Shown here piece after piece: positions 1 through 64,000 of a stretch of DNA of 64,000 nucleotides (positions are counted from its first letter, which is position 1; each line of letters begins with the position of its first letter). Under the pieces are notes generated by a model. It was given only the letters and a program-made list of their open reading frames with translations, ran no database searches and had not been told where the DNA came from. Source of the stretch: Bacteroidota bacterium (GTDB lineage: Bacteria; Bacteroidota; Bacteroidia; Bacteroidales; Prolixibacteraceae); the NCBI GenBank assembly GCA_023251435.1, contig JAHEYU010000027.1, positions 1-64,000 on the forward strand. The letters are read 5' to 3'. The translations under genes were made by a program, and so were the position numbers.

Positions 1-278
1 TGTGTATGGAGACCTGCGCGGAAACTCTGTGATAATCTCGTTAAAGTTTACAGCAATGTTTTGATAGTAGTGGTAGCAATTACACTAGCAAAACTAAATA
101 AGGATAAGGATGTCTGATATACAGTATTTGTCGTAATTGACTACGACTTTTACCGTATATTGGCGAAGACATGGATTAAAGGGCATGGTGATGTGTGGTG
201 AACTTTGGAATTTGAAAGCTGAAGCAAGTATTGAAAAGTATGTAGAAAACAGATTTAGGGCTTTAGTGTTCGAGTTTA
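1..278. other. Left-edge stretch without a recognisable gene
   Basis: An open frame on the + strand enters from the left edge and stops at 112-114. Its 37 codons end in a hydrophobic segment and a lysine-rich tail, and could be the end of an upstream gene, but I do not recognise it. A 6-bp inverted repeat (GTCGTA at 130-135, TACGAC at 142-147) lies just beyond. A further short + strand open frame from 137 overlaps the response regulator gene and looks like a chance frame. Confidence 0.3.
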
Positions 279-914
279 CTAAACGATCCCGTTTTTTATG
301 GCGTAACTTATCAACCCGGCAATGTTGTTCACGTCGAGCTTTTTCATAAGGTTGGTGCGGTGAGTATCCACGGTGCGGTGACTGATAAACAACTGGTCGC
401 CAATTTCCTTGTTCGAAAATCCGGCGGCAATTAGTTTCAGAATTTCAGTTTCACGATCAGTGAGTAATTCGTTCTTTTTGTCAGGATTTGATGTTCCTGT
501 AGGATTGAGCAGCGCCAGCGTTACATCGGCGGAGAAATAGGAGTGTCCGGAAGCCACTTTTGTAATAGCTCCAATCAGTTCGTCCTGCGCGCAGCTTTTC
601 AACAAATAACCATTCGCACCCAGCTCGATCAGGTTTTTAATCATTCCGGCTTCGTTGTGCATCGAGAGGATGATGACTTTCACATCACGGTATTGTTTCC
701 GGATTTCTTTAAGCGCCTCAATACCATTCATTACAGGCATGTCGATGTCCATCAACACCACATCAACCGAAAGAATTCCAAGTATCCGAAGAGCTTCCCG
801 ACCATTGTTGGCTTCGGCCGAAACATTTATTTCTTCCGAATTTTTAAGGAGCGATTTCAAACCGTCGATAATAATCTGGTGGTCGTCGGTCAGGAGGACG
901 TTAATCTTATTCAT
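279..914 (-). CDS. NarL/LuxR-family response regulator
   Basis: This 211-residue protein is a two-component response regulator. The N-terminal receiver domain (about residues 4-120) has the acidic pair TDD near residue 9, the phospho-acceptor D56 in VVLMDIDMP, and a conserved Lys in the YLLKS segment. The C-terminal part (about 148-211) is a LuxR-type helix-turn-helix with the LTDRETEILKLIAAG and ISHRTVDTHRTNLMKKL motifs. The start codon overlaps the end of the upstream kinase gene by 4 bases, so the two are translationally coupled and are almost certainly cognate partners. No DNA target can be inferred from the sequence. Confidence 0.95.
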   Translation of the reverse strand: MNKINVLLTDDHQIIIDGLKSLLKNSEEINVSAEANNGREALRILGILSVDVVLMDIDMPVMNGIEALKEIRKQYRDVKVIILSMHNEAGMIKNLIELGANGYLLKSCAQDELIGAITKVASGHSYFSADVTLALLNPTGTSNPDKKNELLTDRETEILKLIAAGFSNKEIGDQLFISHRTVDTHRTNLMKKLDVNNIAGLISYAIKNGIV

Positions 915-2848
915 GCTATTGGTGTTCTGATGGTTACTGAAGTTCCTTTACCTGGTTCGGATTCGTAATGAAGATGACCTTTAATGGCATCGATCCGGCT
1001 GGCAATATTCAACAATCCGATTCCGTTTTTTTCCTGGCATTCCACATCAAAGCCGATTCCATTATCCGTAACATTCAACACAACATGCGATTTGAGCTTC
1101 ACCAATTGAACAGTCAGCAGGTTTGCTTTCGAGTGCTTGATCACATTGCTGATTAGTTCCTGCAAAATCCGGAACATGGCCAGTTCAATCTGGTTACCTA
1201 TTCGTTCGGTAAAACCGGAATGTTCAAATTGATATTTTAAAGGTGCATTCTCCAGATTCAGGCTTAGCATTCCTTCAACCGCCGGTACCAGCCCGAATTG
1301 CTCTAATTCTTTAGGTAGCATCTGATGAGAAATGCTGCGGACTTCGGCTCCTGCATTTTCGAGCATTTTGCCAATTTTTTCAAAATCGGGAGCCAGTTCT
1401 TTTTCAACAGCTTTGCCCGATAAGCTTTGGTAATTCATTTTTATTGCGCTGATAGTCTGCCCAATTCCATCGTGCAGCTCTTTGGCAATCCGTCGCCGTT
1501 CTTCTTCCTGGGCCTGAAAAACCGCATTCATTCGTGTTTCCTGTTCGCTGATACGTTCAGCATTTATTGCTGCTTTTTGGCGTTGCTGATGGCGGTAGAA
1601 CAGGAAAATACCTGCTCCGATAATCGAAATAATCACAAAAATCAACAGCCAGATTTCCGTTTTTCGCTGTTGAAGTTTGATTTCAGTAACTTCTTTATCT
1701 TTTTTTACCAAATTGAGGTCCTGTTCCAGTTTGTCGGTTTCGTACTGTGTTTGCACGTCAAGTATTTGCTGTTTGAGGCGCGTGTCGTAAACCGAATCTT
1801 TCAGGGCAATGTATTGCCGCATCAGGATAAACGAGCTGTCGGTTTGGTGGGTCAGGGCTTTTAGTTTGGCCAATCCAAGCAGTGCGCTTAGTTCTTCTTC
1901 CACAACCGAAATTTCGCGGGCGATTTTTAATGATTGGTGCAGCGCTTTTGCTGCTTCCCTGTATCGCCCAGTTTCGGAATAAACGGTGCCAATTCTGGAA
2001 AGTGTTGATGAAATGCCTTTCGAATCGCCCAATCGTTCTCTGATCTGGAGTGATTCGGTAAATAAATTCAGCGCTTTTGCATAGTCTTTGCGACCCATGT
2101 AAATGTTGCTTATGTTGCTGAGGTTGGCACTGATTAGTTCGTCGTTTTTTAGGTTTCTGGAAAGATCAAGTGCTTTTTCGTAATAGTTTACTGCCGAAAG
2201 GGTATCTTTTAATCGGGCATAAAGATTAGCCATGTTGCCATACGAGGTAGTTTCGCCAAGAATGTCTTTCAATTGAATTCGATATTCAAGCGCTTTTTTA
2301 TGGTATTCCAGGGCTTTGTCGAGATTCCCCAGGTTTTGATGAATGATGGCAATGTTGTTCAGGGTATATCCAATCCATTTATTCTGATTTAGTTGCTGGT
2401 AAATTTTCAACGCTGAAATCTGATGCTCGAGAGCTTCTTTTAATCTTCCCTGTTTTTGATCGATTATGCCCAGCTTATTGTAGATGGATGCAATTCCCGA
2501 CAGATCGTTAAGCTTTTCCCGAATTTTCAACGACTCTTCCAACAGTTCGGTTGCCCTCCTGAAATTGGCTTTGTCTATAAATATGATCGCCATGTCGTTA
2601 TAGGCTTGGGCTATTCCTTTGGGGTAATTAATTTCAATGGCTAATTTGAGTGCATAATCGCCGAAAATTAATGCCGAGTCGGCAGATTTAAAGCGGTAAT
2701 CCCAGCATAAATCGCTCAACGATTTAACTTTATTCGTGTCTGGTTTTGCATTCAGTAATTCCTGAATGGATTTTGTTGCATTTCCAAATACCGGGTTTAT
2801 TTGAAAAAGCACACAAACAATAAAGGCAGAAGTGATGAAGACCTTCAT
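911..2848 (-). CDS. TPR-containing sensor histidine kinase (HisKA_3 type)
   Basis: The 645-residue protein has an N-terminal signal peptide and a long extracytoplasmic region of tetratricopeptide repeats (about residues 60-330, with repeated A-x-x-Y-x-x-L-G/N-N-I-A patterns). A coiled-coil stretch follows, then one membrane segment near 401-421 (LLIFVIISIIGAGIFLFY). The cytoplasmic kinase has the HisKA_3 dimerisation motif with phospho-acceptor H459 (RRRIAKELHDGIGQ) and a C-terminal HATPase domain with an N box (ELISNVIKHS) and G boxes (DNGIGFD, NGIGLLNI). It is the NarX/DesK class that normally pairs with a NarL-type regulator, which is the next gene. The TPR repeats probably sense a periplasmic protein or peptide; the ligand is unknown. 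Confidence 0.95.
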   Translation of the reverse strand: MKVFITSAFIVCVLFQINPVFGNATKSIQELLNAKPDTNKVKSLSDLCWDYRFKSADSALIFGDYALKLAIEINYPKGIAQAYNDMAIIFIDKANFRRATELLEESLKIREKLNDLSGIASIYNKLGIIDQKQGRLKEALEHQISALKIYQQLNQNKWIGYTLNNIAIIHQNLGNLDKALEYHKKALEYRIQLKDILGETTSYGNMANLYARLKDTLSAVNYYEKALDLSRNLKNDELISANLSNISNIYMGRKDYAKALNLFTESLQIRERLGDSKGISSTLSRIGTVYSETGRYREAAKALHQSLKIAREISVVEEELSALLGLAKLKALTHQTDSSFILMRQYIALKDSVYDTRLKQQILDVQTQYETDKLEQDLNLVKKDKEVTEIKLQQRKTEIWLLIFVIISIIGAGIFLFYRHQQRQKAAINAERISEQETRMNAVFQAQEEERRRIAKELHDGIGQTISAIKMNYQSLSGKAVEKELAPDFEKIGKMLENAGAEVRSISHQMLPKELEQFGLVPAVEGMLSLNLENAPLKYQFEHSGFTERIGNQIELAMFRILQELISNVIKHSKANLLTVQLVKLKSHVVLNVTDNGIGFDVECQEKNGIGLLNIASRIDAIKGHLHYESEPGKGTSVTIRTPIA

Positions 2849-2998
2849 TTTTGATTTTTCTTTTCATAAACATATCTTTTAGAAAAAAGGTTTATGATAC
2901 GATCAAGATTTACTAATTGTATTGGTCATTAGCAGTTCTGTTCAAAATTTGTTGGGATAAAAATACTATCTGGCTGATAGGCAATGGAAAATAGTCAT

Positions 2999-3047
2999 AA
3001 GTCATTCGAAAGGAGACTTAAATCAATTTTCCAATGACGAATGACTT
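2999..3047. repeat. Inverted repeat downstream of the permease gene
   Basis: AAGTCATTCG at 2999-3008 is matched by CGAATGACTT at 3038-3047, separated by 29 bases. It lies just past the permease stop codon and could act as a transcript-end hairpin. The neighbouring ATAGTCATAAGTCATT repeats the word GTCAT, the same construction as the word-type repeats elsewhere in the window. Confidence 0.55.
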
Positions 3048-3053
3048 TTACAA

Positions 3054-4397
3054 TTAGCTTAGAGTTCTTTTAAAAATGTAATAAGCCGGAATACCCGCAA
3101 TAACTGTAAATGAAGCGATTGACGACTCAATGGGCCTTTCAAGAAAAGCCAGAAAGAGGATGAGGGTGCCTGTTGTTACGTAAATAATCTGGGCAAATGG
3201 AAATCCTGCAATTCTTAGTGCATTGGGATTTACTTTTCTTAACTTAAAAACGCCGATCACAGTCAATATAGGAAATATTCCCAAAGCAAAGCCCATGTAG
3301 GTCAGAACTTGTTCGAAAGTTCCTGAAAAAGCGAGGACAATGGCAATCATACCCTGCAAAACAATTGAATTGGAAGGTGCCTTAAATTTGGGATGAATCT
3401 GCGCAACCGATTTAAAGAAAAGTCCGTCTTTTGCCATTGAATAATAGACTCTTGGGCCGATAATAATAAATGCGCTGAGCGAAGAAAAAAGTGCAAAAGC
3501 TATGAGCAACGAAAAGAGTGTATCGGCTGATTTACCGAACAGATTAGCCATTACAAGTCCACCGACCGAAATTACGCCTTTCATTTCTTCCGGATTAATT
3601 CCATAGATGTATAATGCATTCAGGCCAAGATAGATCAGCATTACGATGCCTGTTCCGACGATGAGCGACCGGGGCAACGTTTTTGATGGGTTCTTTATTT
3701 CGGCGCCCAGATAAGTCGAGGCATTCCAGCCACTGTATGCAAACATAATCCACATCAACGAGAGTCCGATGGTTTTCCATCCGGCAAGTCCTGAAGAAAC
3801 TTCTCCTCCAGCACTTAAATTGCTGATATCGCCCTTTCCTGAAAGAAATCCTGCCAACAGAAGGAACACAATAAGAGCGACTTTTAAAAGAGTGAGTATG
3901 TTTTGAATAAGGGTTCCGGTTTTTATTCCGCGGTAATGAATAAATGTAAAGATCAGGATAACACTTACCGAAAGAAATGTCCGGGTAGCCGACTGATCCA
4001 TTATTCCTGCACTTTCAAACCAATTAGGAATTGTGGGGATAGCCCGGCAGAAATATTCGCTGAAACCCATGGCCGAAGCCGCAATCGGAGCCGAAAATCC
4101 AACAACGAAGGACCCCCATCCGCTTAGAAACCCAAACAAAGGATGATAGAGTTTGGAAAGGAAATGGTATTCGCCTCCTGCGCCCGGCATGGCTGCACCA
4201 AGTTCACCATACGAAAGCGCCCCGCAAAGTGCAATGATTCCGCCAATTACCCATAGCGACAGCATCAGCAGCGGGTTGTTTAAACCTGCCATTAATAATC
4301 CTGAAGTGGTGAAAATTCCTGCACCAATCATGTTTGCGACCACAATGTTGGTGGCAGGGAATAAACCGAGTTTTCGCTGAAGATTATCGGCAGCCAT
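3054..4397 (-). CDS. APC-family amino acid permease
   Basis: The 447-residue protein is a polytopic inner-membrane transporter of the amino acid-polyamine-organocation superfamily. The N-terminal helix carries the substrate-binding motif IVVANMIGAGIFTTSG, followed by a hydrophilic loop with SYGELGAAMPGAGGEYHFL, both diagnostic for APC transporters. About 12 membrane segments can be counted and the length is normal for the family. The resemblance is to the LAT/YjeH-like branch. The substrate cannot be fixed from sequence. It begins 10 bases after the methyltransferase stop codon, so the two share a transcript. Confidence 0.9.
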   Translation of the reverse strand: MAADNLQRKLGLFPATNIVVANMIGAGIFTTSGLLMAGLNNPLLMLSLWVIGGIIALCGALSYGELGAAMPGAGGEYHFLSKLYHPLFGFLSGWGSFVVGFSAPIAASAMGFSEYFCRAIPTIPNWFESAGIMDQSATRTFLSVSVILIFTFIHYRGIKTGTLIQNILTLLKVALIVFLLLAGFLSGKGDISNLSAGGEVSSGLAGWKTIGLSLMWIMFAYSGWNASTYLGAEIKNPSKTLPRSLIVGTGIVMLIYLGLNALYIYGINPEEMKGVISVGGLVMANLFGKSADTLFSLLIAFALFSSLSAFIIIGPRVYYSMAKDGLFFKSVAQIHPKFKAPSNSIVLQGMIAIVLAFSGTFEQVLTYMGFALGIFPILTVIGVFKLRKVNPNALRIAGFPFAQIIYVTTGTLILFLAFLERPIESSIASFTVIAGIPAYYIFKRTLS

Positions 4398-4407
4398 AAC
4401 TGTTTGG

Positions 4408-5067
4408 TTATTTTTCAGTTCGTTTGTAAGTGATTAGCAATCCACCTCCGGCAGTATTCAGAGTGGACTCGTAGTTCTTCAGGCTTCTCACATATTCGAG
4501 GTAATCGCCTTCGCCCATTCTACGGCGCTCCGAAATGTTGTGTGTGGTAAAGCAGCCGCCGACCTTGAGTTTAGGATCTACGTCCATAAAATAATTTTTA
4601 TACCAGTTTTTGTCTGCATCGCTGAAAACGAAGTCAAAAGGTCCTTTTAACTCCTTCACAAGTTGGTGCGCATCGGCCAGCCGTGAATCGATGTAGTCCG
4701 AGAGTCCGGCTTTTTTGAAATTTTCGAGTGCAGTTTTATGCCTTTCTTCATCAATGTCGATGGTAATTAGTTTGCCCCCGGTTTTACTAAGCGCCCAGGC
4801 AATGTAAATTCCTGAATGGCCTGTTGAAGTCCCAATTTCCAACGCACTTTTATAATTTCCTTTTATAATCAGATCATAAATTGTTTTCCCGTCAGCGGTT
4901 GGAATATTCATGTCGTACCAACGCTCTGAATGGTCTGCAAGAAATTTTTCTACTTTTTGGTCGAGGGCTGCATTTTCTTTCAAAGTCTGAGCTTTTATCT
5001 GAACCGGAATAACTGCTGCTGTGATAAGCAGACAAAAAATTAAGCCAATGATTCTCGTTGTCTTCAT
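4408..5067 (-). CDS. Class I SAM-dependent O-methyltransferase with signal peptide
   Basis: The 219-residue protein has the catechol/caffeoyl-CoA O-methyltransferase-like fold. Motif I (ALEIGTSTGHSGIYIA) binds S-adenosylmethionine, an acidic residue follows (LITIDIDEERH), and the motif around FVFSDADKNWYKNYF corresponds to the metal/substrate region. The first 27 residues look like a cleavable signal peptide (hydrophobic IIGLIFCLLITAAVIPV, then Ala-Gln before the mature part). Export is odd for an enzyme that needs cytoplasmic SAM. It may act in the cytoplasm with a misleading N-terminus, or bind another ligand. It is the first gene of a pair with the permease. Confidence 0.85.
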   Translation of the reverse strand: MKTTRIIGLIFCLLITAAVIPVQIKAQTLKENAALDQKVEKFLADHSERWYDMNIPTADGKTIYDLIIKGNYKSALEIGTSTGHSGIYIAWALSKTGGKLITIDIDEERHKTALENFKKAGLSDYIDSRLADAHQLVKELKGPFDFVFSDADKNWYKNYFMDVDPKLKVGGCFTTHNISERRRMGEGDYLEYVRSLKNYESTLNTAGGGLLITYKRTEK

Positions 5068-5187
5068 TTTCTTCGGATTTTAAATAAATATTCAGGATTT
5101 TGAATGATAAGACAAACTTTCAGCTAATTAGTTTAACCTCCCCTAAGCTTTTCAGTTTCTCATGAAGTGAAATATCAAACGCTCAAA

Positions 5188-6237
5188 TTATTTTGGCGCA
5201 GAAACAAACTGACCTTTTGTGCTGTTCGCAATTTTAACCAGTGCCAACATTACCGGAACTTCTACCAACACGCCTACAACGGTTACAAGTGTGGCTCCTG
5301 AATCCATTCCAAACAGGACGATTGCAACCGCGACTGAAAGTTCAAAGAAGTTACTGGCTCCAATCATGGCTGCCGGAGCTGCAATGTTGTGCGGTAGTTT
5401 CCATTTTTTTGCCCATTCATAAGCAATGAAAAAGATGAAAAAGGTTTGAATGATCAGTGGAACTGCGATCAAAAGAATATTGAACGGACTTTTCAGGATT
5501 TTATCGCCCTGAAAGGAAAAGATGATCACGAGTGTCAACAACAATCCGGTAATGGTTATGCTGGTAAATTTTTTCAGAAATACCTTTTCAAAATACTCCA
5601 GTCCTTTTTTCCTGACCATTATTCGACGGGTAATCATGGCCAAACCCAAAGGGATTACCACGAAAAGCACTACCGAAAGAATAAGTGTGTCCCATGGAAT
5701 TGCAATTCCGGTGATTCCCAAAAGCAGCGTTACGATTGGGATAAAAGCTACCAAAATGATCAGATCGTTGATGGCGACCTGCACCAGTGTATAGGCAGGA
5801 TTTCCCTTGGTGAGATGGCTCCAGACAAATACCATGGCTGTGCAGGGCGCCGCTCCTAAAAGAACTGCTCCGGCAAGGTATTCTTTGGCCAGATCTTCAG
5901 GAATAAAAGTCTTGAAGATAGCATAGAAGAACAACCAGCTAATGCCGAACATAGTGAACGGTTTGATTAACCAATTCACTACCAATGTAATTGTCAGGCC
6001 TTTGGGCATTTTTACCGCGTCAACAATGCTCGTGAAATCAATTTTGAGCATCATCGGGAAAATCATAATCCAAATCAGGATAGCAATTGGGATTGATACG
6101 TTGGCATATTCATATTTGCCCAATGTTTCAGGTACTATTGGAAGTAATTTACCCAAAGCAATTCCGGCAACAATACAAATTACCACCCATAAAGTGAGGT
6201 ATCGGTCGAAAAAAGACATTTCATGTTTTTTGCTCAT
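5188..6237 (-). CDS. acr3: Arsenite efflux permease, Acr3 family
   Basis: The 349-residue integral membrane protein belongs to the Acr3 (bile/arsenite/riboflavin transporter) family that extrudes arsenite. Ten membrane segments are visible. The conserved cysteine of helix 4 sits in LLGAAPCTAMVFVWSHLTKG, and the conserved glutamate of the last segments in TVVGVLVEVPVML; both residues are known to be needed in Acr3. It is the third gene of the operon arsR-arsC-acr3, so reduction of arsenate by ArsC feeds arsenite to this exporter. The start is at MSKKHEMSFFDRY, the only sensible Met before the first helix. Confidence 0.95.
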   Translation of the reverse strand: MSKKHEMSFFDRYLTLWVVICIVAGIALGKLLPIVPETLGKYEYANVSIPIAILIWIMIFPMMLKIDFTSIVDAVKMPKGLTITLVVNWLIKPFTMFGISWLFFYAIFKTFIPEDLAKEYLAGAVLLGAAPCTAMVFVWSHLTKGNPAYTLVQVAINDLIILVAFIPIVTLLLGITGIAIPWDTLILSVVLFVVIPLGLAMITRRIMVRKKGLEYFEKVFLKKFTSITITGLLLTLVIIFSFQGDKILKSPFNILLIAVPLIIQTFFIFFIAYEWAKKWKLPHNIAAPAAMIGASNFFELSVAVAIVLFGMDSGATLVTVVGVLVEVPVMLALVKIANSTKGQFVSAPK

Positions 6238-6244
6238 AGGAAAT

Positions 6245-6330
6245 TAATTTGAAAATTAGTTAATGTGACAATTCGGCAATTGAAGAAACCTAGATTCATA
6301 ATCGAATTGCAGAATTATCGAATTGACTCA
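6245..6330. repeat. Word-type intergenic repeat between arsC and acr3
   Basis: The gap contains several near-copies of an AATTCG/GAATTG word: CAATTCGGCAATTG, ATCGAATTGCAGAATT and ATCGAATTG. They are imperfectly palindromic. The element sits inside the operon, so any hairpin would form in the mRNA between the two cistrons. Confidence 0.5.
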
Positions 6331-6731
6331 TTGTAAAATTTCCAGAAACCTTCTTTAATCTCGTCCCTTACCCGGATAAATTCGCTCCAGATAAACTCAT
6401 CGGTTCCAACAGCATGACTTGGATCATCGAAGCCAATGTGTAAACGGTGTTTAACCTTACCGAAAAATGCCGGGCAGTTTTCGTTGGCTCCACCACAAAC
6501 GGTAATCACATAATCCCATTCATCGTTCAGGTATTTTTCAACCGAATCGGAAGTGTGGTGACTGATGTCAATGCCGATCTCTTTCATAGCGGCAACTGCT
6601 TTCTTGTTCAGTTTTCCCGAAGCTTCGGTCCCTGCTGAACAAACTGTGATGTTCGAATCGAACGACTGTAAAAAACCATGTGCCATTTGGCTGCGGCAAC
6701 TATTGCCAGTGCAAAGAATTAAGACTTTCAT
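6315..6731 (-). CDS. arsC: Arsenate reductase, LMW protein-tyrosine-phosphatase type (thioredoxin-coupled)
   Basis: The 138-residue protein reduces arsenate to arsenite. The phosphatase-like P-loop is at the extreme N-terminus (LCTGNSCRSQMAHG, Cys7 and Cys12). The later VCGGANENCPAF supplies the further cysteines used in the thiol cascade, and FDDPSHAVG is the usual aspartate-containing loop. The length agrees with the Staphylococcus/Bacillus ArsC class. It lies between arsR and acr3 on the same strand. Confidence 0.95.
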   Translation of the reverse strand: MKVLILCTGNSCRSQMAHGFLQSFDSNITVCSAGTEASGKLNKKAVAAMKEIGIDISHHTSDSVEKYLNDEWDYVITVCGGANENCPAFFGKVKHRLHIGFDDPSHAVGTDEFIWSEFIRVRDEIKEGFWKFYNESIR

Positions 6732-6794
6732 AATTATGTAGTTTTAAAATTGGACAATTTAAAGTTTTTAAAATGTGATATTTTAATAATGTGT

Positions 6795-7130
6795 TTACTC
6801 GCAGGAGAAACTTTCGGGGAGTTGAATTACCTCCAGAAATCCGGTCAACAGCTCTTTCATTTCTTTTACCTTTTCGTTATCGAGACAATACTTCATTTTT
6901 ACTCCTTCGATGTGCCCTTTGATGAGCCCTGCATCTTTTAGCTCTTTCAAATGTTGATTTACGGTGGTGCGGCTGAGTGGTAATTCATCAGAAATATCGC
7001 CTGAAATACAGTTTTTTGTTTCGGACAGAAATAGCAGAATCTGCAACCGCGCCGGGTGTGCCAGCGCTTTAAATAAATTCGCTTTTTCCTGAAGTGCTTC
7101 GTCGAAAAGTGCTGTTTTTGATACTACCAT
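6795..7130 (-). CDS. arsR: ArsR-family metalloregulator of the first arsenic operon
   Basis: The 111-residue winged-helix repressor has the ArsR/SmtB pattern: FKALAHPARLQILLFLS, the recognition helix SRTTVNQHLKELKDAGLI and the wing GVKMKYCLD. Candidate arsenite-binding cysteines are in KNCISGD near residue 42, in KYCLD and in the C-terminal FSCE. The usual CVC pair is absent, so the metal site is non-classical. The gene heads arsR-arsC-acr3 and is preceded by two mirrored 18-bp palindromes. It shares about the same length and fold with the second ArsR of this window but has a different recognition helix. Confidence 0.93.
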   Translation of the reverse strand: MVVSKTALFDEALQEKANLFKALAHPARLQILLFLSETKNCISGDISDELPLSRTTVNQHLKELKDAGLIKGHIEGVKMKYCLDNEKVKEMKELLTGFLEVIQLPESFSCE

Positions 7131-7148
7131 GATTCCGAATTTTAGATA

Positions 7149-7194
7149 TGACGTAAATATACGTCAAATAGTGGTTTGACGTATATTTACGTCA
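7149..7194. promoter_or_regulatory. Twin ArsR operators in front of arsR
   Basis: Two 18-bp palindromes lie 28 bases apart: TGACGTAAATATACGTCA at 7149-7166 and TGACGTATATTTACGTCA at 7177-7194. Each has TGACGTA/TACGTCA arms and the second is the exact reverse complement of the first. They are 19 and 47 bases upstream of arsR and face the divergent E1 gene. Binding by the adjacent ArsR is inferred from position and symmetry. Confidence 0.8.
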
Positions 7195-7413
7195 TTAAAT
7201 TTTGATTAATTCTATTAAATTTTAATTTTACTTTAGCAGGTTAACTTGATTTGCTTTCAGGTAAATAATGGATAATCAGTTTTGTCAGGGGTCGCATGGG
7301 TTGAACAAAAAATGATGGAAACAGTTTCATTAGCATTGAGGTTTCAAACTGAAGTATTTCAAACCAATTTGGCAGATAAATACTTTTACAAATTTTAATA
7401 TTCATTGCAACGA
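7195..7413. other. Divergent intergenic region between arsR and the E1 gene
   Basis: This AT-rich stretch separates the arsR operators from the dehydrogenase gene. No terminator or additional gene is seen. A weak TTG start at 7405 precedes the ATG at 7414. Confidence 0.5.
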
Positions 7414-9831
7414 ATGTATCTTGACAAAGCAGAACTTGTGGAAACAAAAACAGAGCTGATAGCGACCGTATTACAAGATTATTACCTGGTTTATTTAAGT
7501 AGGCAGTTAAGTTTGCTGGGACGAAAAGAAGTTCACAACGGACGGGCGCATTTTGGAGTTTTTGGGGATGGAAAGGAATTGGCACAAATTGCATTGGCCA
7601 AAACATTCAGAAAAGGCGACTGGCGCTCGGGTTATTATCGTGACCAAACTTTTATGCTGGCATTGGATTTACTGAAAACGGAAGAGTTTTTTTCTATGAT
7701 GTACGGCGATACCGATGTGAATTTCAACCCTTCCACCGGAGGACGAAACTTTAACAATCATTTCAGCACAACAAATATTAGTCCTGAAGGAAAAATTGAA
7801 AACCTGATGGGGCAGTTCAATTCTGCTGCTGATCTTTCGCCAACTGCGGGCCAAATGCCGAGATTACTGGGACTTGCACAGGCTTCAAAAATGGTCAGGC
7901 AAAATCCGGAATTGAAAAAACACCTATATAACAATGTTGACGGAAATGAAGTTGCCTTTGGTTCAATTGGCGATGCAAGTACTTCCGAAGGAATGTTTTT
8001 CGAAACAATCAATGCCGCAGGAGTTATGCAGGTTCCGTTGGCCATAACTGTATATGACGATGGTTTCGGAATTAGTGTTCCAATCGAGCTTCAAACGACC
8101 AAATCGAGCATTTCAGAAGCCTTGAAGGGTTTTGAAAACGATGATGCCAACAACGGAATCTCAATTTTTACCTGCAAAGGATGGGATTATCCAAAGTTGG
8201 TACAAACATTTTCAGAAGGTATAGAACATTGCCGGAAAACACAAAATCCGGTTTTGTTTCACATTCAGGAATTAACACAACCAACTGGTCATTCAACTTC
8301 CGGTTCGCACGAGCATTATAAAACCAAAGAACGGCTTGCGTGGGAAAGCGAGTTTGATTGCCTGGTCCAATTCCGGAAGTGGTTGCTCGAAACCGGAAAA
8401 GCTGATCACGATACGCTTTCAGAAATAGAAAACAGGGCAGCAAAAACTGCACAGGCTGCGCGCAACAAGGCCTGGAAAAATTATCTGAATAGTTTTTCGG
8501 ATGAAACAAAATCCCTGACTCAGATTACCGGGCAGATTAAACTGAAATCGCTCCTAAAGATTAATCACACCGAAGAACTTGAAGCCCTGAAAGCCAAGAT
8601 ATTCCCCACCAGACGAGCTTTTTACAGCTTTACCAAACGGATACATTTTGAATTGCATGGGATAAATGGGCTGAACGATGAACGGGAAAAACTGAATGAA
8701 TGGATCAAACAATTTGAGGAACAAAACAGGAAGTTTTATAACACGAACCTTTACAGGGAAGGAGAGGATTCGGCACTTCAGGTAAAAAGTATTTCAGTCA
8801 GGTATCCTGAAAATCCATTACAGGTAAATGGTTCACAAATTCTAAATCAGAACTTCGATGCACTGTTTGAAAAACATCCGAACTTAGTCACTTTTGGCGA
8901 AGACACCGGTATGCTGGGCGATGTAAATCAGGGGATGAAAGGCATGCAGGCCAAATACGGCGCCGATAGGGTTTTTGATACCGGTATCAGAGAAACGACC
9001 ATTATCGGACAGGGAATCGGACTAGCGCTTAGAGGGTTTCGCCCGATTGCTGAAATTCAATACCTCGATTATCTGATTTACGCGCAATCAACGCTTAGCG
9101 ATGATCTGGCTTGTTTGCAGTACCGCTCAATTGGCAAACAGGCTGCGCCACTGATTATCCGAACCCGTGGTCATCAGTTGCAGGGAATCTGGCACGCCGG
9201 TTCACCCATGCAACTTATTTTGGGTTCAATGCGGGGAATTTACCTTTGTGTGCCGCGAAACATGACACAGGCTGCCGGCTTTTATAACACCTTGCTCGAA
9301 GCGAATGATCCTGCACTGGTGATTGAACCATTGAAAGGATACAACGTCAAAGAACCTTTGCCGGCAAACATGGGAGAATTTAAAGTGCCGCTGGGCATTC
9401 CTGAAATTGTTTCAGAAGGAACAGATGTAACTTTGGTGACTTACGGATGGAATGTGCATCATGCAGTAAAAGCAGCCCATTTGTTGATGGAAATAAAAAA
9501 TATTTCGGTGGAAGTGATTGATGTGCAGACTTTAATGCCTTTTGATGTGACACATGTTATCAGTAAATCAATTCAGAAAACCAACAAAGTGATTTTTATC
9601 GACGAAGATGTTCCGGGTGGCGCCACAGCATATATGATGCAAAAAGTTATGCAGGAACAACAGGCATTTAATTTTCTGGATACTGCCCCACGCACCTTGT
9701 CAGCCATGGAACACCGACCGGCTTACGGGGTCGACGGGGAATATTTCACGAAACCAAACGTTGAATTGATTTTTGAAAACATTTATCAAATGATGCACGA
9801 AGTGGACGTAAAGAAATATCCGTCACTATAA
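7414..9831 (+). CDS. 2-oxoacid dehydrogenase E1, fused alpha and beta subunits
   Basis: The 805-residue protein joins the two thiamine-diphosphate E1 subunits. The alpha-like half (about residues 20-370) has YYRDQTFMLA and the cofactor motif beginning IGDASTSEGMFFE and ending in VYDDGFGIS. The beta-like half (about 470-800) has VTFGEDTG, DTGIRETTIIGQGIGLAL and the HAGSPM region. It should decarboxylate a branched-chain 2-oxoacid or a pyruvate-like substrate and pass the acyl group to an E2 that is not encoded here. The ThDP motif ends in Asp-Asp rather than the usual Asn-Asn. The ATG at 7414 is preferred over an in-frame TTG nine bases upstream. A cupin gene follows 20 bases later. Confidence 0.9.
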   Translation: MYLDKAELVETKTELIATVLQDYYLVYLSRQLSLLGRKEVHNGRAHFGVFGDGKELAQIALAKTFRKGDWRSGYYRDQTFMLALDLLKTEEFFSMMYGDTDVNFNPSTGGRNFNNHFSTTNISPEGKIENLMGQFNSAADLSPTAGQMPRLLGLAQASKMVRQNPELKKHLYNNVDGNEVAFGSIGDASTSEGMFFETINAAGVMQVPLAITVYDDGFGISVPIELQTTKSSISEALKGFENDDANNGISIFTCKGWDYPKLVQTFSEGIEHCRKTQNPVLFHIQELTQPTGHSTSGSHEHYKTKERLAWESEFDCLVQFRKWLLETGKADHDTLSEIENRAAKTAQAARNKAWKNYLNSFSDETKSLTQITGQIKLKSLLKINHTEELEALKAKIFPTRRAFYSFTKRIHFELHGINGLNDEREKLNEWIKQFEEQNRKFYNTNLYREGEDSALQVKSISVRYPENPLQVNGSQILNQNFDALFEKHPNLVTFGEDTGMLGDVNQGMKGMQAKYGADRVFDTGIRETTIIGQGIGLALRGFRPIAEIQYLDYLIYAQSTLSDDLACLQYRSIGKQAAPLIIRTRGHQLQGIWHAGSPMQLILGSMRGIYLCVPRNMTQAAGFYNTLLEANDPALVIEPLKGYNVKEPLPANMGEFKVPLGIPEIVSEGTDVTLVTYGWNVHHAVKAAHLLMEIKNISVEVIDVQTLMPFDVTHVISKSIQKTNKVIFIDEDVPGGATAYMMQKVMQEQQAFNFLDTAPRTLSAMEHRPAYGVDGEYFTKPNVELIFENIYQMMHEVDVKKYPSL

Positions 9832-9851
9832 TAATTTTAAAACAATCTATT

Positions 9852-10178
9852 ATGCAAGAGCTATTTAGCAAAGGGAAAGTACTGAATCTGGAAGAAATGG
9901 TTGAATATTCATCCGGAGGCGTTATCAGCAAGCAGGTTTTGAAAAATTCTTCAGGAAATATCACCTTGTTTTCTTTTGACAAAGGACAAGGACTGACAGA
10001 ACACACCGCTCCGTTTGATGCTGTTGTTCAGGTACTGGACGGTGAAGCACAAATAGTGATTGGAGGAAATCCCAATCTGGTAAAAAAAGGTGAAACCATC
10101 ATTATGCCGGCAAATGTATCGCATGCTTTGCAGGCAGTGGAGCAGTTCAAGATGCTGTTGACGATGATAAAAGGATAA
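9852..10178 (+). CDS. Small cupin-domain protein
   Basis: The 108-residue protein is a single-domain cupin. The two barrel motifs are visible: motif 1 around GQGLTEHTAPFDAVVQVLDGEA, and motif 2 around KKGETIIMPANVSHALQA with the conserved PxxxxH. The metal ligands are fewer than in catalytic cupins (His in TEHT, His in SHAL), so a binding or isomerase role is possible. It follows the E1 gene closely on the same strand. The function is not identifiable. Confidence 0.85.
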   Translation: MQELFSKGKVLNLEEMVEYSSGGVISKQVLKNSSGNITLFSFDKGQGLTEHTAPFDAVVQVLDGEAQIVIGGNPNLVKKGETIIMPANVSHALQAVEQFKMLLTMIKG

Positions 10179-10200
10179 GTGAATTCATTATCTTCGCTGT

Positions 10201-10503
10201 ATGAACTCAAAACCGAAACCCATATTCGCAAAGCGCATTTTCTGGGATGTGAACTTTGAGCAGATTGACTATGATGCCAAAGCCAACTTTGTTATTGAGC
10301 GGGTTTTCGAGCGGGGTGATGTAGAAGACATCCGCCAATGCCGGCGGTATTACGGCGATGAAAAAGTTACCGAAGCCTTGCTAAATGCCAAATTTTTGCC
10401 CGAACACCGCATACATCTTGCCAGTGCTGTAATTGATAAACCAATAGAAGAATTTAGATGTTACATACTAAGACAGTTGAACCCGGAACTTTTTCCTTAC
10501 TAA
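10201..10503 (+). CDS. DUF6922-type protein, antitoxin-like partner of AbiEii
   Basis: The 100-residue protein starts with KPIFAKRIFWDVNFEQIDYDAKANFVIERVFERGD in overlapping pieces and continues with an RQCRRYYGDEKVTEAL helix. This is the pattern of a family that in Bacteroidota sits directly upstream of AbiEii-type nucleotidyltransferase toxins, and it is taken as the antitoxin-side gene. The downstream partner overlaps its end by 46 bases and is a gutted remnant. Functional assignment rests on context and recall of the family, not on an experiment. Confidence 0.7.
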   Translation: MNSKPKPIFAKRIFWDVNFEQIDYDAKANFVIERVFERGDVEDIRQCRRYYGDEKVTEALLNAKFLPEHRIHLASAVIDKPIEEFRCYILRQLNPELFPY

Positions 10504-10703
10504 AGGAGTTGATGGAATTACCTGCTCTTCAACAAATTCACAATCAGAAATATTTCATTCAAATGCTTGCCATTAGCATTCCAAATGCCATCACCTATTT
10601 TGTTGACGCTGAAGAGAGCGAAACTCCGGTAAGTTTTAAAAAGCAAACCTGGGAAAGTGTCAAGAAAGGGATTTCAAAAGCCGTAAGTAATTATCTGCAA
10701 TAA
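10458..10703 (+). pseudogene. AbiEii nucleotidyltransferase remnant with an internal deletion
   Basis: The 81-codon frame begins like the N-terminus of AbiEii/AbiGii toxin-family nucleotidyltransferases (MLHTKTVEPGTFSLLKELM, then ELPAL) and ends like their C-terminus (IPNAITYFVDAEESETPVSF, then KKQTWESVKKGI). The roughly 130-150 residues that normally lie between, including the GGTALAL and DLDLF catalytic motifs, are missing. The junction is near residue 25-28 and the frame is kept. The product would lack nucleotidyltransferase activity. It overlaps the upstream antitoxin-like gene by 46 bases, as intact pairs often do. Confidence 0.75.
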
Positions 10704-10869
10704 GAACAATCATTCATTTTCTTTCCTTATGCGAAAACTGGTGATCCCAGTGTGGTACTTGATACGAGTTAAAGGCTTTAATTTGATCTTATTCAACCTT
10801 TTCCATTAAATGTGCATATAGTTGGAAAGTATTCAGTAAATTGTATGCAAATAATTAAAACCTTCAGTT
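10704..10869. other. Intergenic, nothing recognised
   Basis: No conserved element, hairpin or gene fragment is apparent here. The ATG of the next gene at 10870 has no strong ribosome binding site. Confidence 0.4.
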
Positions 10870-11457
10870 ATGGAAACAAATGATAAACAACTATCGCAAA
10901 ACAAAGTAAACTTCGATGAAAAAAAAGAAAGCAAAATCCTCACATTCTTAAAAAAACACTGGTTCGTTTTTTTTCTTATCGTGGTCATAATTACTATTCT
11001 GCTTTGGGCTATAATTAAAATTCAAATTGTTGAAAAACGTTCTTTAAAGGAAAAGGAACAATTGGTAAACACATACGAGCTAAAGATGGACAGCTTACAT
11101 CTTTCGAACATGGAGCTTACCGCTAAGGTATTCTCGTGGGCTATCAGAAGTGAAATGACCCGCCAGAACATGGAACAGGTTAACCAGTTCTTCTCCGGTT
11201 TTGTGAAAGAACCAAACATCAGAAGAGTACAATTGATTGATCCTGTTACCGCAAAGGTTTTATTATCGAGCGATAAAAAAGATGAAGGGACGATCATCGA
11301 AAATTCCCTAATACTACAGGCAGAAAAGTCGGTCCGAATTATAGGCGAGACCGGAGATTTAATAATAAATCCTGTAATGGGACTGGATACCCGGATTGGA
11401 GTTTTGGTAATCGAAATAGAAAAAATTTCTCATGAAACGAACATGCCGCAGAAATAA
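10870..11457 (+). CDS. Membrane-anchored protein with an extracytoplasmic sensor-like domain
   Basis: The 195-residue protein has about 40 cytoplasmic residues rich in Lys, one membrane helix (about 40-60, WFVFFLIVVIITILLWAII), a short coiled region, and a C-terminal domain of about 120 residues. The latter (QVNQFFSGFVKEPNIRRVQL, VLLSSDKKDEGTIIENSL, and an R-I-G-V-L-V-I-E-I end strand) resembles periplasmic PAS/Cache ligand-binding domains of sensor kinases, but no kinase or output domain follows. It may be an accessory sensor or a truncated receptor. No neighbour points to a partner. Confidence 0.7.
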   Translation: METNDKQLSQNKVNFDEKKESKILTFLKKHWFVFFLIVVIITILLWAIIKIQIVEKRSLKEKEQLVNTYELKMDSLHLSNMELTAKVFSWAIRSEMTRQNMEQVNQFFSGFVKEPNIRRVQLIDPVTAKVLLSSDKKDEGTIIENSLILQAEKSVRIIGETGDLIINPVMGLDTRIGVLVIEIEKISHETNMPQK

Positions 11458-11581
11458 TTTAAAGGAGGGGGCGCAAAAAGAAATAAATTGGAACGAAGTG
11501 GAAATCCCCGAAGCAAAAATATTGTTCAGCCTTTAGCGCCAACTTCGAGAAAGGTAATTCAAAGCTTTGTCCGTTTTGGCT

Positions 11582-11759
11582 TTAATTGTAAAGTGAATCT
11601 ATTAAAGCCGCTCCTAAAACCAAAATTTTGAGAGCGGCTTGTTCCTTTATCATTTTTGATAGATAGGTGTTCATGTTGTCTTTTAAGGCAAATCCTATAA
11701 CAATCAGCCCAAATAGCGCCACGAAAACTATCCAGGGAAAACCTTTTTTACCATTTCAT
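11582..11759 (-). pseudogene. Small membrane protein with an apparent single-base frameshift
   Basis: An ATG at 11759-11757 overlaps the stop codon of the P5C-reductase-like gene (ATGA). It reads Met-Lys-Trp and then meets TAA, but one base later the frame is open for 56 codons. That frame has one clear membrane helix (PWIVFVALFGLIVIGFAL) and an amphipathic tail ending ALIDSLYN. Removing one T after the Trp codon gives a 58-residue protein. The coding-like composition, the exact operon overlap and the helix argue for a real small gene, either broken or affected by a sequencing error. A GC-rich stem inside it (11605-11640) is part of this frame. Confidence 0.6.
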
Positions 11760-12529
11760 GGTTTTATCTTTCCAAATAATCCCATCAATTTTTCCTGATA
11801 AATACCTTTGATTTGTGATTCATTTTCGCCAATTGGCTTTACCGGAATCAGATTCATTACATCGGCAGGTTTCATCCCGGAGTGGTACATGGTATTTAGC
11901 GCGGCGCTCATGGTTTCGAAAACGCTTTCGCGGCTTTCGGTTTCTGTAAGTCCCATTTGAGTCCCAAGTGCTTCCAGTTCGTTCCATTGAAACCAAAAGT
12001 AGGTGGGCAACATGGCCGAAAGTAGGGCATATCCTTCCAGCTTTTCTTCGGCAGTTTCAAAAGTATGGCCCAATAAATTCAACATTTCCAGAATATACAA
12101 TTTTTGAATTTCCGACATTCCGGAAGCAAAACTTACCGGATTGTAACCGTGGTTAATGACCGATGTTGCATTGGGAATTAGCCTTACTATTTGATCGACT
12201 GGCAACACTGAAGCCATTTTGGCGATGGTAATTTTAGGCGCCAGCGAAATAAAAATCGTTTGTGATGTCACATCCGACTTGATTTTTTCGAGTGTCTCCA
12301 TGATAACCGGAGGATGAAGAGCCAGAAAAACAATGTCTTTCCGCGCTGCTTCAGATGGAGACGAGAGGACTTGAATGAAAGGGAATTGTAGTTTCAGCGC
12401 CTGAAGTGTATCCGGATTGGTATCGAATACACTGATCGATTCAAAAATGGCTTTTTTATTTTCAAAAGCTTGCAGAAAAATTTTTGTAATTCTGCCTCCA
12501 CCGATAAACCCGAGTGATTTTGTTTTCAT
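11756..12529 (-). CDS. Pyrroline-5-carboxylate reductase-like NAD(P)-binding protein
   Basis: The 257-residue protein has the N-terminal Rossmann motif FIGGGRITKIFLQAF, then FLALHPPVIMETL and the VRLIPNATSVINHGYNPVSF region characteristic of the ProC/F420-dependent NADP reductase family. The C-terminal helical dimerisation domain is shorter and divergent from true ProC. It is probably a 6-phosphogluconate-dehydrogenase-fold oxidoreductase of unknown substrate rather than the proline enzyme. It lies downstream of the rhodanese gene in the second arsenic cluster; that link may be only positional. Confidence 0.75.
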   Translation of the reverse strand: MKTKSLGFIGGGRITKIFLQAFENKKAIFESISVFDTNPDTLQALKLQFPFIQVLSSPSEAARKDIVFLALHPPVIMETLEKIKSDVTSQTIFISLAPKITIAKMASVLPVDQIVRLIPNATSVINHGYNPVSFASGMSEIQKLYILEMLNLLGHTFETAEEKLEGYALLSAMLPTYFWFQWNELEALGTQMGLTETESRESVFETMSAALNTMYHSGMKPADVMNLIPVKPIGENESQIKGIYQEKLMGLFGKIKP

Positions 12530-12662
12530 TATTTGTAGATTTTTAAAAGGTTAATATGTGATTTTAGCTTTTGTATATCATAATTACATCTTCTTCGGTT
12601 ACGGATTTTTGTTATCATTGATAATTCAGGGCCCGATGGACGGATCAAAAAAGATGGGCAAT

Positions 12663-13145
12663 TCAAATCATTTTTAAATTTTTCAAGTCCTCAATACTGA
12701 AACTATTCATTGGTGCCGCCACCAAAGGTTTATCTTCTTTTGTGTGTGTTCCTGAATTGCACCCGCATCCGCCCACCGACGGATTGCTTTCCATGGGCAT
12801 TCCTTTTGCTTTCCATAGCATAAAACCACCATCGAGGCTGGCAACATTGGGGTAGCCTTCAAGGTTAAGCATATTGGCAACTTTTACGCTGCGAACACCG
12901 CCCGGACATGCAACGATAATATTCTGGTCTTTTGGGATGTAAGGTAATCTATCCATAATCACCGACATCGGATGATTCAGCACGCGGTCGAGTGGCACAC
13001 TTTCCAGCTGAACTTCGTTCAATTCGCGCACGTCAAGCATTACCGCATTGCCACTATTTAAAGCTTCAAAGGCATCAGAAACACTGATGTGTTTTACGCC
13101 TTCAATCTGAAAGTTCTGAATAATTGGTTGATCTGTAGTCTTCAT
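12663..13145 (-). CDS. Rhodanese-domain protein with a C-terminal CxC tail
   Basis: The 160-residue protein has one rhodanese domain (about residues 20-115). The active-site loop is CPGGVRS, with the usual downstream GYPNVASLDGGFMLWKAKGMP. After the domain comes a short cysteine cluster (GGCGCNSG) and a tail of about 30 residues. Rhodaneses transfer sulfane sulfur or act as thiol-dependent reductases; single-domain forms are common beside arsenic genes. Its start overlaps the last base of the permease gene, so it is translated as part of the same operon. Confidence 0.88.
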   Translation of the reverse strand: MKTTDQPIIQNFQIEGVKHISVSDAFEALNSGNAVMLDVRELNEVQLESVPLDRVLNHPMSVIMDRLPYIPKDQNIIVACPGGVRSVKVANMLNLEGYPNVASLDGGFMLWKAKGMPMESNPSVGGCGCNSGTHTKEDKPLVAAPMNSFSIEDLKNLKMI

Positions 13146-14188
13146 TATAAAATCAAATTAAATAAGTATCCGAGTAAAATTATAAACACTGTGATGGTTC
13201 CGAAGAAAATACCGATCAGTTTCCATTTCATCACTTTTTTAAGCAGCGTGGCTTCGGGCAACGATAAACCAACAACAGCCATCATAAAAGCCAATGCAGT
13301 ACCCAGGGGGACTCCTTTTGCCACAAAAACCTGAATTACAGGAACTATTCCTGCTGCATTGGCATACATCGGTACGCCAAGTATGACGGCAAGTGGCACA
13401 GCATACCATTTATCTTCTGAAAGATACTCGGTGAAGAAATTTTCAGGAACATACCCGTGCATGGCTGCACCAATGCCGATGCCAATAATAACATATATCA
13501 AAACTTTTCGAACGATATCCCAGCCCTCGCGAATGATAATGGGCATACGATCGATAAACGGAGTCCGGTCAATTTCCCATTGTTCCGATTCCTGTTCCGA
13601 ATTGGCCTGAATTTCCTTTACCCAATCAGACAGATACCGGTCTAATTTGAACTTGCCAAGTACAAAGCCACCAACAGTTCCAAGCAATATTCCGCTTGTG
13701 GCATAAACAAGCGTAGCTTTTAAACCGAATAAACCAAGAAACATGGCTACGGCAACCTCGTTTACCAAGGGCGAAGTAATCAAAAAAGCAAATGTTACCC
13801 CGAGCGGAATTCCACCTTTTACGAATCCAATAAAAAGTGGAATAGACGAACAGGAACAAAACGGTGTAATTGCTCCAAATAACGATGCAAAAAAGTACTG
13901 AAGACCATACATTTTTTTAGTGGTCAAATAAATACGAAGCCTGTCTACCGGGAAATAAGCGTTTACCAGACCCATCAGCGAACTGATGAGAAACAGCAGA
14001 ATCAGGATTTTAATGGTATCGTATATGAAAAAGTTGATCGATGCTCCTAGGTGAGAGTCAGCATTTAATCCGATCAGACCATAAGTTAGGTAATCGACCA
14101 AAGGCTGAAGAAAATAATAAAGCACGATTAGTGCCGGGAGTATTATAGCAACGGAGGCAATGAGTTTTATTTTTTTTCCTTTTTCCAT
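13145..14188 (-). CDS. arsP: ArsP-type permease (PF03773 family), probable organoarsenical exporter
   Basis: The 347-residue protein has eight or more membrane segments. The diagnostic motif TPFCSCSSIPLFIGFVKGG, then PLGVTFAFLITSPLVNE, is visible, and the second half repeats the pattern around ILGVPMYANAAGIVPVI. This family includes ArsP, which extrudes trivalent organoarsenicals. Related members have other or unknown substrates, so the assignment leans on the neighbours: arsR-, arsE-, arsF- and arsG-like genes upstream. It has its own copy of the ArsR operator at 14207-14224, implying separate or boosted expression. Confidence 0.8.
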   Translation of the reverse strand: MEKGKKIKLIASVAIILPALIVLYYFLQPLVDYLTYGLIGLNADSHLGASINFFIYDTIKILILLFLISSLMGLVNAYFPVDRLRIYLTTKKMYGLQYFFASLFGAITPFCSCSSIPLFIGFVKGGIPLGVTFAFLITSPLVNEVAVAMFLGLFGLKATLVYATSGILLGTVGGFVLGKFKLDRYLSDWVKEIQANSEQESEQWEIDRTPFIDRMPIIIREGWDIVRKVLIYVIIGIGIGAAMHGYVPENFFTEYLSEDKWYAVPLAVILGVPMYANAAGIVPVIQVFVAKGVPLGTALAFMMAVVGLSLPEATLLKKVMKWKLIGIFFGTITVFIILLGYLFNLIL

Positions 14189-14206
14189 GTTTTATCTAAA
14201 GCTACT

Positions 14207-14224
14207 GTTCGCAAAATGACGAAC
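14207..14224. promoter_or_regulatory. Candidate ArsR operator in front of the ArsP-type permease gene
   Basis: GTTCGCAAAATGACGAAC has arms GTTCG and CGAAC and lies 18 bases upstream of the permease start. It matches 15 of 18 positions of the palindrome upstream of the arsR at 15668-15994. No such sequence precedes the first arsenic operon, so this site probably belongs to the second ArsR. Confidence 0.75.
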
Positions 14225-14242
14225 AATTAAATCAATTTTTTT

Positions 14243-14941
14243 TTAGAAGTATACCCTGATAATGTAATAGATACCCACGATAATAAACAGTACGGCAATC
14301 ACCCGACGGAACCAGATTTCGAAATTCTTCATCTTATTATAAACGCCTCCGATTGAACCAACCGAAAAAGCCAGTATCCATGCAAAAATGATCACTGGAA
14401 TGCCGGTTGCCAGTGCGAAAACAATGGGAAGATACAAGCCTGATGCGCTTGCAACAGTCATTGGAACAAGCATGCCAAAATAAAGTACCCCGCTGTAAGG
14501 GCAGAAAGCCAATGCGAAAATCATTCCCAGCAAAATAGCATCCCAATAGCCCCATTTGGTTTTGGTTTCCATTCTGGAAGTCATTCCACTTACGCCTGGA
14601 AACTTTATCTTAATCACATCGAGCATAAACAAGCCGATGATGATGAGCAGCGGACCTAAAATTTTCTCACCGTAAAGCTGAAAGAAACCGGAAAATTTAA
14701 ACTGATCGGCTCCAAAATAAATAATAAGTGCAATGGCGGTGTATGAAATGGCACGCCCAAGCGTATAAAGTAATCCGTTGATAAAAACGCGGTTGCGGTT
14801 TTCGATGTCCTTGCTGATAAAACCCACCGCTGTTATGTTGGTGGCCAGTGGGCAAGGGCTGATGGCAGTCATTAAACCCAGCACCAATGCCGATACCCAT
14901 GGCATGGTGCTGTTTTCTAATAAATTGGTTAAAAAATCCAT
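14243..14941 (-). CDS. arsG: ArsG-like permease of the CcdA/DsbD superfamily
   Basis: The 232-residue polytopic protein is of the cytochrome c biogenesis/DsbD transmembrane type. It begins PWVSALVLGLMTAISPCPLATNITAVGF, read in two parts, and has a second half with LALAFCPYSGVLYFGMLVPM. The Cys-Pro pairs in two helices (SPCPLA and FCPYSG) are the redox or substrate-binding cysteines of this group. In organisms with arsEFG, ArsG exports aromatic arsenicals after reduction by ArsE and ArsF. Position directly after the arsF-like and arsE-like genes supports this, although a plain thiol-electron transporter remains possible. Confidence 0.78.
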   Translation of the reverse strand: MDFLTNLLENSTMPWVSALVLGLMTAISPCPLATNITAVGFISKDIENRNRVFINGLLYTLGRAISYTAIALIIYFGADQFKFSGFFQLYGEKILGPLLIIIGLFMLDVIKIKFPGVSGMTSRMETKTKWGYWDAILLGMIFALAFCPYSGVLYFGMLVPMTVASASGLYLPIVFALATGIPVIIFAWILAFSVGSIGGVYNKMKNFEIWFRRVIAVLFIIVGIYYIIRVYF

Positions 14942-14950
14942 TGGCAGTTC

Positions 14951-15340
14951 TTAAAGGGCATCAACCTTTTCTTTAATAATCGACTTGAATTTTTTTGGAT
15001 TGGTACGCGCATACATAAAACCTTCGTTGGTCAGATTCACTTTTTTGTTTCCTTTCACCACTAAGAGTGTCTGCCCTGAAACTTCCAGTTTTTTTGCAAT
15101 TGGCTTGGTCGCGTCGTCTTCAAGATTTAAAGCCTTGAAAGTTACCTGACTTCCGTAAAGGCTTTCCAGATCAGCTTTTGCTTCAGCTTCAACAGTTTTG
15201 CAGGTCACACAACGGGAAGCATTGTGAAAATAATAAGCTTCAATCTGGGTGGATGCTGTTTCTTTTTTTTGTGTTTGAGCGTTACAAATAATGCTGCTCA
15301 TCATCATCAGAGCAAAACTTAACACTAAGATATTTTTCAT
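14951..15340 (-). CDS. arsF: ArsF-like thioredoxin-fold protein, exported
   Basis: The product from the ATG at 15340 has 129 residues: a signal peptide (KNILVLSFALMMMSSIICNA) and a small thioredoxin-like domain with a CVTC active-site-like pair in ASRCVTCKTVEAEAKADL. It matches the recalled pattern of the ArsF family, annotated as a subunit acting on nitrophenyl compounds with ArsE and ArsG. An upstream in-frame Met at 15382 would add 14 residues before the signal peptide and is unlikely. It lies 9 bases before arsG. Confidence 0.78.
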   Translation of the reverse strand: MKNILVLSFALMMMSSIICNAQTQKKETASTQIEAYYFHNASRCVTCKTVEAEAKADLESLYGSQVTFKALNLEDDATKPIAKKLEVSGQTLLVVKGNKKVNLTNEGFMYARTNPKKFKSIIKEKVDAL

Positions 15341-15412
15341 ATAGCTGTTTTTTTTAACCACATATAGGCACATAGAAAACATAGTTATTGTTTTTCTATG
15401 TGAACTATGTGT
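15341..15412. repeat. Intergenic inverted repeat in the second arsenic operon
   Basis: The gap between the arsE-like and arsF-like genes holds CACATAGAAAA at 15369-15379 and its complement TTTTCTATGTG at 15392-15402. Further copies of the word CATAG/CTATG lie on both sides. The element is of the word-type repeat class seen in several gaps and would form a hairpin in the operon mRNA. Confidence 0.65.
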
Positions 15413-15658
15413 CTATGTGTTTATTTTAATAAGTACTTGTTTGATTTCATCTGCGGAAGGAACACGTCCTTTAATCTCAACTTTTCCGTTCACAACCAAA
15501 GCGGGAGTAGTCATCACACCAAATTTCATGATTTCCATGATATCTTCCACTTTGGTAACAGTGGCATAAATACCATTCTGCTCCACAACTTCACGGGTGA
15601 CTTTTTCGAGTGTTTTACATTTGGGGCAGCCAGTGCCTAAAATCTTAATTTCCATCAT
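15413..15658 (-). CDS. arsE: ArsE-like small thioredoxin/glutaredoxin-fold protein
   Basis: The 81-residue protein is a redox-active disulfide protein of the MTH895/TM0996 type. It has IKILGTGCPKCKTLEKVTRE with the CPKC active site near residues 10-13, a cis-Pro segment TTPALVVNG and a short C-terminal helix. In this setting it corresponds to ArsE. It lies 9 bases downstream of arsR and is cytoplasmic (no signal peptide). The start could be either of two adjacent Met codons. Confidence 0.8.
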   Translation of the reverse strand: MMEIKILGTGCPKCKTLEKVTREVVEQNGIYATVTKVEDIMEIMKFGVMTTPALVVNGKVEIKGRVPSADEIKQVLIKINT

Positions 15659-15667
15659 TTTATATTT

Positions 15668-15994
15668 TCATTGACATTTTTGAATCAGTTCTTGCTGATC
15701 AATTTTCAAAAATTTACTGAATAAATCCTGTGCTTCTTTCCAGTTCTCTTTGTTCAGGCAATATTTTATACGGGGCGCTTCAATTTCACCCTGAATTAAT
15801 CCTGCATCTCTTAATTCTTTCAGGTGTTGGGAAAGAGTTGATTTGACAATCGGAAGGTATTCAGTTAAATCGCCGCTGTAGCAGCACGATTGTTTCGAGA
15901 GCAATTCGAGCACGTACATGCGGATTGGGTGCCCCATCGCCTTGGCATAACGGGCAGCCTTTTTCTGTTCTTCAGTAATAATTAATTTCGACAT
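15668..15994 (-). CDS. arsR: ArsR-family regulator of the second arsenic cluster
   Basis: From the ATG at 15994 the product is 108 residues (SKLIITEEQKKAARYAKAMG onwards). A longer in-frame start would add 53 residues that run through the operator and the upstream gene terminator, so it is rejected. The winged helix has HPIRMYVLELLSKQSCCYSGD, recognition helix VKSTLSQHLKELRDAGLI and wing PRIKYCLN. The vicinal Cys-Cys in SCCYSGD is a probable arsenic site. It leads arsE-arsF-arsG. Its palindromic operator is at 16003-16020 and a near copy is at 14207-14224. Confidence 0.88.
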   Translation of the reverse strand: MSKLIITEEQKKAARYAKAMGHPIRMYVLELLSKQSCCYSGDLTEYLPIVKSTLSQHLKELRDAGLIQGEIEAPRIKYCLNKENWKEAQDLFSKFLKIDQQELIQKCQ

Positions 15995-16002
15995 GGTTCG
16001 TT

Positions 16003-16020
16003 GTTCGTGAAATAACGAAC
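16003..16020. promoter_or_regulatory. Candidate ArsR operator in front of the second arsR
   Basis: GTTCGTGAAATAACGAAC has 6-bp arms GTTCGT/ACGAAC and lies 8 bases upstream of the arsR start. A third half-like GTTCG copy is at 15997-16001. The near-identical site at 14207-14224 supports its reading as an operator. Confidence 0.75.
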
Positions 16021-16062
16021 AAAGATAGAAATTAAATGGTAGGTTGAGTTCTTGATGAATAA

Positions 16063-16099
16063 AAAAGCTCATCAGAATTATTACTCCTGATGAGCTTTT
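16063..16099 (-). terminator. Rho-independent terminator of the PKD-protein gene
   Basis: Arms of 13 bp (AAAAGCTCATCAG at 16063-16075 and CTGATGAGCTTTT at 16087-16099) close an 11-base loop. The minus-strand transcript continues into a U-rich run. It separates the PKD gene from the downstream arsR promoter. Confidence 0.85.
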
Positions 16100-16121
16100 A
16101 AGAAAAATAAATCGAACTTGT

Positions 16122-18194
16122 TTATTTATCCTTGATGAATTTGCGATCGGCAATTAAAGTTTGTCCACTTGTAATCCGAAGAAAATAAATTCCCGAGTTC
16201 AAATGTGAGATGTTAATTTCCGAATGATTTATTCGTTCAGCATCAATTGGTTGTGCGTAAATTTTTTGTCCGGCAATATTTATAATTTCAACAAACAAAT
16301 TCCCTGATAAAGAGGCACCTGAATAAATTTGCAAAACATCTTTCACCGGATTAGGGAAAATTTTGAACTCTGATTCTTTAAGCACTGTTGCGGCTGTAAT
16401 GCCTGCTGCAACAACAACCTGTTGCGAAAATTCCGCAAAATCAGTTCCGTTGACGGCTTTTAGTGTTACGTCGTAAATGCCTTCTTTCCCAAAATCGTAG
16501 TTCACTGTTGCGCCTTTTAATACAACTCCATTGCCAAAATTCCATTCGTATTGAATGCCTTCAACAGGTGCAATCACAGTAAAGTTGTTTTGCCCGTTGA
16601 TGTTTTGTAGGTTCCAGATGGGTCTCGATAAGAATGAAAAGGAATAACTTTTCTGGCAAACACCGTCAATAATAGCCTGAACAGTGTACGGTTTATCGGG
16701 GCACAAAGCTTCCATTATTTTGCCGGTTTTGTTTTCGTGCCAGATGTATTTTACATTTTCTACTTCAACTCCATTCCCGTCAGTCAGTTTCACAACAGCT
16801 TTCCCATTGCATTTATTGTCGGTAGGATCGTTCAGTACAATGCTGAAAGCGCCTTGGCAAGCTGGTAAAGCAGGCGGGTTTACAGCGTGTTTTATCGCAC
16901 GGGTTTCTGTGCAGCCATCTTTGGTGGTTATGGTACATTTTATTTCGTAAATGCCTGGTTTTTCGAATTTATGCTCCGGATTGGTAAGCTCGCTAACACT
17001 TCCGTCGCCAAAGCTCCATTTCAAGTTATTTATCTCGCTTCGACTGATGGCATAAAACAGGAATGTGTTGGGTGTTTCGGGTTTTGGTTTCACAATTAAA
17101 TCAAACCCACAACCAGTAACAACAGCCCTGTCGGCTACTTTTACTACTGCGCAATAGTCGCTCTTACAACCATCTGTTGTTGTAATGATCAGGCAAACTT
17201 TGTATTCGCCAAAGGCGGCATATATGTGCGTTGGAGTTTTTTCAGTACTGGTAGTATTATCGCCAAAATTCCACAAACATTCTTTTATAATTCCGGTTGA
17301 AAGATTGTTAAACACCACTTTTTTCATCATGGCAGGATCGGACCACAATTGATTGGTTGCAGAAAAATAGGCTTTGCAGGCCTGAATGGTTTCACCTGCA
17401 AAAGTTTCTCTTATTTCGCCGTAGCAAACTTTTCCGGTGGAGTGAAGTACTTTTAAATTGACAGTAAATGTTCCTGCTTTTTTGAAAGTGTAAGATGGGT
17501 CAGGTTTTTCGGAGGAGCCACCATCGCCGAAGTACCAATAATATTTTGAGCCTTCTGGCTGCGTTTCGGTTTTGAATGTGTAGCTAACCGGATTTGTTTC
17601 CTTTTTAGCGATGCTGATTGGAAGTCGGCATGTTGTATTCGCAGTAATTTCTGAAATCCGATGAATTTTAGCTGATTTTCCGGCAGTGCATTTTGAAGCT
17701 TCATTGAGCAGCTCGTATGCCAGTTCAACGTATTGGCCTTCCTTGATCAGAAAATTCGGCAATACCTGAACCGGAACCAAAATTGTTCCGTTTTCCAGCG
17801 CAATTACCAGTCCGCAACCATCAACCGTCGAAAGATCTTTCACTTTCCCTTTTCCTGAAAGTATTGCCGATACAGGCGGAGTGATTAGATTTGAGCCTTC
17901 AAATTTTTCTTTTATCTCGCCCACACAAATTTTACCGTCAGCCTTCAAAACTTTAACATAAATGCCGTAGTAATTTGAAGTTTTAAACGTGTGTGTCGGG
18001 GTTGGGGAATCAGAATAAGTGCCATCGCCAAACGACCATGTGTATTTTGCACCTTCTGCCTGAGGCTCGATTTTAAAGGTATAACCTGGCGGCAGGCTTT
18101 TGTTTGTTGAAAACACAATCTTTACGCTACAGTCTTGTGCAAACAGTCCTGAAAATGAAAAAAGGACCATGAGGAAAGTTAAAAATGTTTTCAT
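16122..18194 (-). CDS. Secreted multi-PKD-domain protein with T9SS sorting tail
   Basis: The 690-residue protein has a signal peptide (FLTFLMVLFSFSGLFA) and five PKD-like modules. These are recognisable by YTWSFGDGTYSD, YYWYFGDGGSSE, CLWNFGDNTTST, LKWSFGDGSVSE and YEWNFGNGVVLK, each followed by a T/Y-H-x-F/Y strand. A type A C-terminal sorting domain ends the chain (FKIFPNPVKDVLQIY and later GIYFLRITSG, ending RKFIKDK). It should be exported and attached to the surface by the type IX system. No catalytic domain is seen; an adhesin or structural role is likely. It is monocistronic, with a terminator downstream and a promoter-like sequence upstream. Confidence 0.9.
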   Translation of the reverse strand: MKTFLTFLMVLFSFSGLFAQDCSVKIVFSTNKSLPPGYTFKIEPQAEGAKYTWSFGDGTYSDSPTPTHTFKTSNYYGIYVKVLKADGKICVGEIKEKFEGSNLITPPVSAILSGKGKVKDLSTVDGCGLVIALENGTILVPVQVLPNFLIKEGQYVELAYELLNEASKCTAGKSAKIHRISEITANTTCRLPISIAKKETNPVSYTFKTETQPEGSKYYWYFGDGGSSEKPDPSYTFKKAGTFTVNLKVLHSTGKVCYGEIRETFAGETIQACKAYFSATNQLWSDPAMMKKVVFNNLSTGIIKECLWNFGDNTTSTEKTPTHIYAAFGEYKVCLIITTTDGCKSDYCAVVKVADRAVVTGCGFDLIVKPKPETPNTFLFYAISRSEINNLKWSFGDGSVSELTNPEHKFEKPGIYEIKCTITTKDGCTETRAIKHAVNPPALPACQGAFSIVLNDPTDNKCNGKAVVKLTDGNGVEVENVKYIWHENKTGKIMEALCPDKPYTVQAIIDGVCQKSYSFSFLSRPIWNLQNINGQNNFTVIAPVEGIQYEWNFGNGVVLKGATVNYDFGKEGIYDVTLKAVNGTDFAEFSQQVVVAAGITAATVLKESEFKIFPNPVKDVLQIYSGASLSGNLFVEIINIAGQKIYAQPIDAERINHSEINISHLNSGIYFLRITSGQTLIADRKFIKDK

Positions 18195-18261
18195 AATGGC
18201 TGATTTAAGTAATATTCTAATTTGTTTTTAATAAACGACTTAGTTGTTCTTTTGTAACTTA

Positions 18262-18292
18262 TAAAGATAGGATGCTTTTATTAATTACCAAA
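18262..18292 (-). promoter_or_regulatory. Candidate Bacteroidota-type promoter for the PKD gene
   Basis: On the minus strand TTTG (18292-18289) and TATCTTTA (18269-18262) are 19 bases apart. This fits the -33 TTTG and -7 TAnnTTTG signals except for the last base. It lies about 70 bases upstream of the start codon. Confidence 0.4.
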
Positions 18293-18338
18293 TTGGAATT
18301 TGATGTTAGAAAAACTAAATTTTTTAAAATCCAAATCT

Positions 18339-19898
18339 TTATTTCACTATAAATCTGATGCTTTCGCGGTTATGTTTTTGATGAATGGTGAGTTGATAAG
18401 TTCCTGTTGAAAGGTGCCCTAACTGAAGCTGAATTTGTTGGTTCCCCTTCATGAAATTTTGCCGTAAATGGTTCTCAATTAATTGTCCGTTTAAGGAATA
18501 TATACTGATTTTGGCGAGTTCACCCTCTGCTTCAAACGATAACTGAGCGATGTCTTCAACCGGATTAGGCCATAATTTTGCGTTTTGTGTCGGATCAACC
18601 GCAATTGGAGAAGTAGCTGTACTTTTTGTAATAACCTGAATCTCAGGAAAAGATTTACCTAAAATTTGTAAAATTTCCTGATCGTCGAGACCAAACCACT
18701 GTTTGTATAGACCGGTGTAAATGCTCCGGAAATCATTTTGCATTGGCAAATTATCTGATTTGCCAACTACTGTCGGAATAACCGGATTATTACCCACGAT
18801 GCCTGAATTTATTTTTGATCCGAAGAGAATGGCAGGCCAGGTTGTTCCATGGTCGGTACCCATACTATCATTCGATTTTATGCGCCGCCCAAATTCGGTG
18901 TAAACGAATCCAACAACTTCATCGGCTTTGTTCAAAAGCTTTAAGTCGTCTTCGAAAGCGGCAATTGCTTTTGAAACTTTGCTGAATAAGTTAGGCTGTG
19001 TGCCAGTCAGCTTATCGGTTTCACTCACTTGTAGTGAATGCGTGTCCCAACCGCCCATACTGACTATATAAATTTGAGTTTGTAATCCACCGGCAATCAA
19101 ATTTGCCACTAATTTTAACTGATCGGCCAGCGAATTGGATCCTTCAGTTGGATATAGTGTGGATAGATTTTTAGCCTTGGCAGCCGCATCTTTTATTACT
19201 GAAAGATAACTTTCCGTCTGTTCCATCATTTTGGTTATAAACCGGAGTTCATTTCCAAATGGAGTTTCAGGATATCCGCCATTAGGTGAATTGTTTACAT
19301 AGCTTGACGACAGATTTTTGAGTACTGCACTGTAATTGGCTAATTCGCCCTGGCTTACCGCCGAACTGGTTGAGCCGATTGTGAGAGCGATGGGATGAGG
19401 CTGTTTTTCGTTCGGAAATCCAATAGGATAGGTTGGATATTGTTTGCTAAGCATGCGACCGGCCCATCCTGAATTAAGAAAAGTGTTTGAATCTGATGCC
19501 GAGATTAAAATATCTTTTGATCTGAAATGCGACAAGTTGGGATTAGGATAACCTACTCCCTGAATAATCTGAACTTTTCCTTCTTTGTACAAATTGGAGA
19601 GTTCTCGTAGTGAAGGATGCAACCCGGTTTCGTCAGTCAGTTTCAGTATCTGGGCTTGATCGACCAAAATATTTCGGCGTGCATTGGCCAGGTTGTCGTA
19701 TTGCGAAATGGGAATAACCATATTTAATCCGTCGTTACCTCCGTCGAGCTGAATAAGAATCAGTTTCCGGTCTGGATTGTACGATCCGAGAATGTTAAGA
19801 GCAGAATGGCTGGCCAGGACGTTCAACCATTGCCCCTGAAACAAAAACGGAGTTGCCGCAGTGGCAGTTGTATATTTCAAAAACTTCCTTCGTTCCAT
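18339..19898 (-). CDS. DUF1501 protein with twin-arginine signal and T9SS tail
   Basis: The 519-residue protein starts at the ATG at 19898 with a twin-arginine signal (ERRKFLKYTTATAATPFLF). The body has the DUF1501 landmarks: LILIQLDGGNDGLNMVIP, MGGWDTHSLQ and VYTEFGRRIKSND with a following GTDHGTTWP, an alkaline-phosphatase-like metal site pattern. The last 80 residues are a type A sorting domain (LWPNPVEDIAQLSFEAEG, IYSLNGQLI). DUF1501 and DUF1800 proteins are regularly encoded together, and here the DUF1800 gene lies 28 bases upstream. The function of the pair is unknown. Confidence 0.9.
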   Translation of the reverse strand: MERRKFLKYTTATAATPFLFQGQWLNVLASHSALNILGSYNPDRKLILIQLDGGNDGLNMVIPISQYDNLANARRNILVDQAQILKLTDETGLHPSLRELSNLYKEGKVQIIQGVGYPNPNLSHFRSKDILISASDSNTFLNSGWAGRMLSKQYPTYPIGFPNEKQPHPIALTIGSTSSAVSQGELANYSAVLKNLSSSYVNNSPNGGYPETPFGNELRFITKMMEQTESYLSVIKDAAAKAKNLSTLYPTEGSNSLADQLKLVANLIAGGLQTQIYIVSMGGWDTHSLQVSETDKLTGTQPNLFSKVSKAIAAFEDDLKLLNKADEVVGFVYTEFGRRIKSNDSMGTDHGTTWPAILFGSKINSGIVGNNPVIPTVVGKSDNLPMQNDFRSIYTGLYKQWFGLDDQEILQILGKSFPEIQVITKSTATSPIAVDPTQNAKLWPNPVEDIAQLSFEAEGELAKISIYSLNGQLIENHLRQNFMKGNQQIQLQLGHLSTGTYQLTIHQKHNRESIRFIVK

Positions 19899-19926
19899 GT
19901 GATAGTAATTTTGATTGTCCCCCTTT

Positions 19927-21501
19927 TTAAGCAAGGTAAAATTCAGGCATTCTCAACATCGCTTTTAATAAATCCAAAAGCTTTTTGCTTATCAGACTTT
20001 TTTGTGCAGCATCATTCGGATTACTGGCATATTTGTTCCATTCATAGGTCCAGGTTGAATCGGGTAAACCGGGAATGAGAACTTCTTTTAACAGAGTAAC
20101 CTGCGAGGTAGTTAACGAAACTGGCAAAAGAATCCGGGCCAGTTCGTTTATCAGGATGGTGGCATCCGAAGGATTTGTTAATTGAGAGGTTAAGGTGAAT
20201 GGATCGATGATGTATTTAAATCCACTTTTAGAAACTCCCGAAGCGCACATAGTATCGGTATAGGTTGTACGTGCAGGAACTGTTGCCGAATTAATCCATA
20301 ACTTGTAATAGGATGGTTCTTTGTAGTATTGCGGCCAGCCAGCCACATCAGGCGGATCGCCTACCGACATTTCCATATTTCGGTTCGAATAAAATACCTC
20401 GTTCCACATTTCGTAATTGGTTGTCAAATTTGCCGATAGTTTTATTTCACATTTCCGGTAAACACCAATGGTAAAATCAATTGGGCTTTTGATCTGCGAC
20501 CCGAAATAGTCGGAACTAAAGAAATGCTCGCTGCTTAAAAGCTGCACCAGCATTGGTTTAATATCGTAATTGCTGTTGTATAAAGTAGTGGCCAATGGTT
20601 CAATGATTTGGTCTTCAATCGTCTGATCGATTTGATAGTACATTAACCAGCGATAAATTTTTCGGGTAAGATACCGGGCTGTTTCTTTTTTACTGAAGAT
20701 CATATCAACCAATAATTTATATTCTTCGGCCTCTTTATTTTGAATAATGGTTTTACCGAATGCTTCAGAAAAAACTTTAGTGGTTTTATCGTGTCGGGAA
20801 GCGTCGTAATAAGAATTGTAGTTGCTACGGCTTACTTTCCATCCAGTTAGAACTTTTGCGGCTTCGCGTATGTCGGCTTCAGTGTAATTGGTGTAGTTGC
20901 CATCAGCAATAAGTGCCCCTTTGCCAACAGTAAATAATTCGAACAACTCACGCCCGTAGTTTTCATTGGGTGCTGTGGCTTTGTTCGATTCTCCGTTTAA
21001 ATAAACAAGCATTGCCGGATTGATGGTCATTTCATAAACCAGTTGTTTGATGTTTCCGAGTGCATATTTTCGGAGTAGTTGATTGTACTGGTATAAAAAT
21101 GTTGCGGTATTAACAACTTCGGTTTCTGTGACGAAATGATTGTGCCAGAAAAGCGTCATTTTTTCAACCAGAGAAACGTCTTGTTGCATCATCAGGCTAA
21201 TCCACCATGAACGCAAACTCCGGAGTCTGTAACTATTATAAGTGCTGTTATAAACGGCGTTAATCCAGGTTTGGCCAACCGGAACGTCCAGATCCTTGGC
21301 ATCGTAACTAACAGGCGGTTGCGGGGTGGCCTGAACTTTAGTCAAAGTAGTAAGAGCCGAAGAAATACTTTTCCCTATCAGAGCATCTACCTCTTTCTTT
21401 TTTGCACCAAAGGTGCAACGATCAAGCAGATGCAGTGCCTGACTGTAATCCAGATTACCTGAAATAGCCTGAAGCGAATGAGATTTTCCTGTTGATATCA
21501 T
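19927..21501 (-). CDS. DUF1800 family protein
   Basis: The 524-residue protein has the typical DUF1800 order: an N-terminal LLDRCTFGAKKKEVDAL segment, KMTLFWHNHFVTE, YGRELFELFTVGKG followed by YTEADIREAAKVLTGW, and late FSSDYFGSQIKSPIDFTIG and GDPPDVAGWPQY. The length is normal. There is no obvious signal peptide, unlike its partner. It is the upstream gene of a two-gene unit with the DUF1501 protein. The biochemical role of the family is unknown. Confidence 0.9.
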   Translation of the reverse strand: MISTGKSHSLQAISGNLDYSQALHLLDRCTFGAKKKEVDALIGKSISSALTTLTKVQATPQPPVSYDAKDLDVPVGQTWINAVYNSTYNSYRLRSLRSWWISLMMQQDVSLVEKMTLFWHNHFVTETEVVNTATFLYQYNQLLRKYALGNIKQLVYEMTINPAMLVYLNGESNKATAPNENYGRELFELFTVGKGALIADGNYTNYTEADIREAAKVLTGWKVSRSNYNSYYDASRHDKTTKVFSEAFGKTIIQNKEAEEYKLLVDMIFSKKETARYLTRKIYRWLMYYQIDQTIEDQIIEPLATTLYNSNYDIKPMLVQLLSSEHFFSSDYFGSQIKSPIDFTIGVYRKCEIKLSANLTTNYEMWNEVFYSNRNMEMSVGDPPDVAGWPQYYKEPSYYKLWINSATVPARTTYTDTMCASGVSKSGFKYIIDPFTLTSQLTNPSDATILINELARILLPVSLTTSQVTLLKEVLIPGLPDSTWTYEWNKYASNPNDAAQKSLISKKLLDLLKAMLRMPEFYLA

Positions 21502-21575
21502 AGAAATAGTTTAGCATGTTTTGCTGTGGATGAAGATAAGAAAAAAGCGATTGGTAACTTTTCAGAATAGCCAGA

Positions 21576-21611
21576 TTTGCAGGATTGGAATTAAATAATT
21601 GACTATTTTTG
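21576..21611 (+). promoter_or_regulatory. Candidate promoter for the GH105 gene
   Basis: TATTTTTG at 21604-21611 is a perfect match to the TAnnTTTG -7 signal. TTTG at 21576-21579 is 24 bases upstream, slightly longer than ideal. The start codon follows 29 bases downstream. Confidence 0.45.
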
Positions 21612-21640
21612 GATGCTAAACTTAACTAACCCAATTAGAC

Positions 21641-22747
21641 ATGAACTCAAATAACTCCAACTCGCGTCGTAGTTTTCTGAAAAATGCCGGAAGTCTTTCC
21701 GTCGGAATTGCCGGTATGACGGCTATTGCAGCCAATTTGCCCACTGATATTCGGAAAAAGGAAAAGAATGGAAAACTCTTTATAAACGACATTTCAGGAA
21801 CCAAAGACCGCATTGAACGTGTGAAAATTGCAACGCTCGGAATGCAAAGGTACGATTGGGAACAGGGTGTGGTTGCCCAGGCTTTTCTTGAAATGGGTGA
21901 AATCGATTTGGCCGTTTCGTTTGCACGCGGAGCCATTCTTCGTCAGGAAAAGGGCCGCTTTTCGGTGCTAAAAGGCAATGGCCCGATTAACGATTGTGCC
22001 AGTGTTGGCGAAGTGGTGCTTTTTGCTGCCAAACATACCGGCGATCTGGTATTTCAGAAGGGCGCCGATGAAATGCTCGATGTAATAAAAACCACCAGCC
22101 ATAAAACTGCCGACGGAATTATTTATCACACACAGGAACCGCAAAAGGGAGTATGGTCGGATGCTACCTATATGTTGCCTCCATTTTTGGCTGCTTCAGG
22201 AGATTTTCAGGAATCGATGAAACAGATTGAAGGATACCGGAAATACTTGTATAACGAAAAGGATCAGCTGTATTCTCACATGTGGGACGATGAGAAAAAA
22301 GTACTGAACCGGGCTGATTACTGGGGTGTAGGTAATGGCTGGTCGGCTGCCGGAATGGTGCGGATTATAAAGATGTTGCCCGATTCGATGATGGCAGAAA
22401 AGAAAAAGCTGATCGGCTACACCAAAGATGTAATCGACGGTTGCCTTAAATATCTTCGTAACGACGGAATGTTTCACGATGTTGTGAACCGACCTGATAC
22501 TTTTGTTGAGGTGAATTTAAGCCAGATGCTTTGCTATTCGATTTTCAGGGGAGTGGCGGCAGGATACCTCGATAAGTCGTACCTGAAACCAACAGAAATT
22601 ATGCGAAAGGCGGCCAACGATAAGGTCGATAAACTGGGATATGTAAACGATGTTTGTGGTGTGCCTCATTTCAATCGCCCGTATTTTGCTCCCGAAGGTC
22701 AGGCTTTTTATTTGCTTATGGAAACTGCAGCAAAGGATTTGGCATAA
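21641..22747 (+). CDS. GH105/GH88-type unsaturated glucuronyl/rhamnogalacturonyl hydrolase
   Basis: The 368-residue protein has a twin-arginine-like signal (NSRRSFLKNAGSLSVGIAG) and an (alpha/alpha)6 barrel. Landmarks are QRYDWEQGVVAQAFLEMG, NDCASVGEVVLFA, WSDATYMLPPFLA, YWGVGNGWSAAGMVR and the C-terminal HFNRPYFAPEGQAFYLLM. Enzymes of this group remove the unsaturated uronic acid left by polysaccharide lyases, and the substrate is probably pectic or glucuronan-derived. The Asp in NDCASVG and the Asp in WSDATYM are probable catalytic positions. The gene stands alone and converges on xylE. Confidence 0.85.
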   Translation: MNSNNSNSRRSFLKNAGSLSVGIAGMTAIAANLPTDIRKKEKNGKLFINDISGTKDRIERVKIATLGMQRYDWEQGVVAQAFLEMGEIDLAVSFARGAILRQEKGRFSVLKGNGPINDCASVGEVVLFAAKHTGDLVFQKGADEMLDVIKTTSHKTADGIIYHTQEPQKGVWSDATYMLPPFLAASGDFQESMKQIEGYRKYLYNEKDQLYSHMWDDEKKVLNRADYWGVGNGWSAAGMVRIIKMLPDSMMAEKKKLIGYTKDVIDGCLKYLRNDGMFHDVVNRPDTFVEVNLSQMLCYSIFRGVAAGYLDKSYLKPTEIMRKAANDKVDKLGYVNDVCGVPHFNRPYFAPEGQAFYLLMETAAKDLA

Positions 22748-22830
22748 GAAATGATTAGTTGCTCATAAGCAGAGGCATTATTCAATTCTATTCGCGCAAT
22801 TTCTCGCATTACTTGAAATTTTATAATAAA

Positions 22831-22858
22831 AAAGCCGCTCTTCTTTCGAAGTAGCGGC
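22831..22858 (-). terminator. Terminator of the xyl operon
   Basis: GCCGCT at 22834-22839 pairs with AGCGGC at 22853-22858, and CTTC/GAAG extends the stem. The minus-strand transcript then has six or more U residues. It sits between the convergent xylE and GH105 genes and may serve both. Confidence 0.75.
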
Positions 22859-22882
22859 CTTAATAAATATTTGGATTGGTTT

Positions 22883-24262
22883 TTATTTTTTCCAGAGTTT
22901 TTCCATTTCTTCCAGAGTTTTTCCTTTGGTTTCAGGAACCATTTTCCAGACAAAAAAGAACGATACTAAACTCATTAATCCATAGAAACTATAAGTCAGT
23001 CCACCGCTAAATTCCATCATTGCCGGATAGGTTGACGAAATAAAGTAGTTGGCGGTCCACTGTGCAGCAACGGCAATAGCAATGGCCCGACCCCTGATTT
23101 TGTTCGGGAAAATTTCAGAAATCAACACCCAGCAAATGGGTCCCCACGACATCATGAAAGAGGCAGTGTAGATAATGATGAATATCAGCGTGCTAATACC
23201 GATCACTTTCATAAAGGCCAGTCCGCCAATAGCGAACATACCGATGGCCATTCCTATGGAGCCAATCATCAGCAGGATTTTGCGTCCGTATTTATCAACA
23301 GTCATGATTGCAACAACGGTGAAAATAACGTTTATCAAACCCATTACCACTGTTTGCAGCATCGACGAATCTTTGGCTGCTCCCATGCTTTCGAAAATGC
23401 GTGGCGCATAATAAAGCGCAACATTAATCCCGACAAATTGCTGGAAAACCGACAACAGAATACCGATAATGATGACTACTTTCCCGAAGGCGAATAGTTT
23501 TTCGGAAGCGGCATCGACTGATTTTTTAATATCAGTCATAATCAGTTTCGCTTGTTGAATGCCGTTGATTTTGGTCAGGATTTCAAGTGCTTTGCCATCG
23601 CGATTGGTCATAGCCAGATAGCGTGGTGTTTCAGGAACAAAAAACAAGAGTACTGCAAAAATTCCGGCTGGAAGTGCTTCAGAAATAAACATCCATCTCC
23701 AACCAATATCATTGATGTATTCGATGCTTTTGCCTTGTGCAATAAAATAGTTGACAAAATATACGACCAGCATACCAAAAATGATGGCAAACTGGTTGAT
23801 CGAAACCAAACGACCGCGAATATCAGCCGGAGCAATTTCGCCAATATACATTGGAACTATGGCAGATGCGAGTCCAACACCGATTCCTCCAATAATTCGG
23901 TAGAAATTGAACATGTACAGCAATCCCATGGTTGGTTCACCTTTTTGGAAGAACAGGAATTCAGGATATCCAGATCCCAATGCAGAGATAAAGAACAAAA
24001 TCCCGGCAAGCATCATGGCTCTTTTCCGGCCTAACTTTAAAGAAAGAATACCCGATAGCATTCCGCCGATAATACAACCGATCAACGCGCTCGAAATGGT
24101 TGCTCCGTGTGCAAGCGATCCAAGTCCGAGTGGGGTAATCAGGTATGCCTGAACCGATTTTTCTGCGCCTGAAATTACGGCAGTGTCATATCCAAACAAA
24201 AGACCACCCAGTGTTGCCACCAGGGTGATCCCCGCAATGTATAACGTGTTGCGATCTTTCAT
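22883..24262 (-). CDS. xylE: Xylose:proton symporter (MFS sugar porter)
   Basis: The 459-residue protein is a 12-segment major facilitator of the sugar porter family. Diagnostic motifs are GGLLFGYDTAVISGAE in helix 1, LKLGRKRAMM between helices 2 and 3, GVGLASAIVPMYIGEIAP with a following RGRLVSINQF, FVPETPRYLA after helix 6, QQFVGINVALYYAPRIF in helix 7 and VPETKGKTLEEME after helix 12. Position directly after xylA (4-base gap) identifies xylose as the likely substrate. It should import xylose with a proton. Confidence 0.92.
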   Translation of the reverse strand: MKDRNTLYIAGITLVATLGGLLFGYDTAVISGAEKSVQAYLITPLGLGSLAHGATISSALIGCIIGGMLSGILSLKLGRKRAMMLAGILFFISALGSGYPEFLFFQKGEPTMGLLYMFNFYRIIGGIGVGLASAIVPMYIGEIAPADIRGRLVSINQFAIIFGMLVVYFVNYFIAQGKSIEYINDIGWRWMFISEALPAGIFAVLLFFVPETPRYLAMTNRDGKALEILTKINGIQQAKLIMTDIKKSVDAASEKLFAFGKVVIIIGILLSVFQQFVGINVALYYAPRIFESMGAAKDSSMLQTVVMGLINVIFTVVAIMTVDKYGRKILLMIGSIGMAIGMFAIGGLAFMKVIGISTLIFIIIYTASFMMSWGPICWVLISEIFPNKIRGRAIAIAVAAQWTANYFISSTYPAMMEFSGGLTYSFYGLMSLVSFFFVWKMVPETKGKTLEEMEKLWKK

Positions 24263-24266
24263 TGGA

Positions 24267-25592
24267 TTAGATGTAGCAGTTGATCAACTGTTCCAACATT
24301 TCCTGTTTGCCGCTGATCTGTTTTGGCTCGCCAACTTCTTTGGCCACGTTGTAAAGATCAACTAAATTTAATTTTCCTGCTTCGTATTCTTTTCCTTTTC
24401 CTGAATCGAATGAAGCATAACGATTAGCTTTAAGTTTCAGATAATCAGAATCTTTAAGCAATTTGTCAGCAATTACGAGTGCACGGGCAAATACGTCCAT
24501 ACCCGAAACGTGAGCAATGAAGATATCTTCCAGATCGGTTGAATTACGGCGGGTTTTAGCATCGAAGTTGATACCTCCTGATGTAAATCCGCCAGCCTGA
24601 ATAATTTCAACCATTGCTTCGGTAATTTCATAAATATTGGTTGGGAATTCGTCGGTATCCCATCCGTTCTGGTAGTCACCTTTGTTGGCATCGATCGAAC
24701 CAAAGAAGCCTTGGTCGCGGGCAGTGCGCAATTCGTGAGCAAAAGTATGACCAGCCAATGTAGCGTGGTTTACTTCAATATTCATTTTGAAATCGTTTTC
24801 CAAACCGTGCGCTTTCAGGAAGCCAATAACAGTCTGAGTATCGAAATCATATTGGTGTTTCATTGGTTCCATTGGTTTTGGCTCAATCAGGAAAGTTCCT
24901 TTGAATCCAAGTCCACGTGCGTGATCGCGGGCTGCAGCAAGGAATTTACCCATGTGATCCAATTCGCGTTTGGTATCGGTATTGTGCAGACTCATGTAGC
25001 CTTCGCGACCTCCCCAGAACACGTAGTTGGTTCCGCCCAAAGCGATGGTAGCTTCCATGGCGTTTTTTACCTGAACCGCAGCGTTGGCCAATACGTTGAA
25101 ATCGGGATTGGTTGAAGCGCCATTCATATAACGTGGATCGCTGAATACGTTGGCAGTTCCCCAAAGCAATTTGATACCGGTAGCAGCCTGACGTTCTTTG
25201 GCGAAGTCAATCATGTTAGCCAGTTTCTTTTCAATTTCGAAAACCGAACCACCACCAACAACGTCGGTATCGTGGAAGCAATAGAACGGAGCGCCAATCT
25301 TGCTGATGAATTCGAACGCAGCATCCATTTTTTCTTTAGCAGCGGTCATTTCATCGGCAGCGCCAACCCAAGGAAAAATCTGGGTTCCGGGACCAAATGG
25401 GTCGCCGCCATCGCCGCAGAAAGTATGCCAGTAAGCAACTGCAAAACGAAGATATTCTTTCATGGTTTTGCCTAAAACTACCTGATTGGCATCGTAGTAT
25501 TTGAATGCCAATGGATTTTTCGACTGTGGTCCCTCGTATTTAATCTGATCAATACCTGGGAAATACTCTTTGTTTCCTTTAAAAGCTGTCAT
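24267..25592 (-). CDS. xylA: Xylose isomerase
   Basis: The 441-residue enzyme interconverts D-xylose and D-xylulose in the cytoplasm. The class II signature is visible: [20 protein letters not shown] near the N-terminus, FYCFHDTDV with the catalytic His-Asp, [10 protein letters not shown] written here as [11 protein letters not shown], and the metal ligands in [28 protein letters not shown] and [10 protein letters not shown]. The length is typical of the family. It is the second gene of xylB-xylA-xylE. Confidence 0.97.
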
Positions 25593-25654
25593 TGTGTTTT
25601 GTATTAGTCCTCCAATTAAGAAGGAATTATTAATAATTAAAATTTTTAATATCG

Positions 25655-25735
25655 AATAAGGAACAAGAAATAAGGAATGTCGAACTGATTACTTTCTCGT
25701 TTCTTATTTCTTATTCGGTGTTTCTTATTGTGTTT
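25655..25735. repeat. Word-type inverted repeat (AAATAAGGAA/TTCTTATTTC class)
   Basis: Near-copies of GAATAAGGAACAAG and GAAATAAGGAATG on the left are mirrored by TTTCTTATTTCTTATTC and TTTCTTATTG on the right. The arms are imperfect and built of 8-10 base words, the same design as the elements in the trp operon gaps. Confidence 0.55.
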
Positions 25736-25839
25736 GTATTTGCAACAAATTCTTATTGTGATACCCCACATTCCGTCCGAAAAAAAAATCCCGCTTTGTT
25801 AATCGCTATCACACGGACGGTTTCTATATCTGCTTCATT

Positions 25840-25906
25840 TTCTACAAATATTAACGCGGCTCTGCCGCTTGCATTTAGCGGCAGAGCCGCGTTAATATTT
25901 GTAGAA
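25840..25906. repeat. Perfect 30-bp inverted repeat
   Basis: The arms at 25840-25869 and 25877-25906 are exact reverse complements of 30 bases around a 7-base loop TGCATTT. The base of the stem is AT-rich (TTCTACAAATATTAACG) and the tip is GC-rich (CGGCTCTGCCGCT). No U-run follows on either strand, so a simple terminator is not supported. The length and perfection suggest a mobile palindromic repeat. Confidence 0.9.
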
Positions 25907-25965
25907 TCAACCGATCAACATTTTTAAAGCCCCAGCGGGGCGAAATATTTCAAATTCATTCTGGG

Positions 25966-27450
25966 TTACAGGGCCTTTTCCAACGCTACTTTCCAGTTTT
26001 GGTAAGCTGCTTCGTATTCTGCTTTTTTGCTTGCATCCGGAGAAACCGTATCCAGTTTTTTCAGGCTGGCAAATGCTTCTTTGGCCGAAGCATAGTAACC
26101 CGACCCGATTCCGGCACCACGTGCTGCACCTACCGAACCATCGGTATTGTACAATTCGATGGTTGCTCCTGAAACTCCCGCCAGCGTTTCGCGGAAGATC
26201 GGGCTGAGGAACATATTGGCTTTTCCGGCGCGGATGACCTGCGCTTTGATGCCAATTTCTTCCATAATTTCCATACCGTACTTGAATGAGAAAACGATTC
26301 CTTCCTGGGCTGCACGGAACAAATGAGCATCAGTGTGGGTATTAAATCCCAATCCTGAAATTTGTGCGCCAATATTTTTATTCCGGAGAACACGTTCGGC
26401 ACCATTTCCGAAAGGCAGAATGCTTACACCTTCAGAACCAATGGCCACTTCGGCAGCTTTCTGGTTCATTTCTTCGTACGAGAAAGCTTTGTTGCCGACG
26501 TATTTATTTAGCCATGAATTTAAAATTCCGGTACCATTGATGCAGAGCAAAACGCCCAAACGGTTGGCTTCTGAAGTGTGGTTAACGTGTGCAAACGTAT
26601 TTACCCTTGAATACGGATCGTATTTCACCTCGCCGCTAACGCCGTAAACAACTCCTGAAGTTCCGGCTGTGGTGGCAATTTCGCCCGGATTCAGCACATT
26701 CAGTGAAAGTGCATTGTTTGGCTGATCGCCTGCGCGGTAGCTGATTTTTGTTCCTTCGGCCAATCCCAATTCGGCAGCAGCTTTGGCATTCACAACGCCC
26801 TGAACAGAGAAAGTTGGGACGATTTCAGGAATGAATGATTTTTCAAATCCATAATAATCCAGCAACATGTCGGCCACTGCATTTTCTTTGAAATTCCAGA
26901 GAATTCCTTCCGACAAACCGCTGGCTGTTGTTTTAATTTCGCCTGAAAGTTTCATGGCAATGTAATCGCCCGGCAACATGATTTTGTCGATTTTGGCGTA
27001 CAGCGCAGGCTCGTTGTCTTTCACCCATTTCAATTTAGAAGCGGTAAAGTTTCCGGGTGAATTAAGCAGGTTGGCCAGACATTTTTCTTCGCCGATTTCA
27101 GCAAATGCTTTGTTTCCAAATTCGGCAGCGCGGCTATCGCACCATATAATTGAAGGTCGTAATACGTTATGGTCTTTATCAACCACCACCAAACCGTGCA
27201 TTTGGTAAGAGATACCGATGGAGTCGATTGCTTTTGGATCAACTTTCGATTGAGCAAGCACATCGGCCAAAGCCAGTTTCAGGTTGGCCCACCATTGTTC
27301 TGGTTCCTGTTCTGCCCATCCTGCCTGAACGGCTGTAATTTTCATTTCCTGCTTGGGGTAAAAAGCCGATGCCACACAATCGCCTGATTGGCCATCGATC
27401 AAGGAGGCTTTTACCGAAGAACTACCTATGTCGAATCCTAATAAATACAT
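25966..27450 (-). CDS. xylB: Xylulokinase
   Basis: The 494-residue FGGY-family kinase phosphorylates D-xylulose to xylulose 5-phosphate. The N-terminal LLGFDIGSSSVKASLID is the first phosphate-binding segment, SIGISYQMHGLVVVD and RPSIIWCDSRA are typical xylulokinase motifs, and IATTAGTSGVVYGV, GAERVLRNKNIGAQ and VIRAGKANMFLSPIF mark the C-terminal ATP domain. The length is normal. It is the first gene of the operon and the GntR regulator lies 240 bases upstream on the same strand. Confidence 0.95.
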   Translation of the reverse strand: MYLLGFDIGSSSVKASLIDGQSGDCVASAFYPKQEMKITAVQAGWAEQEPEQWWANLKLALADVLAQSKVDPKAIDSIGISYQMHGLVVVDKDHNVLRPSIIWCDSRAAEFGNKAFAEIGEEKCLANLLNSPGNFTASKLKWVKDNEPALYAKIDKIMLPGDYIAMKLSGEIKTTASGLSEGILWNFKENAVADMLLDYYGFEKSFIPEIVPTFSVQGVVNAKAAAELGLAEGTKISYRAGDQPNNALSLNVLNPGEIATTAGTSGVVYGVSGEVKYDPYSRVNTFAHVNHTSEANRLGVLLCINGTGILNSWLNKYVGNKAFSYEEMNQKAAEVAIGSEGVSILPFGNGAERVLRNKNIGAQISGLGFNTHTDAHLFRAAQEGIVFSFKYGMEIMEEIGIKAQVIRAGKANMFLSPIFRETLAGVSGATIELYNTDGSVGAARGAGIGSGYYASAKEAFASLKKLDTVSPDASKKAEYEAAYQNWKVALEKAL

Positions 27451-27455
27451 ATTGA

Positions 27456-27594
27456 ATAAGTTTAAAGTTTAAAGTCAAAAGTTTAAAGTTGTCCTTTTTT
27501 TGATTATTGTGTATTGGATATTCTACATTGGATATTAAAAAAAGTCCCAATAACCAATAACCAATACTCAATATCCAAAATTTCCCTTGTCAAG
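27456..27594. repeat. Word-type repeats between xylB and its regulator gene
   Basis: Two classes are adjacent. Near 27460-27500 the word TTTAAAGT occurs four times (AAGTTTAAAGTTTAAAGTC and following). At 27507-27580 words of TATTGGATATT type are mirrored by CCAATAACCAATACTCAATA. The second part would fold into an imperfect hairpin. Confidence 0.55.
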
Positions 27595-27637
27595 AAGGGT
27601 TTTTCCTCCGTCCGTTCTGTTCTGGTATGCTTGACAA
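27587..27637. promoter_or_regulatory. Candidate regulatory region of xylB
   Basis: TCTGTTCTGGTATGC at 27616-27630 is repeated exactly at 28713-28727 upstream of the GntR-type gene. TTGTCAAG (27587-27594) and CTTGACAA (27630-27637) form an 8-bp inverted repeat across the site. Binding by the GntR-type regulator is inferred. Confidence 0.5.
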
Positions 27638-27692
27638 AACTAGGGCTTCAAAACCCATTCTCAAAATTAGCTTTGCTGTTTTAAAACATTAA

Positions 27693-28691
27693 TTATAGCG
27701 ATTTACGAACAGTAAGTTTGGAGGGTATAACCAAATTTGTCTTTTCCCCGGTAATCACAAAATCGGCAATTTTTTTACCCATAAGCTCAAAGTCAGTCGA
27801 AATAACGGTAATACCATCCTTGACATACTTTTTCATAGGTGTCTCATTGTACGAAATAACACCCACATCCTGCCCCGGAACGAGATTCTTTTGTTCGCAA
27901 TGATCCAGAAATTTGGCCAATGTGCGGTCGCTCACCAGCAAATAAAGTTCGCCCTTTTGTAGGTCAAATTTTTTCAGATCGTACAAAGTTTTATGATTGA
28001 TCTTATAGTCGGAACAGAATTTTTCGAAATACTTGATGGAAACCTTTGGATGATAAGTAAATGATGGATACAGGTATATAAATTTCTGGTATTTCCGGAT
28101 GAGGTCGAGCCCACTTTCGAGCGTATCGTAAAGTGACTGTCCAAAATCCTGTGAAATGGACGATGCGCCTTCCAGTTCATGTACGTTCCAATCGATCACC
28201 AGCAGTTTATTGGCAGGAATCTGGCGGGTAATTTCAGGAACTCTTTCATGGTCGAAATTCATGATAATGTACTTGGTGTATTTGCCCAGGCTTTCCTTGA
28301 TGATTTTCTCGAAATCGTCGATGTTGTAATGGTGAAAATGAAGGTCAATGGCAATCGTTTCAGGCAGATTATCCAGAAACGAACCGTATAAAACTTCTTT
28401 GTAGGCCTTGAAAGTATCCAGAAACAGAAAAACTTTGGTGACTGCTTTGGCCACAAAATACCCACGATTCGGCACCGATTCAATCACACCGCGATTCTTG
28501 AGTTCTGCATACGCTTTAAAAACCGTATCGCGCGACAGGGAGCTTTCTTTGCAAAGCTGGTTTACCGAAGGCAAAATGTCGCCAATTTGAAGCAGGTTTC
28601 GGCTGATGGCTTCGTTTACCGAGTCAATCAGCTGCTGAAATTTCAACAAATTGGATTGGGGATTTATTTCAAAATGAAACTTACTGTCCAT
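27693..28691 (-). CDS. GntR-type transcriptional regulator of xylose utilisation
   Basis: The 332-residue protein has an N-terminal GntR winged helix (about residues 10-75: LLQIGDILPSVNQLCKESSL, SRDTVFKAYAELKNRGVIES) and a C-terminal periplasmic-binding-protein-like sensor domain (about 85-330, with DVGVISYNETPMKKYVKDG and TDFELMGKKIADFVI). This architecture is common for pentose regulators in Bacteroidota. The likely inducer is xylose or a derivative. The ATG at 28691 is preferred over one three codons earlier. It lies beside the xyl operon and shares a 15-base upstream element with it. Confidence 0.85.
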   Translation of the reverse strand: MDSKFHFEINPQSNLLKFQQLIDSVNEAISRNLLQIGDILPSVNQLCKESSLSRDTVFKAYAELKNRGVIESVPNRGYFVAKAVTKVFLFLDTFKAYKEVLYGSFLDNLPETIAIDLHFHHYNIDDFEKIIKESLGKYTKYIIMNFDHERVPEITRQIPANKLLVIDWNVHELEGASSISQDFGQSLYDTLESGLDLIRKYQKFIYLYPSFTYHPKVSIKYFEKFCSDYKINHKTLYDLKKFDLQKGELYLLVSDRTLAKFLDHCEQKNLVPGQDVGVISYNETPMKKYVKDGITVISTDFELMGKKIADFVITGEKTNLVIPSKLTVRKSL

Positions 28692-28712
28692 GCAATACAA
28701 ATTTTAAAGTGG

Positions 28713-28735
28713 TCTGTTCTGGTATGCAAACATAC
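28713..28735. promoter_or_regulatory. Second copy of the xyl upstream element
   Basis: TCTGTTCTGGTATGC at 28713-28727 repeats the xylB upstream element. Here GTATG and CATAC form an inverted repeat around CAAA. It lies between the divergent regulator and nitroreductase genes, so autoregulation and control of the nitroreductase are both possible. Confidence 0.5.
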
Positions 28736-28776
28736 AAAAATTGTTTATTTTTAGCCTGAATTTAAACCCAAAAGCC

Positions 28777-29349
28777 ATGCTAAAAGATCTTATCCTGAAA
28801 AACCGCAGCTATAGACGATTTTATCAGTCGGAACGTATTGAAAAACAACAGTTAATCGATTGGATTGATTTGGCGCGGTGTTCGGCTTCGGCCCGAAACG
28901 CCCAGGCTTTAAAATATATTGTGAGTACTGATGAGTCGCTCAACTCCGAAATTTTTGAATTGCTGGCATGGGCCGGTTATCTCTCTTATTGGCACGGGCC
29001 CGAAGAAGGTGAGCGTCCATCGGCATACATTGTGATGCTGCACGATACCTTGATTTCAGGAAATTATTTGTGCGACGATGGAATTGCAGCCCAAAGTATT
29101 TTGCTTGGCGCTGTAGAAGCAGGATTTGGCGGCTGCATCATTCACTCTGTTAACCGGAACAAACTCCGCGAACTCTTGAATCTGTCGGAACAATTCGAAA
29201 TAATTCAGGTTTTGGCCCTCGGAAAACCCAAAGAAACAGTGGTTCTGGACGAAATAAAAAATGGTGACATCAAATACTGGCGCGACGAAAATCAGGTTCA
29301 CCACGTTCCGAAAAGGTCGCTGGACGAAATCATTCTCGAAACGCGGTGA
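28777..29349 (+). CDS. Nitroreductase-family protein
   Basis: The 190-residue protein begins with the nitroreductase pattern KNRSYRRFYQSERIEKQQLI and continues with ARCSASARNAQALKYIV (flavin contact region) and the FGGCIIHSVNRNKLRELL segment before the final helix. It should bind FMN and use NAD(P)H. The substrate is unknown. The ATG at 28777 is chosen because the TTG at 28741 adds residues outside the family. It is divergent from the xylose regulator and converges on the GH95 gene with a 9-base gap. Confidence 0.85.
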   Translation: MLKDLILKNRSYRRFYQSERIEKQQLIDWIDLARCSASARNAQALKYIVSTDESLNSEIFELLAWAGYLSYWHGPEEGERPSAYIVMLHDTLISGNYLCDDGIAAQSILLGAVEAGFGGCIIHSVNRNKLRELLNLSEQFEIIQVLALGKPKETVVLDEIKNGDIKYWRDENQVHHVPKRSLDEIILETR

Positions 29350-29358
29350 TCTGGTAAA

Positions 29359-31968
29359 TTATTTTCCACTTTCAAAATGATAGGTTTTTCCGGCAACAGT
29401 TCCCAATTGGTATGTTTTTCCGGAAGCAATTTGCATGTCAGTAAGCTTTGCTCCTGAAATATTTACAAATGGAACCTTGATTGGTTGTTGTAACAATTGA
29501 TTGCCGTTTTCAACCGAAGAATCAGAAAGATCAGCTTCCTTGCAAGTCATTTCTTCAGGAACTTTAAACCGGTAATTGCCGCCCAATCTGGAATGAACGG
29601 TTAGTTTTTGTATTTTGCCTTCGCTCCATTTCAAATCAATCACAAAACCGCCACGGGCAACTAATCCCTTCACTTCGCCCGAAGGCCAGGCTTCGGGTAG
29701 GGCCGGAAGCAAATGAATGTAACCGTTGTGGCTCTGAACCAGCATTTCTGCAACTCCTGCAGTAAATCCGAAATTTCCGTCAATCTGGAAGGGTGGGTGA
29801 GCATCGAACAGATTCTTATACAAACCTCCGCCGGAATATTTTATCTCTCCAAAACCAACCGGTTTAAACAGGTTTTGAATTATCGTGTAGGCATGGTTCC
29901 CATCCAGTAATCGGGCCCACATGTTTATCTTCCAACCCATCGACCAGCCGGTTGCTTCATCGCCCCTTAACAGTAAAGTTTGTTTCGCCGCCCGGTATAA
30001 TTCAGGAGAAGTTTCGTTGCTGATTTGATTTCCGGGATGAAGTCCATACAGATGCGAAATATGCCGGTGTTTGGGTTCCGGCTCTGCATAATCCTGTTGC
30101 CATTCCTGAAGTTGACCTTTCGAACCAATCTTATAGGGTGCCATTTTTGATAATTTTTCGCTGAGTTCGGCTACCAATTCAGGATCAGTTTGTAACATTT
30201 TTGCAGATTCGATAGTCCGTGTAAACAGCTCCCTCACAATCGCCATATCCATTGTTGGCCCCGAGCTAACCTGCGCCCTTTCTCCTTTTGCATTTAAAAA
30301 TGCATTTTCCGGAGAATTGTTGGCTGCAGTTACCAAAAATCCATCATTGTCTTCTATCAACCAGTCGGAATAAAACATGGCTGCTTCCCGCATCAGCGGA
30401 TAGGCTTCGTTTTTAAGGAATTCGATATCACCTGAAAATAAGTAATGCTCCCATGTATGACTGAGCAGCCAGCCGGGCGACATGTTCCAGAAGGAAGCAC
30501 CAGGACTGCCATCATTTGGAAAGGTTTCGCGCCAGATGGATACATTGTGGTGCGCCACCCATCCCCGCCGGTTATACATGAGTTTAGCTGTTTCTCTTCC
30601 GGTTACCGCCATTTCCCTGATCATCCGGAACAAAGGTTCCTGACATTCGGCCAGATTGGTTACTTCTGCCGGCCAGTAATTCATTTCGGTATTGATGTTG
30701 ATCGTGTATCCACTATTCCATGGCGGGATCACCAAATCGTTCCAGATGCCTTGCAGATTCAGGGGTTGGCCACCTTTCCTCGATCCAGAAATCATCAGGT
30801 AACGTCCGTAATGGAAAAGTAACTCAACCAAATCAGGATCATTGTTTTGAGCAAAATTTACAATGCGTTGGTCTGTCGGAATGGTGTCATGTTTTATCTC
30901 ACTGGCCAAATCAAGGGAAACCCTGTCGAACAGGTTTTTATAATCGCTTTCGTGCGTTTTCTTCAGGTCGTCAAACGATTTGGAAGCAGCTTTTTCCAGA
31001 ATTCTAGCGGCAATTTGGTTGGGATCGAGGCCTTCTTTTGACGGACTTTTATCGAATCCGTTGAAACTTGTTGCCGCTGACAGAACGAATACAACTTCGC
31101 TGCTGTTTTTAATGTGAATGGTATTGCTGTCGGTTTCAAGTTCACCATCTTTCAGATTTGCTTTAAGTTGGGCTTCAAAAAAGGTTCCCAAACCATCAAT
31201 CTCGTCACCATATAAATTTTGTTTTTCGAATTTCCGTTTCCCTTTGTCATCAAACAGTTCAGGATGCCGGTGAGTTTCTCCCCGTTGTTCGATCTGCTCA
31301 AGAGTTCGTCTCTGGCTGTATCCCGGAGCCTGCCCTTTTATCAGGAGCACTCCATTTTTAACGGCGGATTTTGCGGTTGGATGAACCGATGCCAGTGATG
31401 CAACCAAATCGAGAACTGGTTTTGATGCTGTAAATTTCAGGACAATCACACTATCCGGATGAGATGCGAACATTTCGCGGGTGTATTTTACGCTTTCAAC
31501 TTCGTAGGAAACACTGGATACGGAATGGGCAATGTCGAGTTCGCGACGGTAATTGGTCACTGTTTCGGGATGATTCATCTTGAAAAACAGGTCGCCCAAC
31601 GGCTGGTAATTGGCATGAAGCCGCCCGAGCCAGTTTTTCCGGATGTACTCATCGGCTTCGGCATTATTCTGATCGCGCAAAAGCCCGGTTACCTTGTCGA
31701 AATCGCCGGTAATATTCACATTTTTGTAACTCTGCGACGGTTCGCCGCTGTACAAAGTATTCTCGTTTAGCTGCAAATGTTCATCGGTAATTCCGCCAAA
31801 GATCATGGCTCCCATCCGTCCGTTGCCAATTGGCAATGCTTCGTTCCAGTTGGCAGCTGGCTGATTATACCATAAAACCTTATCCGATTTCACAGTTCCT
31901 TTTTGGCAACCTACTCCAAATAGTATCAGACTTGCCAAAGTAATTGTCAAAATTGATTTTTTTCTCAT
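29359..31968 (-). CDS. GH95 alpha-L-fucosidase (or alpha-L-galactosidase) lipoprotein
   Basis: The 869-residue protein has a lipoprotein signal (LILFGVGCQ). The N-terminal domain shows WYNQPAANWNEALPIGNGRMGAMIFGG in overlapping pieces, the family hallmark. The catalytic barrel has LNLQGIWNDLVIPPWNSGYT, INTEMNYWPAEVTNL, NNSPENAFLN, GPTMDMAIVRELF and HRHISHLYGLHPGNQIS. GH95 enzymes remove alpha-1,2-L-fucose or related L-galactose by inversion. Its ATG directly follows the stop codon of a GH2-like remnant (TAAATG). It closes the left end of the polysaccharide utilisation locus. Confidence 0.92.
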   Translation of the reverse strand: MRKKSILTITLASLILFGVGCQKGTVKSDKVLWYNQPAANWNEALPIGNGRMGAMIFGGITDEHLQLNENTLYSGEPSQSYKNVNITGDFDKVTGLLRDQNNAEADEYIRKNWLGRLHANYQPLGDLFFKMNHPETVTNYRRELDIAHSVSSVSYEVESVKYTREMFASHPDSVIVLKFTASKPVLDLVASLASVHPTAKSAVKNGVLLIKGQAPGYSQRRTLEQIEQRGETHRHPELFDDKGKRKFEKQNLYGDEIDGLGTFFEAQLKANLKDGELETDSNTIHIKNSSEVVFVLSAATSFNGFDKSPSKEGLDPNQIAARILEKAASKSFDDLKKTHESDYKNLFDRVSLDLASEIKHDTIPTDQRIVNFAQNNDPDLVELLFHYGRYLMISGSRKGGQPLNLQGIWNDLVIPPWNSGYTININTEMNYWPAEVTNLAECQEPLFRMIREMAVTGRETAKLMYNRRGWVAHHNVSIWRETFPNDGSPGASFWNMSPGWLLSHTWEHYLFSGDIEFLKNEAYPLMREAAMFYSDWLIEDNDGFLVTAANNSPENAFLNAKGERAQVSSGPTMDMAIVRELFTRTIESAKMLQTDPELVAELSEKLSKMAPYKIGSKGQLQEWQQDYAEPEPKHRHISHLYGLHPGNQISNETSPELYRAAKQTLLLRGDEATGWSMGWKINMWARLLDGNHAYTIIQNLFKPVGFGEIKYSGGGLYKNLFDAHPPFQIDGNFGFTAGVAEMLVQSHNGYIHLLPALPEAWPSGEVKGLVARGGFVIDLKWSEGKIQKLTVHSRLGGNYRFKVPEEMTCKEADLSDSSVENGNQLLQQPIKVPFVNISGAKLTDMQIASGKTYQLGTVAGKTYHFESGK

Positions 31969-32082
31969 TTATCGCAAAGTTATAATAATTTCTCCTGAAG
32001 CTAGCCCTTCAAAAGAGGCTTTCACTTTTACAATTCCCGGAATTTTACCGGCTATCACCAGAATAGTTGAAATACCCACTTC
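31969..32082 (-). pseudogene. C-terminal stump of a GH2-type beta-galactosidase
   Basis: In the frame ending at the TAA that touches the GH95 start, 37 codons read like the last beta-sandwich of GH2 enzymes: ISTILVIAGKIPGIVKVKAS, then FEGLASGEIIITLR. The sequence upstream of it turns into a repeat element (32083-32116) and there is no room for the rest of a roughly 800-residue enzyme. GH53 galactanase next door would be a natural partner for a beta-galactosidase. The match is by eye. Confidence 0.6.
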
Positions 32083-32116
32083 TGACGCTGTCAGGTCTTC
32101 CAGACGCTGACAGGTC
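32083..32116. repeat. Palindromic GACGCTGTCAGGTC repeat
   Basis: GACGCTGTCAGGTC at 32083-32096 and GACGCTGACAGGTC at 32103-32116 differ at one base. The CTGTCAG/CTGACAG cores are reverse complements, so the unit is both a direct and an inverted repeat. It abuts the GH2-like stump exactly. Confidence 0.7.
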
Positions 32117-32244
32117 TTGCCACTACCGAAAAACCTTTTTGAACGAACAAAAACAATTAGAAAGTTGAATTTTTATCCTACCCTAGGGGTTGTGTTGTCA
32201 TCATTATTGTTCCAATGCTATAACTATGTGCATCCCTTGGAGAT

Positions 32245-33300
32245 TCATTCTTCTAAAAACGCGTCCATTGCTCTGGTTGGTTTTCCATCGTCGCCCCAGG
32301 CGCTGAGGGCATAGCGGCTCCAGCTTCTGGCTCCCTGCGGTTCCCAGTAAAATACACCCGTCCCTTTTTTCTCCGGAACGTCCTTTACCTTCTTTAAAAC
32401 TGCAACCAACATATCGTAAGTATTCTGCACTTTTATATCCTCTCCGCCCACTTCAACCACCATCACTTCTTTTCCGTAGCGGGCAACCATATCGTTCATG
32501 TTATTCGCCAAATCGTCAATCGACAAGGTATAATCAGGTTTTCCTTCGAGCCAGAAAGGATAATAGGATAAGCCAATTACATCGTATTTTGCGCCATGTG
32601 ACCTGGCAGCATCGAACCACCAACGGAAACGACCATTGTTATTTCCCTGATCGACATGCAGAATTACTTTTGATTCAGGACTAACGGCTTTAACGGCGTC
32701 GTAACCTTTGTTGATGAGTTGCACCAGTTGCGGCCAGTTCGAGGTGCTTCCTTCGGGATAAAGCATACCTCCGGGAATTTCATTTCCAACCTGAACCCAT
32801 TCGGGAGTAACTCCGGCAGTTTTCAAAGCTGTCATCACGTCAAAAGTATAATCGTAAAGGTCAGAAAGCAAAGTCGGAAAATCGTGACCTTCCCATGCTT
32901 TTGGCTTTCTTTGATGTCCCGGATCTGCCCAGGTATCGCTGTAATGAAAGTTAATCATCACCTTCATTCCCCACTTTTGTGCACGCACGGCCAATGCAAC
33001 CGTTTCGTCCTTGCTGCAATGTCCGCTGGCCTTGTCGTTCGACGGATTTACAAATGTTCGCAGCCGGATGGAATTAATTCCGTGATCTTTCAGGATTTTA
33101 AAGCAATCTTCCTCAACGCCGTTGTTGTTGTAAAATTTGTAGCCAGTAGCTTCCATTTGCGGCAACCAGCTGATGTCGGCACCTTTGGCAAAAACACTTG
33201 TGTCTGTTGGTGGATTCTGTGAAGTTCCATCTTTGCTGCAACCAGTCAGGAGGATCGCTCCAAAAACAGCAATAAGCAAAATGGTTGTTGTAGTCTTCAT
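32245..33300 (-). CDS. GH53 endo-beta-1,4-galactanase lipoprotein
   Basis: The 351-residue enzyme cleaves beta-1,4-galactan side chains of pectin. A lipoprotein signal ends in LLTGCSKDG. The (beta/alpha)8 barrel shows the GH53 order: FAKGADISWLPQMEA, GINSIRLRTFVNPSN, VMINFHYSDTWADPGHQ with KPKAW, WVQVGNEIPGGMLYPEG (acid/base Glu) and VMVVEVGGED (nucleophile Glu). The length is normal. It lies downstream of DUF1080 and Gfo/Idh/MocA genes in the utilisation locus, pointing to a galactose-containing polymer. Confidence 0.93.
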   Translation of the reverse strand: MKTTTTILLIAVFGAILLTGCSKDGTSQNPPTDTSVFAKGADISWLPQMEATGYKFYNNNGVEEDCFKILKDHGINSIRLRTFVNPSNDKASGHCSKDETVALAVRAQKWGMKVMINFHYSDTWADPGHQRKPKAWEGHDFPTLLSDLYDYTFDVMTALKTAGVTPEWVQVGNEIPGGMLYPEGSTSNWPQLVQLINKGYDAVKAVSPESKVILHVDQGNNNGRFRWWFDAARSHGAKYDVIGLSYYPFWLEGKPDYTLSIDDLANNMNDMVARYGKEVMVVEVGGEDIKVQNTYDMLVAVLKKVKDVPEKKGTGVFYWEPQGARSWSRYALSAWGDDGKPTRAMDAFLEE

Positions 33301-33356
33301 TATAAGTGTTTATGCGTTTGAATATTGCACGAATATCGCATAAAATTAAAGAAAAC

Positions 33357-33381
33357 CCCCTTGCTATCGCTGGCAAAGGGG
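33357..33381 (-). terminator. Terminator-like hairpin upstream of the GH53 gene
   Basis: CCCCTT at 33357-33362 pairs with AAGGGG at 33376-33381 and GC pairs extend the stem. The minus-strand RNA continues GUUUUC. It would end transcripts from the DUF1080/remnant side before the GH53 gene. Confidence 0.5.
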
Positions 33382-33463
33382 TAAAATTAACGCCGTTTCT
33401 ATCTTTGACTTTGAATAGAACAAGTCTGGCAAAAAATTATTTGGAAATATTCGTTCCTGAACT

Positions 33464-33589
33464 TTAATAAGTCAAACTTTTCAGATATGTCATTGTCTGA
33501 GGTACCTGTTTGGAATAATCCGGACTTTCATCTTCAATGTAATAGTGCTTAATACCCGCTTTTTTTGCTGCCTTCAGATATGATATAAT
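33464..33589 (-). pseudogene. C-terminal stump of a sugar phosphate isomerase/epimerase (TIM barrel)
   Basis: Forty-one codons on the minus strand read YLKAAKKAGIKHYYIEDESP and end VPQTMTYLKSLTY before a TAA stop. This is the recurrent C-terminus of xylose-isomerase-like TIM-barrel proteins, which end with a Lys-rich helix, a KHYY/F-x-E-x-D strand and a final YLK-helix. An in-frame stop precedes it, and the remaining 200-plus residues are absent. Such epimerase-like proteins usually accompany DUF1080 and Gfo/Idh/MocA genes, as here. Confidence 0.7.
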
Positions 33590-33615
33590 TCAGTGGGTTA
33601 AGAAAAACTGCTACG

Positions 33616-34392
33616 TCACTTGTTAATTTCTCTTATTTTAATGTTACGAAAAGAAGTTCTCGGTCCTTCATCCTGCAATAATATATGACCATCCTGAAAC
33701 TCACCCCATCTTTTTAAGTTTGCATATTTACTTTTGGCTAAAAGTTGATAGTATCGTTCACTGCTTTTTTCGATTTCAACAGATTTTATCCCATTTAGCC
33801 AGTGTTCAATGTGATTTCCATCAACAATAATCAGAGCTTCGTTCCACTCTCCCTTCGGCTGAACTTTTACGTTTTGAGGTGCCCGCACTAAATCATATAA
33901 CGAACCGCAAGTTCTGCTGTAATCCGGTTTGTCATAAGGCCAATTTTCGTTATCCAAAATTGCATACTCTAATCCAAGACCATGACCAGGAGATGCTTTA
34001 AGTGACTCATTGACAAAATATTTAATCCCACTATTCCCTTTGTCCGAGATTTTGAATTGACATGCTAATTCAAAACTTCCATATTTCTTAATGGTAATAA
34101 TATCACCTCCTTTCAAAGAGTCTGGCATTTCATTTCCAAGGCATATCAGTTCTCCGTTTTCAATAACCCAGCCTTGAACAGGAAAATCATCTTTGTAAAT
34201 ACCTTTCCACCCGTTAAAAGATTTCCCATCCCAAAGAAGCGTCCAACCAGCTTTGATTTCTTTTTTTGATAAAGTGTTGGATTCCCTGAAAGAAGAATTC
34301 TCTTTTTGAAAAAAGCATGAGATTAATAAAAAGCCAATACTAATTGACACTGTGGCTCGAAATAAATTAGTTCCCGATTTAAGCATCTTCAA
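33616..34392 (-). CDS. DUF1080 (3-keto-disaccharide hydrolase-type) lipoprotein
   Basis: The 258-residue protein has a lipoprotein-like signal (FLLISCFFQ) and one concanavalin-like beta-sandwich of the DUF1080 family. Landmarks are AGWTLLWDGKSFNGWKGIYK, GDIITIKKYGSFELACQFKI, GNSGIKYFVNES, LEYAILDNENWP, WNEALIIVDGNHIEHWLNG and a final ILLQDEGPRTSFRNIKIRE. Members act on 3-keto-glycosides in Bacteroidota. It is a paralogue of the gene at 35908-36609, on the other side of the Gfo/Idh/MocA gene. It ends 27 bases before the epimerase stump. Confidence 0.85.
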   Translation of the reverse strand: MKMLKSGTNLFRATVSISIGFLLISCFFQKENSSFRESNTLSKKEIKAGWTLLWDGKSFNGWKGIYKDDFPVQGWVIENGELICLGNEMPDSLKGGDIITIKKYGSFELACQFKISDKGNSGIKYFVNESLKASPGHGLGLEYAILDNENWPYDKPDYSRTCGSLYDLVRAPQNVKVQPKGEWNEALIIVDGNHIEHWLNGIKSVEIEKSSERYYQLLAKSKYANLKRWGEFQDGHILLQDEGPRTSFRNIKIREINK

Positions 34393-34551
34393 AGAATTGT
34401 TTTAATTTAGATTATTAAAATAAGCAACTCAAAAACAGATTAAACAAATCTGCCAAATTAAAATCAGATACGTACTTTGGTATTTACTCCAAATACATTG
34501 GAAACTTTCCATTCCCAGGTAGGTCTTGTTTTTTTCTAACAGTAGAATAAC
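34393..34551. other. Gap between the DUF1080 and Gfo/Idh/MocA genes
   Basis: This 159-base stretch is AT-rich and contains no recognisable gene. No convincing hairpin was found. Confidence 0.4.
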
Positions 34552-35898
34552 TTAAATTTTCGGTTCCCATCCTTTCTCGTATTCACGTCCCCATAGTTTT
34601 TGGGCTTCAGAGTCGCCGATAATGTGACCATTTTTGGGATCTATTTTAAGATCACGTCCTACGCGCCAGGAAATATTTCCCAATTGCATCGCGGTTATGC
34701 TCTTATGTCCTAATTCAACATCACAGTTTGGACGTCGGTTATTTCTTATTGCATCTAAAAAGTCGGCAACATGAAGGCTATCCATTCCTAAACTCGGGCT
34801 GGCAGTATTACGGCCATCAAGAGCACTTTCTTCAATAAGCGATTTTACTTCGTTAATCAGCTTGCCATCATTGTCATACACCTTATAACTATCTCCACCG
34901 GTATCTAAGCTTCCTTTTTCACCGTAGAAAATAATGCCACGATCTGCACCTTCAATGGCTCTTCCATTCGAACTCCTGCATTCCCACATCAATGAGACAC
35001 GTCCAGGATAATCCATGGTTATTATTTGAGTATCGGGAGTTTCCCAGTCGTCTTTGTAATGGTATCTACCTCCCACCGAAGTCACCCGGGTTGGGAACTC
35101 TACGCCTAGCCCCCAGCGGGCAACATCAACTTCATGTGTTCCATTATTCAAGGCTTCGCCAGTACCATAATTCCATAACCAATGCCAATTATAGTGAATC
35201 AATTCTTCCTGATAAGTAGCACGTGGCGCAGGACCTTGCCACAGTTCATAGTCGAGCCAGGAAGGTACGGTTCCGGGTTTCAGAAACAATGATTTGCGTT
35301 TATTCGTGTACCAGGTTTTTGCCAGATAAACACGGCCGATAATTCCATTATGCAATTGTTCGATTCCTTGTGTAAGTATTGGTGCCGAACGACGTTGTGC
35401 TCCCATCTGTACAACGCGGTCATATTTTCGTGCAGCAGCAATAGCCATTTCGCCTTCTCTCGGATTATGAGATAATGGTTTTTCAACATACACATGCTTT
35501 CCGGCCTGACAACCCATAATAGTGAGTGGTGCATGCCAATGATCAGGAGTCGCAATGTATATCGCGTCTATTGATTTGTCTTCCAATACTTTGCGACAAT
35601 CGCCTTCTGACTTTGGTGTAGTTGTCTGCCCAGCTTTTAGTACCGAATTGATTGCTTTAGGCATTGTTCTTGAATCAACATCGCAAACACATGACACCTC
35701 TGTATTTTTCTGTTTGGCGATAGTCCCAACCATGCTGTTTCCGCGGCCGTTTAAGCCAATGGCTGCAACATGAATCCTGTCATTTGCTCCAATGATGTTT
35801 TTGTAACTTTTTGCACTAAATCCAAAGGCGGTTCCGCCAATAGCGAGGCCAGCTGAAGTTACAGCAACTTTCTTCATAAAATCACGTCTGTTATCCAT
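34552..35898 (-). CDS. Gfo/Idh/MocA-family oxidoreductase, exported by a Tat-like signal
   Basis: The 448-residue protein has a twin-arginine-like leader (NRRDFMKKVAVTSAGLAIGG) and a Rossmann domain (IHVAAIGLNGRGNSMVGTIA). The family catalytic Lys is in HVYVEKPLSHNPREGEMAI, and the C-terminal sheet domain has LWNYGTGEALNNGTHEVDVA and MEFPTRVTS-like segments. Enzymes of this class bind NAD(P) tightly and oxidise sugar hydroxyls, for example at C3. It sits between two DUF1080 genes and 9 bases after the upstream one, which suggests a 3-keto-sugar pathway in the cell envelope. Confidence 0.88.
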   Translation of the reverse strand: MDNRRDFMKKVAVTSAGLAIGGTAFGFSAKSYKNIIGANDRIHVAAIGLNGRGNSMVGTIAKQKNTEVSCVCDVDSRTMPKAINSVLKAGQTTTPKSEGDCRKVLEDKSIDAIYIATPDHWHAPLTIMGCQAGKHVYVEKPLSHNPREGEMAIAAARKYDRVVQMGAQRRSAPILTQGIEQLHNGIIGRVYLAKTWYTNKRKSLFLKPGTVPSWLDYELWQGPAPRATYQEELIHYNWHWLWNYGTGEALNNGTHEVDVARWGLGVEFPTRVTSVGGRYHYKDDWETPDTQIITMDYPGRVSLMWECRSSNGRAIEGADRGIIFYGEKGSLDTGGDSYKVYDNDGKLINEVKSLIEESALDGRNTASPSLGMDSLHVADFLDAIRNNRRPNCDVELGHKSITAMQLGNISWRVGRDLKIDPKNGHIIGDSEAQKLWGREYEKGWEPKI

Positions 35899-35907
35899 TG
35901 TATTTGT

Positions 35908-36609
35908 TTATAATTTTCTGATTTTAATACTTCTGAAGGAAACAACATCTCCATGATCCTGCAAAAGAATCGGGGCTTTTTCTACTTCAGCAAATCCTTT
36001 TTCATTTTTATATTTACTTTCAGATACCAACTTATTGAATTGATCGCTGTTGCGTTCATATTCCACAACCTTCTTCCCATTGAGCCAATGTTCTACATGT
36101 TTCCCTTTCGAAACAATACGAGCCTGATTCCATTGTCCTGAAGGCATGTTTTTTTTATCTTTTACCGGTGCGATCAAATCATAAAGGCCACCTTGCAAAC
36201 GGTTTCCGTCCTTACCAAGCTTGGCATCCGGGTGCTTTTCATCATCGAGAATTTGGAATTCGCAGCCTAAAGAGGAATTTTTTAGCACAAAATATTTAAT
36301 CCCGCTATTGGCTCCTTCAGCAATCCTAAATTCAAGAGAAAGCTCGAAATCTGAATATTCCTGCTCTGTAACAATATCACCACCCCGACCATTTGATGGG
36401 TCAACTGATATTACTCCGTTTTCAATTTTCCACCCTTTTGATGGAAAACTTTGTCCATCAGCCTTTTTCCAGCCATCGATTGATTTTCCGTCAAAAATTA
36501 AGGTCCAACCCTTTTTAATCTCTTTTGGACTTAACTTGGGCAACTGTGCTGAGACAAAATTTATACTGCAAACAAAGCAAATAAAGACAATTAGTGTTTT
36601 ACTTTTCAT
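35908..36609 (-). CDS. DUF1080 (3-keto-disaccharide hydrolase-type) protein
   Basis: The 233-residue protein has a signal peptide (TLIVFICFVCSINFVSA) and a single DUF1080 domain: KGWTLIFDGKSIDGWKKADG, GGDIVTEQEYSDFELSLEFR, GANSGIKYFVLKN, CEFQILDDEKHPDA, WNQARIVSKGKHVEHWLNGK and ILLQDHGDVVSFRSIKIRKL. It is a paralogue of the protein at 33616-34392. It follows susD after 67 bases and precedes the Gfo/Idh/MocA gene by 9 bases. Confidence 0.88.
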   Translation of the reverse strand: MKSKTLIVFICFVCSINFVSAQLPKLSPKEIKKGWTLIFDGKSIDGWKKADGQSFPSKGWKIENGVISVDPSNGRGGDIVTEQEYSDFELSLEFRIAEGANSGIKYFVLKNSSLGCEFQILDDEKHPDAKLGKDGNRLQGGLYDLIAPVKDKKNMPSGQWNQARIVSKGKHVEHWLNGKKVVEYERNSDQFNKLVSESKYKNEKGFAEVEKAPILLQDHGDVVSFRSIKIRKL

Positions 36610-36676
36610 AATACGATGAGTTTAGTAACAAAAACCGGATGCTCATCTAAAGAAAGAAAGCATCCGGTTATTGCCG

Positions 36677-38245
36677 TTACAATTGTGTATATCCTTTGTT
36701 TTGAATGATTTTACCAGGATTTGACTGCATGACAGTCATCGGGATTGGGTAGATTTGCATATCGTCACTCCAAACAAAAGTACCGTAACCATCAGCAGCC
36801 TGTTCAGCTTTCATTACGTCTTTTGCACGCCCGGTTCTAACCAAATCGAACCAGCGATGATTTTCAAAAGCCAGCTCAACGCGTCGCTCTTTCTCAATTG
36901 CAAACAAAAAAGCTTGATCAGTAGTGAAATCACTAAGCAAATAATCTTTTAAAAGATCGGCAGGCTTTGTAATATTTGGATCACCTGTGGTATTGCGCGC
37001 CCGTTGACGAATTTTGTTTAAATATGATAATGCAGCAGATTTGTCACCGTTGGTGCGAACCAAGGCTTCAGCATGCATAAGGTAAATGTCTGCCAACCGA
37101 AGTTCAATCCAATTATTACCATTATCGGTTCCGCTAGTTGCAATATCATAATATTTAACAACATATTTATCGTTTTCAAAGGCTCCGGTTTTTGCGTTTT
37201 TCCAACCATCACGCATCGAAATATATTTTCTTGGGTCGGCAGGTTCGTATGCTTTTGACATATCTCCGGTAGGAGCATTTACCCCACTTTTATCACCAAC
37301 AAGAACAACTTCCTTATCAGAGAAACGAGGTGCAAAATTATTATTCCATGGGCTTCCAGTCGCACCATTCGGACTTCCCTTTTTATACTGAACTTCAAAT
37401 AAGGATTCTTTGCTGTTCTTTTTTGTTACGTCAAACAAATCTTTATAACTCGTCACCAATGAATATTTAGAATCGTTTATGACTTCCATGAATTTTTGAC
37501 TGGCAAGATTATAATACTCATTACCCTTATTCAACGGCAATCCGGCCATAGTCATATAAACTTTTCCTAATAATCCCTTAGCTCCGCCTTTTGTAACACG
37601 ACCGTTATCGGTTGCACCATAAGTATCGGGAAGATTTTGCTCTGCAAATTTCAAGTCTTCAACAATCAAATCATAAATTTCCTGAAGTGAGGCTCGTTCA
37701 AGTTCATAGGCTTCTACTTGTGAAATCTCCTTGTCAACCTTTATTACGCCTAACATTTGACCGTTGAGTGCAACTCCGCCAAACGTTCTGTTTAACCAGA
37801 AGTACATCAATGCCCTTATGAATTTTGCCTCTGCTTTATATTGGTTTTTTAAATTTTCATTGGTAAAGGTGGCTTGATCAACTCTTCCAATGACAATATT
37901 CGCACGCATGATAACATTATAGCAATTATTCCAACAATCTGTTGGAAAACCGTTTTCTGGCAATAAGGGTGAAGCGAAGTCGTCAATTCCCTTTTCATTT
38001 GCAGGATTACCAGCCAACCATGAATAAGTTGTATTGTCAGAACGAATTTCACCGATGTTAATAAAAGTACTGTTGTAAACAGAACGTAAGTTGCCATAGG
38101 CGGATAAAACCGCTTGGTTCATATCAGCTTGCGTTTTATAGAATCCTTCAGAATTGAGGCTTGAAGGTGGATTTAAGTCGATAAATTCCTGGTTGCAGGA
38201 TACCAGCAAAATCATTCCTGTTAGAAATATGAATATCTTTTTCAT
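36677..38245 (-). CDS. SusD/RagB-family surface glycan-binding lipoprotein
   Basis: The 522-residue protein has a lipoprotein signal (MILLVSCNQ) followed by the SusD N-terminus (FIDLNPPSSLNSEGFYKTQA). TPR-like helices run through the body, including AKFIRALMYFWLNRTFGG. The C-terminal family motif appears as LRLADIYLMHAEALVRTNGD, LNKIRQRARN and KERRVELAFENHRWFDLVRTG. It binds the oligosaccharide on the cell surface and closes over the SusC barrel, encoded 11 bases upstream. Confidence 0.95.
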   Translation of the reverse strand: MKKIFIFLTGMILLVSCNQEFIDLNPPSSLNSEGFYKTQADMNQAVLSAYGNLRSVYNSTFINIGEIRSDNTTYSWLAGNPANEKGIDDFASPLLPENGFPTDCWNNCYNVIMRANIVIGRVDQATFTNENLKNQYKAEAKFIRALMYFWLNRTFGGVALNGQMLGVIKVDKEISQVEAYELERASLQEIYDLIVEDLKFAEQNLPDTYGATDNGRVTKGGAKGLLGKVYMTMAGLPLNKGNEYYNLASQKFMEVINDSKYSLVTSYKDLFDVTKKNSKESLFEVQYKKGSPNGATGSPWNNNFAPRFSDKEVVLVGDKSGVNAPTGDMSKAYEPADPRKYISMRDGWKNAKTGAFENDKYVVKYYDIATSGTDNGNNWIELRLADIYLMHAEALVRTNGDKSAALSYLNKIRQRARNTTGDPNITKPADLLKDYLLSDFTTDQAFLFAIEKERRVELAFENHRWFDLVRTGRAKDVMKAEQAADGYGTFVWSDDMQIYPIPMTVMQSNPGKIIQNKGYTQL

Positions 38246-38256
38246 TTTATAAAAAT

Positions 38257-41200
38257 TTAGAATGTAACATTAACTCCGAAAATCACCGATCTGGCTACAG
38301 GATATCCGAGGTAATCTCCTCCTTTTGATAATCCATCTCCCTGGCTGCTTGTGTCTGGATCGTAGCCCGGGTACTTGGTTAAAGTAAAAAGATTCTGTCC
38401 TGTTAAATATAAGCGCAATCCTTTCATTCTTAAGTTTTGTATCTTATTTGAATCAAAATCATAAGCAAGAGAAAGATTTCGTAACCGCAAATATGATGCA
38501 TCGGTTACCCATGCAGAAGAAGGATCTCTCTGCCATCCGGAAGGAGTTCGTGTAGGCCGAAAATGGATTCCATCTCCAGGTTCATCAACAGAATGCCAGC
38601 GTCCAAGTTGCTCTATCATTCCGTTTCTGTCGCCATGATAGATACCTATCATACGTTTAAAAAAACTGAATAATTGAGTACCGTAAACTCCGGTAAATTG
38701 CACTCCAAGAGTGAAATTTTTGTAAGAAAAATTATTGTTGAATCCAGCAGTAAAAGTCGGATTATTGTCACCAATGATGTCCTTATCGTTCTGATCCATC
38801 TTTTCATCCTTATTTACATCCAGATAACGCCCATCGCCAACTTTATCAATCGGAAGATGAGGATATTTATCCAGTTCATCCTGATTCAAAAATACACCTT
38901 GATAAACATAGCCATAGAAAGAAGCAATCGGATAACCTGGCTTTGTAATGAATGCGTTATTTGCATTGGGTGCACTTCCAAAAATAGGACGTCCATCAGG
39001 TCCAACCTCCAATACTTCGTTTTTATTGAACGAGATGTTGAAATCGCTCGACCATTTAAATTCATTGACTAAATTTCTGGTTGACAACAGAAATTCCATA
39101 CCGCGATTCTGTACTTTCCCCACATTCTGCATTTGGTTCGAATAGCCGGTTATACTTGGAACCGGAACATTAAGTAATAGTTCTAAAGATTGGCTGTCAT
39201 AAAAATCAGCTTCCAGGCGAATCCTGTTTTCAAATAATCCCATGTCGAAGCCAAAATTCAATTGTTTTGTTTTTTCCCATCCCAGATTACTATTTGACAT
39301 TGTGCTTGGGTTCACAGTATTTTGCAATGCATCACCTGTTGGATAGAATCCCGTACCCAGCAAACCGATTGATGAATAATTCCCAATACGGTTATTCCCT
39401 ACAATCCCATAGCTGGCACGAATCTTCAAGTCATTTATGGTCTGAACATTCTTCATGAAATTCTCCTGACTGACTCTCCATCCTATTGATGCTGAAGGAA
39501 ATGATCCCCACTTGTTGTTTTGTCCAAAACGGGAAGATCCATCGGTGCGGAAAGTTGCCGTAAATAAGTATTTGTTGTCATAAGCATAATTAATACGCGA
39601 CAAATAAGAAATCATCGAATATTCCGATAGATCGCTTGTCAGTTGATACATCGTTCCAGCGTTTAGTGTATATATATTGTCATTAGGGAATCCACGGGCT
39701 TCACCAAAACCATGATCGTAGGAATGCTTTTGAGTTGTGTATCCAGCCAAAGCTGTCAGGTTATGTTTTTCTGCAAAAGTTTTCTGATAGGTTACAGTCT
39801 GTTCTATTACCCAATCAATATCAGTCCAACTTTCAACAGTGCCTTGTGCTGGCCGTGGTGCTTTCGATCCATCAAGATCGACAAAGGAAGGTTGATATCG
39901 CTTTTTATTATTTTCCTGTACTCCTCCATTTACGCTTACTTTATAGTTTAAATTGTCTATAATTTCCCATTCCGCGAACAAAATCCCCATCCATCCATTT
40001 CTTCGGCGGAAATCATAAATTTGTTCAGCAATACCTATTGGATTGGCTACATCTCCGGCAAGAATTTCAGGATTTCTTACCATAGAACCATAAGTTCCGT
40101 CAGAATTTTTCAGGGGATAAATCGGAGGTAAATTCAGTGCATACATAATTGGCGCATCTTTACCATTGGCTTGTTCGTTGCTATTTGAAAAATATGCATT
40201 CATATTCATACCTATGTGAATACGATCGTTTATTTGCGAAGATAGACTGGTTCTGAAATTGAAACGATCGTAATCTGTATTGATTGAGATTCCATCCTGC
40301 TGCATATAACTGGCTGAAAATGTATATTGTGTTTTTTCAGTCCCACCACTTAATGAAAGTTCATATTGCTGCATTTTTGCATTTCTGAATAGCAGTTCCT
40401 GCCAATTATTGTCGGGCATTTGTGCAACAGAAGCCGGATCTAAAAAATTGTAAAGCGAACCTGAAGTTCCATCCGGAATTAAATACTGTGTATTCGCACT
40501 TGGATATAATTTTCTTCGACTGTTGGGATCGCTTATGCTATGTGGCGATTTATTGGGATCTGCAGAAATGATTGATGCATCTAACCATGCCTGGTTTCTA
40601 CCATCGTTAAACCATTCCACATACTGATCGCGGTTCATCATATCCACCGTTTTTTCCCGTTGTTGTACACCAGCATACATATTGAAATTAATTAAAGGTG
40701 CACCTGATTTCCCTTTCTTTGTAGTGATGATGACGACTCCGCTAGCTCCCCTTGATCCATAAATAGCAGTTGAAGAAGCATCTTTCAATACCTGAATACT
40801 TTCTATGTCCGAAGGATTTAACAATCGAAAGGCACCACCTTCCATTGGATAGCCATCGACGACATATAGAGGTTCATTTGATTGTGTAATTGATCCCGTA
40901 CCTCTAACTCTGATAGATAAACCTTCTCCTCCTGGCGCACCGTTTATCTGTTGGATTTGCACCCCTGCAACTTGACCAATCAGTGCTTCCCCAAAAGATG
41001 TAACTGCTCTTTCTTTCAGATTATTGGCTGTAACAGAAGCAACAGCACCAGTCAAATCGCTCTTTTTTGATGTACCATAACCAATTGCTACAACTTCATC
41101 AATGCCAACGGTCTCTTCTTCCATCGTTACATTGATACTGGTTTTATTTCCAACGACAATTTCCTGCCCTTTCATTCCAACAAACGAAAAATGCAGTATT

Positions 41201-41745
41201 GCGTTTTCAGGAATATTCGAAATTGAATAGTTTCCATTGGCATCGGTAATTGTGCCATTGGTTGTTCCTTTTACAACCACAGAAACACCGGGTAATGAAC
41301 CTCCATTGGAATCAGTAACTTTCCCGGATATGGATTTCTGCTGCTGCCCGATATTTTCAAGTAAATTGTCATTTATGACATTTTCGTCGGTAATAATTAT
41401 ATACCGGTCAACAATTTTATACTGCAAATCGGCTGCTCCGAGAATTTTGTCCAGAATAGCATTGATAGTCTGGTTGTCAACTTTTAAGGAGATAATTTTT
41501 TCAACATCCAGTTTGGTGCTGTTGTAGGCAAATTTAAACTCCGACAGTGATTCAATTTTCTTGAAGACACTCTCGATGGTGGCATTTTTCGACTCAAACG
41601 ACAACCTGGTTGCCTGCGAGTAGGTAACTGAAGCAAAAGACATCAGCCCCAAAAGAAGTAACAAGAAAGTTAGTTTCATAATGAGTAAATACTTTCGTTC
41701 GGGGATAAAAAAATCCCTGAACAAACATGTTCTGTTTTTTTTCAT
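38257..41745 (-). CDS. SusC/RagA TonB-dependent transporter with STN signalling domain
   Basis: The 1162-residue outer-membrane protein has a signal peptide, an STN domain (about residues 45-115: SFESKNATIESVFKKIESLS) for contact with FecR, and a carboxypeptidase-regulatory-like domain (ISGKVTDSNGGSLPGVSVVV). The plug follows (VAIGYGTSKKSDLTGAVASV, then RVRGTGSITQSNEPLYVVDG, and STAIYGSRGASGVVIITTKK), then a 22-strand barrel with a terminal aromatic residue. The STN domain and the neighbouring FecR and sigma genes indicate substrate-dependent transcription control. It imports glycans together with SusD. Confidence 0.96.
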   Translation of the reverse strand: MKKNRTCLFRDFFIPERKYLLIMKLTFLLLLLGLMSFASVTYSQATRLSFESKNATIESVFKKIESLSEFKFAYNSTKLDVEKIISLKVDNQTINAILDKILGAADLQYKIVDRYIIITDENVINDNLLENIGQQQKSISGKVTDSNGGSLPGVSVVVKGTTNGTITDANGNYSISNIPENAILHFSFVGMKGQEIVVGNKTSINVTMEEETVGIDEVVAIGYGTSKKSDLTGAVASVTANNLKERAVTSFGEALIGQVAGVQIQQINGAPGGEGLSIRVRGTGSITQSNEPLYVVDGYPMEGGAFRLLNPSDIESIQVLKDASSTAIYGSRGASGVVIITTKKGKSGAPLINFNMYAGVQQREKTVDMMNRDQYVEWFNDGRNQAWLDASIISADPNKSPHSISDPNSRRKLYPSANTQYLIPDGTSGSLYNFLDPASVAQMPDNNWQELLFRNAKMQQYELSLSGGTEKTQYTFSASYMQQDGISINTDYDRFNFRTSLSSQINDRIHIGMNMNAYFSNSNEQANGKDAPIMYALNLPPIYPLKNSDGTYGSMVRNPEILAGDVANPIGIAEQIYDFRRRNGWMGILFAEWEIIDNLNYKVSVNGGVQENNKKRYQPSFVDLDGSKAPRPAQGTVESWTDIDWVIEQTVTYQKTFAEKHNLTALAGYTTQKHSYDHGFGEARGFPNDNIYTLNAGTMYQLTSDLSEYSMISYLSRINYAYDNKYLFTATFRTDGSSRFGQNNKWGSFPSASIGWRVSQENFMKNVQTINDLKIRASYGIVGNNRIGNYSSIGLLGTGFYPTGDALQNTVNPSTMSNSNLGWEKTKQLNFGFDMGLFENRIRLEADFYDSQSLELLLNVPVPSITGYSNQMQNVGKVQNRGMEFLLSTRNLVNEFKWSSDFNISFNKNEVLEVGPDGRPIFGSAPNANNAFITKPGYPIASFYGYVYQGVFLNQDELDKYPHLPIDKVGDGRYLDVNKDEKMDQNDKDIIGDNNPTFTAGFNNNFSYKNFTLGVQFTGVYGTQLFSFFKRMIGIYHGDRNGMIEQLGRWHSVDEPGDGIHFRPTRTPSGWQRDPSSAWVTDASYLRLRNLSLAYDFDSNKIQNLRMKGLRLYLTGQNLFTLTKYPGYDPDTSSQGDGLSKGGDYLGYPVARSVIFGVNVTF

Positions 41746-41752
41746 AAATTTG

Positions 41753-41822
41753 ACGTGTTACGTGTTAAACTAAGGTTTGACATTTGAAAGAGCGGTAATT
41801 CTTCGACCAATTATCGCTCTTT
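41753..41822. promoter_or_regulatory. fecR-susC gap: hairpin and ACGTGTT direct repeat
   Basis: AAAGAGCG at 41787-41794 pairs with CGCTCTTT at 41815-41822, with TAATT/AATTA inside the stem. This hairpin overlaps the fecR stop and may end the fecR transcript. Two abutting ACGTGTT copies lie at 41753-41766, 8 bases upstream of susC, in a position suitable for sigma-factor or mRNA control. Confidence 0.5.
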
Positions 41823-42846
41823 ATTTTTTCTGCATATTTTTTTGTTTTGGCGTTAAAATTATTTTCTCTTTATCGTATTTATAATCGACCAACAGGGCCA
41901 GACTTAGTATATCCATCAATCGTTCCAGGCGCTCGCCTTCAAACAATTCGACAGTTAACCTACGGTCGTTAAACAGTTTTTCATCGTAAACCAACTCTAC
42001 ATTGTACCACCGCTCTATTTTCCTAACCAGTTTGCCAAAAGTGTCGTCTTTAAAAAGGAGTTGGTTTTTTTTCCAGCCGTTAATTTCATCCTGCGGAAAG
42101 CGGTTGAGTACCAACTGACGATCAGTTTTCAAATAAACGAACGACTGTCCGGGTTTTACTTCCTTTTCAATTGTTTCGTCAGATGAGTTCGTCATTAACA
42201 GATTTACTTTTCCTTCGAACAGCGAAGTTTCTATCTGATTTTCGTCGGAATATGCTTTCACGTTAAATTTGGTTCCCAATACTTTCACATTTACTCCTGA
42301 AGTATGCACCACAAAAGGCTGGCGCTCATTTTTGCTGACTTCAAAAAAAGCTTCTCCATCCAAATAAATATCGCGCTGGTTTTTACTGAAATTGCCAGGA
42401 TACCTGATTTTCGTATCCGAGTTCAGCCACACTTTGGTACCGTCGGCCAATACGATTTGCGACTTTTGTCCGCGTGGCGCAATGGTTTCAGTATATTGAT
42501 CTGCCGGCTGATCTGCCTGGCTTACCCAATACAGAATTCCCAGTCCGATGATTGGAATCAAAAGAAATGCGGCAATTTTTTGATAGACTTTCAGCATTCT
42601 TGAAACTGAAAACCGGGACTTCATGTGATGTTCTTTCTGATATTCCTGAATTTGGGTGAAGACGGTTTCGATCAAGGTATTTGAATCAACTTCGGCAGAG
42701 GTCGCCCAATTTTGAGCAAGCCAACCTTCAACTTCTGTTTGAGTCTTAGGATCAGAAAGCCATCTTTTTAATTCAGTTAGTTCCTGAATGGAGCATTCCT
42801 TTTCTGCCAGAAACCTGTTTGCTATATTGATAATTCTTTCAGTCAT
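41821..42846 (-). CDS. FecR-family anti-sigma factor
   Basis: The 341-residue inner-membrane protein has an N-terminal cytoplasmic region (about residues 1-85), one membrane helix (about 88-108, IAAFLLIPIIGLGILYWV) and a periplasmic part. The latter contains the FecR domain (VLADGTKVWLNSDTKIRYPG, ERQPFVVHTSGVNVKVLGTK, FNVKAY) and a C-terminal DUF4974 domain (FGKLVRKIERWYNVELVYD). It transmits the SusC STN signal to the sigma factor. The sigma gene is not adjacent: a toxin-antitoxin pair and a repeat lie between. Confidence 0.94.
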   Translation of the reverse strand: MTERIINIANRFLAEKECSIQELTELKRWLSDPKTQTEVEGWLAQNWATSAEVDSNTLIETVFTQIQEYQKEHHMKSRFSVSRMLKVYQKIAAFLLIPIIGLGILYWVSQADQPADQYTETIAPRGQKSQIVLADGTKVWLNSDTKIRYPGNFSKNQRDIYLDGEAFFEVSKNERQPFVVHTSGVNVKVLGTKFNVKAYSDENQIETSLFEGKVNLLMTNSSDETIEKEVKPGQSFVYLKTDRQLVLNRFPQDEINGWKKNQLLFKDDTFGKLVRKIERWYNVELVYDEKLFNDRRLTVELFEGERLERLMDILSLALLVDYKYDKEKIILTPKQKNMQKK

Positions 42847-42926
42847 TTTTAGTGATTTGAAAGTAATACGAGCGAGTTGCGGATTTCCGTGAAGGGGTTT
42901 TGAAAAAAAAGTGTTCAGATAATGGA

Positions 42927-43040
42927 AAAAGTGATCAGTCGCAGTAAACAGTCGCAGTAAACAGTCTCAGTGTTCAGTCTCAGTGATCCAGTATTCAGTT
43001 GGGGTTACTGCCAACTGCGACTGACCACTGCCAACTATTA
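42927..43040. repeat. Word-type repeat (CAGTCGCAGT class) next to the toxin-antitoxin pair
   Basis: AGTCGCAGTAAACAGTCGCA and further CAGTCTCAGTG and CAGTATTCAG words on the left are mirrored by ACTGCCAACTGCGACTGACC and CACTGCCAACT on the right. The unit is 8-10 bases and imperfect. The element fills the gap between fecR and the PIN gene. Confidence 0.65.
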
Positions 43041-43055
43041 GTGTTAGAAAGTATA

Positions 43056-43475
43056 CTATTTGCGTTGAAGGTTCAAAAGAAAAGCCTCGCATCCAATCAC
43101 TTCTATCTCACTAAAATAGAAGTCTTTTTGATTTTCAGTAATGATGCAATTGCACTTGTTTTGAATGGCGGAATAATATTCCATTCCATCCTCAAAGTCG
43201 TGGATCAATTTATTTTTAATAGCTTGATCTGTAGTGTTTTGATTGATGGTGGTTATGCCGATATGCTGAAGGAGCATTTCTATTTTTTTTCTTGCCATTT
43301 TTTCACCACTTTTTTTGCTCGAAAAATAGAAAGCAATGGCAAGACAAAGCGGTGAGGTGAAAAGCTCGATGTTCTGCTTTCCCTGAAGGCTTAGTATGCG
43401 CGACGACCATGTAAACAATGGATATTCCTTGTTTAAAGTGGCGACCAATATATTTGCATCAATAAAAAGTCTCAT
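43056..43475 (-). CDS. PIN-domain toxin (VapC-like)
   Basis: The 139-residue protein starts with the PIN motif RLFIDANILVATLNKEYP with the first acidic residue at position 5. It continues with LFTSPLCLAIAFYF, HDFEDGMEYYSAIQNKCNCI (second acidic cluster) and ITENQKDF (third). PIN proteins are metal-dependent RNases that act as toxins when the antitoxin is lost. The start overlaps the antitoxin gene by 4 bases. The pair is inserted between the sigma factor and FecR genes of a nutrient locus. Confidence 0.88.
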   Translation of the reverse strand: MRLFIDANILVATLNKEYPLFTWSSRILSLQGKQNIELFTSPLCLAIAFYFSSKKSGEKMARKKIEMLLQHIGITTINQNTTDQAIKNKLIHDFEDGMEYYSAIQNKCNCIITENQKDFYFSEIEVIGCEAFLLNLQRK

Positions 43476-43723
43476 CTGGCCTGACTGAAGTATTCATCCT
43501 TCAGTTCTTTTCTTGAGCGCCTTTTATAAGTGGCTTCCCCTTCTGCAACCTGGTTAACCCATTCCGAAACAGGAAAATCTTCGATGGTTTTATAGTTGCC
43601 CGATGTAATCTGACGGTAAAGAAATTCAGTCAGTCGTGAAAGGCTGATATTGTTGGCCGCTGCAAATTCTTTGGCTTTTTCAATTACTTCCTGATCGAAG
43701 TTTAATGTCAATTTTGTTTCCAT
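43472..43723 (-). CDS. DUF6364-type antitoxin
   Basis: The 83-residue protein has a ribbon-helix-helix-like N-terminus (TKLTLNFDQEVIEKAKEFAA, NNISLSRLTEFLYRQI) and a charged tail ending KELKDEYFSQAR. This form is usual for antitoxins of PIN toxins in Bacteroidota. It lies directly upstream of, and overlaps by 4 bases with, the PIN gene. It should bind its own promoter and block the toxin. Confidence 0.85.
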   Translation of the reverse strand: METKLTLNFDQEVIEKAKEFAAANNISLSRLTEFLYRQITSGNYKTIEDFPVSEWVNQVAEGEATYKRRSRKELKDEYFSQAR

Positions 43724-43797
43724 CTCTTTTTGTTTACGTCAAAAATATTAATTCTATACGTAATGTCCAAATGTATCAACTATATTTTAATCTGAGT

Positions 43798-44376
43798 TTA
43801 TTGTGTAAAAAATAAAAACCCAAGAATTGCCATTTTTCTGAATTCTTTGCGAAGAAATGAAAGTGCATTTCGGATCTGGCTATCTACAGTATTTTCTGAA
43901 ATATTTAATCTTTCGGCAATTTGTTTGTAGCTCATTCCTTCGAAACGGCTCAAAAGAAATATTTCCCTGCGTCTCTCCGGAATTTCATTTATCAGCTTTT
44001 GTAGTTTTTCTTTAGCATCTTCAGTAATTGAGTTTTCGATACTTTCGTCAGCAAGTACGTCCTGCTGAAAATGCTCACCCACAAAATACAGTTTTCGATT
44101 CACAGCCGATTTCAGATGATCGAGAACAAGGTGTTTTGCAATCGAGAAAAGGTATGATTGGAAATCTTTCTCCGGATCTACAGCCTCTTTTTTTAGCCAT
44201 AGTTTCACAAACACTTCCTGCACAATTTCTTCCGGATCAATTTGTGCCGGAACCAATTTAATGGCAAACCCTTTAACCTTGTTCCGGTATTTGTAAAAAA
44301 GCACCTCGAAGGCAAATGAATCGCCTTCTTTGAGCCTTGTGACTAATTCCTTTTCAGTATGTAGGAGTTTTTCCAA
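43798..44376 (-). CDS. ECF RNA polymerase sigma factor
   Basis: The 192-residue protein is an extracytoplasmic-function sigma factor of the Bacteroidota FecI-like type. Region 2 (about residues 25-90) has FEVLFYKYRNKVKGFAIKLV and DPEEIVQEVFVKLW. Region 4 (about 125-180) has INEIPERRREIFLLSRFEGM and YKQIAERLNISENTVDSQIR. A hydrophobic C-terminal tail (ILGFLFF) is typical for the group. It should drive the SusC/SusD locus when released from FecR. In the usual arrangement FecR follows at once; here an antitoxin-toxin pair and a repeat intervene. Confidence 0.95.
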   Translation of the reverse strand: MEKLLHTEKELVTRLKEGDSFAFEVLFYKYRNKVKGFAIKLVPAQIDPEEIVQEVFVKLWLKKEAVDPEKDFQSYLFSIAKHLVLDHLKSAVNRKLYFVGEHFQQDVLADESIENSITEDAKEKLQKLINEIPERRREIFLLSRFEGMSYKQIAERLNISENTVDSQIRNALSFLRKEFRKMAILGFLFFTQ

Positions 44377-44557
44377 TGTTTTTTTTATATGTAAGCAAAG
44401 TAAAGAAATTTAGTCTTTAAAATTCAACTTAAGAAAACGGTGATGGAGATGATTAAGACGGTAATTTTGTTATTCCGATTAATAACTGTAAACAATCTTG
44501 ATAAAAGGCTTGTTATTTAGGAATATATTTCATTTTTTTACAGCAGATTTTAAAAAC
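44377..44557. promoter_or_regulatory. Divergent region of sigma factor and trp leader, with candidate trp promoter
   Basis: TTG at 44498-44500 and TATATTTC at 44524-44531 are 23 bases apart. They resemble the TTTG and TAnnTTTG signals and would start the leader transcript about 20 bases before the first leader peptide. No operator-like palindrome was found. Confidence 0.35.
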
Positions 44558-44623
44558 ATGATTCAAAATACAAATACAATATGGCTTCCGTGGTGGGGTC
44601 TTTCTGCAAATAACAGGAAGTAA
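44558..44623 (+). CDS. trpL: Trp leader peptide 1
   Basis: A 21-codon frame encodes a peptide with Trp at positions 9, 12 and 13 (IWLPWWGLSANNRK at its end) and stops at TAA 44621-44623. AATATGGCT (44578-44586), at the first Trp codon, pairs with AGCCATATT (44625-44633) just past the stop, as a 1:2 pause hairpin. GGAAG at 44616-44620 can pair with CTTCC at 44661-44665 within the terminator, as a 2:3 antiterminator. Ribosome stalling at the Trp codons would favour the antiterminator. It is one of two consecutive leader units. Confidence 0.85.
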   Translation: MIQNTNTIWLPWWGLSANNRK

Positions 44624-44656
44624 TAGCCATATTGGTATTTTTTAACCATACAAAGG

Positions 44657-44690
44657 CCTGCTTCCAAAATAGTGAAAGCAGGTTTTTTAT
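44657..44690 (+). terminator. Trp attenuator 1
   Basis: CCTGCTT at 44657-44663 pairs with AAGCAGG at 44676-44682, followed by TTTTTTATTTT. It lies 33 bases downstream of the first leader peptide stop. Confidence 0.85.
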
Positions 44691-44705
44691 TTTAAACAAA
44701 AGACG

Positions 44706-44771
44706 ATGATGACAATGAATAATATTTGGTGGTGGCACAGTAACTTTTCGCAATACCGTGGAAGGAAGTAG
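44706..44771 (+). CDS. trpL: Trp leader peptide 2
   Basis: A second 21-codon frame encodes MMTMNNIWWWHSNF and ends QYRGRK before TAG at 44769-44771. It has three consecutive Trp codons (44727-44735). It is the same length as leader 1 and shares an Asn-rich run, Ile-Trp and an Arg/Lys end, so the unit looks duplicated. AAGTAGCT at 44766-44773 can pair at seven of eight positions, one of them a wobble, with AGCGGCTT at 44799-44806 in the terminator, and GCAAT (44750-44754) with ATTGC (44777-44781). Confidence 0.87.
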   Translation: MMTMNNIWWWHSNFSQYRGRK

Positions 44772-44794
44772 CTATCATTGCAATAAAATGAATA

Positions 44795-44831
44795 AAAAAG
44801 CGGCTTATCGGAACACGGTAAGCCGCTTTTT
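44795..44831 (+). terminator. Trp attenuator 2
   Basis: A perfect 13-bp stem (AAAAAGCGGCTTA at 44795-44807, TAAGCCGCTTTTT at 44819-44831) with an 11-base loop ends in a U-run. It lies 23 bases after the second leader stop and is stronger than attenuator 1. Confidence 0.9.
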
Positions 44832-45039
44832 CATTTGTTGCCCTGAAGGGGCAAAATCTGAATAACCTGGGGTAAACGAGGAACGAGTGTAGCCCCGGGA
44901 TATGAAACGAACAGAATGCCGTCCGCGAGAAAATGAAATTCAAATAAAAATTCTCTTTCGGACGGATAGGCAAAGAACTAATTCAGAACAAAAACAAAGA
45001 CAACAAATACAACGATTACAACAAAAAACCACATATCGC
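44832..45039. other. Region between attenuator 2 and trpE
   Basis: GCCCTGAAGGGGC at 44840-44852 and a CCTGGGG/CCCCGGG pair near 44870-44900 resemble a degenerate Bacteroidota intergenic repeat. CCGTCCG (44919-44925) and CGGACGG (44959-44965), with GAGAA/TTCTC next to them, form another hairpin. A polar low-complexity frame open to trpE from 44902 is unlikely to be translated. Confidence 0.55.
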
Positions 45040-46449
45040 ATGAAAGAAATTAATGTACAGGTCAGCGTAAAAAAGATCCTTGCCGACACCTTGACTCCGG
45101 TGAGTGTTTACCTGAAATTCAGGGATTTATTCCCGAATTCAATTTTACTTGAAAGTTCCGATTATCACGGGCACGAAAATGCCTATTCGTTCATCTGCAT
45201 CAAGCCAATGGCCTGCTTTACAGCCGATGGCGGCGAAATCACCATCGAATACAATGGCCGCGAAAAGTTGAATAAAACCATTTCTCCGGAATGTCGGGTC
45301 GATCAGCAACTGGACGCTTTTTTCAAGTCGTTTAAATTATCGGGCGAAACCGAAAACCTGCCAGCCAACGGACTTTTCGGCTACATCAGCTACGACGCAG
45401 TGAAATATTTCGAAAAAATCGAGATTACTGCTGAAAAGAAAGAAGCCTATTCTGTTCCGGAAGTGAAGTACTGTTTTTACAAGTACATTGTGGCCATCGA
45501 TCACCACAAAGACATGATTTACCTGATCGAAAACCTGATGGAAGGTGAGACCAAAGAAATCGGACAAATTGAATCATTGCTCCGGAACCTGACTTTTTCT
45601 CCCACCCAGTTTGATACCATTGGAGAGGAAGTTTCGAACATCACCAACGAAGAGTACAAATACATGGTGAGCAAAGGCAAGGAACATTGTTTCCGCGGCG
45701 ACGTTTTTCAGATTGTACTTTCGCGCCAGTTTTCGCAACCGTTTAAAGGCGACGAGTTTAATGTTTACAGAGCTTTGCGCTCGGTTAATCCTTCTCCCTA
45801 TTTGTTCTTTTTCGACTATGGAACGTACCGTATTTTCGGATCAAGTCCGGAAGCGGAACTGCGAATCAAGAAAGATCGCGCCATCATCAACCCGATTGCC
45901 GGTACTTTTAAACGCTCCGGGAACGACGATGAAGATCGCCGCTCGGCAGAACGTTTGTGTGCCGACCCCAAAGAAAATGCAGAACATGTGATGCTGGTTG
46001 ATCTGGCACGGAACGATTTAAGCCGCAATGCCAGCGATGTGCGTGTTGACAGCTACCGCCAGGTTCAGTACTTTTCGCATGTTATCCATTTGGTGTCTGA
46101 AGTTTCAGGTAAATTGCCCGAAAACACCAACATGATCACCGTTTTGGGTGATTCGTTTCCTGCAGGAACATTGTCGGGAGCACCAAAACACCGTGCCATG
46201 CAACTGATTGACACCTACGAAAACCAGCGTCGCAGCTATTATGGCGGATGCATTGGCTATTTGGGATTCGACAATTCCCTGAACCATGCCATCATGATCC
46301 GGTCGTTTCTGAGTAAGGGAAATACACTGTACTATCAGGCTGGTGCCGGTATAGTCGCCGATTCGCAGGAAGAAAGCGAACTTCAGGAAGTGAATAACAA
46401 ACTGGCAGCTTTGAAAAAAGCGTTGGAAATTGCGAAAGAAATTAACTAA
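45040..46449 (+). CDS. trpE: Anthranilate synthase component I
   Basis: The 469-residue enzyme makes anthranilate from chorismate with ammonia from TrpG. The feedback-inhibition region SILLESSDYHGHENAYSFIC is near the N-terminus. The chorismate-binding domain (about residues 200-460) has GDVFQIVLSRQFSQPF, VNPSPYLFFFDYG, FGSSPEAELRI, PIAGTFKRSG, DLARNDLSRNA and FPAGTLSGAPKHRAM. The start at ATG 45040 is chosen because the 46 residues of a longer in-frame version are polar and outside the family. It opens the operon trpE-G-D-C-F-B-A. Confidence 0.97.
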   Translation: MKEINVQVSVKKILADTLTPVSVYLKFRDLFPNSILLESSDYHGHENAYSFICIKPMACFTADGGEITIEYNGREKLNKTISPECRVDQQLDAFFKSFKLSGETENLPANGLFGYISYDAVKYFEKIEITAEKKEAYSVPEVKYCFYKYIVAIDHHKDMIYLIENLMEGETKEIGQIESLLRNLTFSPTQFDTIGEEVSNITNEEYKYMVSKGKEHCFRGDVFQIVLSRQFSQPFKGDEFNVYRALRSVNPSPYLFFFDYGTYRIFGSSPEAELRIKKDRAIINPIAGTFKRSGNDDEDRRSAERLCADPKENAEHVMLVDLARNDLSRNASDVRVDSYRQVQYFSHVIHLVSEVSGKLPENTNMITVLGDSFPAGTLSGAPKHRAMQLIDTYENQRRSYYGGCIGYLGFDNSLNHAIMIRSFLSKGNTLYYQAGAGIVADSQEESELQEVNNKLAALKKALEIAKEIN

Positions 46450-46454
46450 AAATT

Positions 46455-46516
46455 GTTGCGAGTTACGAGTTACGGGTTTCTAGTTTACCCGCAACTCGAA
46501 TCCCGTAACCCGAAAC
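46455..46516. repeat. Word-type hairpin in the trpE-trpG gap
   Basis: GTTGCGAGTTACGAGTTACG on the left and CCCGCAACTCGAATCCCGTA on the right are imperfectly complementary, with a TTTCTAG loop. The words GAGTTACG and GTTGCG recur in the next two trp gaps. Confidence 0.75.
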
Positions 46517-46526
46517 ATAGAAAATC

Positions 46527-47096
46527 ATGAAAATAGTAGTCATAGATAATTACGATTCGTTCACGTACAATCTGGTGCATGCCATCAAGAAAATATCGGG
46601 TTTGCCGGTTGATGTGTTCCGGAACGATGAAATTGCTTTGGATGATCTGGAGCAATACGATAAAATTGTGTTGTCTCCGGGCCCCGGAATACCAGAAGAA
46701 GCCGGATTGTTGCTCGATATTATCCGTAGATTTGCACCGACTAAAAGTATGCTGGGCGTGTGTCTCGGGCATCAGGCCATTGGCGAAGCTTTTGGCGGAT
46801 CGCTCACCAACATGAACCGCGTTTTGCACGGAATTGCTACTCCGGTAAATAAAACCAAAGTTGAAACGGTGCTTTTCGAAGGACTTCCGGAAACCTTCGC
46901 GGTTGGTCGATACCATTCGTGGATTGTGAATGAACCCGATCTTCCGGAGTGTTTAACAGTGACCAGCTACGACGACAAAGGACTGATCATGTCGATGAAA
47001 CATACTACTTTTGATGTCGAAGGCGTTCAGTTTCACCCCGAATCGGTTTTAACACCACTGGGCGAACAGATGATTGCAAATTGGCTGAAGAAGTAA
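46527..47096 (+). CDS. trpG: Anthranilate synthase component II (glutamine amidotransferase)
   Basis: The 189-residue class I glutamine amidotransferase supplies ammonia to TrpE. The start is VVIDNYDSFTYNLVHAIKKI, the oxyanion loop is LSPGPGIPEEAG, the nucleophile Cys lies in MLGVCLGHQAIGEAFGG, and the His-Glu pair in EGVQFHPESVLTP. The HSWIVN segment is typical of TrpG. The length is that of a separate, unfused subunit. Confidence 0.96.
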   Translation: MKIVVIDNYDSFTYNLVHAIKKISGLPVDVFRNDEIALDDLEQYDKIVLSPGPGIPEEAGLLLDIIRRFAPTKSMLGVCLGHQAIGEAFGGSLTNMNRVLHGIATPVNKTKVETVLFEGLPETFAVGRYHSWIVNEPDLPECLTVTSYDDKGLIMSMKHTTFDVEGVQFHPESVLTPLGEQMIANWLKK

Positions 47097-47104
47097 TTTT
47101 AATT

Positions 47105-47163
47105 GTTATGAGTTACAAGTTGCGAGTTCTTTTCCCCGCAACACGAAACTCGCAACACGCAAC
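47105..47163. repeat. Word-type hairpin in the trpG-trpD gap
   Basis: GTTATGAGTTACAAGTTGCG is mirrored by CGCAACACGAAACTCGCAAC. It is the same class as the element at 46455-46516 but with different word spacing. Confidence 0.75.
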
Positions 47164-47173
47164 ATATTAGGAA

Positions 47174-48169
47174 ATGAAAGAAACATTAAACTACCTGTTT
47201 GCAGGGAATAACCTGATGAAAGAAGAGGCTCACCAAATACTGGTGCGGATTGCCGAAGGTCAATTTTCGGATGCCGAAATTGCTTCGTTCCTGACAGTTT
47301 TCAGGATGCGCCGGATCACCGCCGCAGAGTTGGCCGGTTTCCGTCAGGCATTGCTCGAATTGTGCGTGGCCATCGACCTTTCGGAGTACAATACGATCGA
47401 CGTGGTGGGTACCGGGGGCGACGGGAAAGACACCTTCAACATTTCAACGTTGAGCGCTTTTGTGCTGGCTGGTGCAGGCATCAAAGTAACCAAGCATGGC
47501 AACTATGGATTATCGTCGGTGAGTGGATCGTCGAACATGTTTGAGTATTTTGGTTATCAATTCAGCAACAAACCAGATAAATTGCGCCGCGAAGTAGAAG
47601 AAGCAGGAATTTGCTTTTTCCACGCCCCACTGTTTCATCCGGCCATGAAAAGTGTTGGTTCGGTTCGAAAAGCGTTGAAGGTGAAAACCCTGTTTAATAT
47701 GATGGGACCGATCATCAATCCGTCGTTCCCTAAAAATCAGATGGTGGGTGTTTACGATCTGGATGTCATGGATTTATATCACGAAGTTTTCAGGGAAAGC
47801 GGTCAAAACTACCTGATCATTCATAGTTTGGATGGTTACGATGAAATTTCGCTGACTGGCGATGCCCGTTTTGTGTCGAACCAAACTGAAGACAACCTTT
47901 CTCCAGCTGATTTTGGATTTTCGCCGGTTAAACAGGAAGAGCTTTATGGCGGAGAAACAGTTGCCGATGCCGCAAAAATATTTAAAAGCGTTTTGGAAAT
48001 GACAGCAACCGACGCACAGAAAAACGTAGTAATTGCCAATACCGCGCTGGGAATTCAATGTGTTTATCCTGAACGGTCGCTTGCCGATTGTGTCGCCGAA
48101 GCCTCCGAATCATTAGAATCAGGAAAGGCATTGGCTGCATTTAAAAAACTAATGGAATTGAACGTATAA
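47174..48169 (+). CDS. trpD: Anthranilate phosphoribosyltransferase
   Basis: The 331-residue enzyme joins anthranilate and PRPP. It has an N-terminal helical domain, then DVVGTGGDGKDTFNISTLSA and KVTKHGNYGLSSVSGSSNMF, the PRPP- and anthranilate-binding loops, then FFHAPLFHPAMKSVGSVRK and FNMMGPIINPSFPKNQMVG. The length is normal. It lies between trpG and trpC and is not fused to trpG. Confidence 0.96.
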   Translation: MKETLNYLFAGNNLMKEEAHQILVRIAEGQFSDAEIASFLTVFRMRRITAAELAGFRQALLELCVAIDLSEYNTIDVVGTGGDGKDTFNISTLSAFVLAGAGIKVTKHGNYGLSSVSGSSNMFEYFGYQFSNKPDKLRREVEEAGICFFHAPLFHPAMKSVGSVRKALKVKTLFNMMGPIINPSFPKNQMVGVYDLDVMDLYHEVFRESGQNYLIIHSLDGYDEISLTGDARFVSNQTEDNLSPADFGFSPVKQEELYGGETVADAAKIFKSVLEMTATDAQKNVVIANTALGIQCVYPERSLADCVAEASESLESGKALAAFKKLMELNV

Positions 48170-48173
48170 AATT

Positions 48174-48240
48174 GTTGCGGGGTCCGGGTTACGAGTTACA
48201 GCTTAACTCGCAACCCGAATCTCGCAACTCGCAACCCGAA
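48174..48240. repeat. Word-type hairpin in the trpD-trpC gap
   Basis: GTTGCGGGGTCCGGGTTACG with GAGTTACAGC on the left is mirrored by TAACTCGCAACCCGAATCTC and GCAACTCGCAACCCG on the right. The element reaches to one base before the trpC start. Confidence 0.75.
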
Positions 48241-48241
48241 T

Positions 48242-49027
48242 ATGAACATACTCGATCAAATAAACAACCATAAACGGACCGAAATTGCTGAGGCAAAAAG
48301 TAAAGTTTCGTTAGAGCAATTGAAGGAATCTCCTTATTTTAAGCGGAAGACGAACTCACTGATAGCCGCTTTGCTGGCCGAAGGTGCGAGTGGGGTGATT
48401 GCTGAATTCAAAACACAATCGCCATCGAAAGGTGTGATAAACGCTGAGGCAGAAGCTTCGGAAGTAACTGCTGCCTATGTTGCTGCCGGCGCAAGTGGAT
48501 TATCGGTTTTGACTGATGAGCGCTTTTTTGGTGGCTCGTTCGAAAATCTGGCATCGGCACGTTGGGCAAATAAAAATACCCCGATTTTGCGTAAAGATTT
48601 TATGCTCGATCCGTATCAGATTTACGAAGCCCGTGCCCACGGTGCCGATGTAATCTTGCTGATTGCCGAAAGTTTGAGCAAACAATTGTTGCTCGAACTG
48701 ACCGAAACCGCCAAAGAAATTGGCTTGGAAGTGTTGGTAGAAGTGCACAGCGCCGAAGAATTGGAGAAGCTGAATCCAAAGGTAGATTTGGTGGGCGTGA
48801 ACAACCGTAACCTGAAAACTTTTGAAGTCGATATTCAGACTTCGGTTCGCCTGAGTGAATTGATTCCGGAGCAGTTTGTAAAAATTTCGGAAAGCGGAAT
48901 TTCTGATCCGGAAAGTATCAGCAAACTTCGCGCGGCAGGTTTTAAAGGTTTCCTGATTGGCGAAACCTTTATGAAAACCGATGATCCGGGTAAAGCCTGT
49001 AAAGAGTTTATTGAGAAATTGAAATAA
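48242..49027 (+). CDS. trpC: Indole-3-glycerol-phosphate synthase
   Basis: The 261-residue TIM-barrel enzyme closes the indole ring. Visible landmarks are IAEFKTQSPSKGVINAEA, YVAAGASGLSVLTDERFFGG, LRKDFMLDPYQIYEARAHGA, EVLVEVHSAEELEKL, VGVNNRNLKTFEVD and the C-terminal ISESGISDPESI with GFLIGETFMKT. The length is that of a monofunctional synthase; the isomerase is the separate trpF. Confidence 0.96.
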   Translation: MNILDQINNHKRTEIAEAKSKVSLEQLKESPYFKRKTNSLIAALLAEGASGVIAEFKTQSPSKGVINAEAEASEVTAAYVAAGASGLSVLTDERFFGGSFENLASARWANKNTPILRKDFMLDPYQIYEARAHGADVILLIAESLSKQLLLELTETAKEIGLEVLVEVHSAEELEKLNPKVDLVGVNNRNLKTFEVDIQTSVRLSELIPEQFVKISESGISDPESISKLRAAGFKGFLIGETFMKTDDPGKACKEFIEKLK

Positions 49028-49058
49028 AAAGGATGCTGTTTATTAAGTTATAGGTACC

Positions 49059-49123
49059 GTCATCCTGAACTTGTTTCAGGATCCCATCGCAATGCAGACC
49101 CCGAAATAAATTCGGTGTGACAT
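49059..49123. repeat. Intergenic repeat of the CATCCTGAACTTGTTTCAGGATC type in the trpC-trpF gap
   Basis: GTCATCCTGAACTTGTTTCA, then GGATC, contains the inverted pair CCTGAA/TTCAGG. CCGAAATAAATTCGG (49101-49115) and the closing GTGACAT mirror the opening GTCAT. The class is unrelated to the elements in the earlier trp gaps. Confidence 0.6.
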
Positions 49124-49172
49124 GATTCGCGAAGGTTTTGACTTTTTCGAAAGCCTCTTAGAAATAAATGGA

Positions 49173-49808
49173 ATGATGAACGAACTAAAAATAAAGGTCT
49201 GCGGAATGCGCGATCCTGAAAATGTTTCAGGAGTAGTTGATGCACGACCAGATTTCATTGGATTTATTTTTTACCCGAAAAGCAAACGGTTTGTTGGCTT
49301 CGAACCTTCTCCGGAAGTGTTGGGCAATGTTCCGGATTCGGTTAAAAAAGTGGGCGTTTTTGTGGATGAAACTCCGGAGAAAGTGCTGGAAATTTACCAG
49401 AACTGGAAATTGGATGTGGTTCAGTTGCACGGACACGAAACTCCGGAATATTGCAGGCAAATTCAACATTCAGGAATTACCGTTTTCAAAGTTTTTTCGG
49501 TAGATGAATCGTTTGACTTTATCGCTTTGGAAGCTTATTTCGAGGTTTGCGATTATTTTTTGTTCGACACCAAAGGCCAACTTCCTGGCGGAACCGGGCA
49601 GAAATTTAACTGGCAGCTATTGAAAAACTATAAAGGTTTGGTACCCTTTTTTCTGAGTGGTGGCATTGGGCCTGATGACCTGGAAGTCCTTCGTAATTTT
49701 GAACATCCCCGATGGCATGGAATAGATATCAACAGCGGGTTTGAAATCAGTCCTGCTCTGAAGGATGTTATGAAAGTGAAGAATTTTATAGCTGAAGTTA
49801 GAAGGTAA
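49173..49808 (+). CDS. trpF: Phosphoribosylanthranilate isomerase
   Basis: The 211-residue TIM-barrel enzyme performs the Amadori rearrangement. It starts LKIKVCGMRDPENVSGVV with the catalytic Cys, then FIGFIFYPKSKRFVG, KVGVFVDETPEKV, VQLHGHETPEYC, LFDTKGQLPGGTGQKFNW and FLSGGIGPDDLE with GIDINSGFEISPALKD. The ATG at 49173 (Met-Met-Asn) is preferred to one 17 codons earlier because the residues before it do not match the family. Confidence 0.94.
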   Translation: MMNELKIKVCGMRDPENVSGVVDARPDFIGFIFYPKSKRFVGFEPSPEVLGNVPDSVKKVGVFVDETPEKVLEIYQNWKLDVVQLHGHETPEYCRQIQHSGITVFKVFSVDESFDFIALEAYFEVCDYFLFDTKGQLPGGTGQKFNWQLLKNYKGLVPFFLSGGIGPDDLEVLRNFEHPRWHGIDINSGFEISPALKDVMKVKNFIAEVRR

Positions 49809-49819
49809 AAAAATGGAAA

Positions 49820-49853
49820 TAACCAATAATCAATATTGAATATCCAATATTGA
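49820..49853. repeat. Word-type repeat in the trpF-trpB gap
   Basis: AACCAATAATCAATATTG is followed by AATATCCAATATTG. The words are like those at 27507-27580 beside xylB, showing that one class occurs in two operons. Confidence 0.6.
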
Positions 49854-49896
49854 AGAAGAAAATCATAAATAATCATTCATCAATCATAAATAGAAA

Positions 49897-51078
49897 ATGA
49901 ATTATCAGGTAAACGAAAAAGGTTATTACGGCGAGTTTGGCGGGGCGTATATTCCCGAGATGATGGTGCCGAATATCGAAGAACTTCGAAGAACCTATCT
50001 CGAAATCATCCAATCGTACGATTTCAGGCAGGAGTTTATTGGCTTGCTGAAAAACTACGTGGGGCGGCCATCTCCGTTGTATCTGGCTAAAAGACTTTCA
50101 GAAAAATACCAAAGCAACATTTTCCTGAAGCGCGAAGATTTGAATCATACCGGCTCGCACAAAATAAACAATACCATCGGACAAATTCTGGTGGCTAAAA
50201 AACTTGGTAAAACCAGGATAATTGCCGAAACCGGCGCGGGTCAGCATGGACTGGCAACAGCCACCGTTTGTGCCCTGATGGGCTTAGAATGTATCGTGTA
50301 CATGGGCGAAGTGGATGTTGAACGACAGGTACCGAACGTAAAAAAAATGCGGATGCTGGGAGCAAAAGTTATTCCGGCATTGAGCGGGAGCAAAACGCTG
50401 AAAGACGCGACCAACGAGGCGATGCGCGACTGGATCAACAATCCGGTTGATACGCATTACATTATTGGATCGGTGGTTGGACCACATCCGTATCCCGACA
50501 TGGTGGCACGGTTTCAGTCGGTCATTTCAGAAGAAATTCGCTGGCAGTTGGACGAACAAACCGGGCGCGAAAACCCGACCCGGGTGATTGCCTGCGTGGG
50601 AGGAGGAAGCAATGCTGCCGGGGCTTTCTATCATTTTTTGGATCAGGAAAATGTGGAACTGATTGGTGTTGAAGCTGCCGGAAAGGGTGTTGATACAAAC
50701 GAATCTGCTGCAACGCTCACTCTCGGAACTCCCGGAGTTCTGCACAGTTCGCGCTCCATTCTGATGCAAACTGATGATGGACAAGTCACTGAACCGTATT
50801 CGATTTCGGCCGGACTGGATTACCCCGGAATTGGACCGATGCATGCCAATTTATTTACAACGCACCGCGCCAAATACCTTTGGGCCACCGATGCCGAAGT
50901 GCTGGATGCCGCCTTGGAATTAACTCAACTGGAGGGAATTATTCCTGCACTCGAATCGGCTCATGCCTTGGCTGTGCTGAAGAAAATTCAGCTAAAGCCT
51001 GATGAAGTAACCGTGATCAATCTTTCCGGAAGAGGTGACAAAGACATGGAAACCTATTTGAAATATTTTGGATATTAA
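49897..51078 (+). CDS. trpB: Tryptophan synthase beta chain
   Basis: The 393-residue PLP enzyme condenses indole and serine. It shows [47 protein letters not shown] with the PLP-binding Lys after [39 protein letters not shown] written here as [12 protein letters not shown], and [14 protein letters not shown]. The length and motifs match the TrpB1 class that forms a complex with TrpA. Confidence 0.97.
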
Positions 51079-51081
51079 AAA

Positions 51082-51147
51082 TGCTGCTGGCCTCTGGCTG
51101 CTAGCTTCTGGCTTTTTGCTAGCAACCAGTTGCCAGCTGCAAGTAAC
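51082..51147. repeat. Word-type hairpin in the trpB-trpA gap
   Basis: GCTGCTGGCCTCTGGCTGCT, then AGCTTCTGGC, is mirrored by GCTAGCAACCAGTTGCCAGC. The words CTGGCT and GCTAGC recur. It is a third vocabulary within the same operon. Confidence 0.7.
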
Positions 51148-51163
51148 TTAATTTTGAAAAATC

Positions 51164-51946
51164 ATGAACAACAGAATAAATAAACTATTTCAGGAGAAAA
51201 AAGAACAGATACTTTCGGTATATTTTACTGCCGGATACCCGAATCTGGAAGATACCGTTCCGATGATTCAGGAGTTGGTAAAAAACGGCGTTGACCTGAT
51301 CGAAATCGGGATGCCGTTTTCTGATCCGGTAGCCGATGGACCAGTCATTCAGCACAGCAGTCTGATCGCTTTGCAAAACGGGATGAGCATTCGCAAGCTT
51401 TTTGATCAATTAAAAGACATTCGCCAAACGGTTGATATTCCGCTCATTCTAATGGGCTACATTAATCCGGTGCTGCAATACGGAGTAGCAGCTTTTTGCC
51501 AGAAGTGCAAAGAAATTGGTATCGACGGGCTGATTATCCCCGATCTTCCGATGGATGTTTTTGAGGAAGAGTTTAAAAAGGTTTTTGAAGCCAATGGCCT
51601 GCATAATATTTTCCTGATTACGCCACAAACCTCGGAAGAACGTCTTCGGAAAATCGATGCTGTTTCAACCGGTTTTATTTACATGGTTTCGAGCAATTCG
51701 ACCACCGGAGCCAAAACGAGTGTTTCTGAACTACAGAACGAATACTTTGAACGCGTCAATTCATTTGGGCTAAAGAATCCAAGACTGATTGGGTTCGGAA
51801 TTTCGAATGCCGAAACTTTTGCCAATGCCTGTCAATATTCCAGCGGAGCAATCATTGGCAGCGCCTTTGTAAAAGCATTGGAAGGAAGCGATCCGCTCCA
51901 TCAAAAAGTTTCAGGTTTTATTAATTCGATTGTAACTGTATCGTAA
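51164..51946 (+). CDS. trpA: Tryptophan synthase alpha chain
   Basis: The 260-residue TIM-barrel subunit cleaves indole-3-glycerol phosphate. LSVYFTAGYPNLEDTVPMIQ, LIEIGMPFSDPVADGPVIQH (catalytic Glu), LMGYINPVLQYG, GLIIPDLPMDVFEEE (catalytic Asp), NIFLITPQTSEERL, FIYMVSSNSTTGAK and LIGFGISNAETF are all visible. It is the last gene of the operon. Confidence 0.97.
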   Translation: MNNRINKLFQEKKEQILSVYFTAGYPNLEDTVPMIQELVKNGVDLIEIGMPFSDPVADGPVIQHSSLIALQNGMSIRKLFDQLKDIRQTVDIPLILMGYINPVLQYGVAAFCQKCKEIGIDGLIIPDLPMDVFEEEFKKVFEANGLHNIFLITPQTSEERLRKIDAVSTGFIYMVSSNSTTGAKTSVSELQNEYFERVNSFGLKNPRLIGFGISNAETFANACQYSSGAIIGSAFVKALEGSDPLHQKVSGFINSIVTVS

Positions 51947-52167
51947 TCAGAAAGCTGTTTTTTTGTTTCAGAATAAAATGTTGAAGTTGATGTTTTGAAA
52001 CAGGATTTTGGAAAAAAGACTTATCTGTCTGTATTTCAATTGTTTTGTTTGGGCATCACTCCGGGTGGCATGTTAAACTCTGTTAATCCTGTTTTTGAGC
52101 ATATTATTCTCCTTAAATATTCGTTATTTTTAAACAACAGTCAAACGAAACACAAAAAACAGCAGCA
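51947..52167. other. Gap after trpA
   Basis: No gene was found. A run of seven T follows GCTG near 51955, and a CTGTTTTTTTGTTTCAG sequence could be a weak terminator. A TTATTTTTAAAC sequence near 52122 resembles a -7 promoter signal for the next small gene. Confidence 0.4.
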
Positions 52168-52359
52168 ATGTTAGAGTACGCCAAAGTTATTTTACCGAAA
52201 GTTAGTTTTAGCCGCGAGTTATTCCGGAAGGAATTGGCCAAGTGTATTAACTGGGTAGGAGAATCGGAAATAAACCATTTGAAAGAATGGTGTTTCGAAA
52301 ATTTTAAGGAAATGTATCCGGATATTCTGACCAGTGCTTTCGCAATGAAAGTGGCATAA
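52168..52359 (+). CDS. Conserved small hypothetical protein
   Basis: The 63-residue protein (LEYAKVILPKVSFSRELFRK at the start and CFENFKEMYPDILTSAF near the end) is cytoplasmic and predicted helical, with two Cys and four Trp/Tyr-rich segments. It resembles short hypothetical proteins I recall in other Bacteroidota, but no function is known. It has its own terminator 78 bases downstream. Confidence 0.7.
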   Translation: MLEYAKVILPKVSFSRELFRKELAKCINWVGESEINHLKEWCFENFKEMYPDILTSAFAMKVA

Positions 52360-52436
52360 TCGCTCAGGTAAAATGGAATCATTAAGGCAAAATGCCCGTT
52401 ATTTTTCCCGATTCAGGGAATCAGTTTAAAACTCAC

Positions 52437-52466
52437 AAGGCCTCCGTAATTGGAGGCCTTTATTTT
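52437..52466 (+). terminator. Terminator of the 63-residue protein gene
   Basis: AAGGCCTCC at 52437-52445 pairs perfectly with GGAGGCCTT at 52452-52460, with a 6-base loop. TATTTTTG follows. Confidence 0.85.
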
Positions 52467-52603
52467 TGAGTATCTAATCACTTCAATATTCCTGACAACG
52501 AATGGCGTTGATATAGTGTAGTTTCACTTTCCTGTTCAGAAATCGTGCGTTTGTTGATTTATTTCCATCGGCTTCATGTTTTGAAATAAATTTACTTCAT
52601 CAA

Positions 52604-52639
52604 ACAGAAACAGAAACAGAAACAGTAAAACAGTAAAAC
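52604..52639. repeat. Short tandem repeat in the leader of the next gene
   Basis: ACAGAA units (three in line) are followed by ACAGTAAA units just upstream of the ATG at 52647. The composition (A-rich, no hairpin) may act as an unstructured translation enhancer in an organism that lacks strong ribosome binding sites. Confidence 0.6.
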
Positions 52640-52646
52640 AAAAAAC

Positions 52647-53138
52647 ATGAAAACAAAACTTGGAATTTTAACAGTGTGTTTGCTTCTGGTAAGTTTATTA
52701 TCCGTTGCAAAAGAAAAAGGAACTTCACTGCTTAGTGGTCAATCATTGACCGAACTTGGTCAATACAGCATTCGTGTTTCGAATGATGCAATGCAATTGG
52801 GAGATGAACTTTTAAAAACCTACGAACTGAATTATACAAACTACGATTCTCCGGTTTTAATCGGTGTGAAGAAAACCAAGAAATGTATGAATTTCATTGT
52901 TCGCACCGACAATTTTGAAATCGAATATGTTTGTAATAAGAATGTTTTTGGGGTGAAGCGTGTTAACAAAGAGTACCAGACAATTTCGACAGCAGCGATT
53001 AACCAAATGTTAGACAATGCTGATTTTTACAGTCAAAGGATTATTTCGCAGTATCCTAAAACCGAAGAAGAATTGCTGGGACTAATTGCCTGTTACTTCC
53101 CCTCATTGATTAAAGAGGATCATCTGGCTGGATTATAA
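52647..53138 (+). CDS. Secreted hypothetical protein
   Basis: The 163-residue protein has a clear signal peptide (KLGILTVCLLLVSLLSVA). The mature part, about 138 residues, has two Cys (KCMNF and YVCNK) that could form a disulfide and a C-terminal helix ending ACYFPSLIKEDHLAGL. I do not recognise a family. It has its own terminator at 53219-53255. Confidence 0.7.
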   Translation: MKTKLGILTVCLLLVSLLSVAKEKGTSLLSGQSLTELGQYSIRVSNDAMQLGDELLKTYELNYTNYDSPVLIGVKKTKKCMNFIVRTDNFEIEYVCNKNVFGVKRVNKEYQTISTAAINQMLDNADFYSQRIISQYPKTEEELLGLIACYFPSLIKEDHLAGL

Positions 53139-53218
53139 AGCGGGAATTTGAAGTAAGAAACAAAAGTTTATTGGATTTAACAGCAAGAATAACGTGGAAT
53201 TTTCATTCCTTTTAATTT

Positions 53219-53255
53219 AAGTTTCCGGAGCCATAAGATCCGGAAACTTTTTTTT
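53219..53255 (+). terminator. Terminator of the secreted hypothetical protein gene
   Basis: AAGTTTCCGGA at 53219-53229 pairs perfectly with TCCGGAAACTT at 53239-53249 and is followed by a run of T. Confidence 0.9.
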
Positions 53256-53533
53256 GATGTATGATGAAAAAGTGAGCTCAGTTTTACTCCTGAAAATCAA
53301 ATGAACTGATTAGGCTGTTTGTATTGGCTCAAATGCAGATATTAATGGCCGAACTACTGGAATCTCCGGTCGAATTACTTTTATGGTTTATGTAATTCTA
53401 TTGATCCTTTGCACTCTGCTGTTTGTATTTCCTCCGTCTCGATGATATTGTATTTATCTAAATTTATCTGTGATTTGGTCATCCTTATAAACCTATCGCC
53501 CGAAATGGTATAAACGCATAAAAAAACCGAAAA
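53256..53533. other. Region upstream of the signalling cluster
   Basis: No gene or hairpin is recognised. The promoter of the kinase cluster should lie here; a TTTG at 53474-53477 could be a -33 signal, but no clear -7 partner was found. Confidence 0.4.
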
Positions 53534-54589
53534 TTGAATAAGTTTTTATTCCATACCGACCTTAAATATCGCTTAAGCCGGCACATTACTTTCTTCGTAA
53601 TTATTGTGCTTGTTTTTACATTGGTTCTATTTAGTCGCAGTCATGGGCAAAATCTCGGTAAACTGCTTTATCTAACCGCTTTAAATGCTGTATTCTTTCT
53701 TGGCTTTGCTTACATCATGATATTTGTAATTATTCCGCTCTTTTTGCCTGAAAAAAAATATGCACTTCTGGGATTAACTTTTTTGGGAATAGGCTTTTTG
53801 TTATCGGTAGTAAAGCTGAGCATTTCCGATTTTATTTTTTATTCATCCATTTCTCCTGAATTTGTAGGTTCGCAAGGGTTGCTGAATGTCAGATATATAC
53901 TGGTAAATACCAAAGACATGTCGTTCATTGTGGCATTGTTCGTGATCGTAAAGTTTACCAAAGATTGGCTGATTACTGAGAATCAGCAAAAATCACTCGA
54001 AATGAAATATACTGAACTGAAACTTCGGCTGCTTCAGAGTCACTTCGAACCTCATTTTTTATTTAATACGCTCAATAATCTTTATGCATTATCGCTTAAT
54101 AATCAACACGAAACGCTCGATGTAATTCAGCGATTTAGCCGGGTACTTCAGTTTTCGATTACCGAGTCTCAAAAGGAAAAAGTTCCTGTTTCAGAAGAAA
54201 TAAACATGATTGAAGATTTTGTCAGGATTGAACAGATCAGATATGGGAACAGGCTTCGGGTAGAAAGTTCAGTCACGGGAGATTACCTAACCCTGATGAT
54301 TGCCCCGATGCTGATTTTCACCCTGGTCGAAAATTGTTTCAGGCATGGAAGCAGCACCGACGCGGGTCAGCCATGGATCAGCCTTTCGCTTGCATGCGAA
54401 AAGGGCAGGATATATTTCGAAGCAAGAAACAGCATTCCGGAAAAGTGCAATTCGCCAATTACCATTCAGGAGAAAGGATTATTGAAATTGCGACAGCGGC
54501 TTGATATCATATATCCCAGGAAATATTCGCTGACGTTAAGCGAAGGTTCGCGTGAATTTACTGCAAAGCTCGAATTGGATTTAAATTAG
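53534..54589 (+). CDS. LytS-type sensor histidine kinase 1
   Basis: The 351-residue protein starts at TTG; an in-frame stop lies 15 bases upstream and no ATG is available before the first helix. It has four membrane segments (about residues 18-140) and no separate sensor domain. The kinase core has phospho-acceptor H174 in FEPHFLFNTLNNLYALS and an intact N box (FTLVENCFRHGSS). The G box is eroded: EKGLLKLRQRLDIIYP in place of the usual GxGLxNxxxRL. It may bind ATP poorly. It is the first of three tandem kinases. Confidence 0.9.
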   Translation: MNKFLFHTDLKYRLSRHITFFVIIVLVFTLVLFSRSHGQNLGKLLYLTALNAVFFLGFAYIMIFVIIPLFLPEKKYALLGLTFLGIGFLLSVVKLSISDFIFYSSISPEFVGSQGLLNVRYILVNTKDMSFIVALFVIVKFTKDWLITENQQKSLEMKYTELKLRLLQSHFEPHFLFNTLNNLYALSLNNQHETLDVIQRFSRVLQFSITESQKEKVPVSEEINMIEDFVRIEQIRYGNRLRVESSVTGDYLTLMIAPMLIFTLVENCFRHGSSTDAGQPWISLSLACEKGRIYFEARNSIPEKCNSPITIQEKGLLKLRQRLDIIYPRKYSLTLSEGSREFTAKLELDLN

Positions 54590-54595
54590 TAATAA

Positions 54596-55636
54596 GTGAC
54601 AGGATTACTGCGACATATCAACCAAAACCGCATTCTTAATCATACACTGTTCTGGTGTAGCTGGATTGGCGGGTTCACCATCATTCAGAGTTTTGGATAC
54701 GGTGCTGCCGATTATTGGGCCTGGCTGGTATATTATCTGGTAACATTGCCGCTGTTTGTGGCTCATACTTACGTTATTGCATACTGGCTTGTTCCGAAAT
54801 ACTTTTTCAGGAACCGTTATCTTGTATTTGCTTTTTGGATTATCGTTTTACTTGTTATTGTTTCTGTAGGCGAATTAATTATTAGCAACGGTTTTATCTG
54901 GAAGCTGGTAAAACCCGAAAATATTCAACCCGGAAATTACCTCAACTGGCAAAACGTACTGATTAACGGATTGGGCAACGAGTACATCGTTATAGTTTTT
55001 CTGTCGGTAAAAGTGGTGCATTTCTGGACCTTGAAGGTGGAGGAAAAGAGCGCATTGGTAAACCGAAAATTAGCCACCGAAATAGAGTTGCTGCAATTTC
55101 AGTCGTACCCCCGCTCTGTGCTGAATGTGATGGACCGGCTTGAGAAATTGGCGCTCGAAGGCTCGCCTCAAACTTCAGAAATGATCATTCGGCTGTCGAA
55201 CCTGATGAGCAGTATGATAGCAACCCGAAGAACCGATAAAATACTGCTGTGCAAAGAGATTGAAATGATTCGCAGCTATATCGAAATTCAGCGGATGAAA
55301 CTAATAAACAGCTTACCCGTGAATTTAATGGTAAAAGGAGAATTAAACAGCATCAGAATTGCGCCATTTCTATTTTTTCAGATGGTTGAAGAAGGATTTG
55401 TAATATTGGAAAACAATCAGGAAAATTCTGATTTTACCATATTAATCAAAGCCGAACCCAATTATCTGCTTTTTTCGATGACAATATGGAATCCTGACGA
55501 GCTCAAAACGAAATATAATCATACGGTTTTAGAAAATTGTCGTAAATACCTGAACTTTTTTTATCCTGAAAATCATAAGTTTATGTCGAATTTTGAAATT
55601 AACTTTGTTGAAATAACCATCGAAATTTATCTCTGA
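54596..55636 (+). CDS. LytS-type pseudokinase 2
   Basis: The 346-residue protein begins at GTG, 6 bases after kinase 1. It keeps the four N-terminal membrane helices and the coiled linker of its neighbours. In the kinase core the phospho-acceptor His is R173 (FQSYPRSVLNVMDRL), the N box reads QMVEEGFVILENN, and no G box remains (VLENCRKYLNFFYP). It should neither bind ATP nor be phosphorylated. The frame is full length and free of stops, so it is maintained as a protein, perhaps as a regulatory partner in a dimer with kinase 1 or 3. Confidence 0.85.
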   Translation: MTGLLRHINQNRILNHTLFWCSWIGGFTIIQSFGYGAADYWAWLVYYLVTLPLFVAHTYVIAYWLVPKYFFRNRYLVFAFWIIVLLVIVSVGELIISNGFIWKLVKPENIQPGNYLNWQNVLINGLGNEYIVIVFLSVKVVHFWTLKVEEKSALVNRKLATEIELLQFQSYPRSVLNVMDRLEKLALEGSPQTSEMIIRLSNLMSSMIATRRTDKILLCKEIEMIRSYIEIQRMKLINSLPVNLMVKGELNSIRIAPFLFFQMVEEGFVILENNQENSDFTILIKAEPNYLLFSMTIWNPDELKTKYNHTVLENCRKYLNFFYPENHKFMSNFEINFVEITIEIYL

Positions 55637-55639
55637 CCA

Positions 55640-56695
55640 ATGCCAATAAACTCCATCTATCTGTTTCTGAATAAACGACCGGTATTGCATCTGTCGTTCT
55701 GGTTGCTATTTGTCCTGATCGGATCATTTATTTTTAGCTATCAGCAAAATTTTCCGTATTCTTTTTTCCTGTTGAATTTTGTGGTTCACTTGCCTGTATT
55801 TGTTTTATTTAGCTATGGGGTGGTTTATTTGCTGGTTCCAAAACTGCTGTTGAATAAAAAGTACTGGCAGTTTTTTGCATCATTGTTTATGGCAACTTGT
55901 ACAGCCGCCATGTTGCGTATCTTGGTGGGTAAATACGTTTATTATGCCCTTTTTATTCCTGAAGTTTTGCATCCCAAAGAATGGTTCAATACCGAAATAT
56001 TTTTTCTGAACCTGATATGGATTATCGGAACAGCCATCACCTTTGCCATGTTCAAGTATTATAAAAACTGGATGACTAGCCAAACTCATGCCAACGAAGC
56101 CGAACGTAAACATTTATCGTCGGAGTTGCAGGTACTCAAAGCGCAGTTAAATCCACATTTTCTTTTCAATACTTTCAATAACCTTTATGTGCTGTCGCTC
56201 CAGAAAAGTGATAAAACGCCCATTGCCATTTCTAAAATGTCTGACCTTTTTCACTACATATTATATGAGTGCAATTCGGTGGAAGTGCCTGTTTCTAAAG
56301 AGGTAAAACTAATCGAAGATTATATCCAGCTTGAAGAGTTGCGCTATTCCGATAAGCTGTCGATCACTTTCGTCAAGGATGTCGACAATCCTGAATGTAT
56401 GATTCCGCCCATGTTGATTTATACTTTTATCGAGAATTGTTTTAAACATGGATGCAGCAACGATCCGGGCTCATCCTGGATTAAACTTCGCATTGATGTG
56501 CACGATTGCCGGTTTGTTTTTGTAGCGTCTAACAGTATCCCGGTATCCGTATCACAAAGCAAAAACACAGGTGGTGGGGTAGGATTGGCAAATATTAAAC
56601 GACGGCTCGAATTAATCTATCCGGCCAACCACAGCCTCGAAATCAGAAAAGAAGCCCGTGAATTCCATGTGAGGCTCGAAATCTTTAAAAATTGA
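55640..56695 (+). CDS. LytS-type sensor histidine kinase 3
   Basis: The 351-residue protein is the complete member of the trio. Four membrane helices are followed by H173 in LNPHFLFNTFNNLYVLS, an N box FIENCFKHGCS and a full G box GGGVGLANIKRRLELIYP. It starts 4 bases after kinase 2. It is the likely phosphate donor for the LytTR regulator encoded two genes downstream. Confidence 0.93.
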   Translation: MPINSIYLFLNKRPVLHLSFWLLFVLIGSFIFSYQQNFPYSFFLLNFVVHLPVFVLFSYGVVYLLVPKLLLNKKYWQFFASLFMATCTAAMLRILVGKYVYYALFIPEVLHPKEWFNTEIFFLNLIWIIGTAITFAMFKYYKNWMTSQTHANEAERKHLSSELQVLKAQLNPHFLFNTFNNLYVLSLQKSDKTPIAISKMSDLFHYILYECNSVEVPVSKEVKLIEDYIQLEELRYSDKLSITFVKDVDNPECMIPPMLIYTFIENCFKHGCSNDPGSSWIKLRIDVHDCRFVFVASNSIPVSVSQSKNTGGGVGLANIKRRLELIYPANHSLEIRKEAREFHVRLEIFKN

Positions 56696-56713
56696 CACAA
56701 ATACCCGATACGA

Positions 56714-58456
56714 ATGAAAAAACTTCTGTTTCTATTGGTGATACTGATTTCTTCGACAGCATGTTTTGACCAGAAAAAACAGGCCGAGTCGATTTTGCGC
56801 CATTACATAGACCGCAAAGTTGACCTTATCAGGAATTATACAATGGAAGCTGAAGTTGCATTGTGGAACGCAACAGTATCGGGCAACGAATCGGATTACC
56901 AGAAATTGATTGATCTGGAACTGAATTTCAACAAAGCGAATCAGGATGTTTCAGGGCGGTTCGATCCCGACCGTTTTTATACCATTACCCAAAATGTATT
57001 TACCAATCAGCAGGATTTTGAGCTTCTGCAGAAATTGAAATTTTCGGGATTAATTTCCGATACGCTGCTTAGCCGACAGTTGAATGTTCTTTATCAGGCT
57101 TTTATGGGCTCGCAAATTGAGTCGGGGAAATATGAAAAGCTAATGATGACCGAGATAAAACTCTGGCAGATTTTCTCGGCTGCAAAAGTCCGGATCGACG
57201 GAAAAATTTACGGAAGTGCGCAGCTCGATTCCATCCGTCGTTTCAGTTCCGATGATTTGCTGGTGAAGAAAATCTCTGAATCGATGCAGGAAACAGGAAA
57301 ATTAATTGCTCCCGACATTATTCGAATGGTGAACGACCGGAACGGAATTGCCACCAGCTTCGGATATCCCGATTTTTACCATTTATCGCTCGAAGCAAAA
57401 GACCAGACTCCCGAAAAAATAAAAAAGTTGCTCGATGAAATAGAATTGAAAACCAGAGATCAGTTTTTTGAGGCAAAAAAAGTAATTGATAAAATTCAGG
57501 CCAGGAAGTTCCGTATTGCAGAAACTGACATACGTCCATGGCATTACAACGACGAGCGCACCAGTTACCTGCCCCAGAGCTTTAACCAAAAACTCGATTC
57601 GCTGCTCATTCAGGTTGATCCGAAAGAACGAACAGCACGTTTTTTTGAAGGAATTGGGTTCCCGATTCAGGATGTAATTGAGAACAGCAGGCTTGAAGAT
57701 GTGCCTGAAACCGCGAACCTGACCGCAATGATTAATGTTGATTTTAAGAACGATATACGACTGATTGCAGGAATCAAAAATACTCACGACGGGTTGATCC
57801 GAATGATGCATTTGGGCGGACACGCGTCGCATTATAAATCAATTTCAGATAAGGTTCCGTATTTGCTGAAAACTCCCAATTCTGTTGTATCCGAAGGCAT
57901 TGCCCGTTATTTCGAATCGATGGCATCTGATTACAACTGGCTTAAAAATGAAGTTTCAGCCGACGGAAAGTTTCAAAAAGAACTGTTAATTGTTTGTCAG
58001 CATCTTCGCCAGGTCGATCGTTTGATCAGATGCCGGAAACTGTTGGTATTCGCCGAATTTGAGCGCGAAATTTACCGTGATCCGCAACAAGATCTGGATT
58101 TGCTCTGGCATAATCTGAACCTGAAATACCTCGGTCAAAATTATCCATCGGAAAAAGGAGCCAATTATTGGGCCGCCAATAAAACGGTTACCAGTCTTTC
58201 GTGTACCATCCATAATTTTGTTTTGGCCGATATTTTTGCTGCCCAGCTGCAACATATCATCGAAAAAGGAGTCTTAACAGAAACCGACAGTTTAATTCAG
58301 GATAATAAAGCCATCGGAAAATATCTGGTCGAAAATTTATATCGCTATGGCAATCTGCTCCCGTGGGAAAATTTGATTGAAAAAGCCACCGCAGAACCGT
58401 TAAATCCTGAATATTTTGTAGAACAACTGGTTGGAAATGAAAACAAAAGCAATTAA
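56714..58456 (+). CDS. M2 (ACE-like) metallopeptidase-fold lipoprotein, catalytically altered
   Basis: The 580-residue protein has a lipoprotein signal (LLFLLVILISSTACFD). The all-helical body has the M2 peptidase pattern: an N-terminal helical lid, then a zinc motif read as MMHLGGHASHY with H366 and H370, and E394 in VVSEGIARYFESM. The spacing of 24 residues between the second His and Glu equals that in angiotensin-converting enzyme. The catalytic Glu that should follow H366 is Leu. It may still bind zinc and a peptide, as a sensor or scaffold rather than a protease. It is 18 bases downstream of kinase 3 and 104 bases upstream of the response regulator. The family call is by eye. Confidence 0.7.
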   Translation: MKKLLFLLVILISSTACFDQKKQAESILRHYIDRKVDLIRNYTMEAEVALWNATVSGNESDYQKLIDLELNFNKANQDVSGRFDPDRFYTITQNVFTNQQDFELLQKLKFSGLISDTLLSRQLNVLYQAFMGSQIESGKYEKLMMTEIKLWQIFSAAKVRIDGKIYGSAQLDSIRRFSSDDLLVKKISESMQETGKLIAPDIIRMVNDRNGIATSFGYPDFYHLSLEAKDQTPEKIKKLLDEIELKTRDQFFEAKKVIDKIQARKFRIAETDIRPWHYNDERTSYLPQSFNQKLDSLLIQVDPKERTARFFEGIGFPIQDVIENSRLEDVPETANLTAMINVDFKNDIRLIAGIKNTHDGLIRMMHLGGHASHYKSISDKVPYLLKTPNSVVSEGIARYFESMASDYNWLKNEVSADGKFQKELLIVCQHLRQVDRLIRCRKLLVFAEFEREIYRDPQQDLDLLWHNLNLKYLGQNYPSEKGANYWAANKTVTSLSCTIHNFVLADIFAAQLQHIIEKGVLTETDSLIQDNKAIGKYLVENLYRYGNLLPWENLIEKATAEPLNPEYFVEQLVGNENKSN

Positions 58457-58560
58457 GAAAACGTAAAAATGCTGAATTTGTGTGTATTAAATTTGTAATG
58501 CCGGTTCTATCAGAAATACCAATTGAATTAGAAAACAGAAACAAGAATAACCAGAAACAC

Positions 58561-59295
58561 ATGAAGACAAAATGTTTAATTGTAGATGATGAACCTTTAG
58601 CCAGGGATCTCATCCGCCGCCATGTTGAAAAACTTGAAAACTTCGAAATTGTAGCCGAATGCAGCGATGCCATGAAAGCGCTGAACATACTACGCGAGAA
58701 GCAGGTCAACCTTATTTTTATGGACATACAGATGCCGCAGATTACCGGCATCGAATTTCTGAAAACCCTGAAATATCCCCCAAAAGTAATTATCACCACC
58801 GCCTATCGCGAATACGCGCTCGAAAGTTTTGACCTAGATGTAGTTGATTATTTGCTTAAACCCATCACGTTTGAGCGATTCCTGAAAGCTGTTAATAAAT
58901 TTTACCAGATGAGTCAGGAGGATATTCAGTTGGGAACTGGGGCATCAGCCGAAAAATTGTCCGACGAAGCATTTATTTACGTCAAGGAAAATAAAAAAGT
59001 GGTAAAAGTTTATCTTTCCGAGATAAGGTACATCGAAGGATTGAGCGAATACGTGCAGATTTTCACCGACAAACGCAAGATCATTACCAAAACCAGCATG
59101 GCACAGATGGAAGAAAAATTACCCGGCGAAAATTTCCTGCGGATCCATAAATCGTTCATCGTTTCAATCGGCAAAATTGAGGCGTTTACCGCCAATACCA
59201 TCGAAATACAGGGCAAGGAACTACCCATTGGCCGAAGTTTTAAAAATGCCGCTTTGAGCGCGTTAAATTTCACAGGTTCGCTTGCCGGGGTTTAG
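58561..59295 (+). CDS. LytTR-family response regulator
   Basis: The 244-residue protein from ATG 58561 has a receiver domain (CLIVDDEPLARDLIRRHVEK, phospho-acceptor Asp in VNLIFMDIQMP, VDYLLKPITFERF) and a LytTR DNA-binding domain (FIYVKENKKVVKVYLSEIRY, IEGLSEYVQIFTD, FLRIHKSFIVSIGKIEAFT). An earlier in-frame Met at 58480 would add 27 residues not found in the family. LytTR proteins are the usual partners of LytS-type kinases, three of which precede it. Confidence 0.94.
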   Translation: MKTKCLIVDDEPLARDLIRRHVEKLENFEIVAECSDAMKALNILREKQVNLIFMDIQMPQITGIEFLKTLKYPPKVIITTAYREYALESFDLDVVDYLLKPITFERFLKAVNKFYQMSQEDIQLGTGASAEKLSDEAFIYVKENKKVVKVYLSEIRYIEGLSEYVQIFTDKRKIITKTSMAQMEEKLPGENFLRIHKSFIVSIGKIEAFTANTIEIQGKELPIGRSFKNAALSALNFTGSLAGV

Positions 59296-59332
59296 GCGTT
59301 TCTTTCCTACCGGAAATATCCAATTTTTAGAT

Positions 59333-59373
59333 AGCCCGTGGCAAACTCAACAAAGTGGCCACGGGCTTTTTTA
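59333..59373 (+). terminator. Terminator of the signalling cluster
   Basis: AGCCCGTGGC at 59333-59342 pairs perfectly with GCCACGGGCT at 59358-59367, followed by TTTTTTA. It closes the transcript after the LytTR gene. Confidence 0.9.
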
Positions 59374-59682
59374 TTGTCTCTAAATTGTCGCAGATATACC
59401 AGCTTACATCCAACAATCCATTTTTGCAAAAGAACTATTTTCTTGCCCTTGCTCCGTAGCGATTTTATTATATTTGAGCTTTATACCGATTGAAGAAATA
59501 TAACAGTCCTCCCGATAAATAATCGGGATCGCAAACTCGATTGGCCTTAACATTTCTATTCATCGGCATTATACCAGATGGGTCTTTGGACTGATTTGGA
59601 ATTGCATTTGGTATTAATTAACTTTTGTTTGATAGAGGCCGAACTGAATCAGAAAATTGGTTGAAAATTAAACCACCTAATA
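59374..59682. other. Gap before dinD
   Basis: No gene is seen. TCCCGATAAATAATCGGGAT near 59514-59533 is a palindromic repeat of a type common in Bacteroidota intergenic DNA. No LexA-like operator was recognised. Confidence 0.45.
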
Positions 59683-60522
59683 ATGGCAAAGGAAATAGCA
59701 AAACAAGCATTGTCGGTGTTTGAACAAATACGGCAAACCGATGAAAACGGAAATGAATTCTGGGCAGCACGCCAACTGGCTAAAGCACTTGAATATACTG
59801 ATTTCAGAAACTTTCTTTCAGTAATCGAAAAAGCGAAAGAAGCTTGTAGAAATAGTGGGCAGCCTGTCGAAAACCATCTCGTTGAATTCAACGAGATGGT
59901 ATCTATTGGCTCTGGTGCCGAAAGAGAAATGAATAGCTATAAATTATCGCGCTATGCATGTTATCTGGTCGTACAAAATGCCGATCCGTCAAAAGAAATA
60001 GTTGCTTTGGGGCAGACCTATTTTGCCGTGCAAACCCGTTTGCAGGAAATACGCCAGATGGACGAGTACAATCGTTTGAGCACCGAGGACGAAAAACGAC
60101 TCTTTCTGCGCAACGAAATGGCAAAGCACAATACACAACTGGCCGCCGCGGCCAAAGATGCCGGAGTTATCGAGCCAATTGACTATGCCATTTTTCAGAA
60201 CCACGGTTATATGGGATTGTATGGTGGACTGGATGCCAAAGCCATTCACGCAATAAAAGGATTGAAAAAAAGCCAGCAGATACTCGACCACATGGGCAGT
60301 ACCGAACTGGCCGCCAATCTGTTTCGTGCCACACAAACCGAAGAAAAACTACGCAGAGAAAATATACAAGGCAAACAAAAAGCCAACAATACTCATTTTG
60401 AAGTAGGCAAAAAAGTACGCCAAACCATTGAAGAAATTGGTGGCTCCATGCCCGAAAACCTGCCAACAGAAGAAAGCATTAAGAAATTGGAACCAACCAC
60501 AAGAAAAAAGCTTAACAAATGA
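59683..60522 (+). CDS. dinD: DNA-damage-inducible protein D (BRO-N domain)
   Basis: The 279-residue protein matches DinD throughout: FEQIRQTDENGNEFWAARQL, YTDFRNFLSVIEKAKEAC, KLSRYACYLVVQNADPSKEI, VALGQTYFAVQTRLQEIRQM, and DYAIFQNHGYMGLYGGLDAK. DinD in E. coli is SOS-induced and affects RecA filaments; in Bacteroidota it often sits in restriction-modification or defence islands. A small gene overlaps its stop codon by 4 bases and a remnant follows. Confidence 0.93.
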   Translation: MAKEIAKQALSVFEQIRQTDENGNEFWAARQLAKALEYTDFRNFLSVIEKAKEACRNSGQPVENHLVEFNEMVSIGSGAEREMNSYKLSRYACYLVVQNADPSKEIVALGQTYFAVQTRLQEIRQMDEYNRLSTEDEKRLFLRNEMAKHNTQLAAAAKDAGVIEPIDYAIFQNHGYMGLYGGLDAKAIHAIKGLKKSQQILDHMGSTELAANLFRATQTEEKLRRENIQGKQKANNTHFEVGKKVRQTIEEIGGSMPENLPTEESIKKLEPTTRKKLNK

Positions 60523-60752
60523 CAGTGCTTGAATTAATCAACCAATTGCAAACGCTGCCCACCGATACCAAAATCGTAATACGTGGCTATGAAGGCGGTT
60601 ATAATGATATCCTTCAATTAAAAAAGGTGAAAATAAAACCCAAAGTTAATTCCCATTGGTACGATGGCGAATTTGAAGATAGCAACGATGCCGATGCCAT
60701 TGATGCAGTTAACCTTTTTGGCGAAAACATAAACCCCAAAGACGATTTATAA
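60519..60752 (+). CDS. Small hypothetical protein coupled to DinD
   Basis: The 77-residue acidic protein (TVLELINQLQTLPTDTKIVI, then RGYEGGYNDILQL, and a DSNDADAIDAVNLFGE-type tail) overlaps the dinD stop by 4 bases and is translationally coupled. It is cytoplasmic. I recognise no family, but the arrangement suggests a DinD accessory protein. Confidence 0.75.
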   Translation: MTVLELINQLQTLPTDTKIVIRGYEGGYNDILQLKKVKIKPKVNSHWYDGEFEDSNDADAIDAVNLFGENINPKDDL

Positions 60753-61091
60753 GTGAATGGAAATAATACATTTTTGGCAATTTTAATTACCTAAAAGAGG
60801 ATATGATCTAATACGTCAGACAAGCAAAGGCAATTGAGACCGTTTTAAAGCAAGCTGAATTAATGGCCGACTTCTTCACAAAGGATTAGACATATATTGC
60901 TGTGACGTGATTTACATCAGGAAACTCCCGCCGCATATTTGCCTTTAATGACACTATACAATATCTATCCTTGATCCAATTTTTCTTGCCGGTAACATTC
61001 AACGGTCGCTTTCTTACTGCAACCAACACGTTTTTGATGACGAACTGCACATTCAGGCAGCTTATCCGGCTTTTTCGCATTTAACAATCAT
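60753..61091. other. Degenerate region with gene scraps
   Basis: On the + strand a 25-codon frame after a stop (RQAKAIETVLKQAELMADFF and TKD, ending at 60889) resembles the C-terminal tail of HsdR-type restriction subunits; this is a by-eye impression. On the minus strand 60886-61080 is an open frame of 64 codons (basic, no recognised domain), and a second frame in the same DNA is also open. The stretch is best seen as decayed DNA. Confidence 0.4.
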
Positions 61092-61298
61092 TTACCCTTT
61101 GCAATATTCCACATATTGATAAAAATCAGCCGATTCCTTTTTAATAAATAGGTTTGGACAATTCTGCTTTGGCGGAAAAGGGGAAACAAATGCGATTGTG
61201 AAATATCCAACTACAGGATACCCATTTTTATTATCAAAATTGAGATGTTGGTTGACCAGAATGGGTTGTTCGCTTTCACTTCTTCTCCTGAAAACATT
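61092..61298 (-). pseudogene. C-terminal stump, possibly of a DUF4249-type protein
   Basis: A 68-codon minus-strand frame after a stop reads SEQPILVNQHLNFDNKNG, then GYPVVGYFTIAFVSPFPPKQ and FIKKESADFYQYVEYCKG. The VxGYFxxAxVS segment followed by a Cys-containing end recalls DUF4249 proteins that accompany TonB-dependent receptors. No start or upstream part is present. Confidence 0.45.
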
Positions 61299-61374
61299 TC
61301 AAACAAAATAAATCGCATCGATACTCAGAAAACAGAACGGTGCGCTATTGTATTTAACTTTAAACTTTTAGTCT

Positions 61375-64000
61375 ATGAAAACAGGATTTTTGCTTGTATT
61401 TATTCTTGCTTTGAGCATCTTCAGCGGGATGGCTCAAACGAGGGTACTTACCGGAACAGTGAGTTCTTCGGAAGATGGATTACCAATTCCCGGAGTTTCG
61501 GTTTCGGTTAAGGGAACCACAACCGGTACGATTTCGAATAGCGATGGATTTTACTCCATTACTGTTCCTGAGTTGGCCAAAGCATTGATATTCTCTTTTG
61601 TGGGAATGGAAACGCAGGAAGTTGCAATTACTTCAGCTGCCAAAATTGATGTGGTTCTCAAGTCGGATGTAATTGGTGTGGAAGAGGTGGTGGTAACCGC
61701 GATGGGTATTCGCCGCGAAAAGAAAAGTCTGGGCTACACCGTTCAGGAGGTGAAAGGCGACGAACTTTCGAGAGGCGGCAACCCCAATTTGTCGAACGCT
61801 CTTCAGGGAAAAGTGGCTGGCGTTCAGGTGAAACAGGCATCGGGTATGCCTGGAGCATCGTCGATGGTAACTGTTCGAGGGGCATCATCATTAACAGGCA
61901 ACAATCAGCCGCTGTATGTTATTGATGGGATGCCGGTTGAGAATACCTCGATGTTTAATATTGATGTGGCTTCGGCCGACCGCACCAACCGGGCAGTTGA
62001 CATTAACCCGAACGACATTGAATCGATCAACGTGCTGAAAGGCGCGGCTGCTTCGGCATTGTACGGTTTGCGTGCCTCAAACGGCGTGGTGGTAATCACC
62101 ACCAAAAACGGAACGGGAATGGGCCAAAATGCAAAAAAATACCGCGTATCGCTCAACTCATCGTGGACATTCGACGAGCCAACCGTTTTACCTGATCTGC
62201 AATCGACATATTCACAGGGCGACCGTGGAATTTTTAACGCGAATTCGTCCATGTCGTGGGGCCCAAAAATCAGTGCGCTTGGCGAATACACCAATCAGCA
62301 GGGGCAAAAAGAAATGGCCAAAGTTTACGATAACGTGACCCCGCTTTTTGTCACCGGAATAAATGCCAATAATGCCGTCGATTTGTCGTACGCGTCAGAA
62401 ATTGGCAGCTTCAATACCGGGATTGCTTACACCGACCAGTCGGGCATTATCAAACCATCAGCAATGGATCGTTTGAATGCCAAATTTAATGGGATGTTCA
62501 ATGTAAGCAGCGATCTGAAAATAGGCGCATCTGCCAATTACTCGCAAACCCACGTTGTGAAAGTTCCTGCCGGAAGTAACTTGTCCAATCCTTTGTTCAC
62601 CACTTATTTTGCACCGCGCACCTACGATCTTTGGGGCAAACCGTATAAAACTGCCGACGATCCGTACAAACAATACCATTATCGTTCGAACATGGATAAT
62701 CCGCGCTGGTCAGCCGAATACAACGATTTGCAGGAAGAAACCAAACGTGTTTTCGGAAATGTGTATTTCGACTATTCACCGGTTAAATGGATGAACGTTA
62801 ATTACCGCCTCGGGATCGACAATTTTGTAACCGACGGGAAAGATAAATATGAGTTGGGCAGTGGCGAAACAGGCGGAAGATCAACTTTGCTTCCTTCCGG
62901 AGGCCGGATCGAAGATTTTATGTACCGCCAAAACCAATGGAATTCGAACTTAAGTGTCACTTTCAACAAAGAAATTACTCCTGATTTTAAAGCCAGCCTC
63001 GCTTTGGGTAACGAAATTTACGACATCAGGAGTCGGCATTTGAGTGTAACCGGTTCAGGAATAACCATTGGTGGTTTCAATAACATGTCGAACACCACTT
63101 CGCAGGCGGTGCTTGAAGAAGTTTTCAAAGAAAGGGTTTTCGGGGTGTATTATAATATGAACCTCTCGTTCAAAGACATGCTGTTCCTGAACACAACCGG
63201 ACGAAACGATATTGTTTCGAACATGCCAAGTAACAACCGTTCGTTCTTTTATCCTTCGGTTTCTGCCGGTTTTATCTTTACTGAACTGGAAGCGCTAAAA
63301 GAAAACAAAATTCTTCCGTACGGAAAATTGAGGGCTTCGTTTGCCCAGGTTGGTCAGGCAGGACCAAAATATGCGACCAAAACGGTATATGTACAGGGAG
63401 GTTCAGCAAATACCGGTGGTTTCCTCGATGATGGCATTGAATTTCCGTTTGCAGGCTATCCCGCTTTTACTCTGGACGACGACCTGAAAAGCACCAACCT
63501 GAAACCGCAAAATACCATGACTTATGAACTGGGCGCCGATTTGCGATTTGTTCAGAATAGAATTGGATTTGATTATACATTCTATCATATCGATGCCACC
63601 GATCAGATATTTTTCGTACCAATGGCCAAATCGACCGGGTTCGACCGCGAATTGAAAAACGCCGGCGAAGTTACCACCGACGGACACGAGTTTGTATTGA
63701 CACTGAAACCTGTAAAAACGAAAGATTTCGACTGGACTATCGTCACCAATTTCTCGACATACAAAAACAAAGTGGTGAGTTTGGTTGAAGGTGCCGACCG
63801 GATTCAGGCCGGATTCCAGAACTTCGTTGATGTTGGCGCTTATGCTTACGTAGGTTCAGCCTTTCCGGTTATCTGGGGATCAAAATTCCTGCGCGACGAT
63901 GCTTCCGGTAAAATTGTGGTTGACAGCGATTCCAGTTCTCCAACCTACGGAATGCCGCTCACTGCTCCGGAAACCGGCCCAATTGCCGATGTTAACCCCG
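61375..64000 (+). CDS. SusC/RagA TonB-dependent transporter (incomplete at right edge)
   Basis: The frame opens at ATG 61375 and stays open to the window end (875 codons). It has a signal peptide (TGFLLVFILALSIFSGMAQ), a carboxypeptidase-regulatory domain (LTGTVSSSEDGLPIPGVSVS), the SusC segment VVVTAMGIRREKKSLGYTVQ, a plug (VTVRGASSLTGNNQPLYVID, then LKGAAASALYGLRASNGVVV) and most of the barrel. Unlike the first SusC it lacks an STN domain, so it is probably not FecR-controlled. A SusD gene is expected just past the edge. Confidence 0.93.
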   Translation, partial: MKTGFLLVFILALSIFSGMAQTRVLTGTVSSSEDGLPIPGVSVSVKGTTTGTISNSDGFYSITVPELAKALIFSFVGMETQEVAITSAAKIDVVLKSDVIGVEEVVVTAMGIRREKKSLGYTVQEVKGDELSRGGNPNLSNALQGKVAGVQVKQASGMPGASSMVTVRGASSLTGNNQPLYVIDGMPVENTSMFNIDVASADRTNRAVDINPNDIESINVLKGAAASALYGLRASNGVVVITTKNGTGMGQNAKKYRVSLNSSWTFDEPTVLPDLQSTYSQGDRGIFNANSSMSWGPKISALGEYTNQQGQKEMAKVYDNVTPLFVTGINANNAVDLSYASEIGSFNTGIAYTDQSGIIKPSAMDRLNAKFNGMFNVSSDLKIGASANYSQTHVVKVPAGSNLSNPLFTTYFAPRTYDLWGKPYKTADDPYKQYHYRSNMDNPRWSAEYNDLQEETKRVFGNVYFDYSPVKWMNVNYRLGIDNFVTDGKDKYELGSGETGGRSTLLPSGGRIEDFMYRQNQWNSNLSVTFNKEITPDFKASLALGNEIYDIRSRHLSVTGSGITIGGFNNMSNTTSQAVLEEVFKERVFGVYYNMNLSFKDMLFLNTTGRNDIVSNMPSNNRSFFYPSVSAGFIFTELEALKENKILPYGKLRASFAQVGQAGPKYATKTVYVQGGSANTGGFLDDGIEFPFAGYPAFTLDDDLKSTNLKPQNTMTYELGADLRFVQNRIGFDYTFYHIDATDQIFFVPMAKSTGFDRELKNAGEVTTDGHEFVLTLKPVKTKDFDWTIVTNFSTYKNKVVSLVEGADRIQAGFQNFVDVGAYAYVGSAFPVIWGSKFLRDDASGKIVVDSDSSSPTYGMPLTAPETGPIADVNP

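What the first reader, a model, noticed from the sequence alone, without database searches (positions are those of the whole stretch)
53534..59295. Five-gene membrane signalling cluster: kinase, pseudokinase, kinase, inactive-ACE-like lipoprotein, LytTR regulator
Three kinases of the same architecture lie almost end to end and show graded loss of function: kinase 3 complete, kinase 1 with an eroded G box, kinase 2 without His, N box or G box. An envelope lipoprotein with a zinc-peptidase fold that cannot catalyse is encoded between the kinases and the regulator. The kinases have only membrane helices and no sensor domain, so the lipoprotein is a natural candidate for the periplasmic sensor of a peptide or similar ligand. 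I know of no described system of this composition.
Basis: partly seen in the sequence, partly recalled or inferred. Interest (0 to 1): 0.85.

Follow-up and report, generated by a model that had tools for sequence, protein, structure and literature searches.

The report
Signalling cluster using two retired enzymes
Some bacteria of the family Prolixibacteraceae carry a gene cluster in which one gene switch is fed by two paired inputs, one pair containing a kinase that has lost its active site and the other a lipoprotein related to the blood-pressure enzyme ACE but lacking its catalytic residue, so dead enzymes seem to have been kept as working parts of a sensor.

Summary
The window carries K1-K2-K3-LP-RR (three LytS-type kinases, an ACE-like lipoprotein, a LytTR regulator). 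K2 is a true pseudokinase: of 44 K2 sequences, the window's included, 43 lack the phospho-His, 41 the N-box Asn and 44 the GxG, yet K2 stays full length and under purifying selection. LP descends from M2 (ACE-type) zinc peptidases: its profile matches HExxH-bearing homologues at E 4.8e-113 over the full length, but its own motif is HLGGH. Comparison of 99 loci shows two inputs that come and go as blocks in front of one orthologous regulator: K1+K2 (together in 43 loci, and in a 44th cut by a contig end) and K3+LP (together in 20 of 20, at the thresholds used). The window has both. A secreted-type 163-aa protein upstream (52647-53138) is a frequent sixth neighbour. Most likely LP is K3's partner outside the membrane and K2 a non-catalytic partner of K1. 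Gene content shows the pairing; physical contact, ligand and targets are inferred. I found no description in print. New variant of a known kind.

The parts
52647..53138 (+). 'small': 163-aa protein with an N-terminal signal-like segment; frequent upstream neighbour, identity unknown
   Evidence: Homologues in 119 of 140 family genomes. Present in 35 of 37 loci with K1/K2 and no LP, in 11 of 20 loci with LP, and without any kinase, LP or RR of the set in 22 of 99 loci. No Pfam match over cut-off; PDB best E 2
53219..53249 (+). Terminator-like hairpin after 'small', so 'small' is probably its own transcript
   Evidence: 11-bp stem, 9-base loop, then a T run; fold of 53205-53262 -16.2 kcal/mol, z -4.63. 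Not listed by the consensus scan, whose loop limit is 8
53534..54589 (+). K1: LytS-type membrane kinase; His and N box kept, G box eroded (EKGL)
   Evidence: PF06580 76.2 bits; motifs; dN/dS 0.17 (NG86) against L031
54596..55636 (+). K2: pseudokinase of the same architecture; no phospho-His, no N-box Asn, no G box
   Evidence: PF06580 42.7 bits; motif loss shared by the K2 group; dN/dS 0.145 (NG86) against L031; one clade with K2 of family f8
55112..55114 (+). Arg codon at the place of the phospho-His of K2 (residue 173)
   Evidence: Alignments
55640..56695 (+). K3: LytS-type membrane kinase with all motifs
   Evidence: PF06580 79.4 bits; motifs; dN/dS 0.06
56714..58456 (+). LP: 580-aa lipoprotein, M2/ACE-type pseudo-peptidase
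   Evidence: Full-length profile match to HExxH-bearing M2 homologues, E 4.8e-113; directly PF02074 27.3 bits, PF01401 14.7 bits; dN/dS 0.09
57809..57823 (+). HLGGH: both zinc-ligand His kept, catalytic Glu replaced by Leu
57893..57895 (+). Glu394: third zinc ligand kept
58561..59295 (+). RR: LytTR response regulator, the shared output
   Evidence: PF00072 86 bits, PF04397 65.1 bits; dN/dS 0.05; one lineage across the A, B and A+B loci

Best explanation
A two-input LytS/LytTR signalling module. Input B is the pair K3+LP: the ACE-fold lipoprotein, which in most cluster members keeps its zinc ligands but not the catalytic Glu, binds a peptide-like ligand outside the cytoplasmic membrane and switches the complete kinase K3. 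Input A is the pair K1+K2 (with a further kinase K0 in some genomes): K2 is a non-catalytic partner that controls K1 or the complex it sits in, most simply as a heterodimer subunit. Both inputs set the phosphorylation of one LytTR regulator. Shown here: composition, motif loss, conservation, purifying selection, en-bloc presence and absence of the two pairs, one orthologous regulator. Inferred: physical contact, ligand binding, direction of control, target genes.
For: K1 and K2 occur together in 43 of 44 loci that hold either; in the 44th (L067) an 88-aa end of K1 lies at the contig edge. K3 (400 bits or more) and LP occur together in 20 of 20 loci that hold either, against 57 loci with neither. 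A-only, B-only and A+B loci sit in front of one RR lineage (95/89) and A+B and B are interspersed in its tree. K3+LP stays together where RR is not at the locus (L078, L079) or reduced to a remnant (L077). K2: 43 of 44 without His, 44 of 44 without GxG, length 345-350 in the window's family, dN/dS 0.10-0.16 by NG86 and 0.18-0.20 by YN00, close to K1. K2 of two families form one clade (100/99), and so do K1 (99/100). LP: full-length M2 descent; Glu lost in 14 of 20 cluster members, 12 of which keep all three zinc ligands. K1's GxG is lost in 14 of 25 loci with another K0/K3-type kinase and in 1 of 17 without, as expected if a neighbour can supply ATP-dependent activity; this was noticed after the fact.
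Against: No interaction, ligand or target was tested; both structure predictions failed (mean pLDDT 39.8 and 46.2). Neighbouring genes can be lost by one deletion without forming a complex, and the loci are related to each other, so the Fisher values overstate independence. The 20-of-20 for K3+LP depends on the 400-bit threshold: L187, L260, L261, L266 and L268 hold kinases labelled K3 at 155-312 bits and no LP; three of these (L260, L266, L268) were put in the tree and fall outside the K3 clade, L187 and L261 were not put in. K1 of L242 lost GxG with no other kinase at the locus, and K3 of L062, the only kinase there, lost the second Gly of GxG. Only 7 of 20 LP loci carry K1+K2, so the inputs are not needed together. 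L073 and L074 lack the zinc His pair. The system is patchy: 12 of 23 genus genomes carry K3-LP, and 25 of 140 family genomes have any LP match.
Confidence: 0.5

Rival explanations
1. LP is an output rather than an input: a ligand-binding lipoprotein made under control of the RR and encoded in its operon, not a sensor subunit.
For: Operons of regulators often include a target gene (general knowledge); LP is encoded just upstream of RR. M2 lipoprotein homologues apart from such kinases are common in the order: 34 of 149 genomes have an LP match, the window's included, and none of the 29 other loci fetched there shows K1-K3 within 1.5 kb.
Against: LP is never found beside RR without K3 in the 77 loci and stays with K3 where RR is absent or deleted, so its tie is to the kinase.
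Confidence: 0.25
2. K2 works on the regulator, not on K1: it binds RR or RR~P as a brake or phosphate-state sensor, as reported for DivL with DivK.
For: DivL, with Tyr for His, binds phosphorylated DivK and controls another kinase (PMC5361649, passages read). K2 is the kinase nearest RR in the family's loci without LP.
Against: In the window and the other A+B loci K3 and LP lie between K2 and RR. K2 always has K1 beside it, never RR alone; in family f8 it lies between K1 and a third kinase.
Confidence: 0.25
3. K2 and LP are decaying relics with no function.
For: Motifs are lost; blocks are absent from many related loci; one genome carries a collapsed remnant (L075).
Against: Full-length frames, dN/dS 0.09-0.16 by NG86 (0.11-0.22 by YN00), shared motif loss over two families in 44 K2 sequences.
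Confidence: 0.04
4. LP still cleaves something by a mechanism that does not need the HExxH Glu.
For: Zinc ligands are kept in 12 of 14 Glu-less members; L069 has HEGGH.
Against: The Lys and His that align to K-x-H of ACE are also replaced in the window and in L069; L073 and L074 lost the zinc His pair.
Confidence: 0.07

Closest known systems
LytS/LytTR two-component systems (BtsS/BtsR, YpdA/YpdB, LytSR)
   Same: PF06580 kinases and a Response_reg-LytTR regulator encoded together
   Different: Three kinases, one of them a pseudokinase, a short membrane input and an ACE-type lipoprotein. BtsS is described as a 7-transmembrane receptor that binds pyruvate (PMC10653868, title and start of abstract in the listing)
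Pseudo-histidine kinases: DivL (Caulobacter) and the laboratory-evolved ChrS pseudokinase (Corynebacterium)
   Same: Kinase fold without catalysis inside a two-component pathway; the ChrS pseudokinase forms heterodimers with the active paralogue HrrS (PMC9491836, abstract and outline)
   Different: K2 has lost His, N box and G box, is a lineage of its own that accompanies K1, and carries the PF06580 (LytS-type) domain
Peptidase family M2 (ACE and bacterial ACE-like enzymes)
   Same: Full-length homology through HExxH-bearing homologues, 14 of 14 of which match PF01401
   Different: HLGGH instead of HExxH, K-x-H pair replaced, lipoprotein encoded beside a histidine kinase
Metallo-pseudopeptidases acting as receptors or scaffolds (for instance ADAM11/22/23)
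   Same: Inactive metallopeptidases kept for binding (PMC11266112, passages)
   Different: Other families, animal proteins; 'M2 family' and 'angiotensin' do not occur in that review's main text

Membership tests
LytS/LytTR two-component system | PF06580 kinase with PHFLFN-type His box | tested here: met
   Met by K1 and K3; K2 has the domain (42.7 bits) but no His
LytS/LytTR two-component system | Receiver plus LytTR regulator | tested here: met
   PF00072 86 bits, PF04397 65.1 bits
BtsS-type LytS sensor | Large multi-helix input (7 helices reported for BtsS) | tested here: not met
   Three to four hydrophobic segments before the kinase part in a 19-residue hydropathy scan; no other Pfam domain over cut-off
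Active M2 peptidase (ACE) | HExxH with catalytic Glu | tested here: not met
   HLGGH in the window
Active M2 peptidase (ACE) | Third zinc ligand Glu downstream | tested here: met
   Glu394; kept in 13 of the 14 Glu-less cluster members, lost in L073
M2 family by homology | Profile homology over the full length | tested here: met
   A4 against A5 E 4.8e-113, 556 columns; A5 members 14 of 14 match PF01401. Of the cluster proteins themselves 5 of 14 match PF01401 and 14 of 14 PF02074 at E 0.01; the window protein scores 14.7 against PF01401 (cut-off 23) and 27.3 against PF02074 (cut-off 25.1)
DivL-type pseudokinase | Phospho-His replaced | tested here: met
   Arg173 in the window; 43 of 44 K2 sequences without His
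DivL-type pseudokinase | Binds phosphorylated regulator | not testable with these tools
   Needs protein
Obligate kinase-pseudokinase pair | Constant co-occurrence with one partner kinase | tested here: met
   K1 and K2 together in 43 of 44 loci, the 44th cut by a contig end
Obligate kinase-pseudokinase pair | Physical heterodimer | not testable with these tools
   Only single-chain prediction was available, and it failed for K2

The most novel reading that the evidence does not exclude
Two dead enzymes serve as sensing and gating subunits of one modular hub: an ACE-fold receptor lipoprotein that switches a LytS kinase by binding peptides, and an obligate histidine-pseudokinase/kinase heterodimer, old enough to be shared by two bacterial families, whose kinase partner tends to lose its own ATP lid where another such kinase is present. 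The two cassettes are exchanged in front of one conserved regulator, so the bacteria rewire input without touching output.
Probability: 0.3. Interest if true: 0.8.

Novelty: new variant of a known kind. Interest (0 to 1): 0.62.

Why it matters
Few bacterial histidine pseudokinases had been studied according to PMC5361649 (2014; passages read); here is a natural series of 44 related sequences that accompany one partner kinase, with loci that carry or lack each part. The LP series runs from intact HExxH through loss of the Glu to loss of the zinc His pair within one kind of gene neighbourhood, which makes the change from enzyme to possible receptor directly testable. Interchangeable input pairs on one regulator are a clear model for how signalling circuits are rewired.

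Tried and rejected
Structure prediction of LP (6-row alignment, mean pLDDT 39.8) and of K2 (6 rows, mean pLDDT 46.2) was too poor to use; no fold search was run. The K2 model shows four long N-terminal helices; its kinase part is unreliable.

A search for LytTR-type direct repeats upstream of 'small' and between 'small' and the next gene gave 19 pairs at period 21 in the second set, against 4-14 at the other periods found, but no common sequence; not pursued. Promoter- and terminator-like sites were at chance level.

Rejected: K2 or LP as decaying genes. Rejected: 'small' as an obligate part; 22 of 99 loci hold 'small' and no kinase, LP or RR of the set. 'Small' has no identity in Pfam or PDB.

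A search of 395 genomes of the class with the f8 K2 gave matches at E 1e-10 or better in 11 genomes, the window's K2 first (6.1e-40), the next at 7.5e-19; these were not followed.

Literature searches showed no description of this cluster; the library lacks most subscription journals.

Rows dropped or limits: group labels K0-K3 come from profiles built partly from the same loci; the 38 loci L232-L269 were not used in building them. The K3 and LP thresholds were 400 bits, K0-K2 150. Kinase ORFs outside 180-460 aa or under 140 bits were left out of the motif count. L085 was left out of the catalytic-residue table, and L080 lacks the C-terminal part. The kinase tree used kinases of 25 loci (60 rows); 13 of 73 RR rows were left out of the RR tree. 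The 14-member LP alignment A4 left out L064, close to L063.
Full report
What is there. Five genes run head to tail on the + strand: K1 53534-54589, K2 54596-55636, K3 55640-56695, LP 56714-58456 and RR, with its likely start at 58561 and its end at 59295. The three kinases match PF06580, and the regulator has Response_reg and LytTR domains. K1 keeps the His and N boxes but its G box is reduced; K2 has lost His, N-box Asn and G box; K3 has all. LP has a lipobox Cys that is invariant in 14 of 14 aligned cluster homologues. The whole genome has 15 PF06580 matches, three of them here.

The lipoprotein. Directly, LP passes only PF02074 (M32, 27.3 bits, cut-off 25.1, C-terminal part) and falls short of PF01401 (M2, 14.7 bits, cut-off 23). 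LP matches occur in 34 of 149 genomes drawn from the order, the window's included. I aligned 14 HExxH-bearing homologues (A5: 12 from other families of the order, two from the window's genus); 14 of 14 match PF01401, and their profile finds ACE in the PDB at E 1.8e-24. The profile of 14 cluster lipoproteins aligns with theirs over 556 columns at E 4.8e-113. So LP is of M2 descent. HExxH is HLGGH in the window; the third zinc ligand, Glu394, is kept. The K-x-H that aligns to K-x-H of ACE in the HMMER alignment is kept in the A5 homologues and replaced in the window; the four complete HExxH homologues beside a kinase (L076-L079) keep its His but not its Lys. That these ACE residues bind substrate is recalled, not taken from a call.

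A series of losses. Twenty LPs lie beside a K3-type kinase. Five of them (L076-L080) have HExxH intact; L069 has HEGGH; 14 have lost the Glu. Of these 14, 12 keep both His and the ligand Glu; L073 and L074 have lost the His pair. In the LP tree L069 lies inside the HLxGH group, sister to L070, so its Glu is either a return or there were several losses; its K-x-H pair is replaced too. Three homologues of other families with no such kinase beside them (L095, L099, L100) lost the two zinc His in a clade of their own.

Two inputs, one output. I examined 99 loci: the window, 20 anchored on LP (L061-L080), 37 anchored on 'small' and three on RR (L151-L190), and 38 anchored on RR (L232-L269). Of these, 77 hold a kinase of the set, LP or RR over threshold; 22 hold only 'small'. 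Patterns over threshold: small-K0-K1-K2-RR 17; small-K1-K2-RR 18 (L260 among them has a third kinase under threshold); K1-K2-RR or K0-K1-K2-RR without 'small' two (L249, L259); K1-K2-K3-LP-RR seven (WIN, L061, L063, L064; with K0 also L065 and L074; L067 with K1 cut by the contig end); K3-LP-RR without K1/K2 nine (L062, L066, L068-L073, L076; the contig of L068 ends inside K3); K3-LP without RR four (L077-L080, L080 cut by the contig end); K0 and RR five; RR alone 11 and RR with 'small' four. Of the 11, L187, L261, L266 and L268 have a kinase beside RR that scored 242-312 bits, under the K3 threshold. K1 and K2: 43 together, one K2 with K1 cut at the contig edge, 33 with neither. K3 and LP: 20 together, 57 with neither. 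The Fisher values (5e-21 and 7e-19) ignore relatedness. In a tree of 60 of the 73 regulators, A, B and A+B loci fall in one lineage (95/89), and A+B and B are interspersed, so blocks have come or gone while the regulator stayed. At L078 and L079 no regulator lies at the K3-LP locus, and at L077 only residues 1-17 and 181-232 are left; RR homologues of 54% and 56% lie elsewhere in G270 and G267, of 44% in G265. LP therefore follows the kinase K3, not the regulator.

The pseudokinase. Of 44 K2 sequences, 44 lack GxG, 41 lack the N-box Asn and 43 lack the His; the one with His is L259 of family f8. K0 keeps all three in 25 of 25; K3-labelled kinases keep His and Asn in 25 of 25 and GxG in 23 of 25. 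In family f8 the genes run K1-K2-third kinase, divergent from RR, followed by none to two 'small'-like genes. K2 of f8 and of the window's family form one clade (100/99), and so do K1 (99/100); the third kinase of f8 is a clade of its own. The loss of function is thus old. dN/dS (NG86) between window and L031: small 0.12, K1 0.17, K2 0.145, K3 0.06, LP 0.09, RR 0.05; between L032 and L033: 0.09, 0.14, 0.16, 0.04, 0.15, 0.05; YN00 gives somewhat higher values, at most 0.22. K2 is about as constrained as K1. K1's GxG is missing in 14 of 25 loci with another K0/K3-type kinase and in 1 of 17 without. This was noticed after the fact and the loci are related. L242 is the exception, and the K3 of L062, sole kinase there, has also lost a Gly.

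Sixth gene. 'Small' (52647-53138) is followed by a strong hairpin with a T run (z -4.63), so it is probably its own transcript. Homologues occur in 119 of 140 family genomes; 'small' lies in 35 of 37 loci with K1/K2 and no LP and in 11 of 20 loci with LP, divergent in L076 and L080 and downstream in L071. Its function is unknown; a target of the regulator is a guess.

Reading. The likeliest account is that LP is the outside partner of K3 and K2 a non-catalytic partner of K1, both acting on one regulator. Gene content supports pairing; contact, ligand and targets are untested. Precedents: the ChrS pseudokinase with HrrS heterodimers (PMC9491836, abstract) and DivL, which senses a phosphorylated regulator; PMC5361649 (passages) says about 1% of kinases have a substituted His. 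Eight literature searches showed no description of this cluster. Distribution is narrow: RR at E 1e-80 or better in 59 of 140 family genomes and at 1e-75 or better in 15 of 393 genomes drawn from the order; K3-LP in 12 of 23 genus genomes.

Noticed in passing
L075 (G164) 5067-9680: Collapsed version of the cluster: 'small' residues 1-85 directly followed by 146-161, about 38 residues of the K1 start, LP residues 12-153 running into RR residues 39-244. Real deletions or an assembly fault.
   Followed up: partly
L077 (G268) 9326-9531: Regulator reduced to residues 1-17 and 181-232 beside an intact K3-LP pair; most of it, the receiver included, is gone.
   Followed up: partly
L069 (G162) 2232-3962: LP with HEGGH nested among HLxGH relatives; codon GAG where relatives have TTG or CTN. 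Possible return of the Glu.
   Followed up: partly
L095 4889-6598, L099 4642-6342, L100 4558-6303: M2 lipoprotein homologues of other families that lost both zinc His in a clade of their own and have no kinase of this set beside them.
   Followed up: partly
L094 5378-11063: An HExxH-bearing M2 lipoprotein homologue followed by a 1006-aa K1-like ORF (25%) and an RR-like ORF (25%): possibly another pairing of an M2 protein with a signalling pair, or chance.
   Followed up: no
L151, L163, L165, L254-L256: Regulators with no kinase of the set at the locus; most of them have long branches in the RR tree (not L163), as if evolving faster after losing their kinases.
   Followed up: no
L257-L260 (family f8): K1, K2 and a third kinase, divergent from RR: the same pseudokinase pair in another family.
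   Followed up: partly
window 59683-60522: DNA damage-inducible protein D (Bro-N), NCBIfam match 418.6 bits, just downstream of RR.
   Followed up: no
window 48242-51946: Tryptophan biosynthesis genes (recognised by recall) upstream; genes of like lengths also precede the cluster in L061, L062 and L069, not in the other cluster loci seen.
   Followed up: no
L032 record title: A record titled Chitinophaga pinensis carries a cluster very close to that of Prolixibacteraceae bacterium L033; the title may be a mislabel.
   Followed up: no
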